From Sarcocystis neurona (Eukaryota > Apicomplexa > Conoidasida > Eucoccidiorida > Sarcocystidae): DNA of 64,000 bases. The translations under genes were made by a program, and so were the position numbers. Positions 1-64,000 of this stretch are shown in pieces; within the stretch, counting starts at the first letter, position 1, and every line of letters begins with the position of its first letter. The stretch is from the NCBI GenBank assembly GCA_000727475.1, contig KL647296.1, positions 804,888 through 868,887 on the forward strand, read 5' to 3'. Under the pieces are notes generated by a model. It did no database searches and was not told where the DNA came from. It worked only from the letters and a program-made list of their open reading frames with translations.

Positions 1-2167
1 GGGAGATGAACCAAGAGAGAAGGGCAGCACACGTCGAGGAAGGGTAGTGAGGGCGCGCAGAGAAGAAGGATCGAAGATATCGGGAGAAAAAAAGGGTTAG
101 AAAACGGGAGGTGAGCAAAAAGAAAAACATAAGCGCGGTGAGGCAAGGGAGGAGCGCACCCTGCACCGAGAAAAAGTTGCTACTGACTGCTGCTTTGTTT
201 TTTCCGTCTCTACGGCTGGAAAGACGGGGCTAAAAAAACTCTGTGAGGGAGAAAAGGATGGGGAGCGACGAAGGAAGAAGCATTTTGCCACTTCTGATGC
301 TGCTGCAGCTGCTGTTTCTGGGACCACCGACTGCAACGGTAAAAACGAACAGCACTCCTCCGTCACCGCGGGACAGCGGGATTAAATTTTTGCGTCTTCT
401 GGTCGTTTGCCTCTTTCTTCGTGGCCACAACTCATAAGCGGGTTCGCCTCGCGTTTTCCTCCTTCAGTTCTCTTACACTTTATTCCTCCTCTCTTTTTCT
501 TCGTCTTCTTATCTGCAGTAGCAGCCGCAGTACCGCCGCACCGCTGAGCGTCCGGGTAGACAGGAGGAGCGGAAAGGGCCGCTGCGGCAACGCGACAGAC
601 ACCGAGGGGCCAAGGGGAAAACGAAAAGAAGCCAGCAACACCGTCGCAGCCCGGAAAGGAGGCGAAAGAGACGCTCCGAGGGTTCCACTCCTTAAGCGCT
701 GGGCGGAAAACTCTCTTTTTTTCTCTCGATGAAGTGTGTGTTGTCTATTGTTGTTGCTGTGCCACTTTAAAAACTGCGGCTGCAGCAAAGGCAGGGGAGG
801 AGGCACTTGTGCTGCGCGCGTGCGGCCGCCGCTCCTCCTGCCGTGCCGGTCGCGCCTGTGTTGCTGCAAGGGGGGACAAAGAAAAGAAGAAGGGAAAGAT
901 ACCGGCAGCACGACGGATTCGCATGCAAGCCACGATGTGGAAAGCCTGTTTTGGCGGCGATAAAGGCCCCGGGAAGAAAGAAATTCTCGAATCGTGGCCA
1001 GTCGAGAACGACGCGGTCATCCGCAACAACGGCAGCAGGAGCCGAGGATGCCGCATCCTCTGTGTTGGTTTCACGTATTACTCGAATGTTGCGAAGAGGA
1101 CGGCAGGGCGCAGTCCTTTGCTGCAGCAGCAGCGCCCATGCGCGCGCCAACGCCACGAGTAGCAGCTGCAGCACACCAACTGGGACGAGTAGCAGCACCG
1201 GCCCGAGAAGGACGGAGCGGGAGACAGAGAGAGAAGCAGAGCTGCTGATGAAGGTAGGCGGCAGCGCCGGGGCCGGAGCAGCACAACTGCAGCAGCAGGA
1301 ACACGAGCACAGCAGGAACTGCAGCACCCTGAGTTGCAGCAGCAGGAACAGCAGCAGCTGGTTAACAGCCCTGCAGCAGAACACCACCGGTACGTTGACA
1401 GCCCTGCAGCAGAGTAGTTGTGGTACACAGTCCACAGCAGCAGCACTCCAAGCGCGTGCAGGAGGAGCAGTACAGCAGCGCAAATGATTTTTTATTCGTG
1501 AAACTCTCTCGGGCAGAGAGATAGGGGTCATCAACAAACTCGCAACATACCAACAGGAGCAGCAGAAACACCACCGCCAGCAAGCATCGAAGGTGCGACG
1601 TGGGAGATGAGGAGCATTACCAAGAGCATCGGCACGAACGTGCGTAGTCGACATACCGAGCAGCAGGCTTATACGAAAATCGGCCACATATTTGTGTTGG
1701 AGAACTTGTTTGTTCGTCTTGCCGATCTGCAGGGGATTTCCGCACTGTGCTCGCCTCTTGTATTTTGCCGAAGCAGCACCGACCCCCGCCCTTCCACCTG
1801 TGTCTCGTAGACGACAGCGGGAAATGCTTGCGATGCAGCCGCGGAACAGTTTCTTAAGTTCACCCGTTCCACACTTGCTTTCATCTCTCTTTCGTACGAC
1901 CAACAGAAGTTTTTCTTCAACCCGTTCTGCAGCCGGTCTTTTCTTCCATGCGCCGGCTGCGGCGGGAGTATCTGGACCACGGCAGGTTATTCAGGCCGTT
2001 TTTCGTGACGACTTCCTGCAGCAATCTGTCGCCTCTCACTCGCCAGGAGTCGCAGCACTCTCTTCTGCTTTCTTTTGCGTTGCAGGGCCCCAAAACACCA
2101 TTTCTGTGCCCTCAAATTTCATCTGGGCGTTCTGCACGCGGCGAAACTCGCGCGCACGCCGTGTAGC

Positions 2168-2400
2168 CATGTCGAAGTCAACCACACGGGACATCAATTT
2201 CCTTTCCCTTCTCCCAGATACTTGAGCACTTTTCCCTTTTTTCTTTCTTCTTCGAAGTCGAAGCCGACCACACGAGACACCTACTCCACTTTCCTTTCCT
2301 CCGGCTATTTGAGCACTTTATACCCATTCTACCTTCTTCTCCGAAGTCATCCACACGACAGCTGAATTTTTTCTTCTCTTCTTCCAGCTCTCTGAACATT
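2168..2400. repeat. Degenerate tandem repeat, about 85 bp unit, three copies
   Basis: Three successive blocks begin with a CGAAGTC-like word followed by CCACACG, a CTTTCC-rich stretch and TTGAGCACTTT (starts near 2170, 2256 and 2341). The third copy is the most diverged. It lies just upstream of the NBP35 gene. Confidence 0.55.
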
Positions 2401-2548
2401 TCTTCCTCTTCTTCTCTCTTCCTCTCGTTCGTCCTGTCCTGTATTCCCCCTCAACTTCCTCACTTCTTTTCTTTCTGAGGGCAGCTGCTTCTTGACGGGG
2501 GACCCCCTCCTTGCATCAGCGGTCCGCGTGCGCGCGCGTGGCTGCACG

Positions 2549-2740
2549 TCTCTTTGCTTCTGCTGCTGCAGCTTCTTCTCTTCGATAGTTGTGTCCGTGG
2601 GAGGAAGAAACTGCAGCACGAGGGAGTTTCTCCTATATGTCTCTTTGCTTCTGCTGCCGCTGCTGCTCTTTCCCTTTGGTTCCGACAGATATGTAGGTCG
2701 GGGGAAGAAATTGCAGAGGGAGAGCAGTTCTCTTGCTCAT
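2549..2740. repeat. Diverged direct duplication, about 90-100 bp
   Basis: The block starting TCTCTTTGCTTCTGCTGC near 2550 recurs near 2639. Each copy is followed by a GGAGGAAGAAA/GGGGAAGAAA word, a TGCAG word and a purine-rich tail. The copies differ at many positions, so this is an old duplication. Confidence 0.5.
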
Positions 2741-2920
2741 AGTGCTGCTACTACGCGTGGACTGGCACGGCACGTCTTCTTCCTCTCTTTCTGGCACACA
2801 CCTGCACCCGTTGTTTTTCTTGAGTTTCTGACGCCTCACCTGGGCTTGGTGTCTTAAACGCTTTTCTTGCCTTTTTTGTCCTCTGCTTTTCCTTTGCTGC
2901 TGCTGCTGCTGTGCAACACC

Positions 2921-5900
2921 ATGGGGACGTCTTCCACTTCCTCTTCTCTTTGCTTCCTTCCTCCGTCGTCACAAGTAGCAAAGGCATTTCTGCTGGGCGT
3001 CGCAGCTGGTGCTGCCGTCGGCTGCTGCGCGACTGCTGCTCTCTGCCAAGCTGCGTGCCCCCTCCGCGGCCGCAGCAGCAGCCGCCGAAGCAACAACAGG
3101 GACAGCAGCAGCCGCACCAACACGCACCGCAGCGACAGCAGCACAAGCGACAGCAGCACAAGCGACAGCGGCGGCAGTGCGGCGAAGGTGGCAACGCGCA
3201 GCAGTTGCCTGCGACAGCTGCTCTGGTGGATGCGTCCAGAAGAGAGAAGTGACGCCGCCGTGAATTCGTGGGGCTACGAGGAACGAGCGGAGGCGGCGAA
3301 GGCAGGAGAAGAAGAGGCAGCAGCAGCAGGCGGCGGTTTTAGAGCAGCAGCCGAGGAAGCAGCGGGCGCGTCGTCAGACGCTGCTGGAGCAGCAGCCGCA
3401 GCAGAGAAAGAAGAAGAAGACGAAGAAGAAGCAGCGACAGCAGCTCCTTCTGTGGGAGATCGACGAGGCGGGGGAGGGTCGCCAGGAGAAGAAGAAGAAC
3501 AAAGAGAAACGCAAGAAGAAGAGAGAAGAAGCGGATTTGATGCGGCAGCAGCAGCAGAGAAAGGCGAAGCATGTCCGGGTCCCGACAGCAAAGACGCAGG
3601 CGCAGCAGCGGCATGCGCAGGCTGCCCCAACCGTCAAATTTGCAGCAGCGGCAGCAACAGCAGCAGGGAAGCAGCTAAAGCGAGTAAAAATGAGATAGCG
3701 ACAAAGTTGGCCGCTGTCAAGCGGAAAGTTCTTATTCTCTCAGGAAAGGGAGGCGTCGGGAAAAGTACTGTCACTTCGCAGTTGGGTAAAAAGAGAAAGG
3801 AACACCGTTCCCTACTGTATCATCTCCTGCTGTTACAACTGCGATTCTGCTGCTATCGCTGCTAGGCGCATGCCTCTGTTCTTCGTGAACGGCTGTGACT
3901 GCTCTGCTAAAGCGGTGCGGCTCTTGCTGTTATATCGTCGTCGCTGCCGCTGCTAAAACGGTGCTGCTCCATCTGCCGCTATAGCTTTGCTGCTGCTGCT
4001 GCTGCTAAAACGATGCTGCGTCTGCTCTCATTGCTTTGCTGCTGCTGGTGTTGCTACGAAGACGTTGCTGCTCCAGCTGGTATAGCTTTGCTGCTGCTGC
4101 TGCTGTTGCTGCGGTCACACGTGTACTGGGCTGCGTTCTGCGCGGCTGCAGCTGTGGCGGATTTGGTGGCACGTGCTGCTGCTTCTTTCGCGATGCTGCA
4201 GTTGCTGCTGTCCCTCCCGCTCCTACTTCCCTTGCTACTGCTGCCGACGCCCCAACTGTCTCTGCTTCCACTGCTGCTGCTGGTGCTTCTTCCGCTACTG
4301 TAGCTGGTGCTTCGGTTGCTGCAGCTGCTGCCTCCACTGCCGTCGCTGGTGCTTCCACTGCTGCTGCTGCATCCGCTGCTCCTCCTGCTGCTTCCACTGC
4401 TCCTGCTGTTGCTTCCACTGCTCCTGCTGTTGCTTCCACTGCTTCTGCTGCTGCACCCGCTGCACCTGCTGCTGCTTCCACTGCTTCTGCCGCTGCATCC
4501 ACTGCTCCTACTGCTGCATCTGCTGCTCCTGCTGCTGCGTCCACTGCTGCTGCTGCTGCGTCCACTGCTGCTGCTGCTGCTGCGTCGCTTGCTCCTGCTG
4601 CTTCCACTGCTGTTGCTACTGCTATCCCCGCTGCTGCTGCTTCCACTGCTCCTGCTGCTGCTGCTTCCACTGCTGCAGCCGACGCTTCCACTGCTGCTGC
4701 TGCTGCTTCCCCTGCTCCTGCTGCTTTCACTGCTCCTGCGGCTGCTCCCCCTGCTCCTGCTGCTGCTTCCACTGCTCCTGCTGCTGCTTCCACTGCTCCT
4801 GCTGCTGCATCCGCTGCTCCTGCTGCTGTGCGTCCACTGGTGCTGCTGCCGCCTTCACTGCTGCTGCTGCTTCCACTGCTGTTGCTGCTGTTTCCACTGC
4901 TGCTGCTGCTGCGTCCCCTGCTCGTGCTGCTGCGTCCACTGCTGCTGCTGCTGCGTCGCTTGCTGATGCGGTTGTGTTGTAGGGTGGACTGCAGCAGCTC
5001 GCGGACTGCGTGTCGGCATTTTGGACGTGGACGTTTGCGGCCCGTCGATCCCGCTGATGACGCACGCGCGGCAGGGAGAAGTTCACCAATCGGCAGAAGG
5101 CTGGCAGCCGGTGTACGTTCACAGTAATCTCGCTGTCATGTCTATTGGTGAGGACTTGTCTTTCTCTGCAAAATTTTCTTCTTCTCTTTTTGCTTCTTCT
5201 CCATGTTTTGTTGGTTTTCCACCCCCTCTTCCTTCTGCGGTTGCTTCTCTTCTTCTTCTTCCACGCACAAGGCACGGGCGCTGTTTGAATGGCCCGCGTG
5301 CAGGCCGAGGGAGACACAGCGAGAGGGAGACACGGAGAGAGCGATAGCGAGAAGGAGATGGACATCAATGTTGTGCATGTGCTTGTGTCAATTTTCGTCC
5401 ACGGGTGTTTCTTGTGTCCCTTCTTTTTCATCTTTACCTTCTTCAACTTATTCTTCGTCCGTTAAGGCGAGGACTCTCTTCGGTTCTTTTTCTCCGTCCT
5501 GCGCGGCGCTCGACCGCCTCAAGAAGACAGAAGTGTACACGCATGTGGTGGTGCAGAGGAAAAGAGAAAGCGAAGATAAGGAACAGACGGAGAACGACAA
5601 CTTGGAAGACAGCGAAAGAAAAGGAAGACCACGATAGTGTTTGTGTTTGTGTTTGAGGAACAGAGAAGGATATAGAGGGACAACAGTGAATGCAGAAGTG
5701 TATATATAGACAACACGTGATCGAGAGGAAGATAGACAAAAAAAGGGGGAGGAGTAAACGAGAGAGAAAAAGACAAAGAGAGAAGAAAAAAGAGGAAGAG
5801 GAAGAAGTACGGGGCTGCATATTTCTGTGGAAAATGGCGACGTCACGCACACACGCTGTCCACTTCCATGTTAGGCGTGGACGAAGCGCGTTTCTCTTCT

Positions 5901-8544
5901 CTCGAACAGTCCCTTCTCTCTGTCTGCCTCTCCCCATGTCGCCGGGGGTCATTTCTCGCGATTTTGTTTGCATTGAATCCACAAGTGGTGCACACGCATT
6001 TCTGCGCCTGTCCCCTCTTCGTCCAAACTTATAAATTTGCCGGCCTTTGCTATTCCTTTCCTCTTCTCTCTCTCTGTATATACATATGCCTATGTATATG
6101 TATCTGTATTCGTACGTATATGTATATGAATACGTGTGTATATACACAGATACGTGTGTATACCCAGTGTACCGTATATACGTTCGTACGTATGTATATA
6201 TACACATATATATGCACATGTGTACAGATACATGTGTATGTTTATATATGTACGTGAGGACATAGGTCGATACGTGAATGAAGTGTGCAACACGTATGTG
6301 TGTCTGCATTAAAGTATATGTAGATTTGTGTGTGGATGCGTCCATATATACATGAATGACTTTACCCGTATGTATCTCTGTGGCTATGTACAAATGCAAG
6401 TCTATACTGAGTGGAGCAGTTGCTGCTGTACTTGCTGCTGTCTGTGTCCTTATGGGTATTATATTGTGGCATACTGGAGAGATAGATATGTTATAGGCTT
6501 TATGTCTCCCATACATATAAATGCGTGCGGATCGATACATATATAGATATCTGTACATACGTATATAGTGAGAGATACGGATCTGTTGTAGGGGCTCTAT
6601 CTCCCCTATATATAGGGATCGATACATATATACATATGTGTACATACACATATACATATACGTGTGTACGGCTAGATAAAAGATACACGCGTGTGTGAAG
6701 GAGGATATTGAGAGGGAGAAATTTCCTTTGTTTGTGTGACTTCGTGTCTCTGCATGAAGAGAGAGGCAGACGTCGACATGTTAAGGGAATTTGCCTTCTC
6801 CTGCATGCGCCTATAGATTCATATATATATAGATGCATGTCGCGATGGAGAAACCGGTAGGTGCTGTGTGTGTTCTTGGATGTCTCGTCTCTGCCAGCAA
6901 AGTGTTGATATGTGTCGCCCTGCTCGGTCTTTTGTTGGCTGCTTTCCTGTCCCCCTACATATCGACGTCCAGACGTGTAGACACCGAAGACGCCCCGGTG
7001 ATTTCTCTTCGTTTGCGTCCCTCGCTATTTTTCTCTATCTGTCTGTGTACGTGTGCATATATATGTATGCATGTGTGTATATATGTATACATGTGTGAAT
7101 ATATGTATACATGTGCGTATATATGTATACATGTGTGTATATATGTATACATGTGTGTATATGTGTATACATGCATGTTTGTATACATGTGTGTATATAT
7201 GTATACATGTGTGTGTATATGTATACATGTGTCTATATGTATACGTGTGTGTATATATGCATACATGTGTGTATACATGTATACATGTGTGTATACATGT
7301 ATACATGTGTGTATACATGTATATGTCTCGCGCTCTCTCTGTATATATGTATATGTGGCACCTGCGAGTGGGTGGCGCGGGTGCAGGATTTCTGCTGCCG
7401 GACCCGGATGCTGCAGTCATTTGGCGAGGGCCGAAGAAAAATGGGTTGATCCACCAGTTTCTCGCAGACGTCCTCTGGGGAGATCTAGATTTGCTTCTCA
7501 TAGATACACCGCCAGGTAAAACTGCACAAACACGCACACAAATATATATACATAAACGCGCAAGTATCCATAGTAATCAATATGCATATATCTGCACCGG
7601 AATACACGTCACCGTATCTGTGGATATATATATGTATATATATATATAAGCGCGTGTGTATATGGGTGCGTGTGTACGTTTGTATATATATGTATATGGT
7701 TATATATATGTATATATATGAGTAAGAATCCGTATATATATGTATGTATATGGAGAGAGAGCCAAAATGTGATAGTAGTGAGCATCTGTATATATGAATG
7801 GATGGGAACTCCTATTACAGTATCTGCGTATATATTAGCTGTATGTTGATTTTTCCTGGCGTAGAGCTTGACGTGTACATTCCTGCGTTGGCGTGTGCCG
7901 TATTCTTTTGATCTGCGTGTGTACGGGTGTGGGTGTGGGCGTGTGTGTGTGTGTCTCTGTCTCCATATATGTATATAAATGTGTATGCGTGAGTGTGTGA
8001 ATGCGTGGACGTAGTAGAGAAGATCTTTTGGTGAACACTTATGTGCAAGGAAAAAAAAGGGGAGCCCACATTTTCTGCTGGAAGAGAGCTGATTTGCTTT
8101 TTGCGAAGACATGTGCTTCTTTGCCTGCCTACATCCATGACTCACGCAGTATTTGTGGGCGAAGTAAACGCATACATTCATCCACTTTTTATGTATATAT
8201 GTATATACGTATATATGTATATACGTACATACACGACTACGTATCTGTGTGTGTGTGCGTCTCTATATATATGCACACCTGTGGCTGTAGATCGCCTCGC
8301 ATGGTTACGGGCGGAACTGCTATATGTATGTGTGTTCCTTCTTTTATATAGCGTCCTCGTCATTTGGCCGACTATTTTAAAGCTGCTTGTGCGCCTTATA
8401 TGTTTGTCCTTACGTAACCATACGTACAAGACAGCGTTATTCATGTCTCCTCACAGAGAGACATCTGTAGACGCACACACACATAAAGCATCTTCATACA
8501 CTTGTGCAGCTACGTACATATATGTTTATACGTATCTCTGCACA

Positions 8545-8589
<45 letters not shown>

Positions 8590-11500
8590 ACATGTCTACG
8601 TGCATGGCTATATCTATGAATGGGAGAAGCAGGGTTTCAGACCGTAGTTGTCGTCCCACAGATAGAAGAGCAATGTCGGTCAGACGCCCAGCAAAAACGT
8701 AGACACGCACACACATATCCGTAGGGGTATTTCGTTAAAAGCAGGTCTCTGCTCTACATAACGCAGGAGCCTCAGGAAAGTACCAAGACGCCGAGCTGCT
8801 GGCCGACTCTCGTTCCTGCAGCGCCTCACGCTGTGGAGGAGAAGGAGAAGGAGGTGGCTGCATCGCAAGTATTGCAACAGTCGGGGGCAGAAACGTAGAC
8901 AGCAGAGAAACAGCGCGTCTCAGCGCGGCGTCAACATATTTGTGTTCGTGCGCCTGTCGACGCATGCCTCTCTTTCTGAAAAACTTGAAATACAACAGTG
9001 GCTTTCTTCTGTGGGGAGACGAGTATACATATATACATATATTTGACTGCGCGGGGACCGGCGCGTGTATATATGTATATATATATATATGTATAATGAT
9101 GAGTGCGTTTCGTCTGCACGTGCAGCAGGGGTGTATGTATATATATTTATATATGTATAATTGCGCGGGTAGAGGCGCGCACATATATATATAGGGAGAG
9201 AGGGAGAAAGATAGATGGTGCTGAGTTCATTTTGCCTGTACAAGCAGAAACGGCATATAATTATGTATGTATAAGACTGCGCGGGCATGGGGGTCTATCC
9301 GTATATGTATATATATATATGTACATGTGTATATATAGAGAGAGAGATAACGCTGAGTTCGTTTTGTCTGTACAGGCAGGAGGGGCATATATACATGTGT
9401 AAATGTATATGTATATATAAAAGACTGCACGGGGATGGGCATTCACATATCTGTGTACATGTTAGACAAAAGTGTGGTAGTCAGGTGCGTACTCGTACGT
9501 GTGTGTTTTCATGTCGTATACACTTGTGTATTTCTCTATGAAGAAGTGCAGTTGGAAAGATACCCGTGCTCGTAGCATGTGGAAGCACCTGAGGAGCAAT
9601 CCACACAGAGTCATTTATATATACCTATGCGTACTAAAAAGAAAGAAATACTTACGTCTGTGTGTGTATGTGTATGTAGTGTGTATATATACGTATATAT
9701 ATGTATGAAGCTTTGCACGCGTGTCTACGTATATATGTGTATGTTATTCGGCCGTTTGTGCACGCGCGTGTGTATAGATCTATGTGTAGACACATAAAAT
9801 ATATCTGTATAGTATATAACTGCAGGTAGATGAGTATTCATATCTGGGTCTGTTTCATATATTCACATATATGAATAGGTGCGCGCGCCAGGAAATCAAC
9901 AGTCACAGGTATATGTGTGTACTTGTGTATGTGCCAGGGACGTCGGACGAACATTTGTCGATAGTTTCTATGCTCGATGTGGACGGGGCACTGGTCGTGA
10001 CGACACCCCAAGAGGCCGCTCTGCAGGACGTGCGTAAAGAAATCAACTTCTGGTAATTTCGTACTCCACTCAGTAGTAGTGGACCCGCGTTTTTGTTCTC
10101 CTCTCCTGACCCCTTTTGATCCTCACGTACCTCGTCGGTGTATCCCGTCCACGTACAGCATGCCTCTTCCACGCGTATATACATATATATATGTGTATGT
10201 GTCTGCCACGGCAAGTGCAGACGTGAGGGAATGTATATATGCAGATACCTGTACACACCCAGTTTCTGCAGAGAAAGAGAGAGAGACAGTGAAGAAGTTA
10301 TACACTACACAGAAACACAGGCGGAGCAAGGGACGGATTTTCAAGCACCTTGGAGGTAGACGTGTGTACGCTGACACACACGCGCACACATTTACACACA
10401 CACACACACACACACATAGTCATACACACAGACATGTTTAGTGATTCTCGGGTAAGACGAGCTGGACTTTCCTCAATGTCGCCTCTGCGACTCTTCACAA
10501 AACACCTCTCAAGAGCGGTTGCGGAAACACGTCGTGGAAAATACTTTCAGCGATAGCTCTCCCTTCTGACGACGCTTTTCTCGTGTCACCGATGAGGTTC
10601 TCTGGCTCTTTCTTTTGTTGCACACACCTTGTGCTGAATCCACAGGTGGCAGTCTTGGGCGAGAAAGGAAAAGAAAGAAATACCCCTGCATCGATGTATG
10701 TATGAAGAGCTGCTCTTACAAAGTTGTTTGTATACCTGATATGCGCGCATATAGACATACGTGTGGATGTATGCGTGCGCGTACACGAGTACAGGTGCGT
10801 GTGTCCGTATACGGGACTTCGTGATGCGTAAACAACGTTCCTACCGAAACGGCGACGCGGTAACGCAGTGGCCGGTTCTTTAGTAAGAAGTATTTTGTAT
10901 GTGCGCGGAGTTCCTTGCGTGTTGCAGCTTGAAGGTGGGAGTCAAGGTGCTAGGCGTTGTTGAAAATATGGCGGATTCTGTTTTTTCCCTCGTTGACGTG
11001 GATGGCGCGAAAGTCAGTCTCCACTCCGCATCTTTCCCCAGTAGAATGCAGAACAAAAGAGACAGTCTCCTTTCTGGCCTTGGTCCTCTGCGCCTGCATG
11101 TCAGTTCCCGCTTTTTGTTTATTTCTGCGCTCACGCGACGACACTTCACGAGCAGGCTCTGTTTTTTCGGCGATGTGTTGACCCCCGGCACCGAGAGTCA
11201 GCCGCACGTTGAGGAAGGACCAGACACGTGGTGATGCGTCGGTCAGCGACAGTTATCACGAAAAGGACAGGATTAGAGGAGCTGCGTCGTGGTGGCGATA
11301 CATTTGTTTCTACATTCACGTACGTGTGTATTCTGGTACATGGCTCCATGCGTCTGGCTTCCTGTGTTCCTGCACATGTACAAGACGAATACCCAGATAA
11401 ACATAGACGAAGAGAACCATATCTGTTCTTACGTTCGCGTATATATGTGTATGTGTGTTGACACTGATCTGTAAGTGGATACGTAGACACGCACACACGT

Positions 11501-13671
11501 ACATGGTTACTTTGTTGCTGGGTCGATCCGCCGCGGCTCGGTCAGAGAGCAGGGTTTGGGGAGGCAGGCACGCAAACGAAGTCAGTTCTATTTTCATTTA
11601 TGAACACAACTGAGCGTGAGACAACCGATTCTTACGTGTACGCCTACGCACGTACTACCCGTGCGTACCTGTACCCGTGGATGTGCGTGGCTGTGTCTAC
11701 GTATATGTGGTTGTGAGTAGGCAGCTATACACACGTATATATGTATGGTATGGTGTCGTCTGGGTGTGTAGATTTGTGGGTAGAGAGGTACATAGAATAG
11801 ATGTAGTGAACATAAAGATTTATATGTGTATGTATGTGTAATGCATGGACGTGTGTGGGTATACGGAGATGTACGGGTGAATCGATAGTAAACCTACGGC
11901 CAAGGAAGAGATTTATGAGGCGGTTCAAGTTTTGTCAGGTGAACGTAGGTGGTGGTAGTGAGTTTCTAGTCGATCTTTGACGGAAGGGAATTGGCTGCGT
12001 GTATCATACTTCGTGGTCTGATGCATATTCTTAATGTCCAACTTCCTTTCTTGCATCCACAGTTGTTTCGCGTGCCACCCATGACAGGAACGGCGTATTT
12101 ACGGAGCACAACAACAAAATCATCTGTGTGTGGCGGTGCAGCGGTCAACCGTCTGCAGCCGGGGACGGCTCTATCATTGAGGGCGACTGAGACAGAATCC
12201 CGACTTCCACTGCCGCAGATGATTGCTACACAGGAGCACACGTAGCAGCAGCGTCAGCATTCTAGTGTACCTGTGTGCGCGCCCTAGAGCAGCGATTCTT
12301 CGTTTTTATCACTGTGTGGTGGCTGCGATGATTTCCGACTTATGCACGGGCACACAGAAGAAAAGTGTCTCTGTTATGCACTGAAAGCGCAATCGTGGAC
12401 GGAGTGAAAGAGGAGGAAGAAGAAAAAGGAGAAAAAGGCGGAGAAGAGGCGTAACGCATTGCGTTCGTCGAGGTGGTCCCCAGTATGTCCTGCAGTGTTT
12501 CCGTTGCCGAGAGTCTCTTACGTCGTGTAGAGACAGCTGCAACACCTGGCGCTGCACTTGAGGATGCTTTGGTGTTTTTTTGTTTTCAGAAGATGTGTAC
12601 ACAGATGAAAGTACCATACGCTGGTAGCGTGCCGCTGGATGCATCGGTGAGCGGCGCTGCTACTTCGCTTACGAAACAGATGTTTAGCAGTTGTTCACCG
12701 GTATGCCAGAAGACGTAGGGTTTGTCGGACACGTGCGTTCGGCATAGTTGAGAGATGTATTTCTCTGTATTCATACGTCGAGATGGCGTGGACTCTGTAT
12801 TAGACAATGTGGCCATGCAACTCTGGAGAAGACAGGTGTAACGTGGGAAGGGTTTCTGTTGTCACTCAGAGATGCACAAGGCAGTTGAGAGGAGCTAGTT
12901 CGAAAAAAGTTTCAAGTGATACTAGGAGAAGCAGAAACGCAACTGCTTTTTGACTTTTCTGTCACAGCTGGCGCCAGCTTATTCATGTTCGGCAGCTTGT
13001 AAGAAGCTCTTCGGAATCCTTCACGGCGATAGTCACATGTTGGTGCTGTTATGAAAAGCTGATCGGATCCGGTCATTTTGCGAGTAGACGGGAAGAAGCT
13101 GCTGTTTCTTGCGTGCAATGAATTATAGTTACTGTTGAATTTTTCACGAGTATTGGTCCAGACACACGCCGACACTGCAGGAGTACTTGTAGAAAATTGT
13201 TCGATGCGCGACGATTGTATTTCGCAGTTTCTGTCCAAATTTAGGTACAGGTGTTGCAGTTCGCTTGATTCAGCGGCGGGAAGGATACTAAGAATGCGGG
13301 AAGTTGAGCGGATGCTGGGATTTCCGTCCCCTTCTGCGTAGACACAAATGTATACCGTTGAACCCGTGTGCTTCTGTACGTACATAAGTGTACAGCCATA
13401 GATCGCAGACACGTCTAGACGTATACATGCCTCCTTGTGTGCGATCGTTTATACGCGGCTGCATACCGATGTACATACGTGTGTCTGAGTATACATATAT
13501 GTGTATGTGTATGTTTTGGGTGTGCAGCTGTTGCGAGCGTGCGAAGAAGGAGTTGCTGCAGTTGAAAAATATGCTGACCAACCGGGAAGTGAAGCGCTTC
13601 AAAAGCTTATGAGTGCTTTGTTAGAAATGTTAGCGCTACCGCAACACCGTGAAGAGGATGAAGACGACTGA
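2921..13671 (+). CDS. NBP35: NBP35/NUBP1-type cytosolic Fe-S cluster scaffold ATPase with N-terminal membrane anchor
   Basis: Nbp35 is the P-loop NTPase that, usually with Cfd1, assembles 4Fe-4S clusters for cytosolic and nuclear proteins. Exons read here: 2921-3785, 4983-5147, 7387-7515, 9938-10052, 10928 to an unresolved donor, an exon ending at 12571 or running on to 12646, and 13528-13671 (TGA). Phases agree across every resolved junction. Exon 1 carries the N-terminal cluster motif CX13CX2CX5C (Cys218, 232, 235, 241) and the deviant Walker A GKGGVGKS (275-282). Later exons give [35 protein letters not shown] and VPLD, all Nbp35/Mrp signatures. The ATG at 2921 follows an in-frame stop. 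About 215 residues precede the first Cys: a hydrophobic helix at 19-42, then Ser-, Ala- and Glu-rich low complexity. T. gondii NBP35 is reported to be anchored in the mitochondrial outer membrane, and the helix fits that. The usual C-terminal CPxC was not found. Confidence 0.92.
3786..4982 (+). repeat. NBP35 intron 1 filled with a GCT-rich minisatellite
   Basis: The intron runs from GTAAAAAG to TTGTAG and is almost wholly (GCT)n and variants. From about 4370 to 4950 an 18-base unit of the kind TGCTGCTTCCACTGCTCC repeats with small changes. All three frames stay open as Ala-, Leu- or Cys-rich nonsense, which explains the long ORFs here. The flanking exons join in phase as Gly-Trp-Thr, the expected Nbp35 sequence, so this stretch is intronic. 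Confidence 0.85.
6060..7335. repeat. TA/TG microsatellites in NBP35 intron 2
   Basis: Intron 2 is 5148-7386. From about 6070 to 6680 it is TATATACATATG-type sequence. From 7040 to 7330 a roughly 20-24 base unit TGTGTATATATGTATACA repeats more than ten times. Nothing coding is seen in the intron. Confidence 0.85.
9030..9440. repeat. Diverged tandem repeat of about 120-150 bp in NBP35 intron 3
   Basis: Intron 3 is 7516-9937. Four GACTGCGCGGG-like words (near 9047, 9160, 9275 and 9423) alternate with three GAGTTCGTTTTGTCTGTACA-like words (near 9103, 9222, 9355), separated by TATATG runs. The unit is too long for slippage microsatellites and may be decayed mobile-element or satellite DNA. Confidence 0.55.
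12572..12589 (+). other. Candidate 18-base in-frame intron in NBP35
   Basis: The bases read GTGTTTTTTTGTTTTCAG: GT start, T-rich body, CAG end, length a multiple of three. Left in, they add six odd residues (VFFCFQ) between ALEDAL and [12 protein letters not shown], where relatives have none. Removed, the protein reads smoothly. The alternative is that the CAG is the acceptor of a longer intron whose upstream exon I could not find. Confidence 0.4.
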
Positions 13672-16600
13672 ACGGAACATGCGTCATAATTGTTCCAAGG
13701 AAGGCAGAACAGTGTCACTGTCCCGAACTGTTTGTTTGAATGGAAGACGAGGCAGTCACGCTGAAGGATTAATTATGCCGCTTTGTCAGGATTTGCTTGG
13801 AAAGTGAGCTATGCACCGTCACAAGACGACGCAGTAGATGGAAAAAATAAGCTCCGTCGTGGTGGAGGGGGGGTTAACAGTGCAGGAGGGGCTGCTGCTT
13901 CTTCCCAGGGGAAGAATCAAGGCATGTTGCGTGAACACGGAAGGGGGCGCAGGACAACTGCGTTGCGCTTTAGCAGAAATTCGTATGCTATGGTGGACGA
14001 ACAAGTGTGAGTGTACCTGAGGTCATGAGCTGGTCTTGCAACAAAACTATTGTTATCGGACAAATAAGCCTAGGTGAAGTGCTAAAAAAAAATAGGCAAC
14101 ATAATTGAATAGAGGCAGTCCTTTACATTGGGAAGTGGAGGCGGAACCGACGTGGTACAGGTTTTAAGAGTTAGAGGTACTACATAAATGATGCTTTTTC
14201 TACTGTAGTACTCGACGAGAAGGTTGAGTATCTCTGAGTTGTTTTCGTAAAGTAGTTTGTTGAACGCTTCGTTCCAACATGTAGTAAAGATTGAGGATCA
14301 ATCTGACCTCGCGTACAAGACGGTGGAAACGGTGAACAGCAGCATCCGGCGTGTGGCGCTACACAGCATTACTGCACGCTGGTGCTAATTCACACGAGCG
14401 GAGTGCTACCGGTTTGTCCCTCGTGCACCGGGCCCACTGGAAGGCCGACGCCCTTTTCCTACTTCTTTTATTCGTAAGGAGCTACATAGTTTTTTAGGTG
14501 CACTGGCGGTTCCTGCAGTATTTAGGAATTCTTCGTTAGCGGACAGAGCGGACGTCTGCATCTCTACGTAACCGACAAACCAGTTCACGCTGAGTCTTCC
14601 TCTTCACCCTGAGTGAAGTATTTTGCCTTTTCGATTTGGAATAAATGACGCGTCCCTTCACGTTGATGCGTTATCCTATATGTGCAGGTAACATCGGTGA
14701 CACACCTGTTTGCAGTTGTTCACGTCAGTAGCCTGACCGCGCTTCCAGATACCTGCACGTGACCATTAGAAGCCTGCGCAGCGACCGCCACAACCAGACG
14801 TATATACGGCGTGGAAGCCACATGCTACCCCGTCCGTGCTCACACCCCCCGGCCGGTACTGCAAATGATCAAATTTAGCGTAGTCGCTAATACTGCGATT
14901 AGGGGGCGATTATCCGTTACGTACGCCAGTTCAGAGAAGGCGATGCAATTTGCATTCTGGTGATGGGACGGCGCAATAGTTGTGTTGGTTGCCTTGAGGT
15001 GCGCCTTGAAGAAACAGAAGAAGGAATCCACCTAGTTGACCTTCGGGTTGATTTTTTATGCAGAGAAAGCAGGAATTTTTCAATGTGGTGGAGCGCACTA
15101 ATGCACCGGGGCTAGCGGTCGAGCAAAACGAATCCCGTTTACGGGAAAGCTCTGTGACCTGTGTCACTACAGACGGCAGCTCCAGTCGTTGTGGTAGAAA
15201 ACTTAAATTATTTACTTTTACATACGCAGGTTAGAAGCATCACCAAAAAAAGTGTACGCCGACTCGACTCTGTTCGAGGCGAAAGAGAAGATTTCCAAGT
15301 TCTAATGATCTTCAATCCCCGTGATATTTCTAGGTTGCGTTCACCAGCCTGCTTTTGTTTCAAATGCTGCTAAAAAGCACGGTCTTGCTGCCAAGCGTGT
15401 GCAGCTGAGTGTGGCTTGAGTTCCAGTACTGCTGCAATGATGCGCTTGTTCTCTCCTAAGCGGCCTAGCGAGTGAGCTGGAGGTAAGAGGCTGCAAATCG
15501 ACGAAAGAACCTGAAACATTTGCTCTCGGTTGTATGTGCGCTTTCGTTTCCACGAACGCGCACACAGATAGAGGTCGAGCCACCTCTATGTTCAGGCCGG
15601 CTGAACAGTAGCTCCAGGTGCTACTTGGCGTCTCGCCTAGATTATCAAGCTACACGCACGAGTATATCTGTACACGGGAGATTTGGACTGCCGAAAACCC
15701 CTCTACCACCCAAACTAAACAAGGACGCGCTATTTGCAAAGAGAAGGAAATGACACCTTTCGTTGGGGTCCGTATCTGCTGTCTTAATCTGAACCAAGTC
15801 AGGTGCCCAGAAACGCATCCTCAGTATCGTGAATCCACATGTACTGCGTCAGAGGTGTGTTAATTTAAACTGTTCGAGATAGTGGCGCGCCCTATTTGGT
15901 CTCGTCAGCCTCTTCCGACAGCCGAAATGCTGTAAGCGTGTGTCTCCCACAGCACACGCGCATCGTGTATTTATACATTATTCTACACGTTTCATTTCGT
16001 TGTTGGACTGCACATATTACTCGATAGACAATTCGTAAATCCTGTGCATGTAGTTCTTTTGCTTATTGCATGCGTAGGCTACGAAATTCTCTTTCGTATT
16101 TTGATAATGCGTTAAGGCAAAGCACCGCAAGCGCCAGCCAGCCACGACTGTGTTGGTAGTGGGACGCGCAGCCCCATTCTGTTCGTCTGCGCAGATGCGG
16201 CTTCCGGGTGAAGCTGTTGCCCATCCGCACTCTCGCCGCAGGCCCTCCTCTCGCGTGTTAATGCGGCATCCTCTCACCCGCTGCTTGCTCTGGACGAAGC
16301 CGTCTTGACACAGTTGTATATCTCTGGCGTGGACGACTGCTCCTGCAGATCTCCACGGGCCGCTCTTTGATACGGTGGAGGGCATGACTTTTCGCAGTTG
16401 TCTTCCGCAATCGCATGTGCCCGTATCGGACTCTCTTGAAAGAAGTGGTTTCTTTGTTACGATGGGATGAAAGAAGCTCCAACTGCATATTCAGAAAAAG
16501 TATTCGCTCTGCAAGACTGGCTTTACTGTGAGGTGTCAGTAGAGCTGCTGGTTACTGCACCTCACAAAGAAAGTCCCAAGTGTAAATACTGTCGTCCGTT

Positions 16601-16710
16601 GACTATTGTTACGGCTCCGACAACGGTGCCCACCTTTCAATGCAGGCTGCCCCAATCTGGAGGAAGCGTGAGGGAGCCTGTTCGCGACGGAGTAACGCAG
16701 CAGACGCATC
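13672..16710. other. Intergenic, repeat-poor
   Basis: Unique-looking sequence of balanced composition. Open frames are short (60-120 codons), lack shared splice phase and show no domain. I see no gene, tRNA or long repeat. It must contain the NBP35 3' end and the promoter of the zinc-finger gene. Confidence 0.5.
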
Positions 16711-19700
16711 ATGTCGTCGCCGCTGCAGAAACGAAAGCCACTAGGCATGACGCCTTCGGCGCCAAATGCAAGTAAGTCCTCCCTCCACGGTCGACGGCCA
16801 CATGCGAAAACCTTTGGCGTCCTCTGCCACGGCCTGAATCTTGGATGGGAAGCAGAAACGAAGATCTATTCACCAGCTGCTGCGCCGGGGCCTACTCAAA
16901 GGAGTAGTGTCAAAGTTAGTAGCGAGGCAGGAGTAAGACATTCTCCAACACGTGAATCGAGCTGCGGCAGCCACGAGGACGGACGAAATGTCCAACAAAA
17001 GCCACCCTGCGTTACCTCTCGGGCGCGGAAGACGGCATCGCAACCAACCACGATTCATCCAAAAGCATCTGACGTGGGGAGCTTTTCTGAGGAAGCATGC
17101 AATTACACACTTGAGGTCACGCAAGTCTCACCAACCTCCGCGTGGAATGATGAACGCAGTGAGCTCGCGCCATTACATTTGCATTTGTCGTTTGTAATGT
17201 GTCTGCAACGTCTGAACAAAGGCAAACTCCTTAGATCCACTGCACGTCCGTAATCGGGAAGCGCTGCTTGTAGAGTACCAGGGGTACTGTCACACTGCCG
17301 TCGTCAACTCTTCCGCATATCGTGTCCCCAAAACACACAGCAAACGATCGTGTACTCTTTGCCCTTCCTCGTGGTCCCTGTCGTGGCAAGAGAAGAAACA
17401 GGCGACTGTTGCGCCAGCACGCTAGCAAGGACTGAACCAGAAAACCACTCGCGATACGCAGTCAAAACATTTTTCACTTCTGTACGAAGCGCTTGGGTGC
17501 ATTGGAAACATGGGAGAAATTACGGCTTTGGTGGAGCGGATCGCCCCCCTGAGCTGGCTGGACTGCTTGTTTTCACGGACTGCACCTCGCGGAGGAACTT
17601 GTAAGCCAAACTCAAAGACGTGGCCGCGTCCACAGTGGTAGGGGACGTGCTGGGCAGGCGTGGGCCGCGTATAGTAAATTCGTGCACAAAGATTCAGCGG
17701 CCGGGGCAAACTCCGTTGAGACGTTAAACAGGCCGTGCCTACGCTTACGATATATAATTTTTCTACCGCAAAGTCGAATATACGCTTGCGCTGTGGAATC
17801 GGTTTAAGAAAGCCTGACGTATGGAGTGGAGTCATGCCTACGACACGCAGTAGTGTGACAGGGGGCTGTAGTTCCTGTTTTAACGAAGCGGAGTCACTCT
17901 TGTAGTCCGTGCCGTCTCTTGCCACATGTAGGGCTCAACAGCAGTGACAGCACTGTCGTCGCAACCCTGTCGGAGGCCAGTTTCTCTCGTCCAGCTTCGT
18001 CAACCTGCGCCGCGGACTTCACAGAACAGGAACTCGTGCAAGCGGGAAACCTTCTGCGTCTTTTAAGACGGCGTATCGAACGTGACGTCCGCGTGAAGGC
18101 GGGACAAATAAGGTCCGGGTGAGATTGGGCAGGCCCTTCTTACTATCCCTTAATATGTTGCACCAGCCTAATAGTTCTGCTCACTGGAGTCGTGTACTAT
18201 TCGTCGGCAGGTCGTACACTCGCGTCGACGGCTACTGAAACTGACAGTATTTTATTATAAGCGCGTAGCTTATTCATATATTTCGCATAGCTAGTAAATG
18301 TGCTTGACCTCAGAGGCATCCAGCCTAATGGCCCCTCGTCGACCCAGGCTCCTCAAGAATGTCCAGCAGGCCAAACGCCTGCACGTCACGTCATTCCCCA
18401 CCACCTCGTTCGTAGTGCACGACCAGCAGCGCGCACCAGCAAACTGGCTGTTCCTGCTCCTGCATCTGACTTTCGCGGGGGAGAATTTTGCGCCCCTACT
18501 GCGAACCGAGCGTTGAGGGACGTGAGGGATGCTTCTTTGCATGACATTCGGACCATCTTCTCTGAACACCAAAAGCCAGCAGAGCACACTCGTACTCTCC
18601 CGACGAACGCAAGTTCGGCACACGACAAGAACGCAGAGTTAGTGCAGCATAGGAATACGATCTGCTCCCAGCAAGTGGAAAAGGACGCGAGAACCTCTTC
18701 CGTTTGCCTGTCTGGCGAATTGAGCTTCGCCACCGTCGACAGCGCACGTGACAGTGCGTCGCGCCATGGCTGCGACCTGTCAGTCGTCGAGTATAATCAG
18801 CCGGTTCTGGAAGCAAACGCACAACCAGAGTGCCTACCGGTTTCTCCTTTAAATAGATCTATCTGTCCTTCTCCTGAGGCGAGTTGGTGCTCCACAGGCA
18901 CGAAGGACGAGCATAAGGACGCAGCCGTCCACACACACACGCGTCCAAGGTGTGACTCTGTCAGAAGACCTCTTGCTTTGTCAGCTGTTCGGAAGACGGG
19001 ACCGAAGTCTGGGGCAGGAGTGGAAGCAGGGAGCAGGAACACTGAAAGGACGTGTGTCAGCGTCGGCCGGGGGGCACTGAAGGTTCTTGATGCAGCACAC
19101 AGTAAAACAACCTCGTGCGCAGAAAAAAAGGCAGATGACCAAGCGGGAACGCATGGGACATGTTTACTCAGCAGCACTTTAACACTTGCACAAGGCACTA
19201 GCACCTCCGGTGAAGATGATACCACCGTTGTCGAAGGGAGCGCGAAAGTTGACGACGAGCAGATCGAAAGAGTGCGTAAACGTGTGTTATCCGATCGAAG
19301 GATCTCCTGTGAACGGAGAGCGCCAACACGCTCTGTGACTGCGTATATTCCGCTCATAGGCAACAATAAGGAACACGAGGCTGTCGAATAGAGTTTCAAG
19401 TTTTCAGGACCACCGTACACATATACAAAAAGGGCTACGGAAGCTGAAAATCCATACCTAAGCAACGGTCACATCCTAAGAGTATTTCTGCCCATCAGTA
19501 GCACAGTAAATACAACGTGACAAATCTCCAAGTTGTATGCGTTTTCTGGAATGCTTTCGCAGTGTCCGGACTGCAGCCGTACGTTTAAATGCAGTGCCTT
19601 CAAAAAGCACGCAAAAATTTGCCGAAAGGTGAGAAAGGTTATTTAGTTCCTATGTTGCCCGTTTTTAGCTTGCACCCGACGTAGACGAGCCACTGAGCGT

Positions 19701-21087
19701 GTCGGTCTTCCCACTTTTTGTAAAGGTTGTTCCCACAGCTCGAATGGTGAGGGAGTGTACTCCCGGCGTTTAACTGATAGACTCCAGCAAATGACTCAAA
19801 TGCGTCAATGTTGCCGAATACGGTTCCTCAGGTCTTCATGACCAAACGAAAAGAGTTTGACGTGGCGAAGAAGCGAGTGGCTGGTTTGTCAGAAGAAGCT
19901 GGGGTGGTCCTTTGTACTGGGCGACGGCAGATGCTGAATTCGAGGTAGATCAATAAAAAGCCACTGTCGATGCCTGCGGCACTTTACAGCTAAACACATG
20001 GGTGTCACAAATTCCCAACAGCACGTCGTATTGCTGCGCCACCCCTATCACGGCAGTTAATCGCACAATATCGTATCGACGGTCGCAGGTGGACTCGTGA
20101 GCGGCAGCGAGGCTGCAGGTGCCGACTGACTTAGAATGCGTCGCCCTCCGTGCGACCTTCCGGGCACTGCAGGGCTCAATGTGCCACGATTGACTCGACG
20201 TTGAAGCCGCAGAGCAAGTGGCGCAAACAGGTAAGCATCACTTCTGTAGCGTGACTTTGAAATCCAGCGAGTCGGCTTCTTTTTTTGTTTCTCCTTTACA
20301 TGGACGACTATTTCAAGGCTTTCCTGTCGAGCGCCTTCTGTGCTTGCTTCAGAGTGAGCAGTTCCGGGCGGCGATGAGAATGACGCGGCTGTCAGATCCG
20401 GCAGAGATCGCCGAGGCCCAAGTATGTCTACGTAGCGTGCCGAGATTGGGGATCCAGTCCAAAACGCGTGCAACGCCTCCGGTCCTTCTCGCCAGAATAG
20501 CAGCACAGAAAGGCCAAGGCCTACAGTTTCACTGCGGCGGGCTCAACCACATGAGTCTGTGTTAAGCAGGAAGTGACGCACACTCTGTCGTTTTCTCGTC
20601 GTCTGTTGTCACTCAGGCCATTCTCGCCGAGTTTAGCGAAGCGGCTGCATCTTACAAGTGCCCGCACTGTAGCCGAACTTTTGGCCGTTCTGAGGCGCTG
20701 GAGAAACACCAACGCGTTTGCCTGCGATTGTTCCGGAGCACCCCTGTAGGCCTGAAACCAGGCGTAAGCGCGCGCTCCTCAAAAATGAGCGTTAGCGTGG
20801 GAAAAGGCGACATGGGCACTCCAGCGTATCTTGCTGGTGGCGTTCGCGGGGGTCAGGGCAGGCCTCGGCTAAGCGAAACAAAAAAGCCTTCCTTCGCTGG
20901 GCGCGCCTGTGCAAGCTTGGGAAAAAGTTCCCACGTTGCTGGACAATCTGTATCCTCCACATCGTCCTTCGAGAAAACCACACCCACTCAGCTCGCAACT
21001 GTATCCGAGAAGCCACTGAAGCCGGGAGCAGACATTCACCGTGCGGGACACAGGAGGAATTCTCTCCAGCGTCATGCTACGAACTAA
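16711..21087 (+). CDS. ZC2HC1-type (C2HC/C3H) zinc-finger protein with long N-terminal extension
   Basis: Two Cys-Cys-His-Cys zinc knuckles of the ZC2HC1/FAM164 family, whose molecular role is poorly known. Proposed exons: 16711-16771, 17490-17600, 17932-18118, 18314 to an unresolved donor before 19391, 19563-19628, 19832-19944 (or to 19903), 20353/20355-20421, and 20617-21087 (TAA). Phases fit at every junction given. Finger 1 is CPDCSRTF...HAKIC (exon at 19563). It is followed by KRKEFDVAKKR, matching the family's KRKxFDxxKxR, then EQFRAAMR, matching its HEEFxAxxR helix. Finger 2 is CPHCSRTF...HQRVC in the last exon. The first four exons give about 450 residues, mostly Ser/Arg/Ala-rich and probably disordered, with one helical patch near QELVQAGNLLRLLRRR. 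The join of the 18314 exon to finger 1 is unproven. The finger part might instead start at the ATG at 19551, making the 16711-19391 exons a separate gene. Confidence 0.75.
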
Positions 21088-24000
21088 GTTCGTGATCCAG
21101 CGTGAATTCGGGGGACGCCTACAACCGAATGATTAGATGTGTACGCACAGGTTGCGACTGTTGCCCACCTGACGAATGTGAATCTGTGTAGAGGTGTAAA
21201 GTGGTGCAGATAGAGGGATGTGAAGTGGTGAAGAATTCACGGCATAGAATTTTTGTCGCAAAACACGTCGTTGTGAAAGGCAAGGAATGAGCCCTGCTTT
21301 TTCGCAGCAGGACGGATTCGAACAATTTTCAGGGTAGACGGGGAAAAGAAGTTTTTATTGGGTTACTGCGGGTGCGGCGCAAAAACAGCTCGGATCTGAG
21401 TTTGTAGCAACTCCTTGACTCTGCTCGCCGTGTGAGCTCCATCTCAATAAAATAACTGCAGAGCACAGAACTCCGGAAGTGTATCCAAGTGCGCGGCTCG
21501 ATTAAGACTTCTGAGGTCGACAGGGACGGGCGTTCCCTTTTATGCTCACTTAAAATCGTAGCACAATTTTCTGCCCTTATTGAACGTCAGGAGTTATCGG
21601 CAAAATGGCACGCTAAGAGACATACGCGACGGGAAATGACGTAGATTTTCCTGTGGAAGGTAGACAGTCGAGGTGCTATGCTGGCTAGGCACGTTTATAT
21701 GAGGGACGGCTGCTGGCAGCAATGTCGACTTTGCTGTGTGCTCACATCTCTTTGAACAGATTGGAACTCCATTCACCTATGACACACCTCAACAGCTTGA
21801 AGCCCTAATGACATGTCTGAGCTCAGACACTTGCACACATTCGAGTTTACATCTGAGCGCTCCTACACCGATTTTACAAGGACGCCTTGCAAACATGTGT
21901 CGAAGGAGACACAAGCCTATGAGCGAATCTCCGCTGACGTAAGCTATGGCGACGTGCTGCGGAAGGCAGGAGCGGTAATGTTGGGATCTCCGCAAAAAAT
22001 ATCCCTAACTCTTCCGTTGTATGCGTCATGTTCATGGGGCCGTGCTTGGGGTTTTCGAGCCAGTTTTAGAATTGTTTACGAGAGAATAATAGAGAGGTGC
22101 CTGCCTCCCCTCCGTCCTCTACGAAAATCGTGAGAGGAGAGTTAGCCCACTCTCCCTTTTATTCACCTCGCCTGTCGCGCAACGTAATTGGCACACCTCT
22201 ACGGCGACGGAAGTCGGAAACCGCTGTGAAGCATGTGAAACAAGTAGTTTACACCTGTAAACTACCTGCAAAAGAGTCTAAACAATGCAGACGGATTCTT
22301 GCACACGCAGTTACTACGCGCCTGTTTTAAGTCTCTCCTTCGTTGAAGCTGAACTTCTGGGGAACACGAGTCGGTGATGCGAAGCTGTTCTCGTGTCGAT
22401 ACGACACTTTTTGAGCCATGGAGCCGAGTCATTTGGAATGAAGTCAAGCGGCTGCGACTCAGTTTTAGCGGGACTCGCTGCAGCACAGAATACTCGGTTT
22501 CGCCTTCTTCCAGTGATGCTCCAGGCTACATACTAAGATGCCCAACCTGCACAGTACCGTGCTGCTTCCACAATTGCGTCTGGGATGGTTGTGTTTCGCA
22601 CGACGTGCACGTATACGTCTGCGTAGAGAGCAGCAAAGAGATGCAGAAAAAAGGACGGACGGATAAGTTACTTAGCTACAAGTGAAGGTCCTTATTTTCA
22701 ACGACAGGTGGTCTCCTGGACATCACGGTTTCCCCTGTGCAGCGTATTTCTCAGCTCCACGTTCTGAACAGTGAACTTGCTCAAAGCACCCGTCGGAGCC
22801 TTACCCTGGCGCTAGGGCTGTTGTGCGGCAGGAACTTGATGAGCAGTCAACTCGTCCTTGGAAACTTTTGCTGTACTTTTGAACAGGACTTTTTTGCGTC
22901 TAGTTTCTGATGTCTCCAAGCATGCCCACCTTCTAGACAAAGGTGACCCACGTGAAATGCGTGATACATTGGTTACTATCTACTACGTTTAAGAGCCTTT
23001 GCGAACTACGCAGAGTCCATCCGTCACTGCTTGAACTCCTTTAATTAGGAAAAAAAAAGTGGTAATTTTCGAAGATGCCAAAGAGAGACGTCACTTTTTC
23101 GTCCATTATGTCAAAGAAGTCAATCGGCAAGACATACAAACACAGAAGCAGAGGAATCACGCAGCTGTCATGTAGCTGTCGAGTGCAACGCCGCGAGAAT
23201 CTTCGACATTGTTTTACACGAAAGGTCCACCATATTCCGGGGGACTCTCACATGTATTCGTACACCTGTGAAGAGCCTCATGTGACGTTAGAACACAGTT
23301 CGCCCCGTGAATGCCTTTCACCACCCAGCCACTAGTTCTTCATCTGCCTCTCTCCCACTGGTATCAATCGACCCCATCATCCCACACGTCGCCGGTGGAT
23401 TTCTTGCTGAGTCCCCGTTTCCACCGAATGCCTCACGTTGGTCGCCCTTCCAGATTTGTCCTTCTTCTCTTCAGCCGGATGCTCTTCCAACCAGAAATTC
23501 CTGCACAGAGAGTTGAGTTTCCCTCTTACTTCACTCAATTTAATATTTATTTTAAGATGCACTTGAACGAGGTGGTCAGGCAATATATGCGCGAATTACC
23601 TGTGTCAAACTTACCTATTGGAACGTCATGCATGTGTGTATGAAGGCGAGGATACTGGCTCACGCGAACTTTGACCAAAATGAGACTGTTGTTTGTTGGC
23701 TGCCCCTGCGGTTTTCGGCAAGATCTTGTTGTGCTCTGACTTGTAACGCGTGTGCGCTGCATGCGTCTGTCCTTGGGTTTGTGTGAAGGGAGGTCGCAGA
23801 CAGACACTATTCGTACAAGGTTACCTGTTGCGCTTCAAGTGAGGAACAGCGATTGCGTTCAGCTTTGGAAGTACCTGAGCAAGGGCCTGCGTAGACGCGG
23901 ACAAATCAAAGTACGTCGCACGAGGTCAAGCTACCATCCCGCCAAAAAGCGCATTTTTCGATTCGCTGCCGCGCTGCAGTGGATAGTCACAAATTCTAGT

Positions 24001-24416
24001 TGCTGTTGGTGTGTGAGTGGTAACTGCTTGCTGCTTTTCGCTCTTCCGATATGGGTACTTGGCAGCGTGCGGCTGTGAAGAGAAAACAAAGTCCGCGTAG
24101 CGCGCACGGTCTGCTAGATGCAAGGTTCTAGAAGACTGGGCACGGAGTAGCTATAGGAGCACATGTCGAATGCAACCAGTGTGGCGAAAACTTCCCGTGC
24201 ACGCAGTGTAGTACGTTTTGAGGATACCTCGATCGAACGTGAAATTCTCTTCGTTCTGCTGGAAATGTTGAAGTCTACCGCATTTGCAATCCGTCGTGCC
24301 CCGTCGTTGTTCGATCTCCCAACCTTCACTAATTTGCGCATTGCACTTCGGAGAGCCATACCTCCCTCCAACGACATTTGCAGTACTTCATTAAACATTT
24401 GACGTGTTGTGGTTGG
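21088..24416. other. Intergenic, no gene seen
   Basis: Repeat-poor sequence between the zinc-finger gene (plus) and the phosphodiesterase-like gene (minus), which converge here. Open frames on both strands are under about 110 codons and unlike any family I know. A 94-codon minus frame at 24114-24398 follows directly after the phosphodiesterase stop and could be a C-terminal exon if the GTAAGC at 24424 is used as a donor, but I see no good acceptor. Confidence 0.45.
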
Positions 24417-27400
24417 TCAGCTTACGCTGTAGAGTGGCAACGCGAAATCGTCGATAAGACCAAGCTGCACGGCAGCCTCTGAAGTAGAAACCCGACTGCA
24501 GTTTTTGGAAGTTGGCAGTCCCAACTCAACTTCTTTGTCGCCCTGCGATTCAAGAGGTGCGATAAACACAGTGCGTGTCAGTGCTTTACCAATCAAAGAA
24601 GGTAGCGTCTCGGACCCGCACTGGCGTTGCTGCGGCTCTTTTCGTTTCCCCAGTCCCTTTTTACGTGCCACTGCAAAAGATCGCGTGAATAACTGATCGC
24701 GGATGTGGTGGCTCTGTGGGCGACTTTCGATGCTCACCTGCATAAATAGTTCTTCCATATACTTCTGACTCCAAGCCAAATACAATTGAAGCGGTCGTGC
24801 TAGGAACGAGTAGTTCGCCGCATTCATCATGTTACTCATTAAAATTTTCTTATCCTCAGCAATCGACCGTGGGAAGTTGGCACTTGTATTCTTTGTTCTC
24901 AGCTGGGCTAGAAGGGAACCCTGATTCTGAATGCAACGGGGGATGGGCACTGTGCGACTTTTACACGCGGTGAAACAAGTGCGCAACATACGATGATATC
25001 ACAAGCTACTCCGCAGCCCCAGCGGGTACAAATGGTGTCCAATTACAAGCGACCTATACATGGTCTGACACAGTCGTAGCTTACTGTAGAACTTTTGGCG
25101 AGTACAAGTTGTATGATAACTTTTCTGAGTCCAACGTATTGATCCTCTGGCAAAACCTGAAAAGAACACACGTGGATATCTTACTGAACAGCACAAGCAT
25201 GCAATGACGCACAGGACAATAGGGAAGCAGGCCATGCTCATATCTGACCCCCCACGTGCGACAGCTCTTAATACTTGCAAAACAGCACATCTATCCAGTA
25301 CTTGCAGTTTTATAAGTAGTCAAGCGCGCCGATAAGCCGTTGGCAGTCGAACCACATGTGAGACCGCACCTCACTACGGGTTTGACGATCGCTATGCGTC
25401 CATATGCCTGCACTGCGTTGAAACAAGTTCCACAGTTAACCCTCACGTTGAAGAGTACTTTGCTGAGCTCATCTGGCCCAGGCCTTAGCCTTTAGCTTTT
25501 AGTGTCGTCAATGAAAGCAGCTATACAGGCTGTGTTTTGCTGTGGTGCCGCTTACCAACAAGGGGTCGTCGTCTCCAAGTTTTTGCATCGTTGCGAAAGC
25601 GGAAGCCACATGGTGATTCTCGAGAACATTCCTGTCGTTGTATCTGTCGTCACAGAGTGTTCGGTCTCGAAGCAACGCAAAAATTATGCAGACCGTCAGC
25701 GGCCATCATTGTTCATCGCATAACCAGCCCAGAAGACCGCATCTATCGGAGCTTTGCAGCAGTTGGTACCTGACTGCGATGGCGTGATGATCTTTGACGA
25801 GGAAGGATGATGAGAATCCCGGGTGTTGGTAGTCGTACATAACTGCTGCTAATAGAGTCCCGAGGATTTCTCTCGAATTCAAAAATCCTTTGATCTCATT
25901 GTTGAGCAGAAAAAGAAAAAAGTGCACCGCCTGTAGTACTTCTGCCGAGTGTGTAGAATTGTGGAAGGGAACATCGACATACGACGTCCTTTCCAGCTCA
26001 ATGACAAACTTGAGCATATCCTCGATTTTGATGTTGAAAATGGCGCAGACGTCCTGCAGCGAACATAAGACGAGATTCCCATATGCGAACACTGCCTATC
26101 TTGTAACACCTTGTGTCCGGCTGCATCTTCTTGTAAATGTGTTTCGACGTGGCTGCCCTACTTCGTAAGCTGGCGGTTTTGTTCGTGAGCTAACCCGTCA
26201 CCCACCTGGTGCTGTAGGCAGCGGATGAAGAGCTTCGGAAGCGTAGCCCTCCCCGCAATCTGAGGCGCAGTAATATAAGTGGTAATAGCTCACAGGAGCC
26301 AATTGATCAACATTTCTTTGTGCCCGCTTTCTTGCTGAATCAGCAGGCGAATGTTGCAAAATGAAAGTGTTCTGACCCAATGTGACGAGCGCACATAGCA
26401 AGCACGAAACAGCGGGCTACAGGTGTAAGTTCCTTGAATTCGGGCGACGACAGTTTGACTGGGGTAGGAGTTTGAAGTCATACAAGGTGGTACTCTCTAG
26501 ATGACGACGGTGGAAATGGTGAAACAGAAGAAACTTACTGCTTGATACCTTAGCACATCGAAGGTCCAAGTCAGCAAATTGTTTGACAGGTAATGTTCGA
26601 TAGCCTGACGCAAGACAACCCACCTTTGAGCATGTACAGTCTTAAAGGGTCGAATGAAACTGTAATCTCCTTCGTATTTGGTAAAATGTGAAGCAGCCTC
26701 GCTACATGAAAAAGTCAGCAAGTGGGCGGCGAATGCAACACCGCTCTCGATGGCAGCGCAACGGCGCGACTCAAAGAACAAAGGCGGCGTGACGCGACAA
26801 CCCCCGCTCGAGTCCTACTCACTTCACATTCCACAGGATGTAAAAGGTCTCGGCTAACATTCTAATTTGGAGAAGTCGCACTGAAAAGTACGCAGGCCAG
26901 TTGTTGCTCACTTGGTCGAGAGATACATCGATGCCGTACTCCATCTGCAGTAAAGCCAGAAGGTTTGCTTCGCTGGCTCCTTCCTGAGGAAAAAGTAATC
27001 CGCAAAGCACGCCTCTCCCGCTGCGGCCCACACCCAGCTACGGAGGAACGGCCTATTTGTTGATCTCTACAGTAGTCAGTACAAACTTCCTCACCCACCA
27101 CCATGACAAAGAATGGAACCGCGAGTTACGAAGCATTTCAGTATACGCATTTGAGTGGTTTCACTAGTGAGTGCAGCGATACAAATTGGGTGCAGACACA
27201 GTACCTGAGTTTTCCTCTTCATTCTTTCTCGTAGTATATTTTCCATATCATCCGCCATCTGATCCTTCGCCTGCGCCTGCACAACACCCATACGCCTGCA
27301 ATTCCGAGATTACACGCGAATTTGTCCGGAAAGGGGGGGGCAGTGGAGCTAGGTGCACGCCTTAGAGTGCGTGTAAGCAAAACTATCTGCAAGGCTTGCG

Positions 27401-30400
27401 AAAACTGCAAACGCGACACCACTCAGAGCGCACGTTCGCTGGACACACCGAGGTGTGTTTGCGTTACGCGCCTCCGTAAGAGTCGTACGAAAATATGTAT
27501 GGAGCTGATTTCTCCACCCCCGACACACTTTACGTAGAAGACACAATTATACTGACTTTATGAGACTGCGTCGAGGCTAAAATCCATAAACACATGAACA
27601 CTGTACCGCGACCCTGTTGACCCTTATTGCATAATTGCTGTCAAAGATTTGCTCGCTTGCTCCAAAAAGTGTTGACTTTGCCGCACTTGATCCGATATGA
27701 TAGCAGTCCACGCCTGGAGGTAAGGGTCCCTTTTGTCCTTTTTATCCGCCCTGTCGTGTTCCAGGAACATCTAAACAAACGTAAACGGTGACGTATACAG
27801 CCGAGTAAGCGTCATTGGCGGCCACCGTATGCCTACCTCACGTTGGCTTTCAGAGATAAACACAGTGCAGAATCTCCCGTACTTTCAACCGCACAATACG
27901 TGTTGGCTCGAACAGTCATACGACTCGTATTGACTTACTCTATCTCATACAACTTGCCAGAAGCAATCGTTTGAATCAGTCATACGACTCGGATTGACTT
28001 ACTCTATCTCATACAACTTGCCAGAAGCAATCGTTTGAATCAGCCACTTCAGAGTTGCTTTCTCGCGTGCTGAAAGTTCCTGTACAGTGTACAGCTTCAC
28101 GAAACTTAAAACAGGTTCTAGAGCCAATTACAACACTACAACAATGTGTAGTAGGGGAGGAGTGCTGGGCCGGCCACTGCGGATTACCACCTACCCCCTC
28201 GTAGTTGCAGGCGCAAAAACTATGTCCCGACAACGAGTACAATTATTCTGTTCTATATGTGAAACAAAGCAAGATCCTCGAAAAATTCAACTGGGGGTGC
28301 TAGCTCAGCGTCCGAAAAGGTGTAATGATGTGCTCGCGTTAATCTGGAGCCAGTGCCTTCGGGTGTTCACATTGGGAACATTGGTAGCGGGCTGCTGGAC
28401 AATGACATCCCTGCACGCTGGCGTGACTTACGGCGTGATACTAGCGGTGTGTCGAAGATGGATTTCCGGCGATTTTGTGCGCTGTGACGTACCTCTATTT
28501 CGAGAGCCTTATTCAGCACGGCAATAGCTCTGTCAAGTGTGCTGGAAAATACCGCCTTTCTACTGATGCTTAAAGATCCTGTAGGCGGATGGCGGAGTCG
28601 GTATAACCGAATCAAACGAAGGCTGAAAAGAATCTGACAAGTGGAAGCAGGTACAAGGAGAATTGCCTGTTACGCATTTCAGCGAGGAGACTTGGATGGT
28701 CGGCAGCGGGCAACTACTCACTGACTGGGCGCCGCCACCTCACGTGTGCAAGGCCTTTGTTGATGGAAAACAAGCTGTCGACGATTCTGAACACGACTCC
28801 AGAGCAAACGAGAAGAGCATCGATCGCATTGATAATGTCTGCGAGGTAAGTGCTTGGGCCTTCAGCGAACATCCGCAGCGCCAACTCGACGACGAAGAGA
28901 CAAAGCACAACCAAGTCAACGACGTAGAGGACTGCTTCCGCCTGCATCGCGCCACACGTACACATAGACTAATTACCAAATTACAGCACATAATTATGGC
29001 CTGCGGTCCCCACGCAGAACACGATCTTTGCCGATATTGTCGTGCGTGCCGTGTGCACTAAATCCTTACAAGATTATGACTCCTTGTTGTGTTGATAGCG
29101 CTGAGTTCCCATTTATGAGCTTCACTTCCCGCGTAATTTGGAGTGACGCGTGGAAATAACCCTCACACTGTGGGAACCGCTACTGTGTTCAGACAGACCG
29201 TGAACGGTTCGATCAACATACCTTCTGGAGCGTCGCCAGGCGTTCGTACAGTAGCTGACATAATACCATGTTGATGAAGAGGTCAAGGACCATCCAGCCG
29301 AGCAACAAGCCGAAAAAGATTTCAAAGCCTCTGTAGTTGACAAGTTTGCGGACCCGCCGTTTCGCTTTCACAAGATACGGCGGAGCAACAACTTCGAAAT
29401 TGAAGTCCTCCTTGCTTGGCTTCTCCTTCCCGCAACGGCGGAACATAATGTACCTGCATGGAGTACTAACTGATCAGTGCAATTATCACTGCACTGAAGA
29501 CCGGTGAATGACGTAAGGGGGCCGGACATATGTTGCTTCACTTACCAGACTAGAATGCTGCATAAGGTATTTATCACCTGCTCGAAAATGATTACGAGAA
29601 CAAAAGACGTCCACAGTACGCCTGGACGCGTCACGTTGCTGTTGACTACGTAGATCCTGTAAGAGGGACAGTTACAAAAAGATACAGCGCAGAGGACGCC
29701 AAAGATCTGACCACATCAGTTGTCTACAGCAAATGAGTTTGACCGCCGAGGTCTTCAGTATAACACGGCATAATTGAAGTGATTGCCATCGTGTGAAAAC
29801 TGTGCAGGAGTCGAGATCGCAGCTTGAGATATACGAAACGCACTAACAGCGTAGCACTATCTGGCCGGTTTTTGTAGACGACATTAATTTCAGTGCAGAA
29901 GGTAAAAATACTTCATTATACTCATTTCTTCTAATCAACGCTTACCGAAAAAGGCTCGCTGCGAGTAGAATCAGAGAAGTACTGACAATTCCAGTAGCAA
30001 TAAGTTGCAGTGCACATTTGGCAGCTGGCCTGCTCATCGCTTGAGGGTCGGTGTCACCGGTGGTCATTGCCCACACAGCAAAGAAGTCGAAGATTGTGTT
30101 TAGTAAGAGGCTGCGGGCAGCACAACATGACAGCTTGTCGGGACTGCGGGCAAAATGCTCCCGGGCATCAAACTTTAATTATTAGTAGAGGTTAAGCGGA
30201 CTAAGTGTATCCTTCGTGGCGCTGAAAGGCGAAGCTTGCTTTCTGTGATGTCCGCGGCAACGCGACGTTCAACGTGCAAAACCATGTGTGGAGCGACGTG
30301 TACTACTTTGAGGGTGGGTGACCTTCGAAGGTTGCTGCGAGGGACTCCCACATAGGATGCCTGCAGTGCCGGCTGTTCGCTGCTCAGCACTGCTGACTCT

Positions 30401-32298
30401 ACGTTCTATGATCGGAGCGCACCCAAGTAGCGCCGCGAGCAAGACGCGTACGATGTCAAAGCAGATTGGAGTTCCTGCACACACAAACGCTGCGAGACAT
30501 ACGTAGGTAGAGCTTCTGGGAAGTACTGGGCAAACAAGGAAACCTACAGTAACACACGGTTGACCATAGATACTTTTGATTCTACAGAAGTTTGTGGGAC
30601 AACTGCCGCGAGGCACAAGGAAGTGGTTGCAAGTGCGGCACTGCGCAGGTTAATCCTGAGATAATGTTGGGAACACACGAACTTGTGGAAAGGCTAAGAC
30701 CTCTTCTCAGAGGTCAAAATGGACCTACCTACCTTTAATGCAGATCTCATTCGGGAGAACTAAACTTTCGCAGGTGTCGACTGGGTCGACACACAAAAGT
30801 GACGGCGGATTTGAGGGATTGCACTGAAACAGCGGGGATGACAAGCATGCTTCGCCGCCACATGCAAAGGAGGTATGCCCTACTTTCGTCCACAAAGACA
30901 CACAGTGGATGTTGACGGGATCTGACTGTTTGGCGCTGGCAGGGCTCACTCTTATACATTTCAACCGGTCCCGTTGGCTCTACCAGGTGCAACACCTCTC
31001 GTTTCACCGCCGACTTTTGCATCACAGAAGAGTCTTTAAAACACAGCGGAATGACTGTTTTCGTTAGTCTCCGGAGAAAGCTTGTTACCATATGTACGGA
31101 CATGGCGCTTCGTCGTCCAGAACGCTCAAAATACATTGATGGACTAATGAGGGCACTGTCTGACACGGATATCCATAATCTGAGACGGAGAACCATATGA
31201 ATCCTCAGTGTTCTCTGTATCTCTCCAGCGCCTTGTGGAGTTACGAGGTCGCTCGAAAGCAGTGCTGCAGTAAAAAACGCTCCCCTAATAATGCATACTA
31301 CAGGTGATGCGCTTCGCAGCAATAGCCCCGGTGATTCAGTCGGCCCCAGGGTGCACTTCGCATCGCTCCTTTCACCCTTACTGGTGTTCTTGTGTCGGTC
31401 ACTGGAATTCCGTTGGGTGGTTGTGCAAACCAAAGATTCGGTGGAGTGAATATGATGTCCGTTCCGTCGTTGAATTTCTGCGTGAAGACCACATCGGATG
31501 CGGCTCTGCAGCCAGGGAAGCACGTGTGTGTACGCTTCACCGTCCTTCTGTCCCTTTTCAGATACTGGAGCTGGTCGGTTGTGCTACGCATTATGTCGTA
31601 GCACGTCTTCCATGATTGTTCGGTGCCAGCTCTATCATTTGCGCCAGAGCCCGCAAATTCATAGTAGTATAGCAGCTCGTATAGATTGCCGCCAAATGTG
31701 AGGCTCTCATTTGATGTGCCGCAGGAAAGGTTGGGAAAGGCTGCAACTACGCAGTCACGTTTGCAGGTAGTTCGCTCATCGCAGTCGAGGAGACGGTTGA
31801 AAGGAAAAATTTGCGAAAAAAGCTGCACAAACACAACCACAGAGGCATCAAAGAGGCGCGCGCAGAGGCACTTGGAAGGGGTGTGATGCAGTCTTTCGGC
31901 CCCGACTTCCGTTCCTTAGGCGCTCCAATAGTGACTTGGTGGTCTGTTTTTTCCGCGGTTCTGTACAGACGCGCAGTGCAGTACGGTGTGCAATGTGAAC
32001 AGTGTTGATTCCTTCTGTAAAGGTACTGACAACCAGTCGCCGTGCGTCTATGACTCACACGTTGAGACACTGAAGGCGAAGAAGTGACGTCAAAGACCGT
32101 GTGTGTTGTAATGGCGGTGAAGAGAAGAAGGTTAAGCAGATAATACAGAAGGTGGAATGTGCGGACGCAGAAAGACTGTCTTTGTTCTTCAGGAAGGTAG
32201 TGCTGAGGACGCAATCGCAAAAATATATTACTTGACTCCAAGTGCGTACGCAACGTAGGCACCCCATTGGGGTGTTTGGAGTAGTTGTGAATCCACAT
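24417..32298 (-). CDS. Multi-pass membrane protein: voltage-sensor-like domain fused to a degenerate cyclic-nucleotide phosphodiesterase
   Basis: Exons, 5' to 3' on minus: 32298-32059, 31822-31382, 31214-30950, 30879-30733, 30474-30423, 30110-29946, 29656-29546, 29453-29222, 28941-28744, 28633-28493, 28079-28003, 27295-27205, 26983-26912, 26604-26539, 26259-26206, 26053-25770, 25643-25556, 25156-25085, 24926-24738, 24542-24417. They sum to 3111 bases (1036 aa) with all phases in register. An in-frame TAG lies eight codons before the start ATG. Order: helix about 47-68; a Cys-rich outer segment about 80-365; several helices (365-480); S1 about 517-540; S2 with FVVELALR; S3 with NAID; S4 with Arg at 623, 626, 629, 631; helical linker; PDE domain about 750-1030. 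The PDE part keeps HNSTH, ENHH and MQGDKE, but HD is YD (Tyr857) and ADIS is ANYS (Asn970). Apicomplexan PDEs commonly have N-terminal helices. Least certain are the 30950/30879 join and the C-terminus. Confidence 0.88.
27913..28040. repeat. 64-bp tandem duplication spanning an exon end and splice donor
   Basis: Bases 27913-27976 and 27977-28040 match at 63 of 64 positions (T at 27928 versus G at 27992). Each copy contains the last part of the minus-strand exon 28079-28003, its GTAAGTC donor and the start of the intron. So the gene has two copies of this donor about 64 bases apart. Confidence 0.92.
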
Positions 32299-35200
32299 GG
32301 TGAGCAAAGGACTTTCAATCTATCATCATTTTCTGCCGGCAGTGAGAGCCTGCAGGCGCAGGTGTTGCCTCTCAAGTAGGATGTGGCCTCATTGGTTCCC
32401 TTTCACGTCGAGAAGGCTTCACAACTGGCGCATGAATGGGAAGCCCCATCTACTGCAGAAACAGAAGGTACACGTGGCGCGGGAATTCAGAAAACGGAAA
32501 GGCAAGGGTCAAGTATTTAATTGGGTCCTGCAGTGACGATGATCTGCGCTAACGACCGTGCACCGGATAGTTCAAGAATTGTCAGCGACCTGCATGAAGT
32601 AACTTTCGACTGATCGGCTCTCAACGTACAACGATAGAGAAAAGAGACTCAGTGTACATGCATGGAACCGTAGAATAAGTTCTGCCTGAAAAAAAAACAA
32701 TAGTTTCCGGAAATCCAACCCTGTACCCTCCGCCTACGGCTCAATGTGCATGTCTAAAAGGCAACGTTTGTTCACAGATACATATATCTATATGTGCAAA
32801 CACGCTCGAGGAGACGCAGGCATAAGAGAAATAGCGTCTTGGAGGGTTGTCAGGCCCCAAAGCCTTAACCACTACAAATGACGTGACAGGTCGCCGCGGA
32901 TCCGCGGCCACGCGAGGACGCCTTGTCGTGCAGAACACGAGTGTCTATGGTAATCTTTTTGAAAGCTCTCTTCTTCACGTAAAATTAGGATGGTCGCTTG
33001 ATAAGAATGCATGGTACTTTATGATTGCACCGAATCGCAGCAAACTAGGCCACGACCGCGCCTCCCAGCGAACCGCCCCTCACTCGCACGCAACAGACGT
33101 AGCACCAATGAAGCCCCAGGCGATCCGGTAAGGCCGACGACAGAGGATTCCTTTTCTTCTTTTTTCTGCTGCACAGCGTTCTATTCTACCTAGGCGAATA
33201 AGGTGAATTATTTCTTGTGCTGGGTGATGCTAACTTTACGGCACGTTAGTGCTGGATCGAGAAGAGAGGATTTCTTTGCTTCCCCCTGTCGCTGTGTGAC
33301 GTTCTTGGCTCTCCAGAATAATTAAGTGAGGTACACCTTCGGCTGGATGATGCTACTTTTGCTGCACTTTAGTTGAGGGTCTCGTTTTTTCTCGCGAGGG
33401 GCGCAGAAAAGCGTGGTGTGGCAGCGACAGCCGCACATGCAGTACAAATGCGCTTTGAAATATTCTATATTACATATGCTTGTACTGCTCCCTCTCTTTC
33501 CAGGCCTAGACACAAAAAATATCAGGAAGCTGACCTGCTCCAAAGAAGAAGACTAAAAAAAACCCAGCTTGTGATTATGGAGGTGATGCCTACAAATCCA
33601 TGCAACCCCTACTTGGACACCAATTCGACAACCGCACTCTGCAGTAGCGAAGAAGAATGAGAAAAAAGCATTTTTTTGTAACTTGGGCATTTTAAATGAG
33701 TCAATTGTAGCTCAGTTACCCAGCACAACGCATACTGTGGAAAAGCCGCGTTGATTACCTGCGCAGAACAAAGCCGTAAAGCGCTCACGTCACCAGTAGA
33801 GGGTACTCATCAATGTTGCCTTCCGTCGGTGATCAAACATCTACTAGTTCGTGACTACCAGAAAAAGACCTCCGTTCACCTGGAAACTGCAGGAGCAAAG
33901 CCTAGCCATGATACTACTTCAAAAACTGGTAGCACGTTTACAGTGCTGAGGGAGGCACAGGAAACCTGCTGGCATGTGTGGGTGGAATTCGATAAATACG
34001 ATTGCATATCTACATATATGTGAATAATACAGCTGCTTGTACGCGGGGAGTAGAACAAGAACTCGATCGCCCGATGCGAGCATATATATATATATGTGTA
34101 TTTCTATATGGTTTATTTGTACATTCATTTGCGTACACGCAGAGGAGAACACGCCCGTACGGCACTCCTCAGTGCACATATATATATATATATATATATA
34201 TATGAATATATACACGTGTAGATATACATATATATGCATACAAAATTGTGCAGAGAATGTATCACTGCTTACGCCAGCACGCCTCACGACCTGGAGAGGC
34301 ACATTCCAGTGGGAATTATGTTGCTGAATGATTCAGCCCAGCTAGCTCTCTGCATCGACAGCGCCTGTTGGCAGACAGCTCTTGTACATCATAAACAAGC
34401 TGAGGAGCAGTGACAGCAATTAAAAAAATCATGCTAGTGTCACGTCGGTGCAGCCGACAAATCATCGGCGGCATGACGTTTTGCATCCTAGGTCCAAGTT
34501 CTACAACTCTTGCGGCGACGAGAGAACTGCATTCATCTGCGTAAGAAAACAAGACGTGCTAGGGCGCCAGTAGACTCTCTTTCTTCTGTGCATCGACCGG
34601 CTGACACTCGTGAAACGCCGGTCTGCGTAGAAGCTGATGAGAATCACCATCGTTTGAATGGGCGGCCAAGCGCGGAAGCGGTGGTGGTTAAATAGAACGT
34701 TTCAGGGAAAACTCGGTGATTCGCGCTGCGGTCCCCCTTCATCTTTGCCTTGTCCCATTCAGCATCTTGTATCCCCGCATATATCTCCCGTGACGGACTG
34801 CTGAAGAAAACGTTCCCCGTGTTTATCTGGAGTGTATCTCGGTCGGTCGCCTCCTTTTATATTATGCGTACTACCATCAGTAGTTACGCTGTGCAGATAT
34901 TCACGTACATGTACGTATACCAAACGCTCTGCCTGTTACAATTACACACGTTCCGGCCCCCTTAAGTGGTTCCCTTATGTGCGCGTGTAAACTAATCAAA
35001 TGCAGGTAAGCCAGACCGCACTCTGTAGCTCCGCAGCTCCAGTGATAATCGTAGCCCAATACGGCCTGTTCACTCCTTATCGACAATTACTCTGCGCCTC
35101 ACTTGTAGATTTCCACTAGTCCAACACCCTCTATTTTCACTCGCATTGAATTTGATGGAAGTGAAAGTGCCTGCACGCCGGAAACACGTACACTGCTTTG

Positions 35201-35997
35201 AAGAGGCACAGATTTCTCTGAACCACATCTGGCAGGCTGTCATATGTGACAAAGCTCACAACGGTGAACAATACGGTAATCGTCTGCAACCGTGACTCGC
35301 AGTCTCTTGCGTAGCAACAGATCACAACGGCATCGTCTTCAATATTGATAAACGGCGCCATGGTACGCCCTAGTTGAAATTTCGTAGCAAGCGCACGGCT
35401 TCCACGTAGCAAACCGTGCCTTCAGAAGCAGGCTGCATTCATTCACATCACACTGTACGGAAACCACGGAGCTGCGCGCCTCACAAAGTACCTCGCATCC
35501 TACAGCAACACCTATAATTTTCAAGAGCGTTGCCCTTCAGAGACTAGGTTCGTTCTACGAGACACGGACGCGGGGAGAGAAAACATCGGGCTTTCTCCCA
35601 AAAGCACAACGCCGTGATAAGCAGCAACGTTCTTCCAGGGTAGGGAGCGGCGTACAAAACGAACACCTGTCTCAGAAAACAGATTAAGTTACAACGTCGA
35701 GAAGAGCCACAGAGGTGCCCTAAGTTGTACACTCTGTCGTGGGCAATCGCTCAACAGAACTGGCGCGTCAGAAATGCAAAAGACGCAGTACTGCATTCGA
35801 AAAGGAGCGACGACTTTGGGCATATACAAGTGCAACAAGCTACACCTCAAGGAGAATAAAAAATGTGTGTTGTCTCTAAAAGATGCTCAAGGACAACAGT
35901 TGGAAAAAAGTGCACCACTGTACACACAAAAGGTATTATCCTTCCAGAACATCTGATTAAAAACAAGAAAACTACTTCTTGAAGCTGCCAGCGGCCA
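32299..35997. other. Intergenic, repeat-poor
   Basis: Lies between the cytochrome c 3' end and the phosphodiesterase-like gene's 5' end, both on minus, so it should hold the latter's promoter. A short TA-rich patch is at 34080-34240. A minus frame at 35137-35412 (about 75 codons after its first ATG) reads fairly protein-like but has no recognisable domain or splice partner, so I leave it uncalled. Confidence 0.45.
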
Positions 35998-37249
35998 CTA
36001 CTCTTGCTCGTCCTTCGTGCTGCAATTATTCTTAGTAGAAGCACCGAGACTCAAAATTTTTTGCCCATTCGGATGGGCCCAGGTGAGGGTCCGCAAATAA
36101 TGCACGATGTCCACACGGTCTTGAAAGCTTGGAATCCCGAAGAAGTTCATGCTTATCGCTCCGTCAACGAACATTTTGGGATTCTTCATGTAGCTGCAAG
36201 GCATACACAAAGCCACAAACGTTACAAAACCACGAAGAAATGTTTAGCGGTACACACTTATAGATACGTGAACACCTGAAAGCAGAGTCAGGCCTACCGG
36301 TGCAGACAAGCGAGTCCGTTGCAATTCTCACCATCTACGAGTGTGACGAGCAGAGGCACACGAATCCAATATTTATACTTTGTATACACGCATGAGAGGC
36401 AAAAAGTCAGCTAGCGCGTATGAATCCATCCGCTTCGTAGTCGATGTGGAAACCATGTACCGGTACGCGATCCATCCATGCGGCTACATTCCTCCCGTCC
36501 TGCTCTTCACTCATTACAACGTGAAGAAGTTTCAAAACACGTCGCCGCCGAGGCGTGTAGATGGTGTGGAAACAACCAGGGCGGCGTCGTACTTTCGTGT
36601 ATGATTTCAACCATATTTAATGCACGCAGTGATGGAGTAACACATTCTTTAAAGGGCGTGTCCACCTTATATGTAGCTACGCATACTAAAGGCGCATAGT
36701 CGTACACAAGTATCTCATTGTACTACCTCAAAAGACGCATCCTTAACAAATGCATTTATATTGTAATATATCAACGTATACACATACACTAGATAAACAC
36801 GGGCAGGCAGGAGATATTTACGCCAGCGATCGATGGCTTGATGTCTGCCATCCCCTTGTTTGAGTCTTCCTTCCATATTTTTTTTACCGCATTAGATTCG
36901 CGTCATCCCAGACAATTCCACTGATGTGGGGACTGACAGGATTCGCGCTTGTTGCGCGCTCTACACCTGCCGTTCGCATATACACGTTCCACAATGTCGG
37001 GCCCCAGGAGGTATTGCCTGCGATGAGATGCCGACCGTCCGGAAAGACTGAGTGGCACTGAGCGCAATGCTTTTTGAAAAGTTTTGCCCCGCGTTTCTCA
37101 CTCCCAGGCGGGAGTTCAAATCCCGCTGTTATCTCTTCATCCGGTTCAAAACGAGAGGGTCGGCGGCGATGAGCGTCGGTGCGTCCTTGCTTCTCTTCAG
37201 TCCCATTGTCTGGAAAGCCATTGTCTTTTTCTGGGTCCTGAACCGTCAT
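35998..37249 (-). CDS. Divergent cytochrome c
   Basis: Mitochondrial electron carrier between complexes III and IV, by family. Two exons: 37249-36888 and 36193-35998, joined in phase 2 (CG|C, Arg121); 185 residues. An in-frame TGA lies just upstream of the ATG. Exon 1 has GAKLFKKHCAQCHS: the CXXCH haem motif at Cys62-Cys65-His66, with GPTLW after it. Exon 2 has YMKNPKMF and SMNFFG, placing the axial Met at 136, then DRVDIVHYL, the usual C-terminal helix. It differs from a standard 105-115 residue cytochrome c by about 48 extra N-terminal residues rich in Asp, Glu and Arg, an unusual loop after the GPTLW region, one extra residue before the Met, and a polar tail of about 25 residues. Apicomplexa encode a canonical and a divergent cytochrome c; this resembles the divergent one, but that is inference. 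Confidence 0.9.
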
Positions 37250-40200
37250 CGCAGCGTCTTCCAAATGAAGTCACGACCGGCGACGCGTGCAAAGCTACAT
37301 GCGCAGACGGACTAGCAGGTCACTTATGCATTGAAAGTGTACTCGGATACATATTAGCAGTACACTTGACCTCTGGCATGTGCAACAGAAGACACCAACG
37401 ACAACTTATGTCAGAGAAGGGGCCGCAAGAGTTTACATGCGAAACACTCCCCAAGTCTCAGCCGGCAGAACGAAAGGTGACCTGTACGTATACAGAGCTG
37501 CATTTCCTGACATGAGACGCAGGTGCTCTTACGAAGACAACGAACGTACTGAATAAAACTGAAAGATGCATCACTGAATTTACATCTACGACTTGGAGAC
37601 GACCATTGCTCCTTGAAAAATGGAAGTAGATTAAGTGATCGACGAGATGCGGATTTGCGTTTCCACGGGACAGTTGGCGTTCCTCGAGATAAACATGCGT
37701 ATTAGTGCATACCAGTTACGGCGCGCATCCGTCTGAAATTAAACGAAACAAGTACAGTGAATCTACGGAAAGCAGTTCTCCGACAGCAGCGGCTGTACCC
37801 GGCGCGGGGTCGGACAGGGCGCCAGCCGGAGGAGCCAACCGTAGCATGCATCGCGGACGGCTCTAACCGCCCTTCAACCGCCGATTCGCCACGACATTTA
37901 GTGTTGTAGGCCAACGAAGAAAAGTGGAAAGTACCGAATGTCATAACGGAGAGGAACTGCCGAAATGTAGGAGGCCTGCATTGGACGAAAGGAAATTAAA
38001 TGAGTTCGGTACCTGTAAATGTATGCATATGTGTTTGTGTCTCTCTTGCTGCTGTGTCATTGGTGCATACGATATCGAGACAGCAGGTGAGTGAATACCG
38101 CAGTCATCCTTGTGTCTCTGTGCGCAAACCAGTATATAAAGGAATTAATGTGTACAAAGGAAGAATCCTGTTGAACACTTTTGTGTTTTCGACTGTATCC
38201 TCCATAGTTGCAAGCGACATGACGTTTAGACTGGACGATACCGTTGCCACGTAGACCGCTGTGCTCCGGGACACCCTGCCTTATCTTTTGGAAGGCTAAC
38301 GCGGTCTCGTGTGGAGGTGTGTCTTAAGCTGGGGTCAGATTCTTATGGAACACCACAGTTGGATTCTGTGTGCATCTGAAAAGCCATGTATCGTCAAAGG
38401 CGGAGGGCCCTCTCCAAATTTTCCTACTGAAGGGACGATTTCGCTGAGAAGAAAGTGATCCGCTTGCTCTTGAGCTGCTCACTCGCATGTCTGAGATGTG
38501 CACAGTTATCTGCATAGAAACCTGTAACGTATATAGACGCGTCTGTGCACTGTACTACTCCGTCTATGAAAACTTCACGGCTTTTTCCCTACCATATAAA
38601 TAGTAGTGAGCAGTTACCTGAAGTATCGTGTATGCGGTGCGGAAGCAACCCGTAGGAAACAGCATCCGCAGTTGCAGAACGGATAGGAAGCAACGAAACC
38701 GCTACTCATCCCTACGACGTGCCCACCTCTCACCAGAAGTCCTCAATCACACACGCACAAGGTGGCAATTCGGGAAGGCACTACCTCCTGACTGACAGGT
38801 TATCTTTGTCTCTCTGGATGTGTGTCTCAACCTTCTACTCTCCTTTGTTATACACACAGATGTCGGGAATGCGACTTCCCCTCCGCTTACGTCTTCGCCG
38901 GGAGAGCAACTCTGGTCGCAGCACGCAGCAGCGTTGACGGCGCTACGCCTGTGAGCGTGACCCTGTAGCCGGTTATTAAACTGCCTTCAAAGGAGGAAAC
39001 TACCCCCACAGCAACAGACATGCTGCGAACAGAAATTCAGGCGTACCTGACTACACATGATGTTCTAATCGTTTTGATATATGCACTTACAACGTCAAGC
39101 GATGCAAGCCAATGGAAGGAAAGGATACGATTTTTCTCACTTATTTGTAGCACGTGTTTAAATCTCTTAACCCTTGCATACTGGAGGGCACACGGTTACC
39201 TAACAAAGAGGCCTTACGCATGCGTATAGGCCAAGGAATTTCTGAAACAGAAACCGTGGCGGACAACTATCAATGTAGTGTAGAGTGACGGGCGCCTACA
39301 CGAACATACCACGGCTGGGTATAGTTTGGCCCATCCAGCGTATCAGACAGCGTGCGAAACAAATCAGCTTGTTCTCCTGCACTGCATTTTAAAGCATTTG
39401 CTTGCTACTGCACAGCTTGGTACCTGTTCCCAAGCAGTGGCTGACTACAGTGGAACTTTGATGAAAAGTTGCTTCATCAAAAAGAGAAAAAAAGGATAAC
39501 CTGCAAGGTTTGCACCTGCCGTTGCATGTCCGTCTGCATTGGCTCTCCTACGCATCACCATCGTGCTGTGTCTTTCCCTGCTACTGCAGCTGCATGTGTT
39601 GCTGCACCCTAGGGAGCTCGAATTGAACCGGTGCCGTGTATACTGAAAAAGACACAGGTTCAAAATCCGTCTTGACTGTGTGAATCCCCGACACTTGTCC
39701 GCAAAGGCCTAGCGACACACACATACCCTGCAGGCGGCTGATAACTCATCTTCCCTAAAGAGGTGTCTTACTCCGCTGTTACCCTGCACACACACTCGGT
39801 TCTTTTCTCTCTTGCTCTCTGTCCCTTCTCTCTTGCTCTCTGTCACCCTTGCAGATTTGTCGTTGCCAGGGCTGCTAATTACACGGACTCACCTGACTCA
39901 GCTTCTTTTCACGAAGTGCCTTCTCGTGTGTGAAGCCTTTATTCGTAACACGTAGCTGCACCCATCCTCTATGCCGTGCCGCTATCATAACCTGGCTCGC
40001 ATCTGCTCCCCACTATGTTACGACTTTTCACTGGTGAGGCATCAATGCTGCACGAGTTCAGAAGTGCAACTCAGATCATGTTGTCTAATAATTTTTTTCT
40101 TTGTTGCGTCTACACACTTCCACTTTCACTATTTCTCTCTCGTCCTTCATACACACGTTTATGTGTATACTTCGGATCTGACCTTTTAAATCCGCGTGTT

Positions 40201-43200
40201 GTCCTACACGTCTGGTTCTACGATTTTTGCGGGTATACCTCGTTTGCATTGCGATGGCACCCTTTGTAAGAAAATGCAGTCTTAGTGCCCTGATGTCACT
40301 ATTTCTGTCACCTACGGTGACGCTACACGAGTTCCTTCGTCTGCAGCAGGGTGGCAAGAATATCTCATACGTATGTCACTATCGAATAAGAGTGAGATTG
40401 CCGAATGTGTTCAGTTCTTCGTCTCGAATGACCTCGTTTTTACTGGGGCAGTCCCTTGAATACGTCGTCGCCTACACCGTAAAACTTTGACCGCATATAC
40501 AGGCACGTATAGGGAGGACGTATAGGTAGCATCTATGAACCTGTCTCGATCTTCCGCTCACGGGGCCATCTCACGCGTCACTTCGCAGGGAGATTAAGGT
40601 TAAAGTGACGGGTTTTGGCAAGGTGGCAATCGTTCCCATAATACCGCTACCCAAATGACAGCTGCTAGAGCCTATCCCCACAGGTAATAGATAGAGCTGC
40701 CTAAAAGTCGAAATTGGTGTCCCTCCGCGTTCATGCACCCTGCGTCGTGAAAAGCTGCAGGCAGGACCGCTGCACGTAAAACAGTGGGTGCTACGAACAA
40801 GCACAGCGACTCTTCCACGCCACCTGAGAAATCTTGTCAATACATCTACGCAGACCTACGAGTGTATACGGTACATCTATGCTCTCCTCTATATATAAAC
40901 ATGCATCATGACAACCTGCAAGCAGAAATGACTGCAGGCAAGACCACGAGCACTACAATGACATCAGCTCCTCCACGCTACCTGTTCAGAGCTATATACA
41001 CATATGTATTGCTGTCTCTGAAATATTTTTGGCGTTTTCTCTATATTTCTACGCCTATATACGGTACCTCTATGTCGTCCTCTCTATGAGGGCATCCCCC
41101 TTAGCTCTGTGTGCACGGAGACATATATACACGCAAAGTGCAAATTCACCCGTCTCCGTATCACGCGCCGCGTCACCGCCTTTTTGTTGTGCGCGGGTGG
41201 CCACCGCGGTGCGTCTTGAGATTATTAGGAAATTTGGGGACGTAAGAGTCATGAAAAACTCCCTGAAGTCGTTGAGAACGATGTGCCTGGACCACTGTTA
41301 CTAAGATGTACATTTGAGGTCCAGCAACGTGGATTGTGTCCTGGATACAGACTGAGTCTCCTACGTACCCTGCAAAAGCGTCTGTCCGCCTGCAGAATAA
41401 CCTGAGGTGATTGCAAGATCGTCGCGCAGTTCGGGAAGATTTTCCCTTATTCCAGCGGTGCAGTAAATTTGTTTCGCGATTTGCATGAGAAGGGTCGTGT
41501 CAGCGGTGTCCGCACCAGCAGCGCAGTTCTACAGCGCCCGCACAGCACACCGGGTGATGATGCTACAGCACATTCATAGCGGTGCAATGCTAATGGCTAC
41601 AAACCCGTGTAAGAAAACTTTCAATGACGTACAGAGGACTACTGGGCTGCAGCAATGCAGTAGAATGGCGCACGGCTCGAAGGGCTCGCCAGAGTGTTAG
41701 TTCTCGCCGAAGTAATTTAGTAAAAACTCATGCGAGGCGTTCGCGCGGAGAACGTCTGCCTCTGCTCTCCTATCTGTCAAAACTGTTTGTTCACTGTCTC
41801 GGTTTTCAGCAACGTACTCCACCATCTTGCCATTTTTACAAGTCTTCTTCACTGTCGATCATCCTCTTGTTAGGTTTTCACCCACGCAGTCTCTCTTGTT
41901 CGTTTTGTTTCCTTTTTCTTGAGCCCCACTTCTCGGATATCTTCCTCCCTTGTTCACAACCACCTCTCGTGAAGGGGAGTTCTTTCACTTTCCTACTATC
42001 TACATGTATGTCTTCCATTACATCCGCCAGACAGGTAGTCACTGACAAGTCCAGACACACAAAAGTCACTATTCCTGTTTTCACAAATCTACTGCAGAAT
42101 CACTTGGGCCCATACACATGTGTACCTCAATTTGTCCTGCCACTTCACACCTATAATCTACCCAGAAAGGTGCTCTCGTGCACATGTTTACCTTCACAAA
42201 TATATATATATATATACTCACAAATATATAAACGTACTTCTACGCTCACATCTGTATACATATTGTATATGCATATGTATGCGTATAGGTATGTATACAC
42301 AAACACGTAACATATTTCAGATATGTGTATCTACAGCTTCACATGAATTCCTCTTCTTTTTCCTTCAATCACCTCCGGGGACCGAAAATTCTTGTCACAT
42401 TTGCATATCTTTCCCACATAAAGCGCTTTCATCTTCCCCCCCTCCCGGAAGTCTTTGCACGTTTGACTTCTTTACATATCTCGGTTTTCCGCCTCCCTCA
42501 TTCTACTTTGTCGTGCCTTCCACCAACGAAGTGGCCACAACCACTTCTCTTCATCAAAATTATTGACAGCTTTCCCCTCGTACACAATACCAACGTAAGC
42601 CGCCTCTGCATTAGCTGTCTGAAGTGAAAAAGCGGTGACCTTGATAAGCCGTTCACTTTCACACAGATCCGTTTCTCTGTAAGACGCGCAGTCCTCCTCC
42701 ACCGGAACTACTGCTGTCCCCGCTGCTGTTTGTCGTTGCGGCTGCTGCTATTGCTGCCGCTGCTCCAGCTGCTGGTATTGCTGCTGTTCCTGCGGCTGCT
42801 GGTGTTGCTGCTGCTGCGGCTGCTGGTGCGGCTGCTGGTGTTGTTGCTACTGCGGCTGCTGGTGTTGCTGCTGCTGCGGCTGCTGCTGTAACTGCTAATA
42901 TTGCTGCTGCCGCTGCTCTTCGCCTGACCCAGTTTGTCTGCTAGGACAAAGTCATTTTTTGCTGCTGTTGCTGTGGCTCCTTTGCCAGCCGCTCCCTTCC
43001 TCCTCCGTTTGATCAAGCGGCACCGCCCCGTCACAGTTGTCCCGTCCCATATCTACCTTATGTTGCTTTGTTTATTGCTGCTTCTGTTCGTCGATTACAT
43101 GCTGCTCCTGCTCGTACCAGCCCGCTGCTGCTCGATGCGGTAATACGCGCCGGTGTCCGTCCTTTCCCCCATTCTCTCTCCTCTTCTGCCGCCGCTGCAG

Positions 43201-43322
43201 CTCAACGGGAGAAAAATTTTGGCGGCGATGGCACATCCCCACTTCAATCTTGTGTTTCCTTGCGACGGCCGCTTCCGCTGCAGCTGCTCCACTTCCCTCC
43301 ACCGATGCAATTCCTTCTTTTC
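37250..43322. other. No gene seen; boundary from repeat-poor to repeat-rich DNA
   Basis: 37250-41600 is repeat-poor with only short, incoherent frames. From about 41700 pyrimidine-rich and microsatellite sequence returns, with TATA/CATA runs at 42180-42310 and CTG runs at 42710-42910. A minus frame at 42708-43034 (KNDFVLADKLGQAK, then Ser/Asn/Arg from CAG runs) could be a further 3' exon of the RING gene if the GTAGGA at 43325 is a donor and not part of its TAG stop; I could not support the join. Confidence 0.4.
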
Positions 43323-45288
43323 CTACTCCTCTTCCGCGTGTTCTTCTGCCGCTGCTGTTGTTCCTTCCCTTCCCACTGCGTTGCCCGCCTCGAAGACAAA
43401 AAGATCTTCTACCGCCGCGCCTTCCTCTTCTGTTGCTGCTCCGCTTTCTTCGACTGCCGCTGGTGCTCCTGCTGCTGCGGACGTCCCCTTTCCCTGTGCA
43501 CTTGTTGCTTCTTTTCCTTTCTCTTCTTCAACTGCTGCTCCTGCTCCTTCTCGTTGTGCAGCGAGTGGCCCTTTCGCTGTCGCTACACGTGGCACTTTCT
43601 CTGTCGCTGCGCCTTCTCCTGCTCCCGCTGGTGTCACCGTGAAGGCGGCTGCTCTCGACGCTGGTACCGTTTCTGTTTCTGCTGGTGTTTCTGCTGCAGC
43701 GTCTGCTGCTGCTGCGCCGTCTGCTGCTGGTGCTTCTGCTGCAGCGTCTGCTACCGCTGTTTCTCCTGTACTGGCTGCTGCCGGTTCTCCTGCTGCAGCG
43801 TCTGCTGCTGATGTTTCTGCTGCACCCCCCGCTGGTGGTTCTTCTGCTCCAGGATGCGCTGCTTCTGCCTCGGCTGCAGCACTTGCTGCGGGTTCTCCTG
43901 CCGCAGTATCTGCTGCTGCTGCTGCTCCTCCTCCTCCTCTGGCAGACGGTACCCGCAGCAGCAGGTGAGTATTACGTGGCAGGGGGGGCAACGGGACGGC
44001 TCGGATGCCCTGCAGCAGCAAACCGCGCAGAGTCACAGCAAAAACGTCTCTGTTGCAGTCGGTCGCCAACTCGTGGCCCTGTGATATACACTCCTCCTTG
44101 CAGATTTCCGGAGTTAGCAACTTATACAGAAGATACTCTTATTTATATTACATCCGTCTCTCTCACTGCGTGCGCTTGCACAGCATAACAAACAGACGAA
44201 CGCCACAACAGCACGTACACACTATATATATATATATCGGAGAAGAGATAAGAAGATGAACTTGTACGTAAGCACACTCGACAAAAAGTAGACACATAAG
44301 ACGCATACTCGTTCTTTATAGGACGACACGGATACACATATACATATGTATATATATCTTGAAATTACAGACAACCACGCATGTAGTCAGAGAGTTCCGA
44401 ATTCTCTCTTTGTATGCATACATACATATGTGTAGAAATACATATACACATATACGTAGATGAACTGCGGAGAAATGTCTATACATACATATATAGATAG
44501 ATAGAAAAACTTGTACACAGCGACGTTGGAGAAGCACACATATTACATGCATATTTACTTTTTTATAAGAGGACACGTACCCCCACACATTTACATATAT
44601 AAATACTGAAGCTACGCACACCAAGAATACAGGCGGATAGCCCCGGCTCGTGCTTCTCTCTCGAAAGGCAGAAGACCTACTGAGAAATGCCCCCCCCCCC
44701 CCCCCCCCCCCATGCAAAGGAGCAGCCTGCAGAATTTTTTCGCCAGCGTGTCCGCGTTGCCACACGCACTTCGACGAGGACGGTCGCAGAGAAGCAGCCG
44801 ACCTCCTCCCCCATAAAAACACATCGGCCCGGACGCATGCGAGCATCATCATTCACGTACATACACGTATACGATTTTCATGTAGGCCTTCACACGAGAG
44901 ACATAAACCTGGGCAGCTAAACATATGTATACAAACACATACACACACATATACTAAAAGTACGCGAAAAATATGACCCCGTCTCACTCTCTATTTCTCT
45001 GCATGTGAAAGACACATGTAAATACAAGACACACATCAATACAGATATACGTGGATACACATATACACGTACATATATTATACATATGTGTAAATACGGA
45101 GAGATACACATGAAAGGGCATACATGTGTGTACAGCCATACACGTATATATTAAGTATATACGAATGTAAGACATATATTCTATACATACATACGTGTGT
45201 ATACACAAACATATATTTATATACACATACATGTATTGGTATGTATGTATTGACGTAGACATGCACACAGACAGACAGATAGACACAT

Positions 45289-45335
<47 letters not shown>

Positions 45336-48300
45336 AAGACGCAGATATACGTACATCCAACATACACGTGTATAAGCAGTCAGGTGGCGTTCCCAAAAAT
45401 AGGCTCTTCTTCTTCTTGGCGAATGTTTCTCCTTTTTAGGGGCAACAAGAACGTCCCCGCAACACTTCCTCAGAAGAGGAGGAAGGGAAAACGCAGCGGT
45501 TGTCGCAGCAGCAGCACCAGCAAAGGACTCACTGTCATATCGACGAGATAACGAGAGACACGCTCCAGCACACGCCCGAAGAGACCCGGCACTTGAATCG
45601 ACGCCATGTCCAAAAAAACGTCCGGCACTGCAGCAGCAGCAGCAACAGCAGGGGAGGCCGCAGCCGCGGCACGTGCGGCAACAGCAGCAGCCGCATCACA
45701 GCAGGAGGGAGGCGCACGAGTCGATCCAGCAGGAGCAGCAGCACAGCAGCAGCAGCACTGCAGAACTGCAAGAGCGGCGGTCGAGCAGGACGAGCAGCAG
45801 CAACACGACAACCAGACGAAACGTGCGGCTCGAATTCTTCTTCTCTCACGTCCCCTCTTTCTCCTTATAAATGTTCGCACATCTGCGAAGATTCACGTAA
45901 ACATTCATTCTCTCTCTATATACACATACATATATATCTATATATATACATACGCATATATACACATATATACATACGCACATACTCATATATATATATA
46001 TATATATATGTACGTTTTGGCATGGGTGTAGACAGTTATGTGGCAATGTTAGTCGGTCACTTACGTGTAAAATAACACATGCGGAGCAGTTCCCCAGTAA
46101 CAAGGCAGCCACGCGTTTGTATTCATAAATTCGAGGTATATCACGTGCTTCACATCACTTATTAGACTTCTGCAAGTCTACAACTGCGCTCCAGCAGAAA
46201 AGAAACCCCACGCACGACACGCAGAAGCAGAGCAGGGAGCCAAGAACAGCCCAGCAGGATCCACCCGTTTCCGCAAAGAAAATGGCTTACATATATATAT
46301 ATATAAACATGTACATACATATACATAGATGCGTCTACAACTACATACATACACATATATACGCATATTTATATATATATATATAGCAGCCGCAGTAGCC
46401 GGAGCTGTGTACGAAGAAACAAAAGAAGGGGCAAGAGCAGCAGGAGCTGCAGAAGAAGAAGACGGCGCAGCAGCAGCGGCTGTCGAGGAGGACGAAGCAA
46501 AAGAAGACAGAGCACCAGCAGCAGCCGGAGCTGTGGATGAAGAAGAACAAGATGCAGCAGCAGCAGCTGTGGAGCACGCAGGAGGACGAGCAGCAGCAGC
46601 AGCAGATGTAGGCGAAGAAGAAGGAGGTGCAGCAGCAGCAGCAGGAGCTGAGGACGAAGGGAAGNNNNNNNNNNNNNNNNNNNNNNNNNNNNNNNNNNNN
46701 NNNNNNNNNNNNNNNNNNNNNNNNNNNNNNNNNNNNNNNNNNNNNNNNNNNNNNNNNNNNNNNNNNNNNNNNNNNNNNNNNNNNNNNNNNNNNNNNNNNN
46801 NNNNNNNNNNNNNNNNNNNNNNNNNNNNNNNNNNNNNNNNNNNNNNNNNNNNNNNNNNNNNNNNNNNNNNNNNNNNNNNNNNNNNNNNNNNNNNNNNNNN
46901 NNNNNNNNNNNNNNNNNNNNNNNNNNNNNNNNNNNNNNNNNNNNNNNNNNNNNNNNNNNNNNNNNNNNNNNNNNNNNNNNNNNNNNNNNNNNNNNNNNNN
47001 NNNNNNNNNNNNNNNNNNNNNNNNNNNNNNNNNNNNNNNNNNNNNNNNNNNNNNNNNNNNNNNNNNNNNNNNNNNNNNNNNNNNNNNNNNNNNNNNNNNN
47101 NNNNNNNNNNNNNNNNNNNNNNNNNNNNNNNNNNNNTGAGGACGAAGGGAAGGAGAAGAGAGAGCAGCAGCAGCAGGTTCTGTGAGTGAAGAAGAGGAAT
47201 ACGAAAGAGCAGCAGCAGCAGGTTCTGTGAGTGAAGAAGAGGAATACGAAAGAGCAGCAGCAGCAGGAGCTGTGGACGAAGACGGAAGACGAGCAGCAGC
47301 AGTAGCAGTCGCGAAAGCAGTCGCTCTTTTTAAGAGGAGGACACTCTCCAGCAGTAGCAGCAGCTGTGGAAGCAGCTGCACCAGCAGCAGCAGCGGGAGG
47401 AGCAAAATCGAAGAGGATAACTACTCGCATACGAAGGCGTGGCAGCACAGGCGGAGCAACAGCAGCAATGGGAAGAAGGAAGGTAGCAGGAGCAGCACAT
47501 GAGCAGCACAGAAAGAAGCACCAACGGTAGGAACAGCAGCATCCGGTGTCTTGCAGGAATGTGTGTCGCGCGCGTACAGCAGCGGAGAGGAGGTGGGCCA
47601 GGGCAGCAGCTGCTGCAGCAACAGAAGCAGTCGCGCGGTGATCCTCGTAGTCGTAGCGCAGCAGAGGACGGACCCCGGCGGCCGCCAGACGCACGCGGCA
47701 GCAGAGATATAGCAAAGAAAGCAGCCACGGCAGCAGCAGCAACACACCGCTGGCTAGGGCAGCGGCACCAACACACCGCTGGCTACGGTAACAGCAGCAA
47801 CACACCGCTGGCTACGGCAGCAGCAGCAACACACCGCCTGTTGCGGCAGCGGCAGCAGCAGCAACACACCGCCAGCTACGGCAGCAGCAGCAGCAGTGCG
47901 GAAGCAGCACCTTCGCAGTAGCAACGGCAAAATCAAAAGAGAAGCAGCAACGAGAGACATAAACGTAAAAAGCAAATGTCGATGCGGGGCGGGGCGGGGT
48001 CGTCTGACCACCGGGACGGAGCAATAGACTTACTTTCTACGTGGAAGGCAGCGATGGGCGAGAGATTCAACGCGGCTGCCTGAGTTATTCCCCAGAGAGT
48101 TGCAGCAGCAATAGACGGTTCGGCAGCAAGGGCAGTTGAATCTTGAAAATAATCTGCAGCAGCAGCAACCGCAGCAACAGCTGCTTCTTGCGCGTCTTGC
48201 AAATCTTGTGCGGTAGCAATGAAACACTCCAGGCTTCTTCGGACTTGTACAGCTGCTGCAGCGACTTCTGCTGCGCTGGTGCTGCCTTGCACAGGACTTC

Positions 48301-51300
48301 CACCGCGTCCTTCATATTCTTCTGCTGCTGCTCCAGATGGTCTACTTTCCCTTTCTTGCCCCGGCACAGAATGTCCCAACGAAGACACAGATAACGTGGC
48401 ATCATCAGCAGCAGCAGCCGGAAGGCCACCAGCAGGAGCAGCCGGAGGGGCACCAGCAGCAGCAGCGGGCGGTTCTCGTTTCTCTTCTTCGTCTCCAGCA
48501 GCACGGCGATGCGCCTTGAGTTCCTGCTGTTCTCCTAAAGCGCCCTCACGTGGCTCAGCAGCAGCTTCTGCTGGAGAACAAGAAGTCAACGAAGAAGGAG
48601 CAGCAGCAGCCCTGTCGGTAGCCGCCGCAGCAGCTACTGTCATGTCTGTAGCAGTGGCGGCCACCACGAGGGCAGCAGCAGGAGGCTCAGTTGCTGCCGG
48701 AGTCCCGGCAACACGAAGAACCGACGACAATGGAAAAGAAGAAGAAGTGGGGACTTCTCTTGCTGCAGATGTGGAAGAAGTTGCACCGCCTAAGGCAGCA
48801 GAAGCTCGCGCAGGAGCAACAGGCGCAGGAGCAACAGGCGCAGCAGCACCAATAGTAGGCGAAGCAGGAGACGTGCGGACGAGATTTGATGCCGCAGCAG
48901 CTGCTGCTGCTCCTGCTGCTACTGGGGAGAAAGCAGAGAAAATCTGCGCGGCTGCAGCAACTGTCTGCGGATCTGCTGAGGGCAGTGCCAAGACGATGAC
49001 CAGCGGCATGTAAGCCTCTGTTATCAAAAAACGAAGAAGAAAAGCCAGCAGTAGCAGCAGCACAGGACCATCCTCAGCGGGACGGATCCCAACAGGAATT
49101 GCAGCAGTACAGGACGCGGAGAAACGGAGCGGCAGCAGGAGCAGGCGCAGCACGAGAAGCAGCCGCAAGAGAAGCAGCAGCAGATACAAGCGAAGCAGTG
49201 GAGAGACCGACACAGGCACAGCACGAGGAAGAGGAAAGACAGCAGAAGAAGAGAGATATACAGAATCCACTTCAAAGTTCCGCATTCAGCAGGGAAAGAC
49301 GCAGCTGCTCTAGGAACACTGCAAAGTGATCCACAGTAGCAGCAGCAGGTGTTGCAGCAGCACCAGCAGCAGGTGTTGCAGTACCAGCAGGACAGCCGCT
49401 TCTTTTTCTTCTGTGACCAAGGGAAGCAGAGCACTCGACGCAGCAGCAGCGTCAGCAGCAGCAGTGTCAGCGGCGACAGCAGCAGCATCCCCGTGCACCG
49501 CGCTACGTTCGTCTCTTCGAACGTTTCACTTTTATATGGACAACATCGCAGGAGCTGTGCCCCGAGAGAATCCCAGAGCAGTCAGCCACGTTGGGACGCC
49601 GACGCAGCACAGCAGCACCCGCAGCCGCACGCGCTTTATAACGCCAGAGCGGCAAAGTTTTTTTCTTCAAAGAAGACGAGCGGCACCAGCTGCAACGCGG
49701 CACAGCAGCATCAGCAGCAGCAACGCGGCACAACAGCATCACGAGCAGCAACGCGGCACAGCAGCAGCAGCAACGCGGCACAGCAGCAGCAGCAACGCGG
49801 CACAACAGGAGCAGCAGCAACGCGGCATCGCAGCAGCAGCAACGCGGCATCGCAGCAGCAGCAACGCGGCATCGCAGCAGCAGCAACCCGGCATCGTAGC
49901 AGCAGCAATCCGGCATCGCAACAGCAGCAACCCGGCATCGCAGCAGCAGTAACACGGCCCCACAGCAGCCGATGTGGCGCGCGCGCTTTTAGGGGGAAGT
50001 ACAGATCGGCGCCCCCAGGAGGATGCACCACAACACAAGGAGCAACACCATCAGCAGCAGATTCTTTTGCTGGTGCTGCACACAGCGACAGGGATCGCTC
50101 AACACCACATGCATCAGTCCTCCTCTTCCGTTGAAGGGAAAGCAGATGCAGCAGCAGCAGCAGGACCCCTTATACCGGCATATCACGGCAGCTTTATGGC
50201 GGCACGGCAGGAAAAAATCTGGCAGCAGCGCCATACTGAGCTTGCGTTTCTTCATAAAAACACCAACAGCAATAACAAAGATTTGCAAGTGCTGCTCCTG
50301 CTGCTGCTACCGCTGCTGTTACTGCTGCTGCTACAACTGCTGCTACAACTGCTAATCGTGCTGCTCCTACTGCTGCTGCTGCTACTGCTACCGCTGCTCG
50401 TACTGCTGCTACAGCTGCTGCTGCTACAGCTGCTGCTGCTACAGCTGCTGCTGCTACGGCTGCTGCTGCTACGGCTGCTGCTGCTACAGCTGCTGCTGCT
50501 ACAGCTGTTGCTGCTACAGCTGCTGCTGCTACAGCTGCTGCTGCTACAGCTGGTGCTATTGGTATTGCTGCTGCTGCTGCTACCCTCCTGCTGTTGTTGA
50601 AAGTGCAATGCTGCTGCTCCTCCTGTAGTGCCCTCCTAGTGCTGCTGCTGCTGTTGTTGACTCTCTCACGCTGCTGTTTTTTTTTTACGAAAGCGGCCGC
50701 CCTGCTGTTTGGCGAAACGCTCCTGCTGCGGTGGCCCTGTTGTTTCCCTATTCAACGTGCTGCTGCTGCTACTTGGCGTGCTGCTGTTTCTCCTGTTGCC
50801 AAGAGTGACCAAAATTATCGCAGGGCTGCTGCTGACGGGGTTGCTGCTGCTGCTGCTGCGAGATGAGTCGAACCTTCCTCAAAATCTTCCTCGCCAAAAT
50901 CAAGCAGCGGTTCCGTCGCTGCTTCATCGGCAGAGGGTCGCCTGCCCCCCGCGGCTGCTTCTGCGGCAGCAGCAGCAATGAGAGAAGCAGCAGCAGCAGC
51001 GCCAGTAGAGCCCATCCGTCGAACCGAAGACCCTGTTGCTGTTGCTCCTGCAGACACCGCAGCTCCACCACACCTCACACACACTTTCTTCCTCAACTGT
51101 TGCAGGCCTCTTCTTCCGTCCCAACGTGTCTTTAGACGCTACTTCTGTTGCCGTGTAGCGGAGTCTGCTGCTCTCTCGCGCCCTCTTCTTCTTGCTGCTG
51201 CGGGTGAAACGGTCTTGCTGCTGTTACTGACTCCGCTGCTCCGCGGCTGCTCCACCTGCTGTTCTCGTTCTCTCCCCTCCCGTTGTTGCTGCTGCAGCCG

Positions 51301-54300
51301 AAAAGATGGTGCTGCTGTTACCGTAGCTGCTGCAACGTCTGACGCTACATCCGATAATGCGACTTCTCCTTCCTTCCCCTGACGCTGCTGCGCGGCTCCT
51401 CTCCCTGCTGGTGCTCCTCCTTCTTCCTGCTGTTGCTGCTGCTGCTTCTGTCACTACTGCAACTGCTGCGGCTGCTGCTCTGCTGGTGGTTTCTTCTCCA
51501 CGTCTACGTGTGTGTGTGTGTCTGTCAGATATACTCCCAAAATCGCGACACGCGCCGGCGTGACAAGTCGACGCTGCACAGAAATGCATGCGATGATGCT
51601 GCGCACACTCGGGTGTACGTACACCTCAAATGTGGCCGAAGAAGACGCTCTCTTGTGAGCCCGGCGCACCCACATCCGGAGAAACGCGTGTCGAAGCGTC
51701 CGAAGAAGAAGTGGTCCCCCTCCATCACAGAAAAGTGGACACGTTTTTGTGTGTGTACCTCCTCTTGAAAGTACGGTGCATCATCTCGAAGCTGCGTTCC
51801 CCTCCCTCTCCATGTATGCGTAGATATCTATGGAAACGAATGTAGGACCTCTTCCGCGGAATTTACTCCTCCCTTTACACATAGACGCATAGACATCTAC
51901 GGGAACAAATATACCACCTCCTCTCAGAAAGTCGTGTCCCTCTCTCTGTATATATGTAGATATCTACAGACAGCAGTAACCGGCTGGGTCCGGGAACCGG
52001 GCGCAGCAGATCTCGTCCACAGCAAAGAAATGAATCCACCTGGATGGAAAGGACCATCTCTACGAACTCCTCGAAAATCCCCGAATTCCGCATGTATATA
52101 TAGACGTATATTTGTGTGCACAGGCGCTTGCAACCTACACATGCGTGTATATATTTATGAGTGTGTCCTGGTGGTGGAAGGAATACACAGAAGAGGAGTC
52201 CTACGACTCCGTTGGTATACAGGATCGACACATACACATATATATAAAACACATACATATATCTATATATATGTATAGCACGAAGATATGTTCACACATA
52301 TATTTATGTATGTCAGTGTAGAATGTAGCAGGAGGTCAGTAGATGTGTGCACTTTTGAATACCACCCTTTTAAACCGCCGCTTCCCCCCCCCCCCCACAC
52401 GTGTATCGTACACACGTTACACATATATATACGGCTATATATACATAGGTTGTTGCGCCACGTATATACCTATGTGTGTGTAGGCGGGCGAATGTATGGG
52501 AAGAAGCACCGGTATGTAGACGTGTTCATATTAAGGCAGCGAGAAGCGGTCACGCGGCCGGAGGTGTATGTACACCGGAGAAGACCCGTAAACTTCCAAC
52601 TTCCTCGACTTTCTGCGTCTGCGAGGGCACGTCACCCGATAAAAAGAGAGGACAGCAAAGTAGCCGTTTTGTCTCGCGTCTTCGGGCCCCGTCTCTCTCT
52701 TCTGCGTGGACACACGTGCGTGGCGTACGTCGCAGATCGAGGCAGCGACCCCCAAACAGAGACGGGGCGCGCCACAGGCCGAAGAGCCACCCCGCGACCG
52801 GAGAAAAACGTCGCCCGTCTCTTTTTTTCTCTCCGTACTTCAAGTCATTTCATGTACTTCTCCTGTGAAAGACGTATATATACCCACATACTCACACATA
52901 CACACACATACATACAAATACATACATACATGCATACATACATACATATACATACATATACAAACATATACATACATACATACATATACATACATATACA
53001 TACGTACATATACATACATACATACATACATATATACACATACATACAGTCTCCCTCTCCGCTTCCTGCTTTTTCCCCCTCTTTCTTTCTTAGGTCTCCC
53101 GCTTTCTCTTACATGTGTGCACACGTGTCTCTCTATCTCTTTCGCTACATATGTATGCGTATGTGAAACGCCGCATGGATATATGCACACGCACAGATAC
53201 ACGTACGAGCGCACTTTCAACAAGGGGAAGAGCTTCGCGTGGGACTTTGTTGGGGTTCGTTTCTGCTGGTTGCTCTTCTGCTGTGTTAGACGTCTCTGTC
53301 GTGTGCGTGGGATCTCGAGTAGCAGCAGCAGCAAGAGAACAGCAGCAGAAGACGAGGAGTCACTTACCGAAGGCTGCTGCTGCAGCCGCAACGCTTGAAG
53401 CAGTGTTGGGTCCTGCAGCAGCACCAGAAGTCGGGTCTGCTGCTGCTGCTGTGCGCCCGTCCCCCGCGGTTCTGCTGCTGCTGCTTCCCGAAGACACGCT
53501 GCTGCTTCTTGAAGCGCCGTCTCCGGCAGCAGCTGCCGTTGATCCACTCGCCGAGGCAGGAAAGGCAGCAGCAGCAGCAGGAGCGAAAGCCACATGGGGA
53601 GGAAAGTGTCGTTCGTCGCTGCTTCCCGTCGCTGCTGCGCGCGCTGCTTCCTCCGACTGCTGCTGCTCCTGCTGCCTGGTGTTCGTCGCAGGAGATGATG
53701 CGGCAGCCGCAGCGACAGCAGAGGGAATTGACGAAAAAGGAGAAGAAACTCGCCCACGCTGCTGCTGTTGCTGCTCTCCGAGGAGAAAACTTCTCCTTCT
53801 TCTCTCTGCCGATATTGTCCCTCGCGCGCCTGAAGACAAGGACGGTGCTGCAGCAGCAGCAGCAGGTGTTCCAGCACTTGCTGTCTCGCGCTGCCGTTGC
53901 TGCTGCTGGTCCTGCTGCTGCTGTCGGGGAGACGCGCCTTCTGCTGCCGCAGCTCTTCCTGCTGTCGCTCCAGCTTCTGCGGCCACACCAGGAACAGAAG
54001 CCCCGCCGACGCGCCCTCTTCCTCCGCGTTGCTGCCATGGCGCTGCTGCGGCTCTCCCTCCCCCTGCGTGGGGCAGCGCAGGCGCTCGGCAACTGCAGCA
54101 GACGCAACAAGAGGAGAAACAAAAGCAGCAGTAGAAACAGCACCAGAAACAGGAATCGCAGCAGCAGCAGCAGAAACAGCAGCAGCAGCAGGAGAAACGG
54201 CAGCAGCGGCAGAAACAGTCGCAGAGATAGCCACGGTGGCAGGGGCAGCAACACGCGAACATATGCTCACAAACACATAGAAATACCCGGTATACATTTA

Positions 54301-57300
54301 CATATTTGAATATTATACATATATACATATCATCAAGTATGACTACTATACATACGTAATACATGAACAGATACACATTTATATATGTACACATATATAT
54401 TTATATGCATACATATTTATATATGTACACATATATATATATATATATACATATATATGTATAGGAGATAGGTTCAATATTATACATACGTACATACATA
54501 CGTAAGCATATATATATATATATATACATAGATGGGAACGTGTGACTATAAACTATACGCAATATATTAGCAGACATACATACAAATATGTGTCCACACA
54601 CACACACATGTAAGTATACACAAACATATATATATATGTATATATATGTTTATGTATGATATGAGCATTAGTGTATATGTGGACGATATGCGTAGCGAAG
54701 GATCGACGTGAAAGTCTCCACGAATGTCTCCAGTACATATATACAAACCTATGCCCGCGTTATATATACTTATACATCTATATACTATACACATGTATAT
54801 GTATATACATACGTGCACATATACATATATATATATGTATTATCGCGATTGGTGTAAGCTCGACAGATCATACCTATGTATTCCATATGTAAAATATTTA
54901 AGCCTCGATACGGAAATTCACAAATCTTGCATACATATATATATATGTATGTATATATCCGCATATATATATGTATACTTCTATCTCCAGACATACGTAT
55001 ATGTGTGTATATTACATAGAAAATAGAATGGATGAAGATTTACATCTGTTGCATCTGTATACCCACCTCCACATACAGATACATGTATATATGAAGAAAT
55101 GTGTGTAGAGTCAGATACCCTGGGTACGTATACATTTACATCTACATATATACACGTATGACGATGTGTGAGGAATCGCACATCTTGCACATGTATTTAC
55201 ATATAATGTTCAAGAGAGAAAAGATGAGAAATCAAAGAGCCTTGTACACCTGTCCAGAAATACTATTAAAAAGATGACATGATATATAGAAAGAGATTTC
55301 CACGAATTTTGTCGTCCACTCATATACATGTATACGCATATATATGTACACACGGGTGAGCACAGAAGAGACGGAGATTATTGTAAGGCGGCTCGAACTG
55401 GACAGAAGAGAGACGGAGACCAAAAGACAGAGAGACGGAGGTGCTTGGCATTCGAGGAGGATAACAAAAGACACGTATTTCGAGGATTTGTGGCTGCACC
55501 CGCTATACGTATCAAATCGGTGGCGCCTACTATGACACCGCATACACCCATACATACACGCATGTATCAATAGAGAAAAACGAAGAAGAGGAGAGATCCG
55601 GAAAAGGCGGAGGAGGAGACCACCAACGGAGAAACGCAGAAATTGAGAGACCGAACGTCAGAAAGACGGAAGGGGGGGACGGGGGAGAGGAGGAGCGCGC
55701 AGGTGCATGCACGTCATGCCACAAACTGATGAAAAGTCGGGGACGTCAATTTACACAGAAACACCAAAAAAACGACATACATATACATATATATATATTT
55801 ACATACATATATAAATAGAGAGAGAGGGGGGAGGGGTGATATATGTGTTCTCATACATGTCATGTATAGACAACATACACGTGTACGCATATTGAGAGAG
55901 ACGGAGAGAAAATGGCAACAGGGCGACACGCATATGTCCACACAGAGAAAGGTGCATACATATAGAGATATATATAGAGAGAGATATATAGAGATATAGA
56001 TATAGATGGATATAGATGGATATAGATGGATATAGATAGATACATATAGATAGATATAGAGAGACAGATATAGATAGATAGATAGACATACATAGATAGA
56101 TATAGATAGATATAGATAGATATAGGTAGATATAGATAGATAGATATAGAGAGATAGACATAGATATAGATAGATGCAGATAGATAGATATAGATATAGA
56201 GATATAGATAGAGAGATATAGATAGACAGATATAGAGAGATAGATATAGAGAGACAGATATAGAGAGACAGATATAGATAGATAGATAGATCTAGATCTA
56301 GATAGATAGATGTAGATAGATATAGATATATATATAGATATAGATAGATATAGATATAGACAGATATAGATAGATAGATATAGATAGATAGATAGATATA
56401 GATAGATAGATATAGATAGATAGATATAGATAGAGATAGATATAGATAGAGATAGATATAGATAGATAGAGATATAGATAGATATAGATAGGTCGATAGC
56501 TATTGATAGATATATATAGATAGATGTAGATATATATAGATAGATGTAGATAGATATAGATAGATGTAGATAGCTATAGATAGATATACGTAGATAGAAG
56601 GAGATAGATAGATATAGACATATATATATACAGATAGATAGATAGATAGAGACATAGGTATATGAGGTAATAGTGACGGAGTGGGAAGTAATAGTGAGAG
56701 AGTGGGAAGAGGTTGCTATTGAGACAGAGTGAGAAGATATATATCTGTATACATGCGACATACGAACATACATACAAATGCACACATGTATACAAATATA
56801 TATATATATATGGAGAGAAAAGGAGAGGAAGAGAATATGCGTCCACATGCATGAAGTGAAAGCAATCGAGATATAGAGACACACGAAATTGCACATATAT
56901 ATACGTATACACAAATATATAGAGACACAGATAAGCAAGCCGATAGTTATTATGTATAACTATACACGCAACACATGTATAGAGATAGATACATATATAA
57001 GGAGAGAAGAAGAATCGAGGTATTCTTACATGGGGCAGATAATGCTGGTGCTTGCCGTTAGCCACTGCTGCAAACAGGAGAAGTGGAAGGAATGACTGCA
57101 GGGCAACTTCTTGAAATCCTCCCCATGCCCACGAGGTTCTCTGCAAATAACGCAGAACAACTTCCCTGCCTTCTTCTCTTGCCGGCTGCTGCTGCTGTCG
57201 GTCTTCCTCTTCTTCTTCTCTCCTGCTGCTGCCGTCCTTCTCCCCGTCCCTTCTTCGTCTTCTCCTGGGCCTCCTCGCGTTCTCTGCACTTTCTTCTTCT

Positions 57301-57736
57301 TCGGCCGGCCAGCACTGCTGCTCCTGCCTGCTGCATGCTCTTCTCTTCTCCCTCCGGCGGCTTCCGCTTCCGCCTCGGCGCCGCCACCACCGGGGGCCTT
57401 TCCTTCTCCTCCTTCTCCTCCTCCTTGTCGTCCTCCTCTTTCTGGTTTTCTTCTTCTTTCGGCCGCCGCTGCATCTGCTGCTGTTCCTGCGCTACTACTG
57501 CTGCTGCTGCTGCCAGTCTCCCTTCCATCTCCCTCTGCAGCAGCAGCCGCGCCATCTCCGCCGCCGCTTTTCGTGCTCCCCGCTGCTTCCCCTTCTTCTT
57601 CTTCTTCGTCTTCCTCTTCCGACAATTCACTTTCTTCTTCTTCCTCTTCCTCTTCTTCATCTTCTTCCCCGTCTACGTCCGGGAGCGCACTGGCCAGCGC
57701 TCTGCAGACCAGCACGTGGTTTCGCAGCGCATGCAT
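43323..57736 (-). CDS. RING-H2 E3 ubiquitin-ligase-like protein, possibly Hrd1-like, with Ala/Gln-rich runs
   Basis: Exons, 5' to 3' on minus: 57736-57030, 54092-53368, 51047-50874, 49017-48034, 45627-45533, 44009-43323 (TAG). They sum to 3372 bases with all phases in register. The RING starts at 57154 (CVIC) and continues LPCSHSFHFSCLQQWL...ICP. The 2937-base intron splits the next codon, and the second exon restores CPICRAP, completing C3H2C3. RING-H2 domains bind two zincs and recruit E2 enzymes. Before the ring, ALASALPDVDGEED followed by a long acidic stretch resembles the Hrd1/synoviolin segment between the last helix and the ring. After it come Gln/Ala/Ser runs, an acidic patch (LLDFGEEDFEE), a conserved-looking patch (YMPLVIVLALPSADPQTV) and DVFLDMASIQVPGLFGRV. 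Exons 1-2 are firm. The 50874/49017 join uses a weak GTTCGA donor, so exons 4-6 may be another gene, with TAA at 50815 ending this one. Further exons upstream are likely. Confidence 0.72.
44220..45335. repeat. TA/CA microsatellites in the last intron of the RING gene
   Basis: Dense ATACATATATGTG-type sequence, with (AC)n then (TA)n at about 45288-45330. A run of 22 C lies at 44690-44711. On plus, CAG|GTGAGTATT near 43964 looks like a donor, but the minus frame through the same bases keeps phase with its neighbours and is preferred. Confidence 0.8.
46390..47330. repeat. Minisatellite interrupted by a 472-base assembly gap
   Basis: On plus, units of about 45-60 bases encode variants of Ala-run + GAVDEEE or GSVSEEEEYER. 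Two 45-base copies at 47161-47255 are nearly identical. N fills 46665-47136. The bases just left of the gap (GAGCTGAGGACGAAGGGAAG) and just right of it (TGAGGACGAAGGGAAG) are the same, as expected for a repeat array the assembler could not span. In the RING gene model this is intronic; a short plus-strand repeat protein is the alternative. Confidence 0.8.
47738..47890. repeat. Minisatellite, about 30-bp unit
   Basis: About five copies of a unit containing AACACACCGCTGGCTACGG joined by CAG runs. The last two copies are diverged (CCGCCTGTTGCGG and CCGCCAGCTACGG). It lies in the intron between RING-gene exons 4 and 5. Confidence 0.85.
49690..49965. repeat. CAG-based minisatellite, 18-21 bp unit
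   Basis: About fourteen copies of AGCAGCAGCAACGCGGCAC and its CATCG, CCCGG and TCCGG variants. Neighbouring copies change by single bases, suggesting recent unit-by-unit expansion. It is intronic in the RING gene model. Confidence 0.85.
50285..50600. repeat. CTG trinucleotide and CTACAG-interrupted run
   Basis: Long (CTG)n broken at regular steps by CTACAG or CTACGG, giving 15- and 18-base subunits. Open frames on both strands are a by-product of the three-base period. Confidence 0.85.
51170..51450 (-). other. Possible extra exon of the RING gene
   Basis: On minus, after GTAGTGACAG, a frame reads QQQEEGG, then EGEVALSDVASDVAAAT, then Gln/Arg-rich sequence, a texture like the neighbouring coding exons. 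It lies in the intron between exons 53368-54092 and 50874-51047, whose flanks are phase 1. An acceptor in the AGCAGGGAGAGG region would fit phase 1, but I found no convincing matching donor. Confidence 0.25.
51780..51965. repeat. Diverged tandem repeat, about 75-80 bp, three copies
   Basis: Each copy has a CCTCCCTCT-like word, an ATGTAGATATCTA-like word (TGCGTAGATATCTA, CGCATAGACATCTA, TGTAGATATCTACAG) and, in the first two, GGAAACGAATGTAGGACCTC or its variant. It lies in the intron after the second RING-gene exon. Confidence 0.5.
52870..53050. repeat. CATA tetranucleotide microsatellite
   Basis: Near-continuous (CATA)n with TATA and CACA variants, in an intron of the RING gene. A run of 13 C at 52384-52396 lies in the same intron. 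Confidence 0.9.
54300..55230. repeat. TA-rich microsatellites in the first RING-gene intron
   Basis: ATACATATATAT-type sequence. A diverged direct repeat of about 130 bp is marked by AAATTCACAAATCTTGCATAC near 54911 and by similar words near 55036 and 55170. No coding potential is seen. Confidence 0.7.
55955..56680. repeat. GATA microsatellite, about 720 bp
   Basis: Almost pure (TAGA)n/(GATA)n with short TATAGA, GAGATA and CAGATA variants. Minus-strand frames through it are Ser/Ile/Tyr-Leu repeats and not genes. It sits in the intron that splits the RING domain. Confidence 0.95.
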
Positions 57737-58131
57737 CTGCACACAGCAGAACAAAACGGCCCATAAAGAAGACAACACACCCCCCCCCACATGAAAAAAG
57801 AGACGAAGAAGATGCGAGGGAGGAGACCTTCCTGTGGAGAGGAGAAGAGGAAGTCTACGCGGAAGAGACGAAGGCTCGCGCGAGGCCGTTCCATTGCGCA
57901 CGGCGGGCAGAAAAGGACCGAAGCCAAGCGAGAAAAGCGGGATGGGTAGTAAAAACGAGAAAAGACGAAAAAGGAAGACAGGGGCGACAGGACCGGAGAA
58001 AAAAGGCATGCGAAGGAAAGGAAGGCGTATAGAGGACAGAGCGACACGAACGCCCACACAGAGAGAGACGAGACGGAGAGAAAAACGGCACTGAGAAACC
58101 ACCAGGAGACAAAAACGAAAATAAAAAAAGA

Positions 58132-58207
58132 GGGGAAGGACAGAAGAAAAGGGGAAGGACAGAAGAAAAGGGGAAGGACAGAAGAAAAGGGGAAGACAGA
58201 AGAAGAA
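58132..58207. repeat. 19-bp tandem repeat, four copies
   Basis: The unit GGGGAAGGACAGAAGAAAA starts at 58132, 58151, 58170 and, shortened, 58189. The first three copies are identical. Confidence 0.9.
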
Positions 58208-58683
58208 GAGGGGAAAAAAGAGTGACGTAATTGGGGGAAAAGACGCGCCTAACGCTGCGTCCTCCTCCTCCTCCGTGTGGGAGCCACCGCATGCAAAACG
58301 TCTGCAGGAGGGAAAAGCATGCAGTGAGCGTGAACAGGGAGATCCACGTGGAAAAGGAGGGCAAACAAACGCATGCACAGATACTGGAGAGGAGACATAC
58401 TAAAAGGACGAAAAGGAGAAGAAACCGGAACAAACCAGCAGGAAGAAAATGAGGCAGCAGCGTGACCAAAAACAGACGCATGCAACTCACCATCACTCAC
58501 CATCTATGGCAATAAAACAAACTCGGTCTCCGCAAATATACACACATACATACGCACATATATATATGAGCGTACACATACATAGAGAGAGACAGATGCG
58601 ATTGATATATATATATATATGTATATGTTTGTGTACATATGACCTCCACGTAGCTCGATAATGACATATATACATATATATAT

Positions 58684-58843
58684 ACACACCGGAATATATT
58701 TACATATATAGAATGTGACACATATACGTATATATATATATCTTTGTATCTACATTACCTGGACATAATTCTCTATATTTGTATGCATGTTATCTCTACA
58801 TACGTTTATGAATACATATATATGTACACATACATACTTTGCT
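58684..58843 (+). repeat. Left arm of a 160-bp inverted repeat
   Basis: Its reverse complement matches 59480-59640 almost base for base, including non-repetitive words such as ATAATTCTCTATATTTG and GTTATCTCTACATACG. I see one substitution and a 2-base length change in a TA run. Similarity stops sharply at ACACACCGG on one side and CTTTGCT on the other. Confidence 0.9.
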
Positions 58844-59479
58844 TTTCCGTATTAGCTACACACACGTCTGTATATATATACAGAAAGAGAGCGGGGTGAA
58901 TCTGTGAACTACGTACGCGTCGTCCAAGATTGCAGCACAAAATACACATATATATACGCGTGTGGCTATACTAGAAACGCATGCAAACTTCTTCTCTGTA
59001 TAGATATGTGGCTGTGATTTGGTTTCAAAAGAGAGACTCTCCCGCGGAAAACGAAAACGGAAAAGTGAGGGACACGCGAAGAGTGCAGACTTCCACGCAG
59101 CCCCTCCACATAAATTTGTGTCTCGCACTCCATCCGTCCACCTACATGAACATATCTCCGTTTTTACATATATTTATAACTACGAGTATATCTACACATA
59201 CACACGATGCCACGCAAACACGTATAAATACAGAGTCAAAGATATATATATATATATACGTATGAAGAAAATGGCGTGCTCATACTCACCCTCGACGCAG
59301 GCATGTATAAATACATATATATGCGTAGATATAGTTGCTTTTACTGGCATATGTAGCAGCATATATATATATATATGCTGGGCACAGGTGTAGTCCTCCA
59401 GATCTCTATGTATATACATGAATATAAACATAAAGGCGTGAGCAGACTCCTCCACGCAAATCTGTCTATCTCTATAGAC

Positions 59480-59640
59480 AGCAAAGTATGTATGTGTACA
59501 TATATATGTATTCATAAACGTATGTAGAGATAACATGCATACAAATATAGAGAATTATGTCCAGGTAATGTAGATACAAAGATATATATATATACGTATA
59601 TGTATCACATTCTATATATGTAAATATATTCCGGTGTGTG
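59480..59640 (-). repeat. Right arm of the 160-bp inverted repeat
   Basis: Inverted partner of 58684-58843, separated by 636 bases. The spacer (58844-59479) is AT-rich with one higher-complexity patch at about 58995-59130 and carries no recognisable gene. Confidence 0.9.
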
Positions 59641-59734
59641 TGTATATATCTATAGCTATACACATATGTGTATGCATGTATGCCTTCACATATAAATATA
59701 TACACATATATATAGATAGATATATATGTGTCTA

Positions 59735-60030
59735 CGTGCACACACGTATGCCTATCTATTTACGCATGTACATATACACGTGTAACCTTCTGTGTACATA
59801 GATGTATATGGATGTATAGCTACACACATATACAAGTACATATATATATATATATGTATGGACACGCGTATACCCATCTATTCATGTATACGTATATACA
59901 TGCAACCTCCCCTATAGACTAATGTATATGTATGTATAGCCACATATATGTGTATATATATGTGGACATGCGTATACCTATCTATCTACATATGGATATA
60001 TATACATGCGTACCTTGTCTTCTATGCCTA
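59735..60030. repeat. Diverged tandem repeat, about 120 bp, three copies
   Basis: Three blocks each carry a word like CGTATGCCTATCTAT (near 59747, 59867 and 59970), then ATACATGC or an equivalent, then CCT-rich bases and GTATATGTATGTATAGC. Confidence 0.6.
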
Positions 60031-60269
60031 CGTGTATTCAACCATGATATTCAAGTACATACACGCAGACATATATACATATATATACATATAGAGAGAG
60101 AATATGAGATAGGCAAATTCCGACAAAGTTCTTTGATGAACCTACTGCCTGAACAATCGTAGATATTGCACTTTTGACTCTCATGAACAGCAGCAAATCA
60201 GCTGCATGCAGCAGGCCCGTCGCTCCCTGGTGCCACACGAGAAACTGCTGCAGCAGCAAATAACCGCCC

Positions 60270-60870
60270 GTTGCCATTCGTAGTAACTGCGTCGTTATTA
60301 ACACGGCAGACCACTGCACCTGCAGCAGAAATAATAGTAGCAACCGCAGCAGCAGCAGCGGCAGAAGCGGAAGCAGCAACATCAGCAACCGCAGCAGCAA
60401 CAGCAGAAGCAGCAACCGCAGCAGCAACAGACGACGAAGCAGAAGCAGCAATGCCAGCAAGTGCGCGCCGCCGCAGCAGCATCAGCTCAGCAGGTGCAGA
60501 GGCAATAGCAGCAGCAGCACCAGCAGACGCGCACAAACACGCAGAAGCGCAGGAAGGACAGCGGCAGGACGGGGGGGGAAAGAAACTGCCGCAGCATCAT
60601 CAGCAGCAGTACGGGGCGATCGGAAACAGCAGCACCGCGGAACAAACATCGGCAACAGTAGTAGTACATGGAGCAGCGGCATAGACGCAACACAAGCAGC
60701 AACAGCAGTAACCCCGGCAGCGGCACCAGCGAAACCAGCACTGCCGCCAGCAGCAACAGGAGTGGCCGCGGGAGCCGCAGCAGCAGCAGCAGGAGCGGGA
60801 GCAGCAACGGGATCAGCAGCGGCAGCATTCCCGACTGGAATGTCAGGAGTGGGCGAAGATAAAATGAGAG
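60270..60870. repeat. CAG-run block
   Basis: Plus-strand (CAG)n with GCAACC and GGAGC interruptions gives Ala/Ser-rich frames on both strands. Part may be coding, but I see no splice signals that fit either neighbour. Confidence 0.5.
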
Positions 60871-60944
60871 AAGCTTCAACGGGAGTTGCGCTGATGTGCC
60901 TGATCCTCGGGTAACAGCAGTAGCGCATGCAGCAGCGCCCTCAC

Positions 60945-63398
60945 ATGACTAAGAGCAGCAGAACTTCTTCTTCCCTCTGAAGGTGACGCTGCTGCAGCGG
61001 TCGCAGCGATCACACCATGTGTTGCTGTAAATTTGTTTTCCTTGTACTGCTTTAGAAAATTCACCTACGCATCTCTCTTCTCTTTCGCATGCATTGCGTG
61101 TAAAAAACGTTGCACGCAGTACGCTGCTGGTGCTCGCATTGCATGCAGTCATTTGAAAAAGTCGACAGCAGTAACTCGCTGAGGAATATATATTTGTAGA
61201 GCACGACTAGCGCCAAGGCCCAAGATGGACCAAGCTAGAAAGTCAAGGCTGCCTCCTTCTGCTGTTGCCAGAGGGTCGCTGCTGCTTCGTCGCCGCGCGT
61301 CCCTACTATTCAAGTGCAGCGGCCGCAAAGCTGACGATGTCGACGCGCATGCACCCGGTGCTCGCCCTTACCGACTCATAATACGTCTACACAGCTGCAT
61401 GTATGCTACTCTTGCATGCGCTGCTCTCCATATTGCTGCACGCATTTCCCTCCCTACTGCTGCATGCAGGGCTGCATGCACTAGTGTCGTCAGAGGAGAA
61501 AGGTTCTTACGTGTCGAGAAGGATTGACGAGAAGAGAAAGCAGCACTTCCACGCAGCCTATCGCAAGCGTCACCACCTGGAACAGCAGAGCGATGCATGC
61601 AGCACCAGCACCAGCAGCGACGCATGCAGCAGCAGCAGCGACGCATGCAGCTGCAGCAACGGCGCAAGCAGCCGCAGCAGCTACGCACCAGCAGCGACGC
61701 ACGCAGCCGCAGCAGCTAAGCCCCAAGGCACAGGCAGGAACGGCAGCAGCAGCAGCTGCCATGCTTTCACCGGGGACAGCAGCAGAACAGTCCAACCTCG
61801 TCACCCCGTGCGCCAACAGCAGCCCACACCTCTTAGTCTCTATATACGCATCCACATACGTGTGTCTCTACCTGGCATACATGCTCGTGAATAGACATGT
61901 ATATATATATATATATATATGTGCCCATCTGTTAATATATGAGTGTGGGACTGCGGATATGTTCACATGAACTTGGGGAGACACAAGTAGCAGTAGCATC
62001 AACAAGGGCAAGCTCGTACGCTTCGATAACATCTGACCAACGCGTGCTGACCGGGGCCTGCGGGTCTACTCTAGCAGGAGCATATATGCATATATACGTA
62101 TATATATATATACACATGCATGCAACCTAGTGCGTCTGCTTGTAGATGTATGCCTCAGGCATCTCGGCATCAGTATATCGATATATATAAATATTTACAC
62201 AGATAGATAGACAGATTAATACACCCACACACGTACGCATACATAAGCTGGAAAAGGATATACATACACGCATATATATACCCCCATATGTAAGTATAAT
62301 GTAACCACAGCAAAACTGGGTATACACCAATAAAGGTGTATTAGTTTACCTACGAATAGATACATGCACACGTCAAAACTAAGACGATCTACTAAGCGTC
62401 TGTAGAAAATGCTTCTACGCAAAAATATGTACACGCCCATTCACGCATGCGTATATCTATACATATCTACAGACATACACATACACATATATATATATAT
62501 CATGATATATATGTCTACACACGTTTATCTCATACATACATGTATATTCATATCTACACGTGTATTTCTCTGTCTCTCTCTATATGGTATATAGCCGCGT
62601 TTTACCATCTGTACAAGCAACTGCCCACAGATCTCTCTTGACAGAAAAGTCGTCGCATGCATTGATACGCATCTCTATACATACGCATGCATACATATAT
62701 ATAAATACGCTTGGACATACTTTGACATATAAACAGAGACACAGAAAGAGAGAAACATGTGCTCCTTGTGGTAGACGCGTATAGAGACCGAAAAACTACA
62801 CAAGCATACACACACATATATGCACTGACGTAAACGCACCTCCCGGTGTATCTACACTCGAGCAACTTCTCGACAGATGCATGCAGGAGCTGGAACGCAC
62901 TCACGAGCACACGTACCTCCTCCCTATCACATCCGCACGCCCAACTTCCTCTTCGTCCCTTTCTTCTCTCGTATTCTCCTGTTTTCTCTTCTTCTGCCTT
63001 TCTCTGCGTCTTCCTGTTCCCCTCAACTTCGTCAGATGTTTATACGTGTGTCTGGAGGCAGTGTTGCATCCGTCTATTCATAGGCGTACGCTTGTGTATG
63101 TGGACGCATTCAAGCATGCATGCGCTCATATGTGTGAAGAGTAAGTCGAAGTGCTTACCTCGTAGAGGAGAATGAGCTTTACTTTGAGATGGGAGTCGGA
63201 GAAGACGTACCCTGCGCCGAGGCAGGTCCAGGAAAAGACGGCAGCAAGCAGCAGCGCGGTGTGTAGCAGCGTCGGCAGATGTAGCAGCAGGCAGCTGCTG
63301 CTGTTGCTGCCGTTGCGGGTGACTTCTGCAGGCAGCGGATTGTTCACTCGGTCTTTTAGCAGCCGCAGTGAGGCAGCTATGAACGTCGGGGGAGTCAG
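60945..63398 (-). CDS. Candidate upstream exons, probably of the RING-H2 gene (partial)
   Basis: Exons with good borders on minus: 63398-63159 (TACAG acceptor, GAG|GTAAGC donor, 80 codons, phase 0/0), 62889-62840 (phase 0/2) and 61064-60945 (40 codons, phase 0/0, CAT|GTGAGG donor). A fourth, from about 62082 down to 61960, accepts phase 2 and reads TRWSDVIEAYELALVDA. The first exon holds a hydrophobic helix (LLHTALLLAAVFSWTCLGAG) and ends HLKVKLILLYE; the next begins LLHASVEKLL. This resembles the segment around the fifth helix of Hrd1 (LYTELF...KVLL) and would place a membrane region before the RING exon at 57736, which starts in matching phase 0. I cannot prove that these exons join that gene, and the 5' end is not seen. 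Confidence 0.4.
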
Positions 63399-64000
63399 CT
63401 GTACGTACACCGCGGCGCACACAGAGAGAAAGGAAAAAGAGGGTGCCGCGACGACCGACCGCGCCAGCAGAACAGCACACGCGAGAAGAAAGGGGGACAG
63501 CAGGAAGAAGAAGGGGATAGGAAGACGAAGAAGAGGGTCACCGTCCGGCGCACAGGGAGCCGTGTGTCGTCAGAAGAAGACGCAGAAGCAGCAGCAGCAG
63601 GCGCAGATGCAGCAGACACACAGCAGCAGCAGACGCAGCAGCAACGTATGCAGGAGAGGAACGGAGGAGAGGATGCGCGAGGCAGACGCGGCAGGAGAAC
63701 GACAGCAGCAGCGGCAGCAAAAAACAGCGACCTGCAGCTGCAACCCCACACAGCAGAAGGCAGGACACACCAGCACTCCCGCAGCCGCCGCAAGACGAGC
63801 GGAAGAAGCAGCTGCTGGACCTGCGCGCCATCAGCAGCAGTCGCAGCAGCAGGAAGACAGAGAAAGGGGAGGAAACCCCTCCCGAAGACCGCAGCAAAAG
63901 AAAGTGATCGAGAAAGAAAGGAACGCTGGCGAGTAGCGGAAAGACGTCCTTGCTTCTCTCACTCCCGGCGGCTCCTTCTACACGCCGGACGTTGCATGCG
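63399..64000. other. Window edge, CAG-rich
   Basis: Plus-strand CAG runs and purine-rich sequence with open frames on both strands. It may be an intron or a further exon of the minus-strand gene that extends beyond the window. Confidence 0.35.

What the first reader, a model, noticed from the sequence alone, without database searches (positions are those of the whole stretch)
24417..32298. Voltage-sensor domain fused to a phosphodiesterase fold with no pore between them
S2 has FVVELALR (F..E...R), S3 has NAID (N..D), and S4 has Arg at 623, 626, 629 and 631 in RLIRLYRLR. These are the marks of a voltage-sensing domain. After S4 the chain goes to a helical linker and then to the PDE domain, with no S5-P-S6. 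Known pore-less sensors include Hv1 and the voltage-sensing phosphatase. A PDE coupled in this way would link membrane potential to cyclic-nucleotide signalling, which controls apicomplexan egress and motility.
Basis: partly seen in the sequence, partly recalled or inferred. Interest (0 to 1): 0.88.

Follow-up and report, generated by a model that had tools for sequence, protein, structure and literature searches.

The report
Voltage sensor fused to disarmed phosphodiesterase
A gene in a parasite related to Toxoplasma encodes a membrane protein that joins a voltage-sensor-type domain with no ion pore to a cyclic-nucleotide phosphodiesterase fold in which key metal-holding residues are replaced, so it likely senses membrane voltage and would signal by binding rather than by destroying cyclic nucleotides.

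Summary
The S1-S4 domain is a real voltage-sensor-type domain: Pfam Ion_trans matches over S1-S4 only, and a family profile matches CaV1.2 (5e-44, four repeats summed), Hv1 (1.2e-16) and Ci-VSP (1e-14). No pore follows. (1) Four more N-terminal helices and an ectodomain with 11 of 11 conserved cysteines precede it. (2) The protein is the orthologue of Toxoplasma TgPDE4, whose "ion transport domain" and "many substitutions" are in print. (3) The phosphodiesterase fold is kept (68% identical to Toxoplasma, the best conserved region), but metal ligands are replaced: H200 by Y/W, D318 by N. Four non-coccidian VSD-PDEs keep all four ligands. So it is probably a voltage-sensing pseudo-phosphodiesterase, not a voltage-gated cyclic-nucleotide hydrolase. 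Voltage response, nucleotide binding and partner are untested. A link to egress or motility is not supported: published data place TgPDE4 expression in cat stages.

The parts
23377..32298 (-). Whole gene, 22 coding exons: 32298-32059, 31822-31382, 30823-30733, 30474-30423, 30110-29946, 29656-29546, 29453-29222, 28941-28744, 28633-28493, 28079-28003, 27750-27687, 27276-27205, 26983-26912, 26604-26539, 26259-26206, 26053-25770, 25643-25556, 25156-25085, 24926-24738, 24542-24426, 23886-23825, 23500-23377; 1003 aa
   Evidence: 21 of 21 introns GT-AG, reading frame continuous; exons 13/14 set by the Toxoplasma orthologue; no transcript data. Exon 4 donor (gtgcgc) and exon 11 borders are weak and rest on colinearity with orthologues.
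32092..32166 (-). TM1 (res 45-69)
   Evidence: Hydropathy; the weakest of the TM peaks
30734..32091 (-). Ectodomain (res 70-257), 11 cysteines, all 11 conserved in 5 of 5 Sarcocystidae sequences (spans introns)
29441..30733 (-). TM2-TM4 (res 258-371, spans introns)
29246..29332 (-). VSD S1 (res 408-436)
28858..28932 (-). VSD S2 (res 448-472) with F460, E463, R467
28774..28836 (-). VSD S3 (res 480-500) with N482, D485
28589..28633 (-). VSD S4 (res 511-525) with R516, R519, R522, R524
26912..28588 (-). Linker (res 526-652, spans introns) with a family motif around res 565-582 (LY motif at 28058-28005)
   Evidence: hhalign of 5 coccidian against 7 non-coccidian linkers E 1.8e-5, probability 78%; HMM E 4.7e-5 to 0.0018 for the 5 coccidian proteins, best of 400 shuffles 0.18
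23500..26604 (-). PDE-fold domain (res 653-963, spans introns)
25832..25837 (-). Y765-D766: position of the PDE 'HD' metal pair, His replaced by Tyr
24813..24815 (-). N878: position of the last metal-binding Asp (PDE4D D318)
25088..25096 (-). K837-S838-S839 in place of T-D-M
24465..24467 (-). Q929: purine-binding glutamine, kept

Best explanation
The gene encodes a membrane protein in which a voltage-sensor-type domain without an ion pore is joined by a conserved linker to a phosphodiesterase fold with two of its four metal ligands replaced, so it likely acts as a voltage-driven binding switch and would not hydrolyse cyclic nucleotides. Shown by sequence: the order TM1, cysteine-rich ectodomain, TM2-4, S1-S4, linker, PDE fold; the sensor marks; the replaced ligands; the same layout in the T. 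gondii and B. besnoiti orthologues. Inferred: a change of membrane potential moves S4, the linker helix follows, and the PDE fold changes how it binds a partner (for example an active PDE) or a cyclic nucleotide through its retained glutamine; the ectodomain may add an outside ligand. Four extra N-terminal helices are an even number, so the sensor would keep its usual orientation with the PDE in the cytosol (inferred from hydropathy and the net +7 loop before S1).
Against: No voltage, binding or activity data exist in my calls. S4 carries three Arg at spacing three plus one more; which Arg are invariant depends on the alignment (R516 and R519, R519 and R522). H727 and D766 are kept here, so a reduced metal site cannot be ruled out. 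F372 is Leu, so nucleotide binding may be weakened. The T. gondii model is weak as a whole (mean pLDDT 61.1), with S1-S3 at 67-85 and the S4 blocks at 53-64; the sensor of P0006 is better (mostly 82-94). The sensor's fold was not confirmed by structure comparison, because PDEs filled the listed hits.
Confidence: 0.6

Rival explanations
1. An active voltage-controlled phosphodiesterase: the sensor turns cyclic-nucleotide breakdown up or down.
For: PDE fold, the catalytic His (H723), H727, D766 and the purine glutamine Q929 are kept; four non-coccidian VSD-PDEs have all four metal ligands, so this may well be what those relatives do.
Against: H200-to-Y and D318-to-N here; H164-to-R, H200-to-W and D318-to-N in T. 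gondii and B. besnoiti; the T-D-M stretch is lost in 4 of 4 coccidian sequences that reach it. 17 of 17 non-coccidian PDEs aligned keep the four ligands.
Confidence: 0.1
2. The sensor is only a membrane anchor or a proton/cation leak; the working part is the cysteine-rich ectodomain with a pseudo-PDE scaffold, and voltage plays no part.
For: Few S4 charges; the ectodomain cysteines are conserved in 5 of 5 Sarcocystidae; the paralogue at L009 has a degenerate S4 (R..R..D).
Against: S2 F/E, S3 D and two S4 Arg are invariant in 10 of 10 aligned, including distant relatives without that ectodomain.
Confidence: 0.25
3. Gene-model artefact: a channel fragment and a PDE gene read together.
For: No transcript evidence; 22 small exons; two borders weak.
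Against: The T. gondii and B. besnoiti database proteins have the same order end to end; sensor, linker and PDE also stand in one chain in four non-coccidian proteins.
Confidence: 0.03
4. A decaying pseudogene.
For: Catalytic residues lost; another PDE stretch in this genome (L003) reads HN for HD and has an in-frame TGA.
Against: Open through 1003 codons in 22 exons; the PDE fold is the most conserved region; one loss (D318-to-N) is shared by this species, T. gondii and B. besnoiti.
Confidence: 0.03

Closest known systems
TgPDE4 (TGGT1_229405), Toxoplasma gondii
   Same: Orthologue: 57% identity over 1003 columns; P0001 is 1037 aa and 118.0 kDa, as TgPDE4's 118 kDa in Vo et al. 2020 (PMC7720076, section 2.1 read). 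[quoted passage not shown]
   Different: In print the domain is read as ion transport and coordination with cation transport; the passages I saw do not call it a pore-less voltage sensor nor the PDE a pseudoenzyme. Here H164 is still His, in T. gondii Arg.
Voltage-sensing phosphatase (Ci-VSP, TPTE2)
   Same: One pore-less S1-S4 sensor directly N-terminal to a cytosolic enzyme fold (layout of VSP recalled); profile match 1e-14 and 3.3e-13.
   Different: The effector is a class I PDE fold without its full metal site, not a PTEN-like phosphatase; four extra TM helices and an ectodomain.
VSD/K+ channel adenylyl cyclase of Plasmodium and ciliates (ACalpha; Weber et al. 2004, seen only as cited in PMC10651576)
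   Same: Alveolate protein joining a voltage sensor to cyclic-nucleotide chemistry.
   Different: That one has a pore and a cyclase; this one has neither by Pfam.
Human PDE1 / PDE4
   Different: No PDE1 N-terminal or PDE4 UCR family listed by Pfam up to E 1; metal ligands replaced.
Non-coccidian VSD-PDEs P0005, P0006, P0125, P0126
   Same: S1-S4, linker and PDE in one chain.
   Different: No TM1-4/ectodomain before the sensor in the sequences given (P0005 starts close to S1 and may be cut); all four metal ligands kept in 4 of 4.

Membership tests
Voltage-sensor domain superfamily | Four helices with S2 F/E, S3 D, S4 Arg every third residue; profile similarity to known sensors | tested here: met
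   (the motif rules are recalled)
Voltage-sensor domain superfamily | Voltage-dependent charge movement | not testable with these tools
   needs electrophysiology
Voltage-gated ion channel | S5-P-S6 pore after S4 | tested here: not met
   Ion_trans covers 12-105 of 241; no 19-residue window after S4 above 1.32
Class I cyclic nucleotide phosphodiesterase | PDEase_I domain and fold | tested here: met
Class I cyclic nucleotide phosphodiesterase | Metal ligands H164, H200, D201, D318 (PDE4D numbers, recalled) | tested here: not met
   H, Y, D, N here; R, W, D, N in T. gondii
Class I cyclic nucleotide phosphodiesterase | Invariant purine-binding glutamine | tested here: met
   Q929
Class I cyclic nucleotide phosphodiesterase | Hydrolysis of cAMP or cGMP | not testable with these tools
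   Moss et al. 2022: attempts at highly active recombinant TgPDE catalytic fragments were unsuccessful (passage)
Voltage-sensing phosphatase (VSP) | PTEN-like phosphatase domain | tested here: not met
   No such Pfam family up to E 1
VSD adenylyl cyclase (ACalpha) | Cyclase domain and K+ pore | tested here: not met
TgPDE4 orthologue group | End-to-end colinearity with TgPDE4 | tested here: met
   1003 aligned columns, 57%; reciprocal best hit in T. gondii not tested
PDE1 N-terminal / PDE4 UCR2-type linker | Homology of the VSD-PDE linker | tested here: inconclusive
   hhalign to 35 of 105 PDE1 N-termini E 0.06-0.19; PDE4 long forms aligned from profile position 210-216 in a mixed profile

The most novel reading that the evidence does not exclude
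A new class of voltage-sensing enzyme: protists carry voltage-sensing phosphodiesterases (a pore-less sensor driving cyclic-nucleotide breakdown), and in the Sarcocystidae this protein was turned into a voltage- and ligand-sensing pseudo-phosphodiesterase that feeds membrane potential into cyclic-nucleotide signalling in the intestinal (sexual) stages.
Probability: 0.45. Interest if true: 0.82.

Novelty: new variant of a known kind. Interest (0 to 1): 0.62.

Why it matters
Voltage sensors outside ordinary channels are few: the review of VSD proteins that I searched (PMC10651576, passages only) names, besides channels, the sperm Na+/H+ exchanger, the protozoan adenylyl cyclase and VSP, and its main text does not contain the word phosphodiesterase. 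A sensor on a PDE would give the breakdown side of cyclic-nucleotide signalling its own electrical input; the disarmed coccidian version raises the testable question of what a conserved PDE fold with a broken metal site does at the end of a voltage sensor. It also replaces the published suggestion of cation transport by TgPDE4 with a more specific prediction.

Tried and rejected
Two-gene model: rejected. First gene model of 1065 aa had a 62-aa insertion from retained intron sequence; corrected with the orthologue; Pfam was repeated on the corrected protein and gives the same two domains over the same profile ranges. UCR2/PDE1-type identity of the linker: suggested, not supported by hhalign. 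The linker HMM also matched P0010 and P0067, PDEs without a Pfam sensor, at E 9e-4 and 3e-3, the first better than this protein's own 0.0018, so the LY motif is not exclusive to VSD-PDEs; the paralogue's frame scored only E 2.6. PDE-domain tree (17 sequences): the coccidian proteins, P0005 and the P0006/P0125/P0126 group do not form one clade, and several nodes have support of only 34-67, so a single origin of the fusion and the order 'active first, then lost' are not shown by the tree. Fold comparison of the sensor: the rows shown for both models were PDEs, so nothing follows for the sensor or the ectodomain. P0121-P0123 are sensor-plus-linker fragments and were left out of the active-site counts; the Neospora model (P0003) lacks the D318 exon and the Cystoisospora entry (P0004, partial) lacks the PDE. 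The 13 non-VSD PDEs in the 17 were my pick from the 120 listed. TgPDE16 was not found by name; its catalytic state rests on Vo et al.'s sentence that most signature residues were found in the TgPDEs except TgPDE4 and TgPDE14. The genome control looked only at the HD pair by pattern, and two of the eight stretches (L006, L008) lie about 2 kb apart and may be one gene.

Papers searched for the idea itself; five exact phrases such as 'voltage-sensing phosphodiesterase' gave 0 papers; the search was swamped by numbers and tells nothing. In PMC9619220 and PMC12075863 I looked only at term hits, and those do not treat this protein. Subscription papers are mostly not in that library.

Organism: not given; a 123-Mb, 74-contig assembly, and the orthologues point to Sarcocystidae; Sarcocystis is my inference from size and gene content (the review gives Sarcocystis 11 PDEs and a genome roughly twice Toxoplasma's). 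That P0006 comes from a protist transcriptome (MMETSP0469) is from its label; its species was not established.
Full report
What was checked. The finding points to a minus-strand gene at 32298-24417. I read the strand, translated it in all frames and rebuilt the gene from splice sites. A first model of 1065 aa had one 62-aa stretch that the orthologues lack; the T. gondii and B. besnoiti proteins place a GT-AG intron there. The corrected gene has 22 exons and 1003 aa, 32298-23377, with 21 of 21 introns GT-AG. No transcript was available, and two splice borders (donor of exon 4, acceptor of exon 11) are weak, but both give gap-free alignment to T. gondii.

Sensor. The stated motifs are present: F460, E463, R467 in S2; N482 and D485 in S3; R516, R519, R522 and R524 in S4. 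Pfam Ion_trans scores 34.6 bits against a cut-off of 25 and covers only profile positions 12-105 of 241, which I read as S1-S4. By single sequence the PDB gives CaV2.2 at 5.9e-6 and Ci-VSP at 5.6e-4. A profile of ten sensor-plus-linker sequences, out of twelve at hand, gives CaV1.2 5e-44 (summed over its four repeats), Hv1 1.2e-16, Ci-VSP 1e-14 and TPTE2 3.3e-13. As a chance control, an HMM of six non-coccidian members scores this protein at 55.2 bits, and the best of 1000 shuffles at 10.1. No pore follows: the highest 19-residue hydropathy after S4 is 1.32 and falls inside the PDE fold; in the T. gondii orthologue it is 1.53, also inside the PDE fold. In all six VSD-PDEs scanned, the Ion_trans match ends at profile 105-126.

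Before the sensor come TM1, an ectodomain of about 190 residues and TM2-TM4. All 11 cysteines of the ectodomain are kept in all five Sarcocystidae sequences. Four extra helices are an even number, and the loop before S1 carries a net charge of +7, so the sensor would have its usual orientation and the PDE would face the cytosol (inference).

Confidence of the models. The T. gondii model has mean pLDDT 61.1; its PDE part is at 75-96, S1-S3 at 67-85, the S4 blocks at 53-64, and the part before the sensor mostly under 55. The P0006 model has mean 81.4, with its sensor mostly at 82-94. Structure comparison listed only PDEs for both, so the sensor rests on sequence profiles.

Family. The protein is the orthologue of TgPDE4: the T. 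gondii hit is 1037 aa and 118.0 kDa, as TgPDE4's 118 kDa in Vo et al. 2020 Table 1 (PMC7720076, section 2.1 read), with 57% identity over 1003 columns. That paper reports its channel-like ion-transport domain and 'many substitutions' in the catalytic region; Moss et al. 2022 (PMC8809380, passages) report portions of Ion_trans in TgPDE4 and TgPDE16; the 2023 review (PMC10865986, passages) puts both in clade B, coccidian only among the apicomplexans analysed, and expressed only in cat stages. None of the passages that I read calls the domain a pore-less voltage sensor or the PDE a pseudoenzyme. So the fusion is partly known, and its reading is new as far as my searches go.

Relatives elsewhere. 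Database searches gave four further VSD-PDEs (P0005, P0125 and P0126 from jgi-labelled sources, P0006 from a transcriptome labelled MMETSP0469; P0125 is cut near its end) and three sensor-plus-linker fragments. S2 F and E, S3 D, two S4 Arg and the linker LY are invariant in the 10 aligned members, and the coccidian and non-coccidian linkers match by hhalign at 1.8e-5. Against this, the linker motif also occurs weakly in two PDEs without a Pfam sensor, and a PDE-domain tree did not unite the VSD-PDEs, so one origin of the fusion is plausible but not proven. The same genome holds a second such gene (G000:C3, locus L009): TM helices with a cysteine-bearing ectodomain, a sensor with a degenerate S4, and a PDE fold with H-Y for H-D, E for the last D and I for the glutamine.

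Mechanism. Most likely (0.6 for the whole statement): membrane voltage moves S4, the linker helix passes the movement on, and the PDE fold with its broken metal site changes its binding to a partner or to a cyclic nucleotide. Shown: architecture, sensor homology, replaced ligands, conservation. Inferred: voltage response, binding, partner, loss of hydrolysis. A sensor that is only an anchor is given 0.25.

Verdict. A real and unusual architecture, partly annotated before, with a sharper and partly contrary reading: a voltage sensor on a disarmed phosphodiesterase. Interest 0.62.

Noticed in passing
window 27913-28043: A 64-bp tandem duplication (98% match) copies the 3' end of exon 10 with its splice donor, giving two near-identical donors 64 nt apart.
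   Followed up: no
L009 (G000:C3:1377500-1387400): A second gene of the same layout in this genome, with degenerate S4 and a differently altered PDE site.
   Followed up: partly
L003 (G000:C16:1092131-1092478): A PDE stretch with HN for HD and an in-frame TGA in the match; it may be decayed or the match may run over an intron.
   Followed up: no
window 2858-3865 (+), 20566-21087 (+), 57026-58399 (-): Neighbouring open frames with the start of a ParA/NUBPL-type P-loop (26.2 bits, just under the 27.1 cut-off), a C2HC zinc finger and a RING-H2 finger.
   Followed up: no
window 42737-50600: Many CAG/CTG-type repeat arrays, in a stretch that also holds long open frames.
   Followed up: no
P0010, P0067: PDEs without a Pfam sensor that share the post-S4 'LY' helix motif weakly; the motif may be a general PDE N-terminal element.
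   Followed up: no
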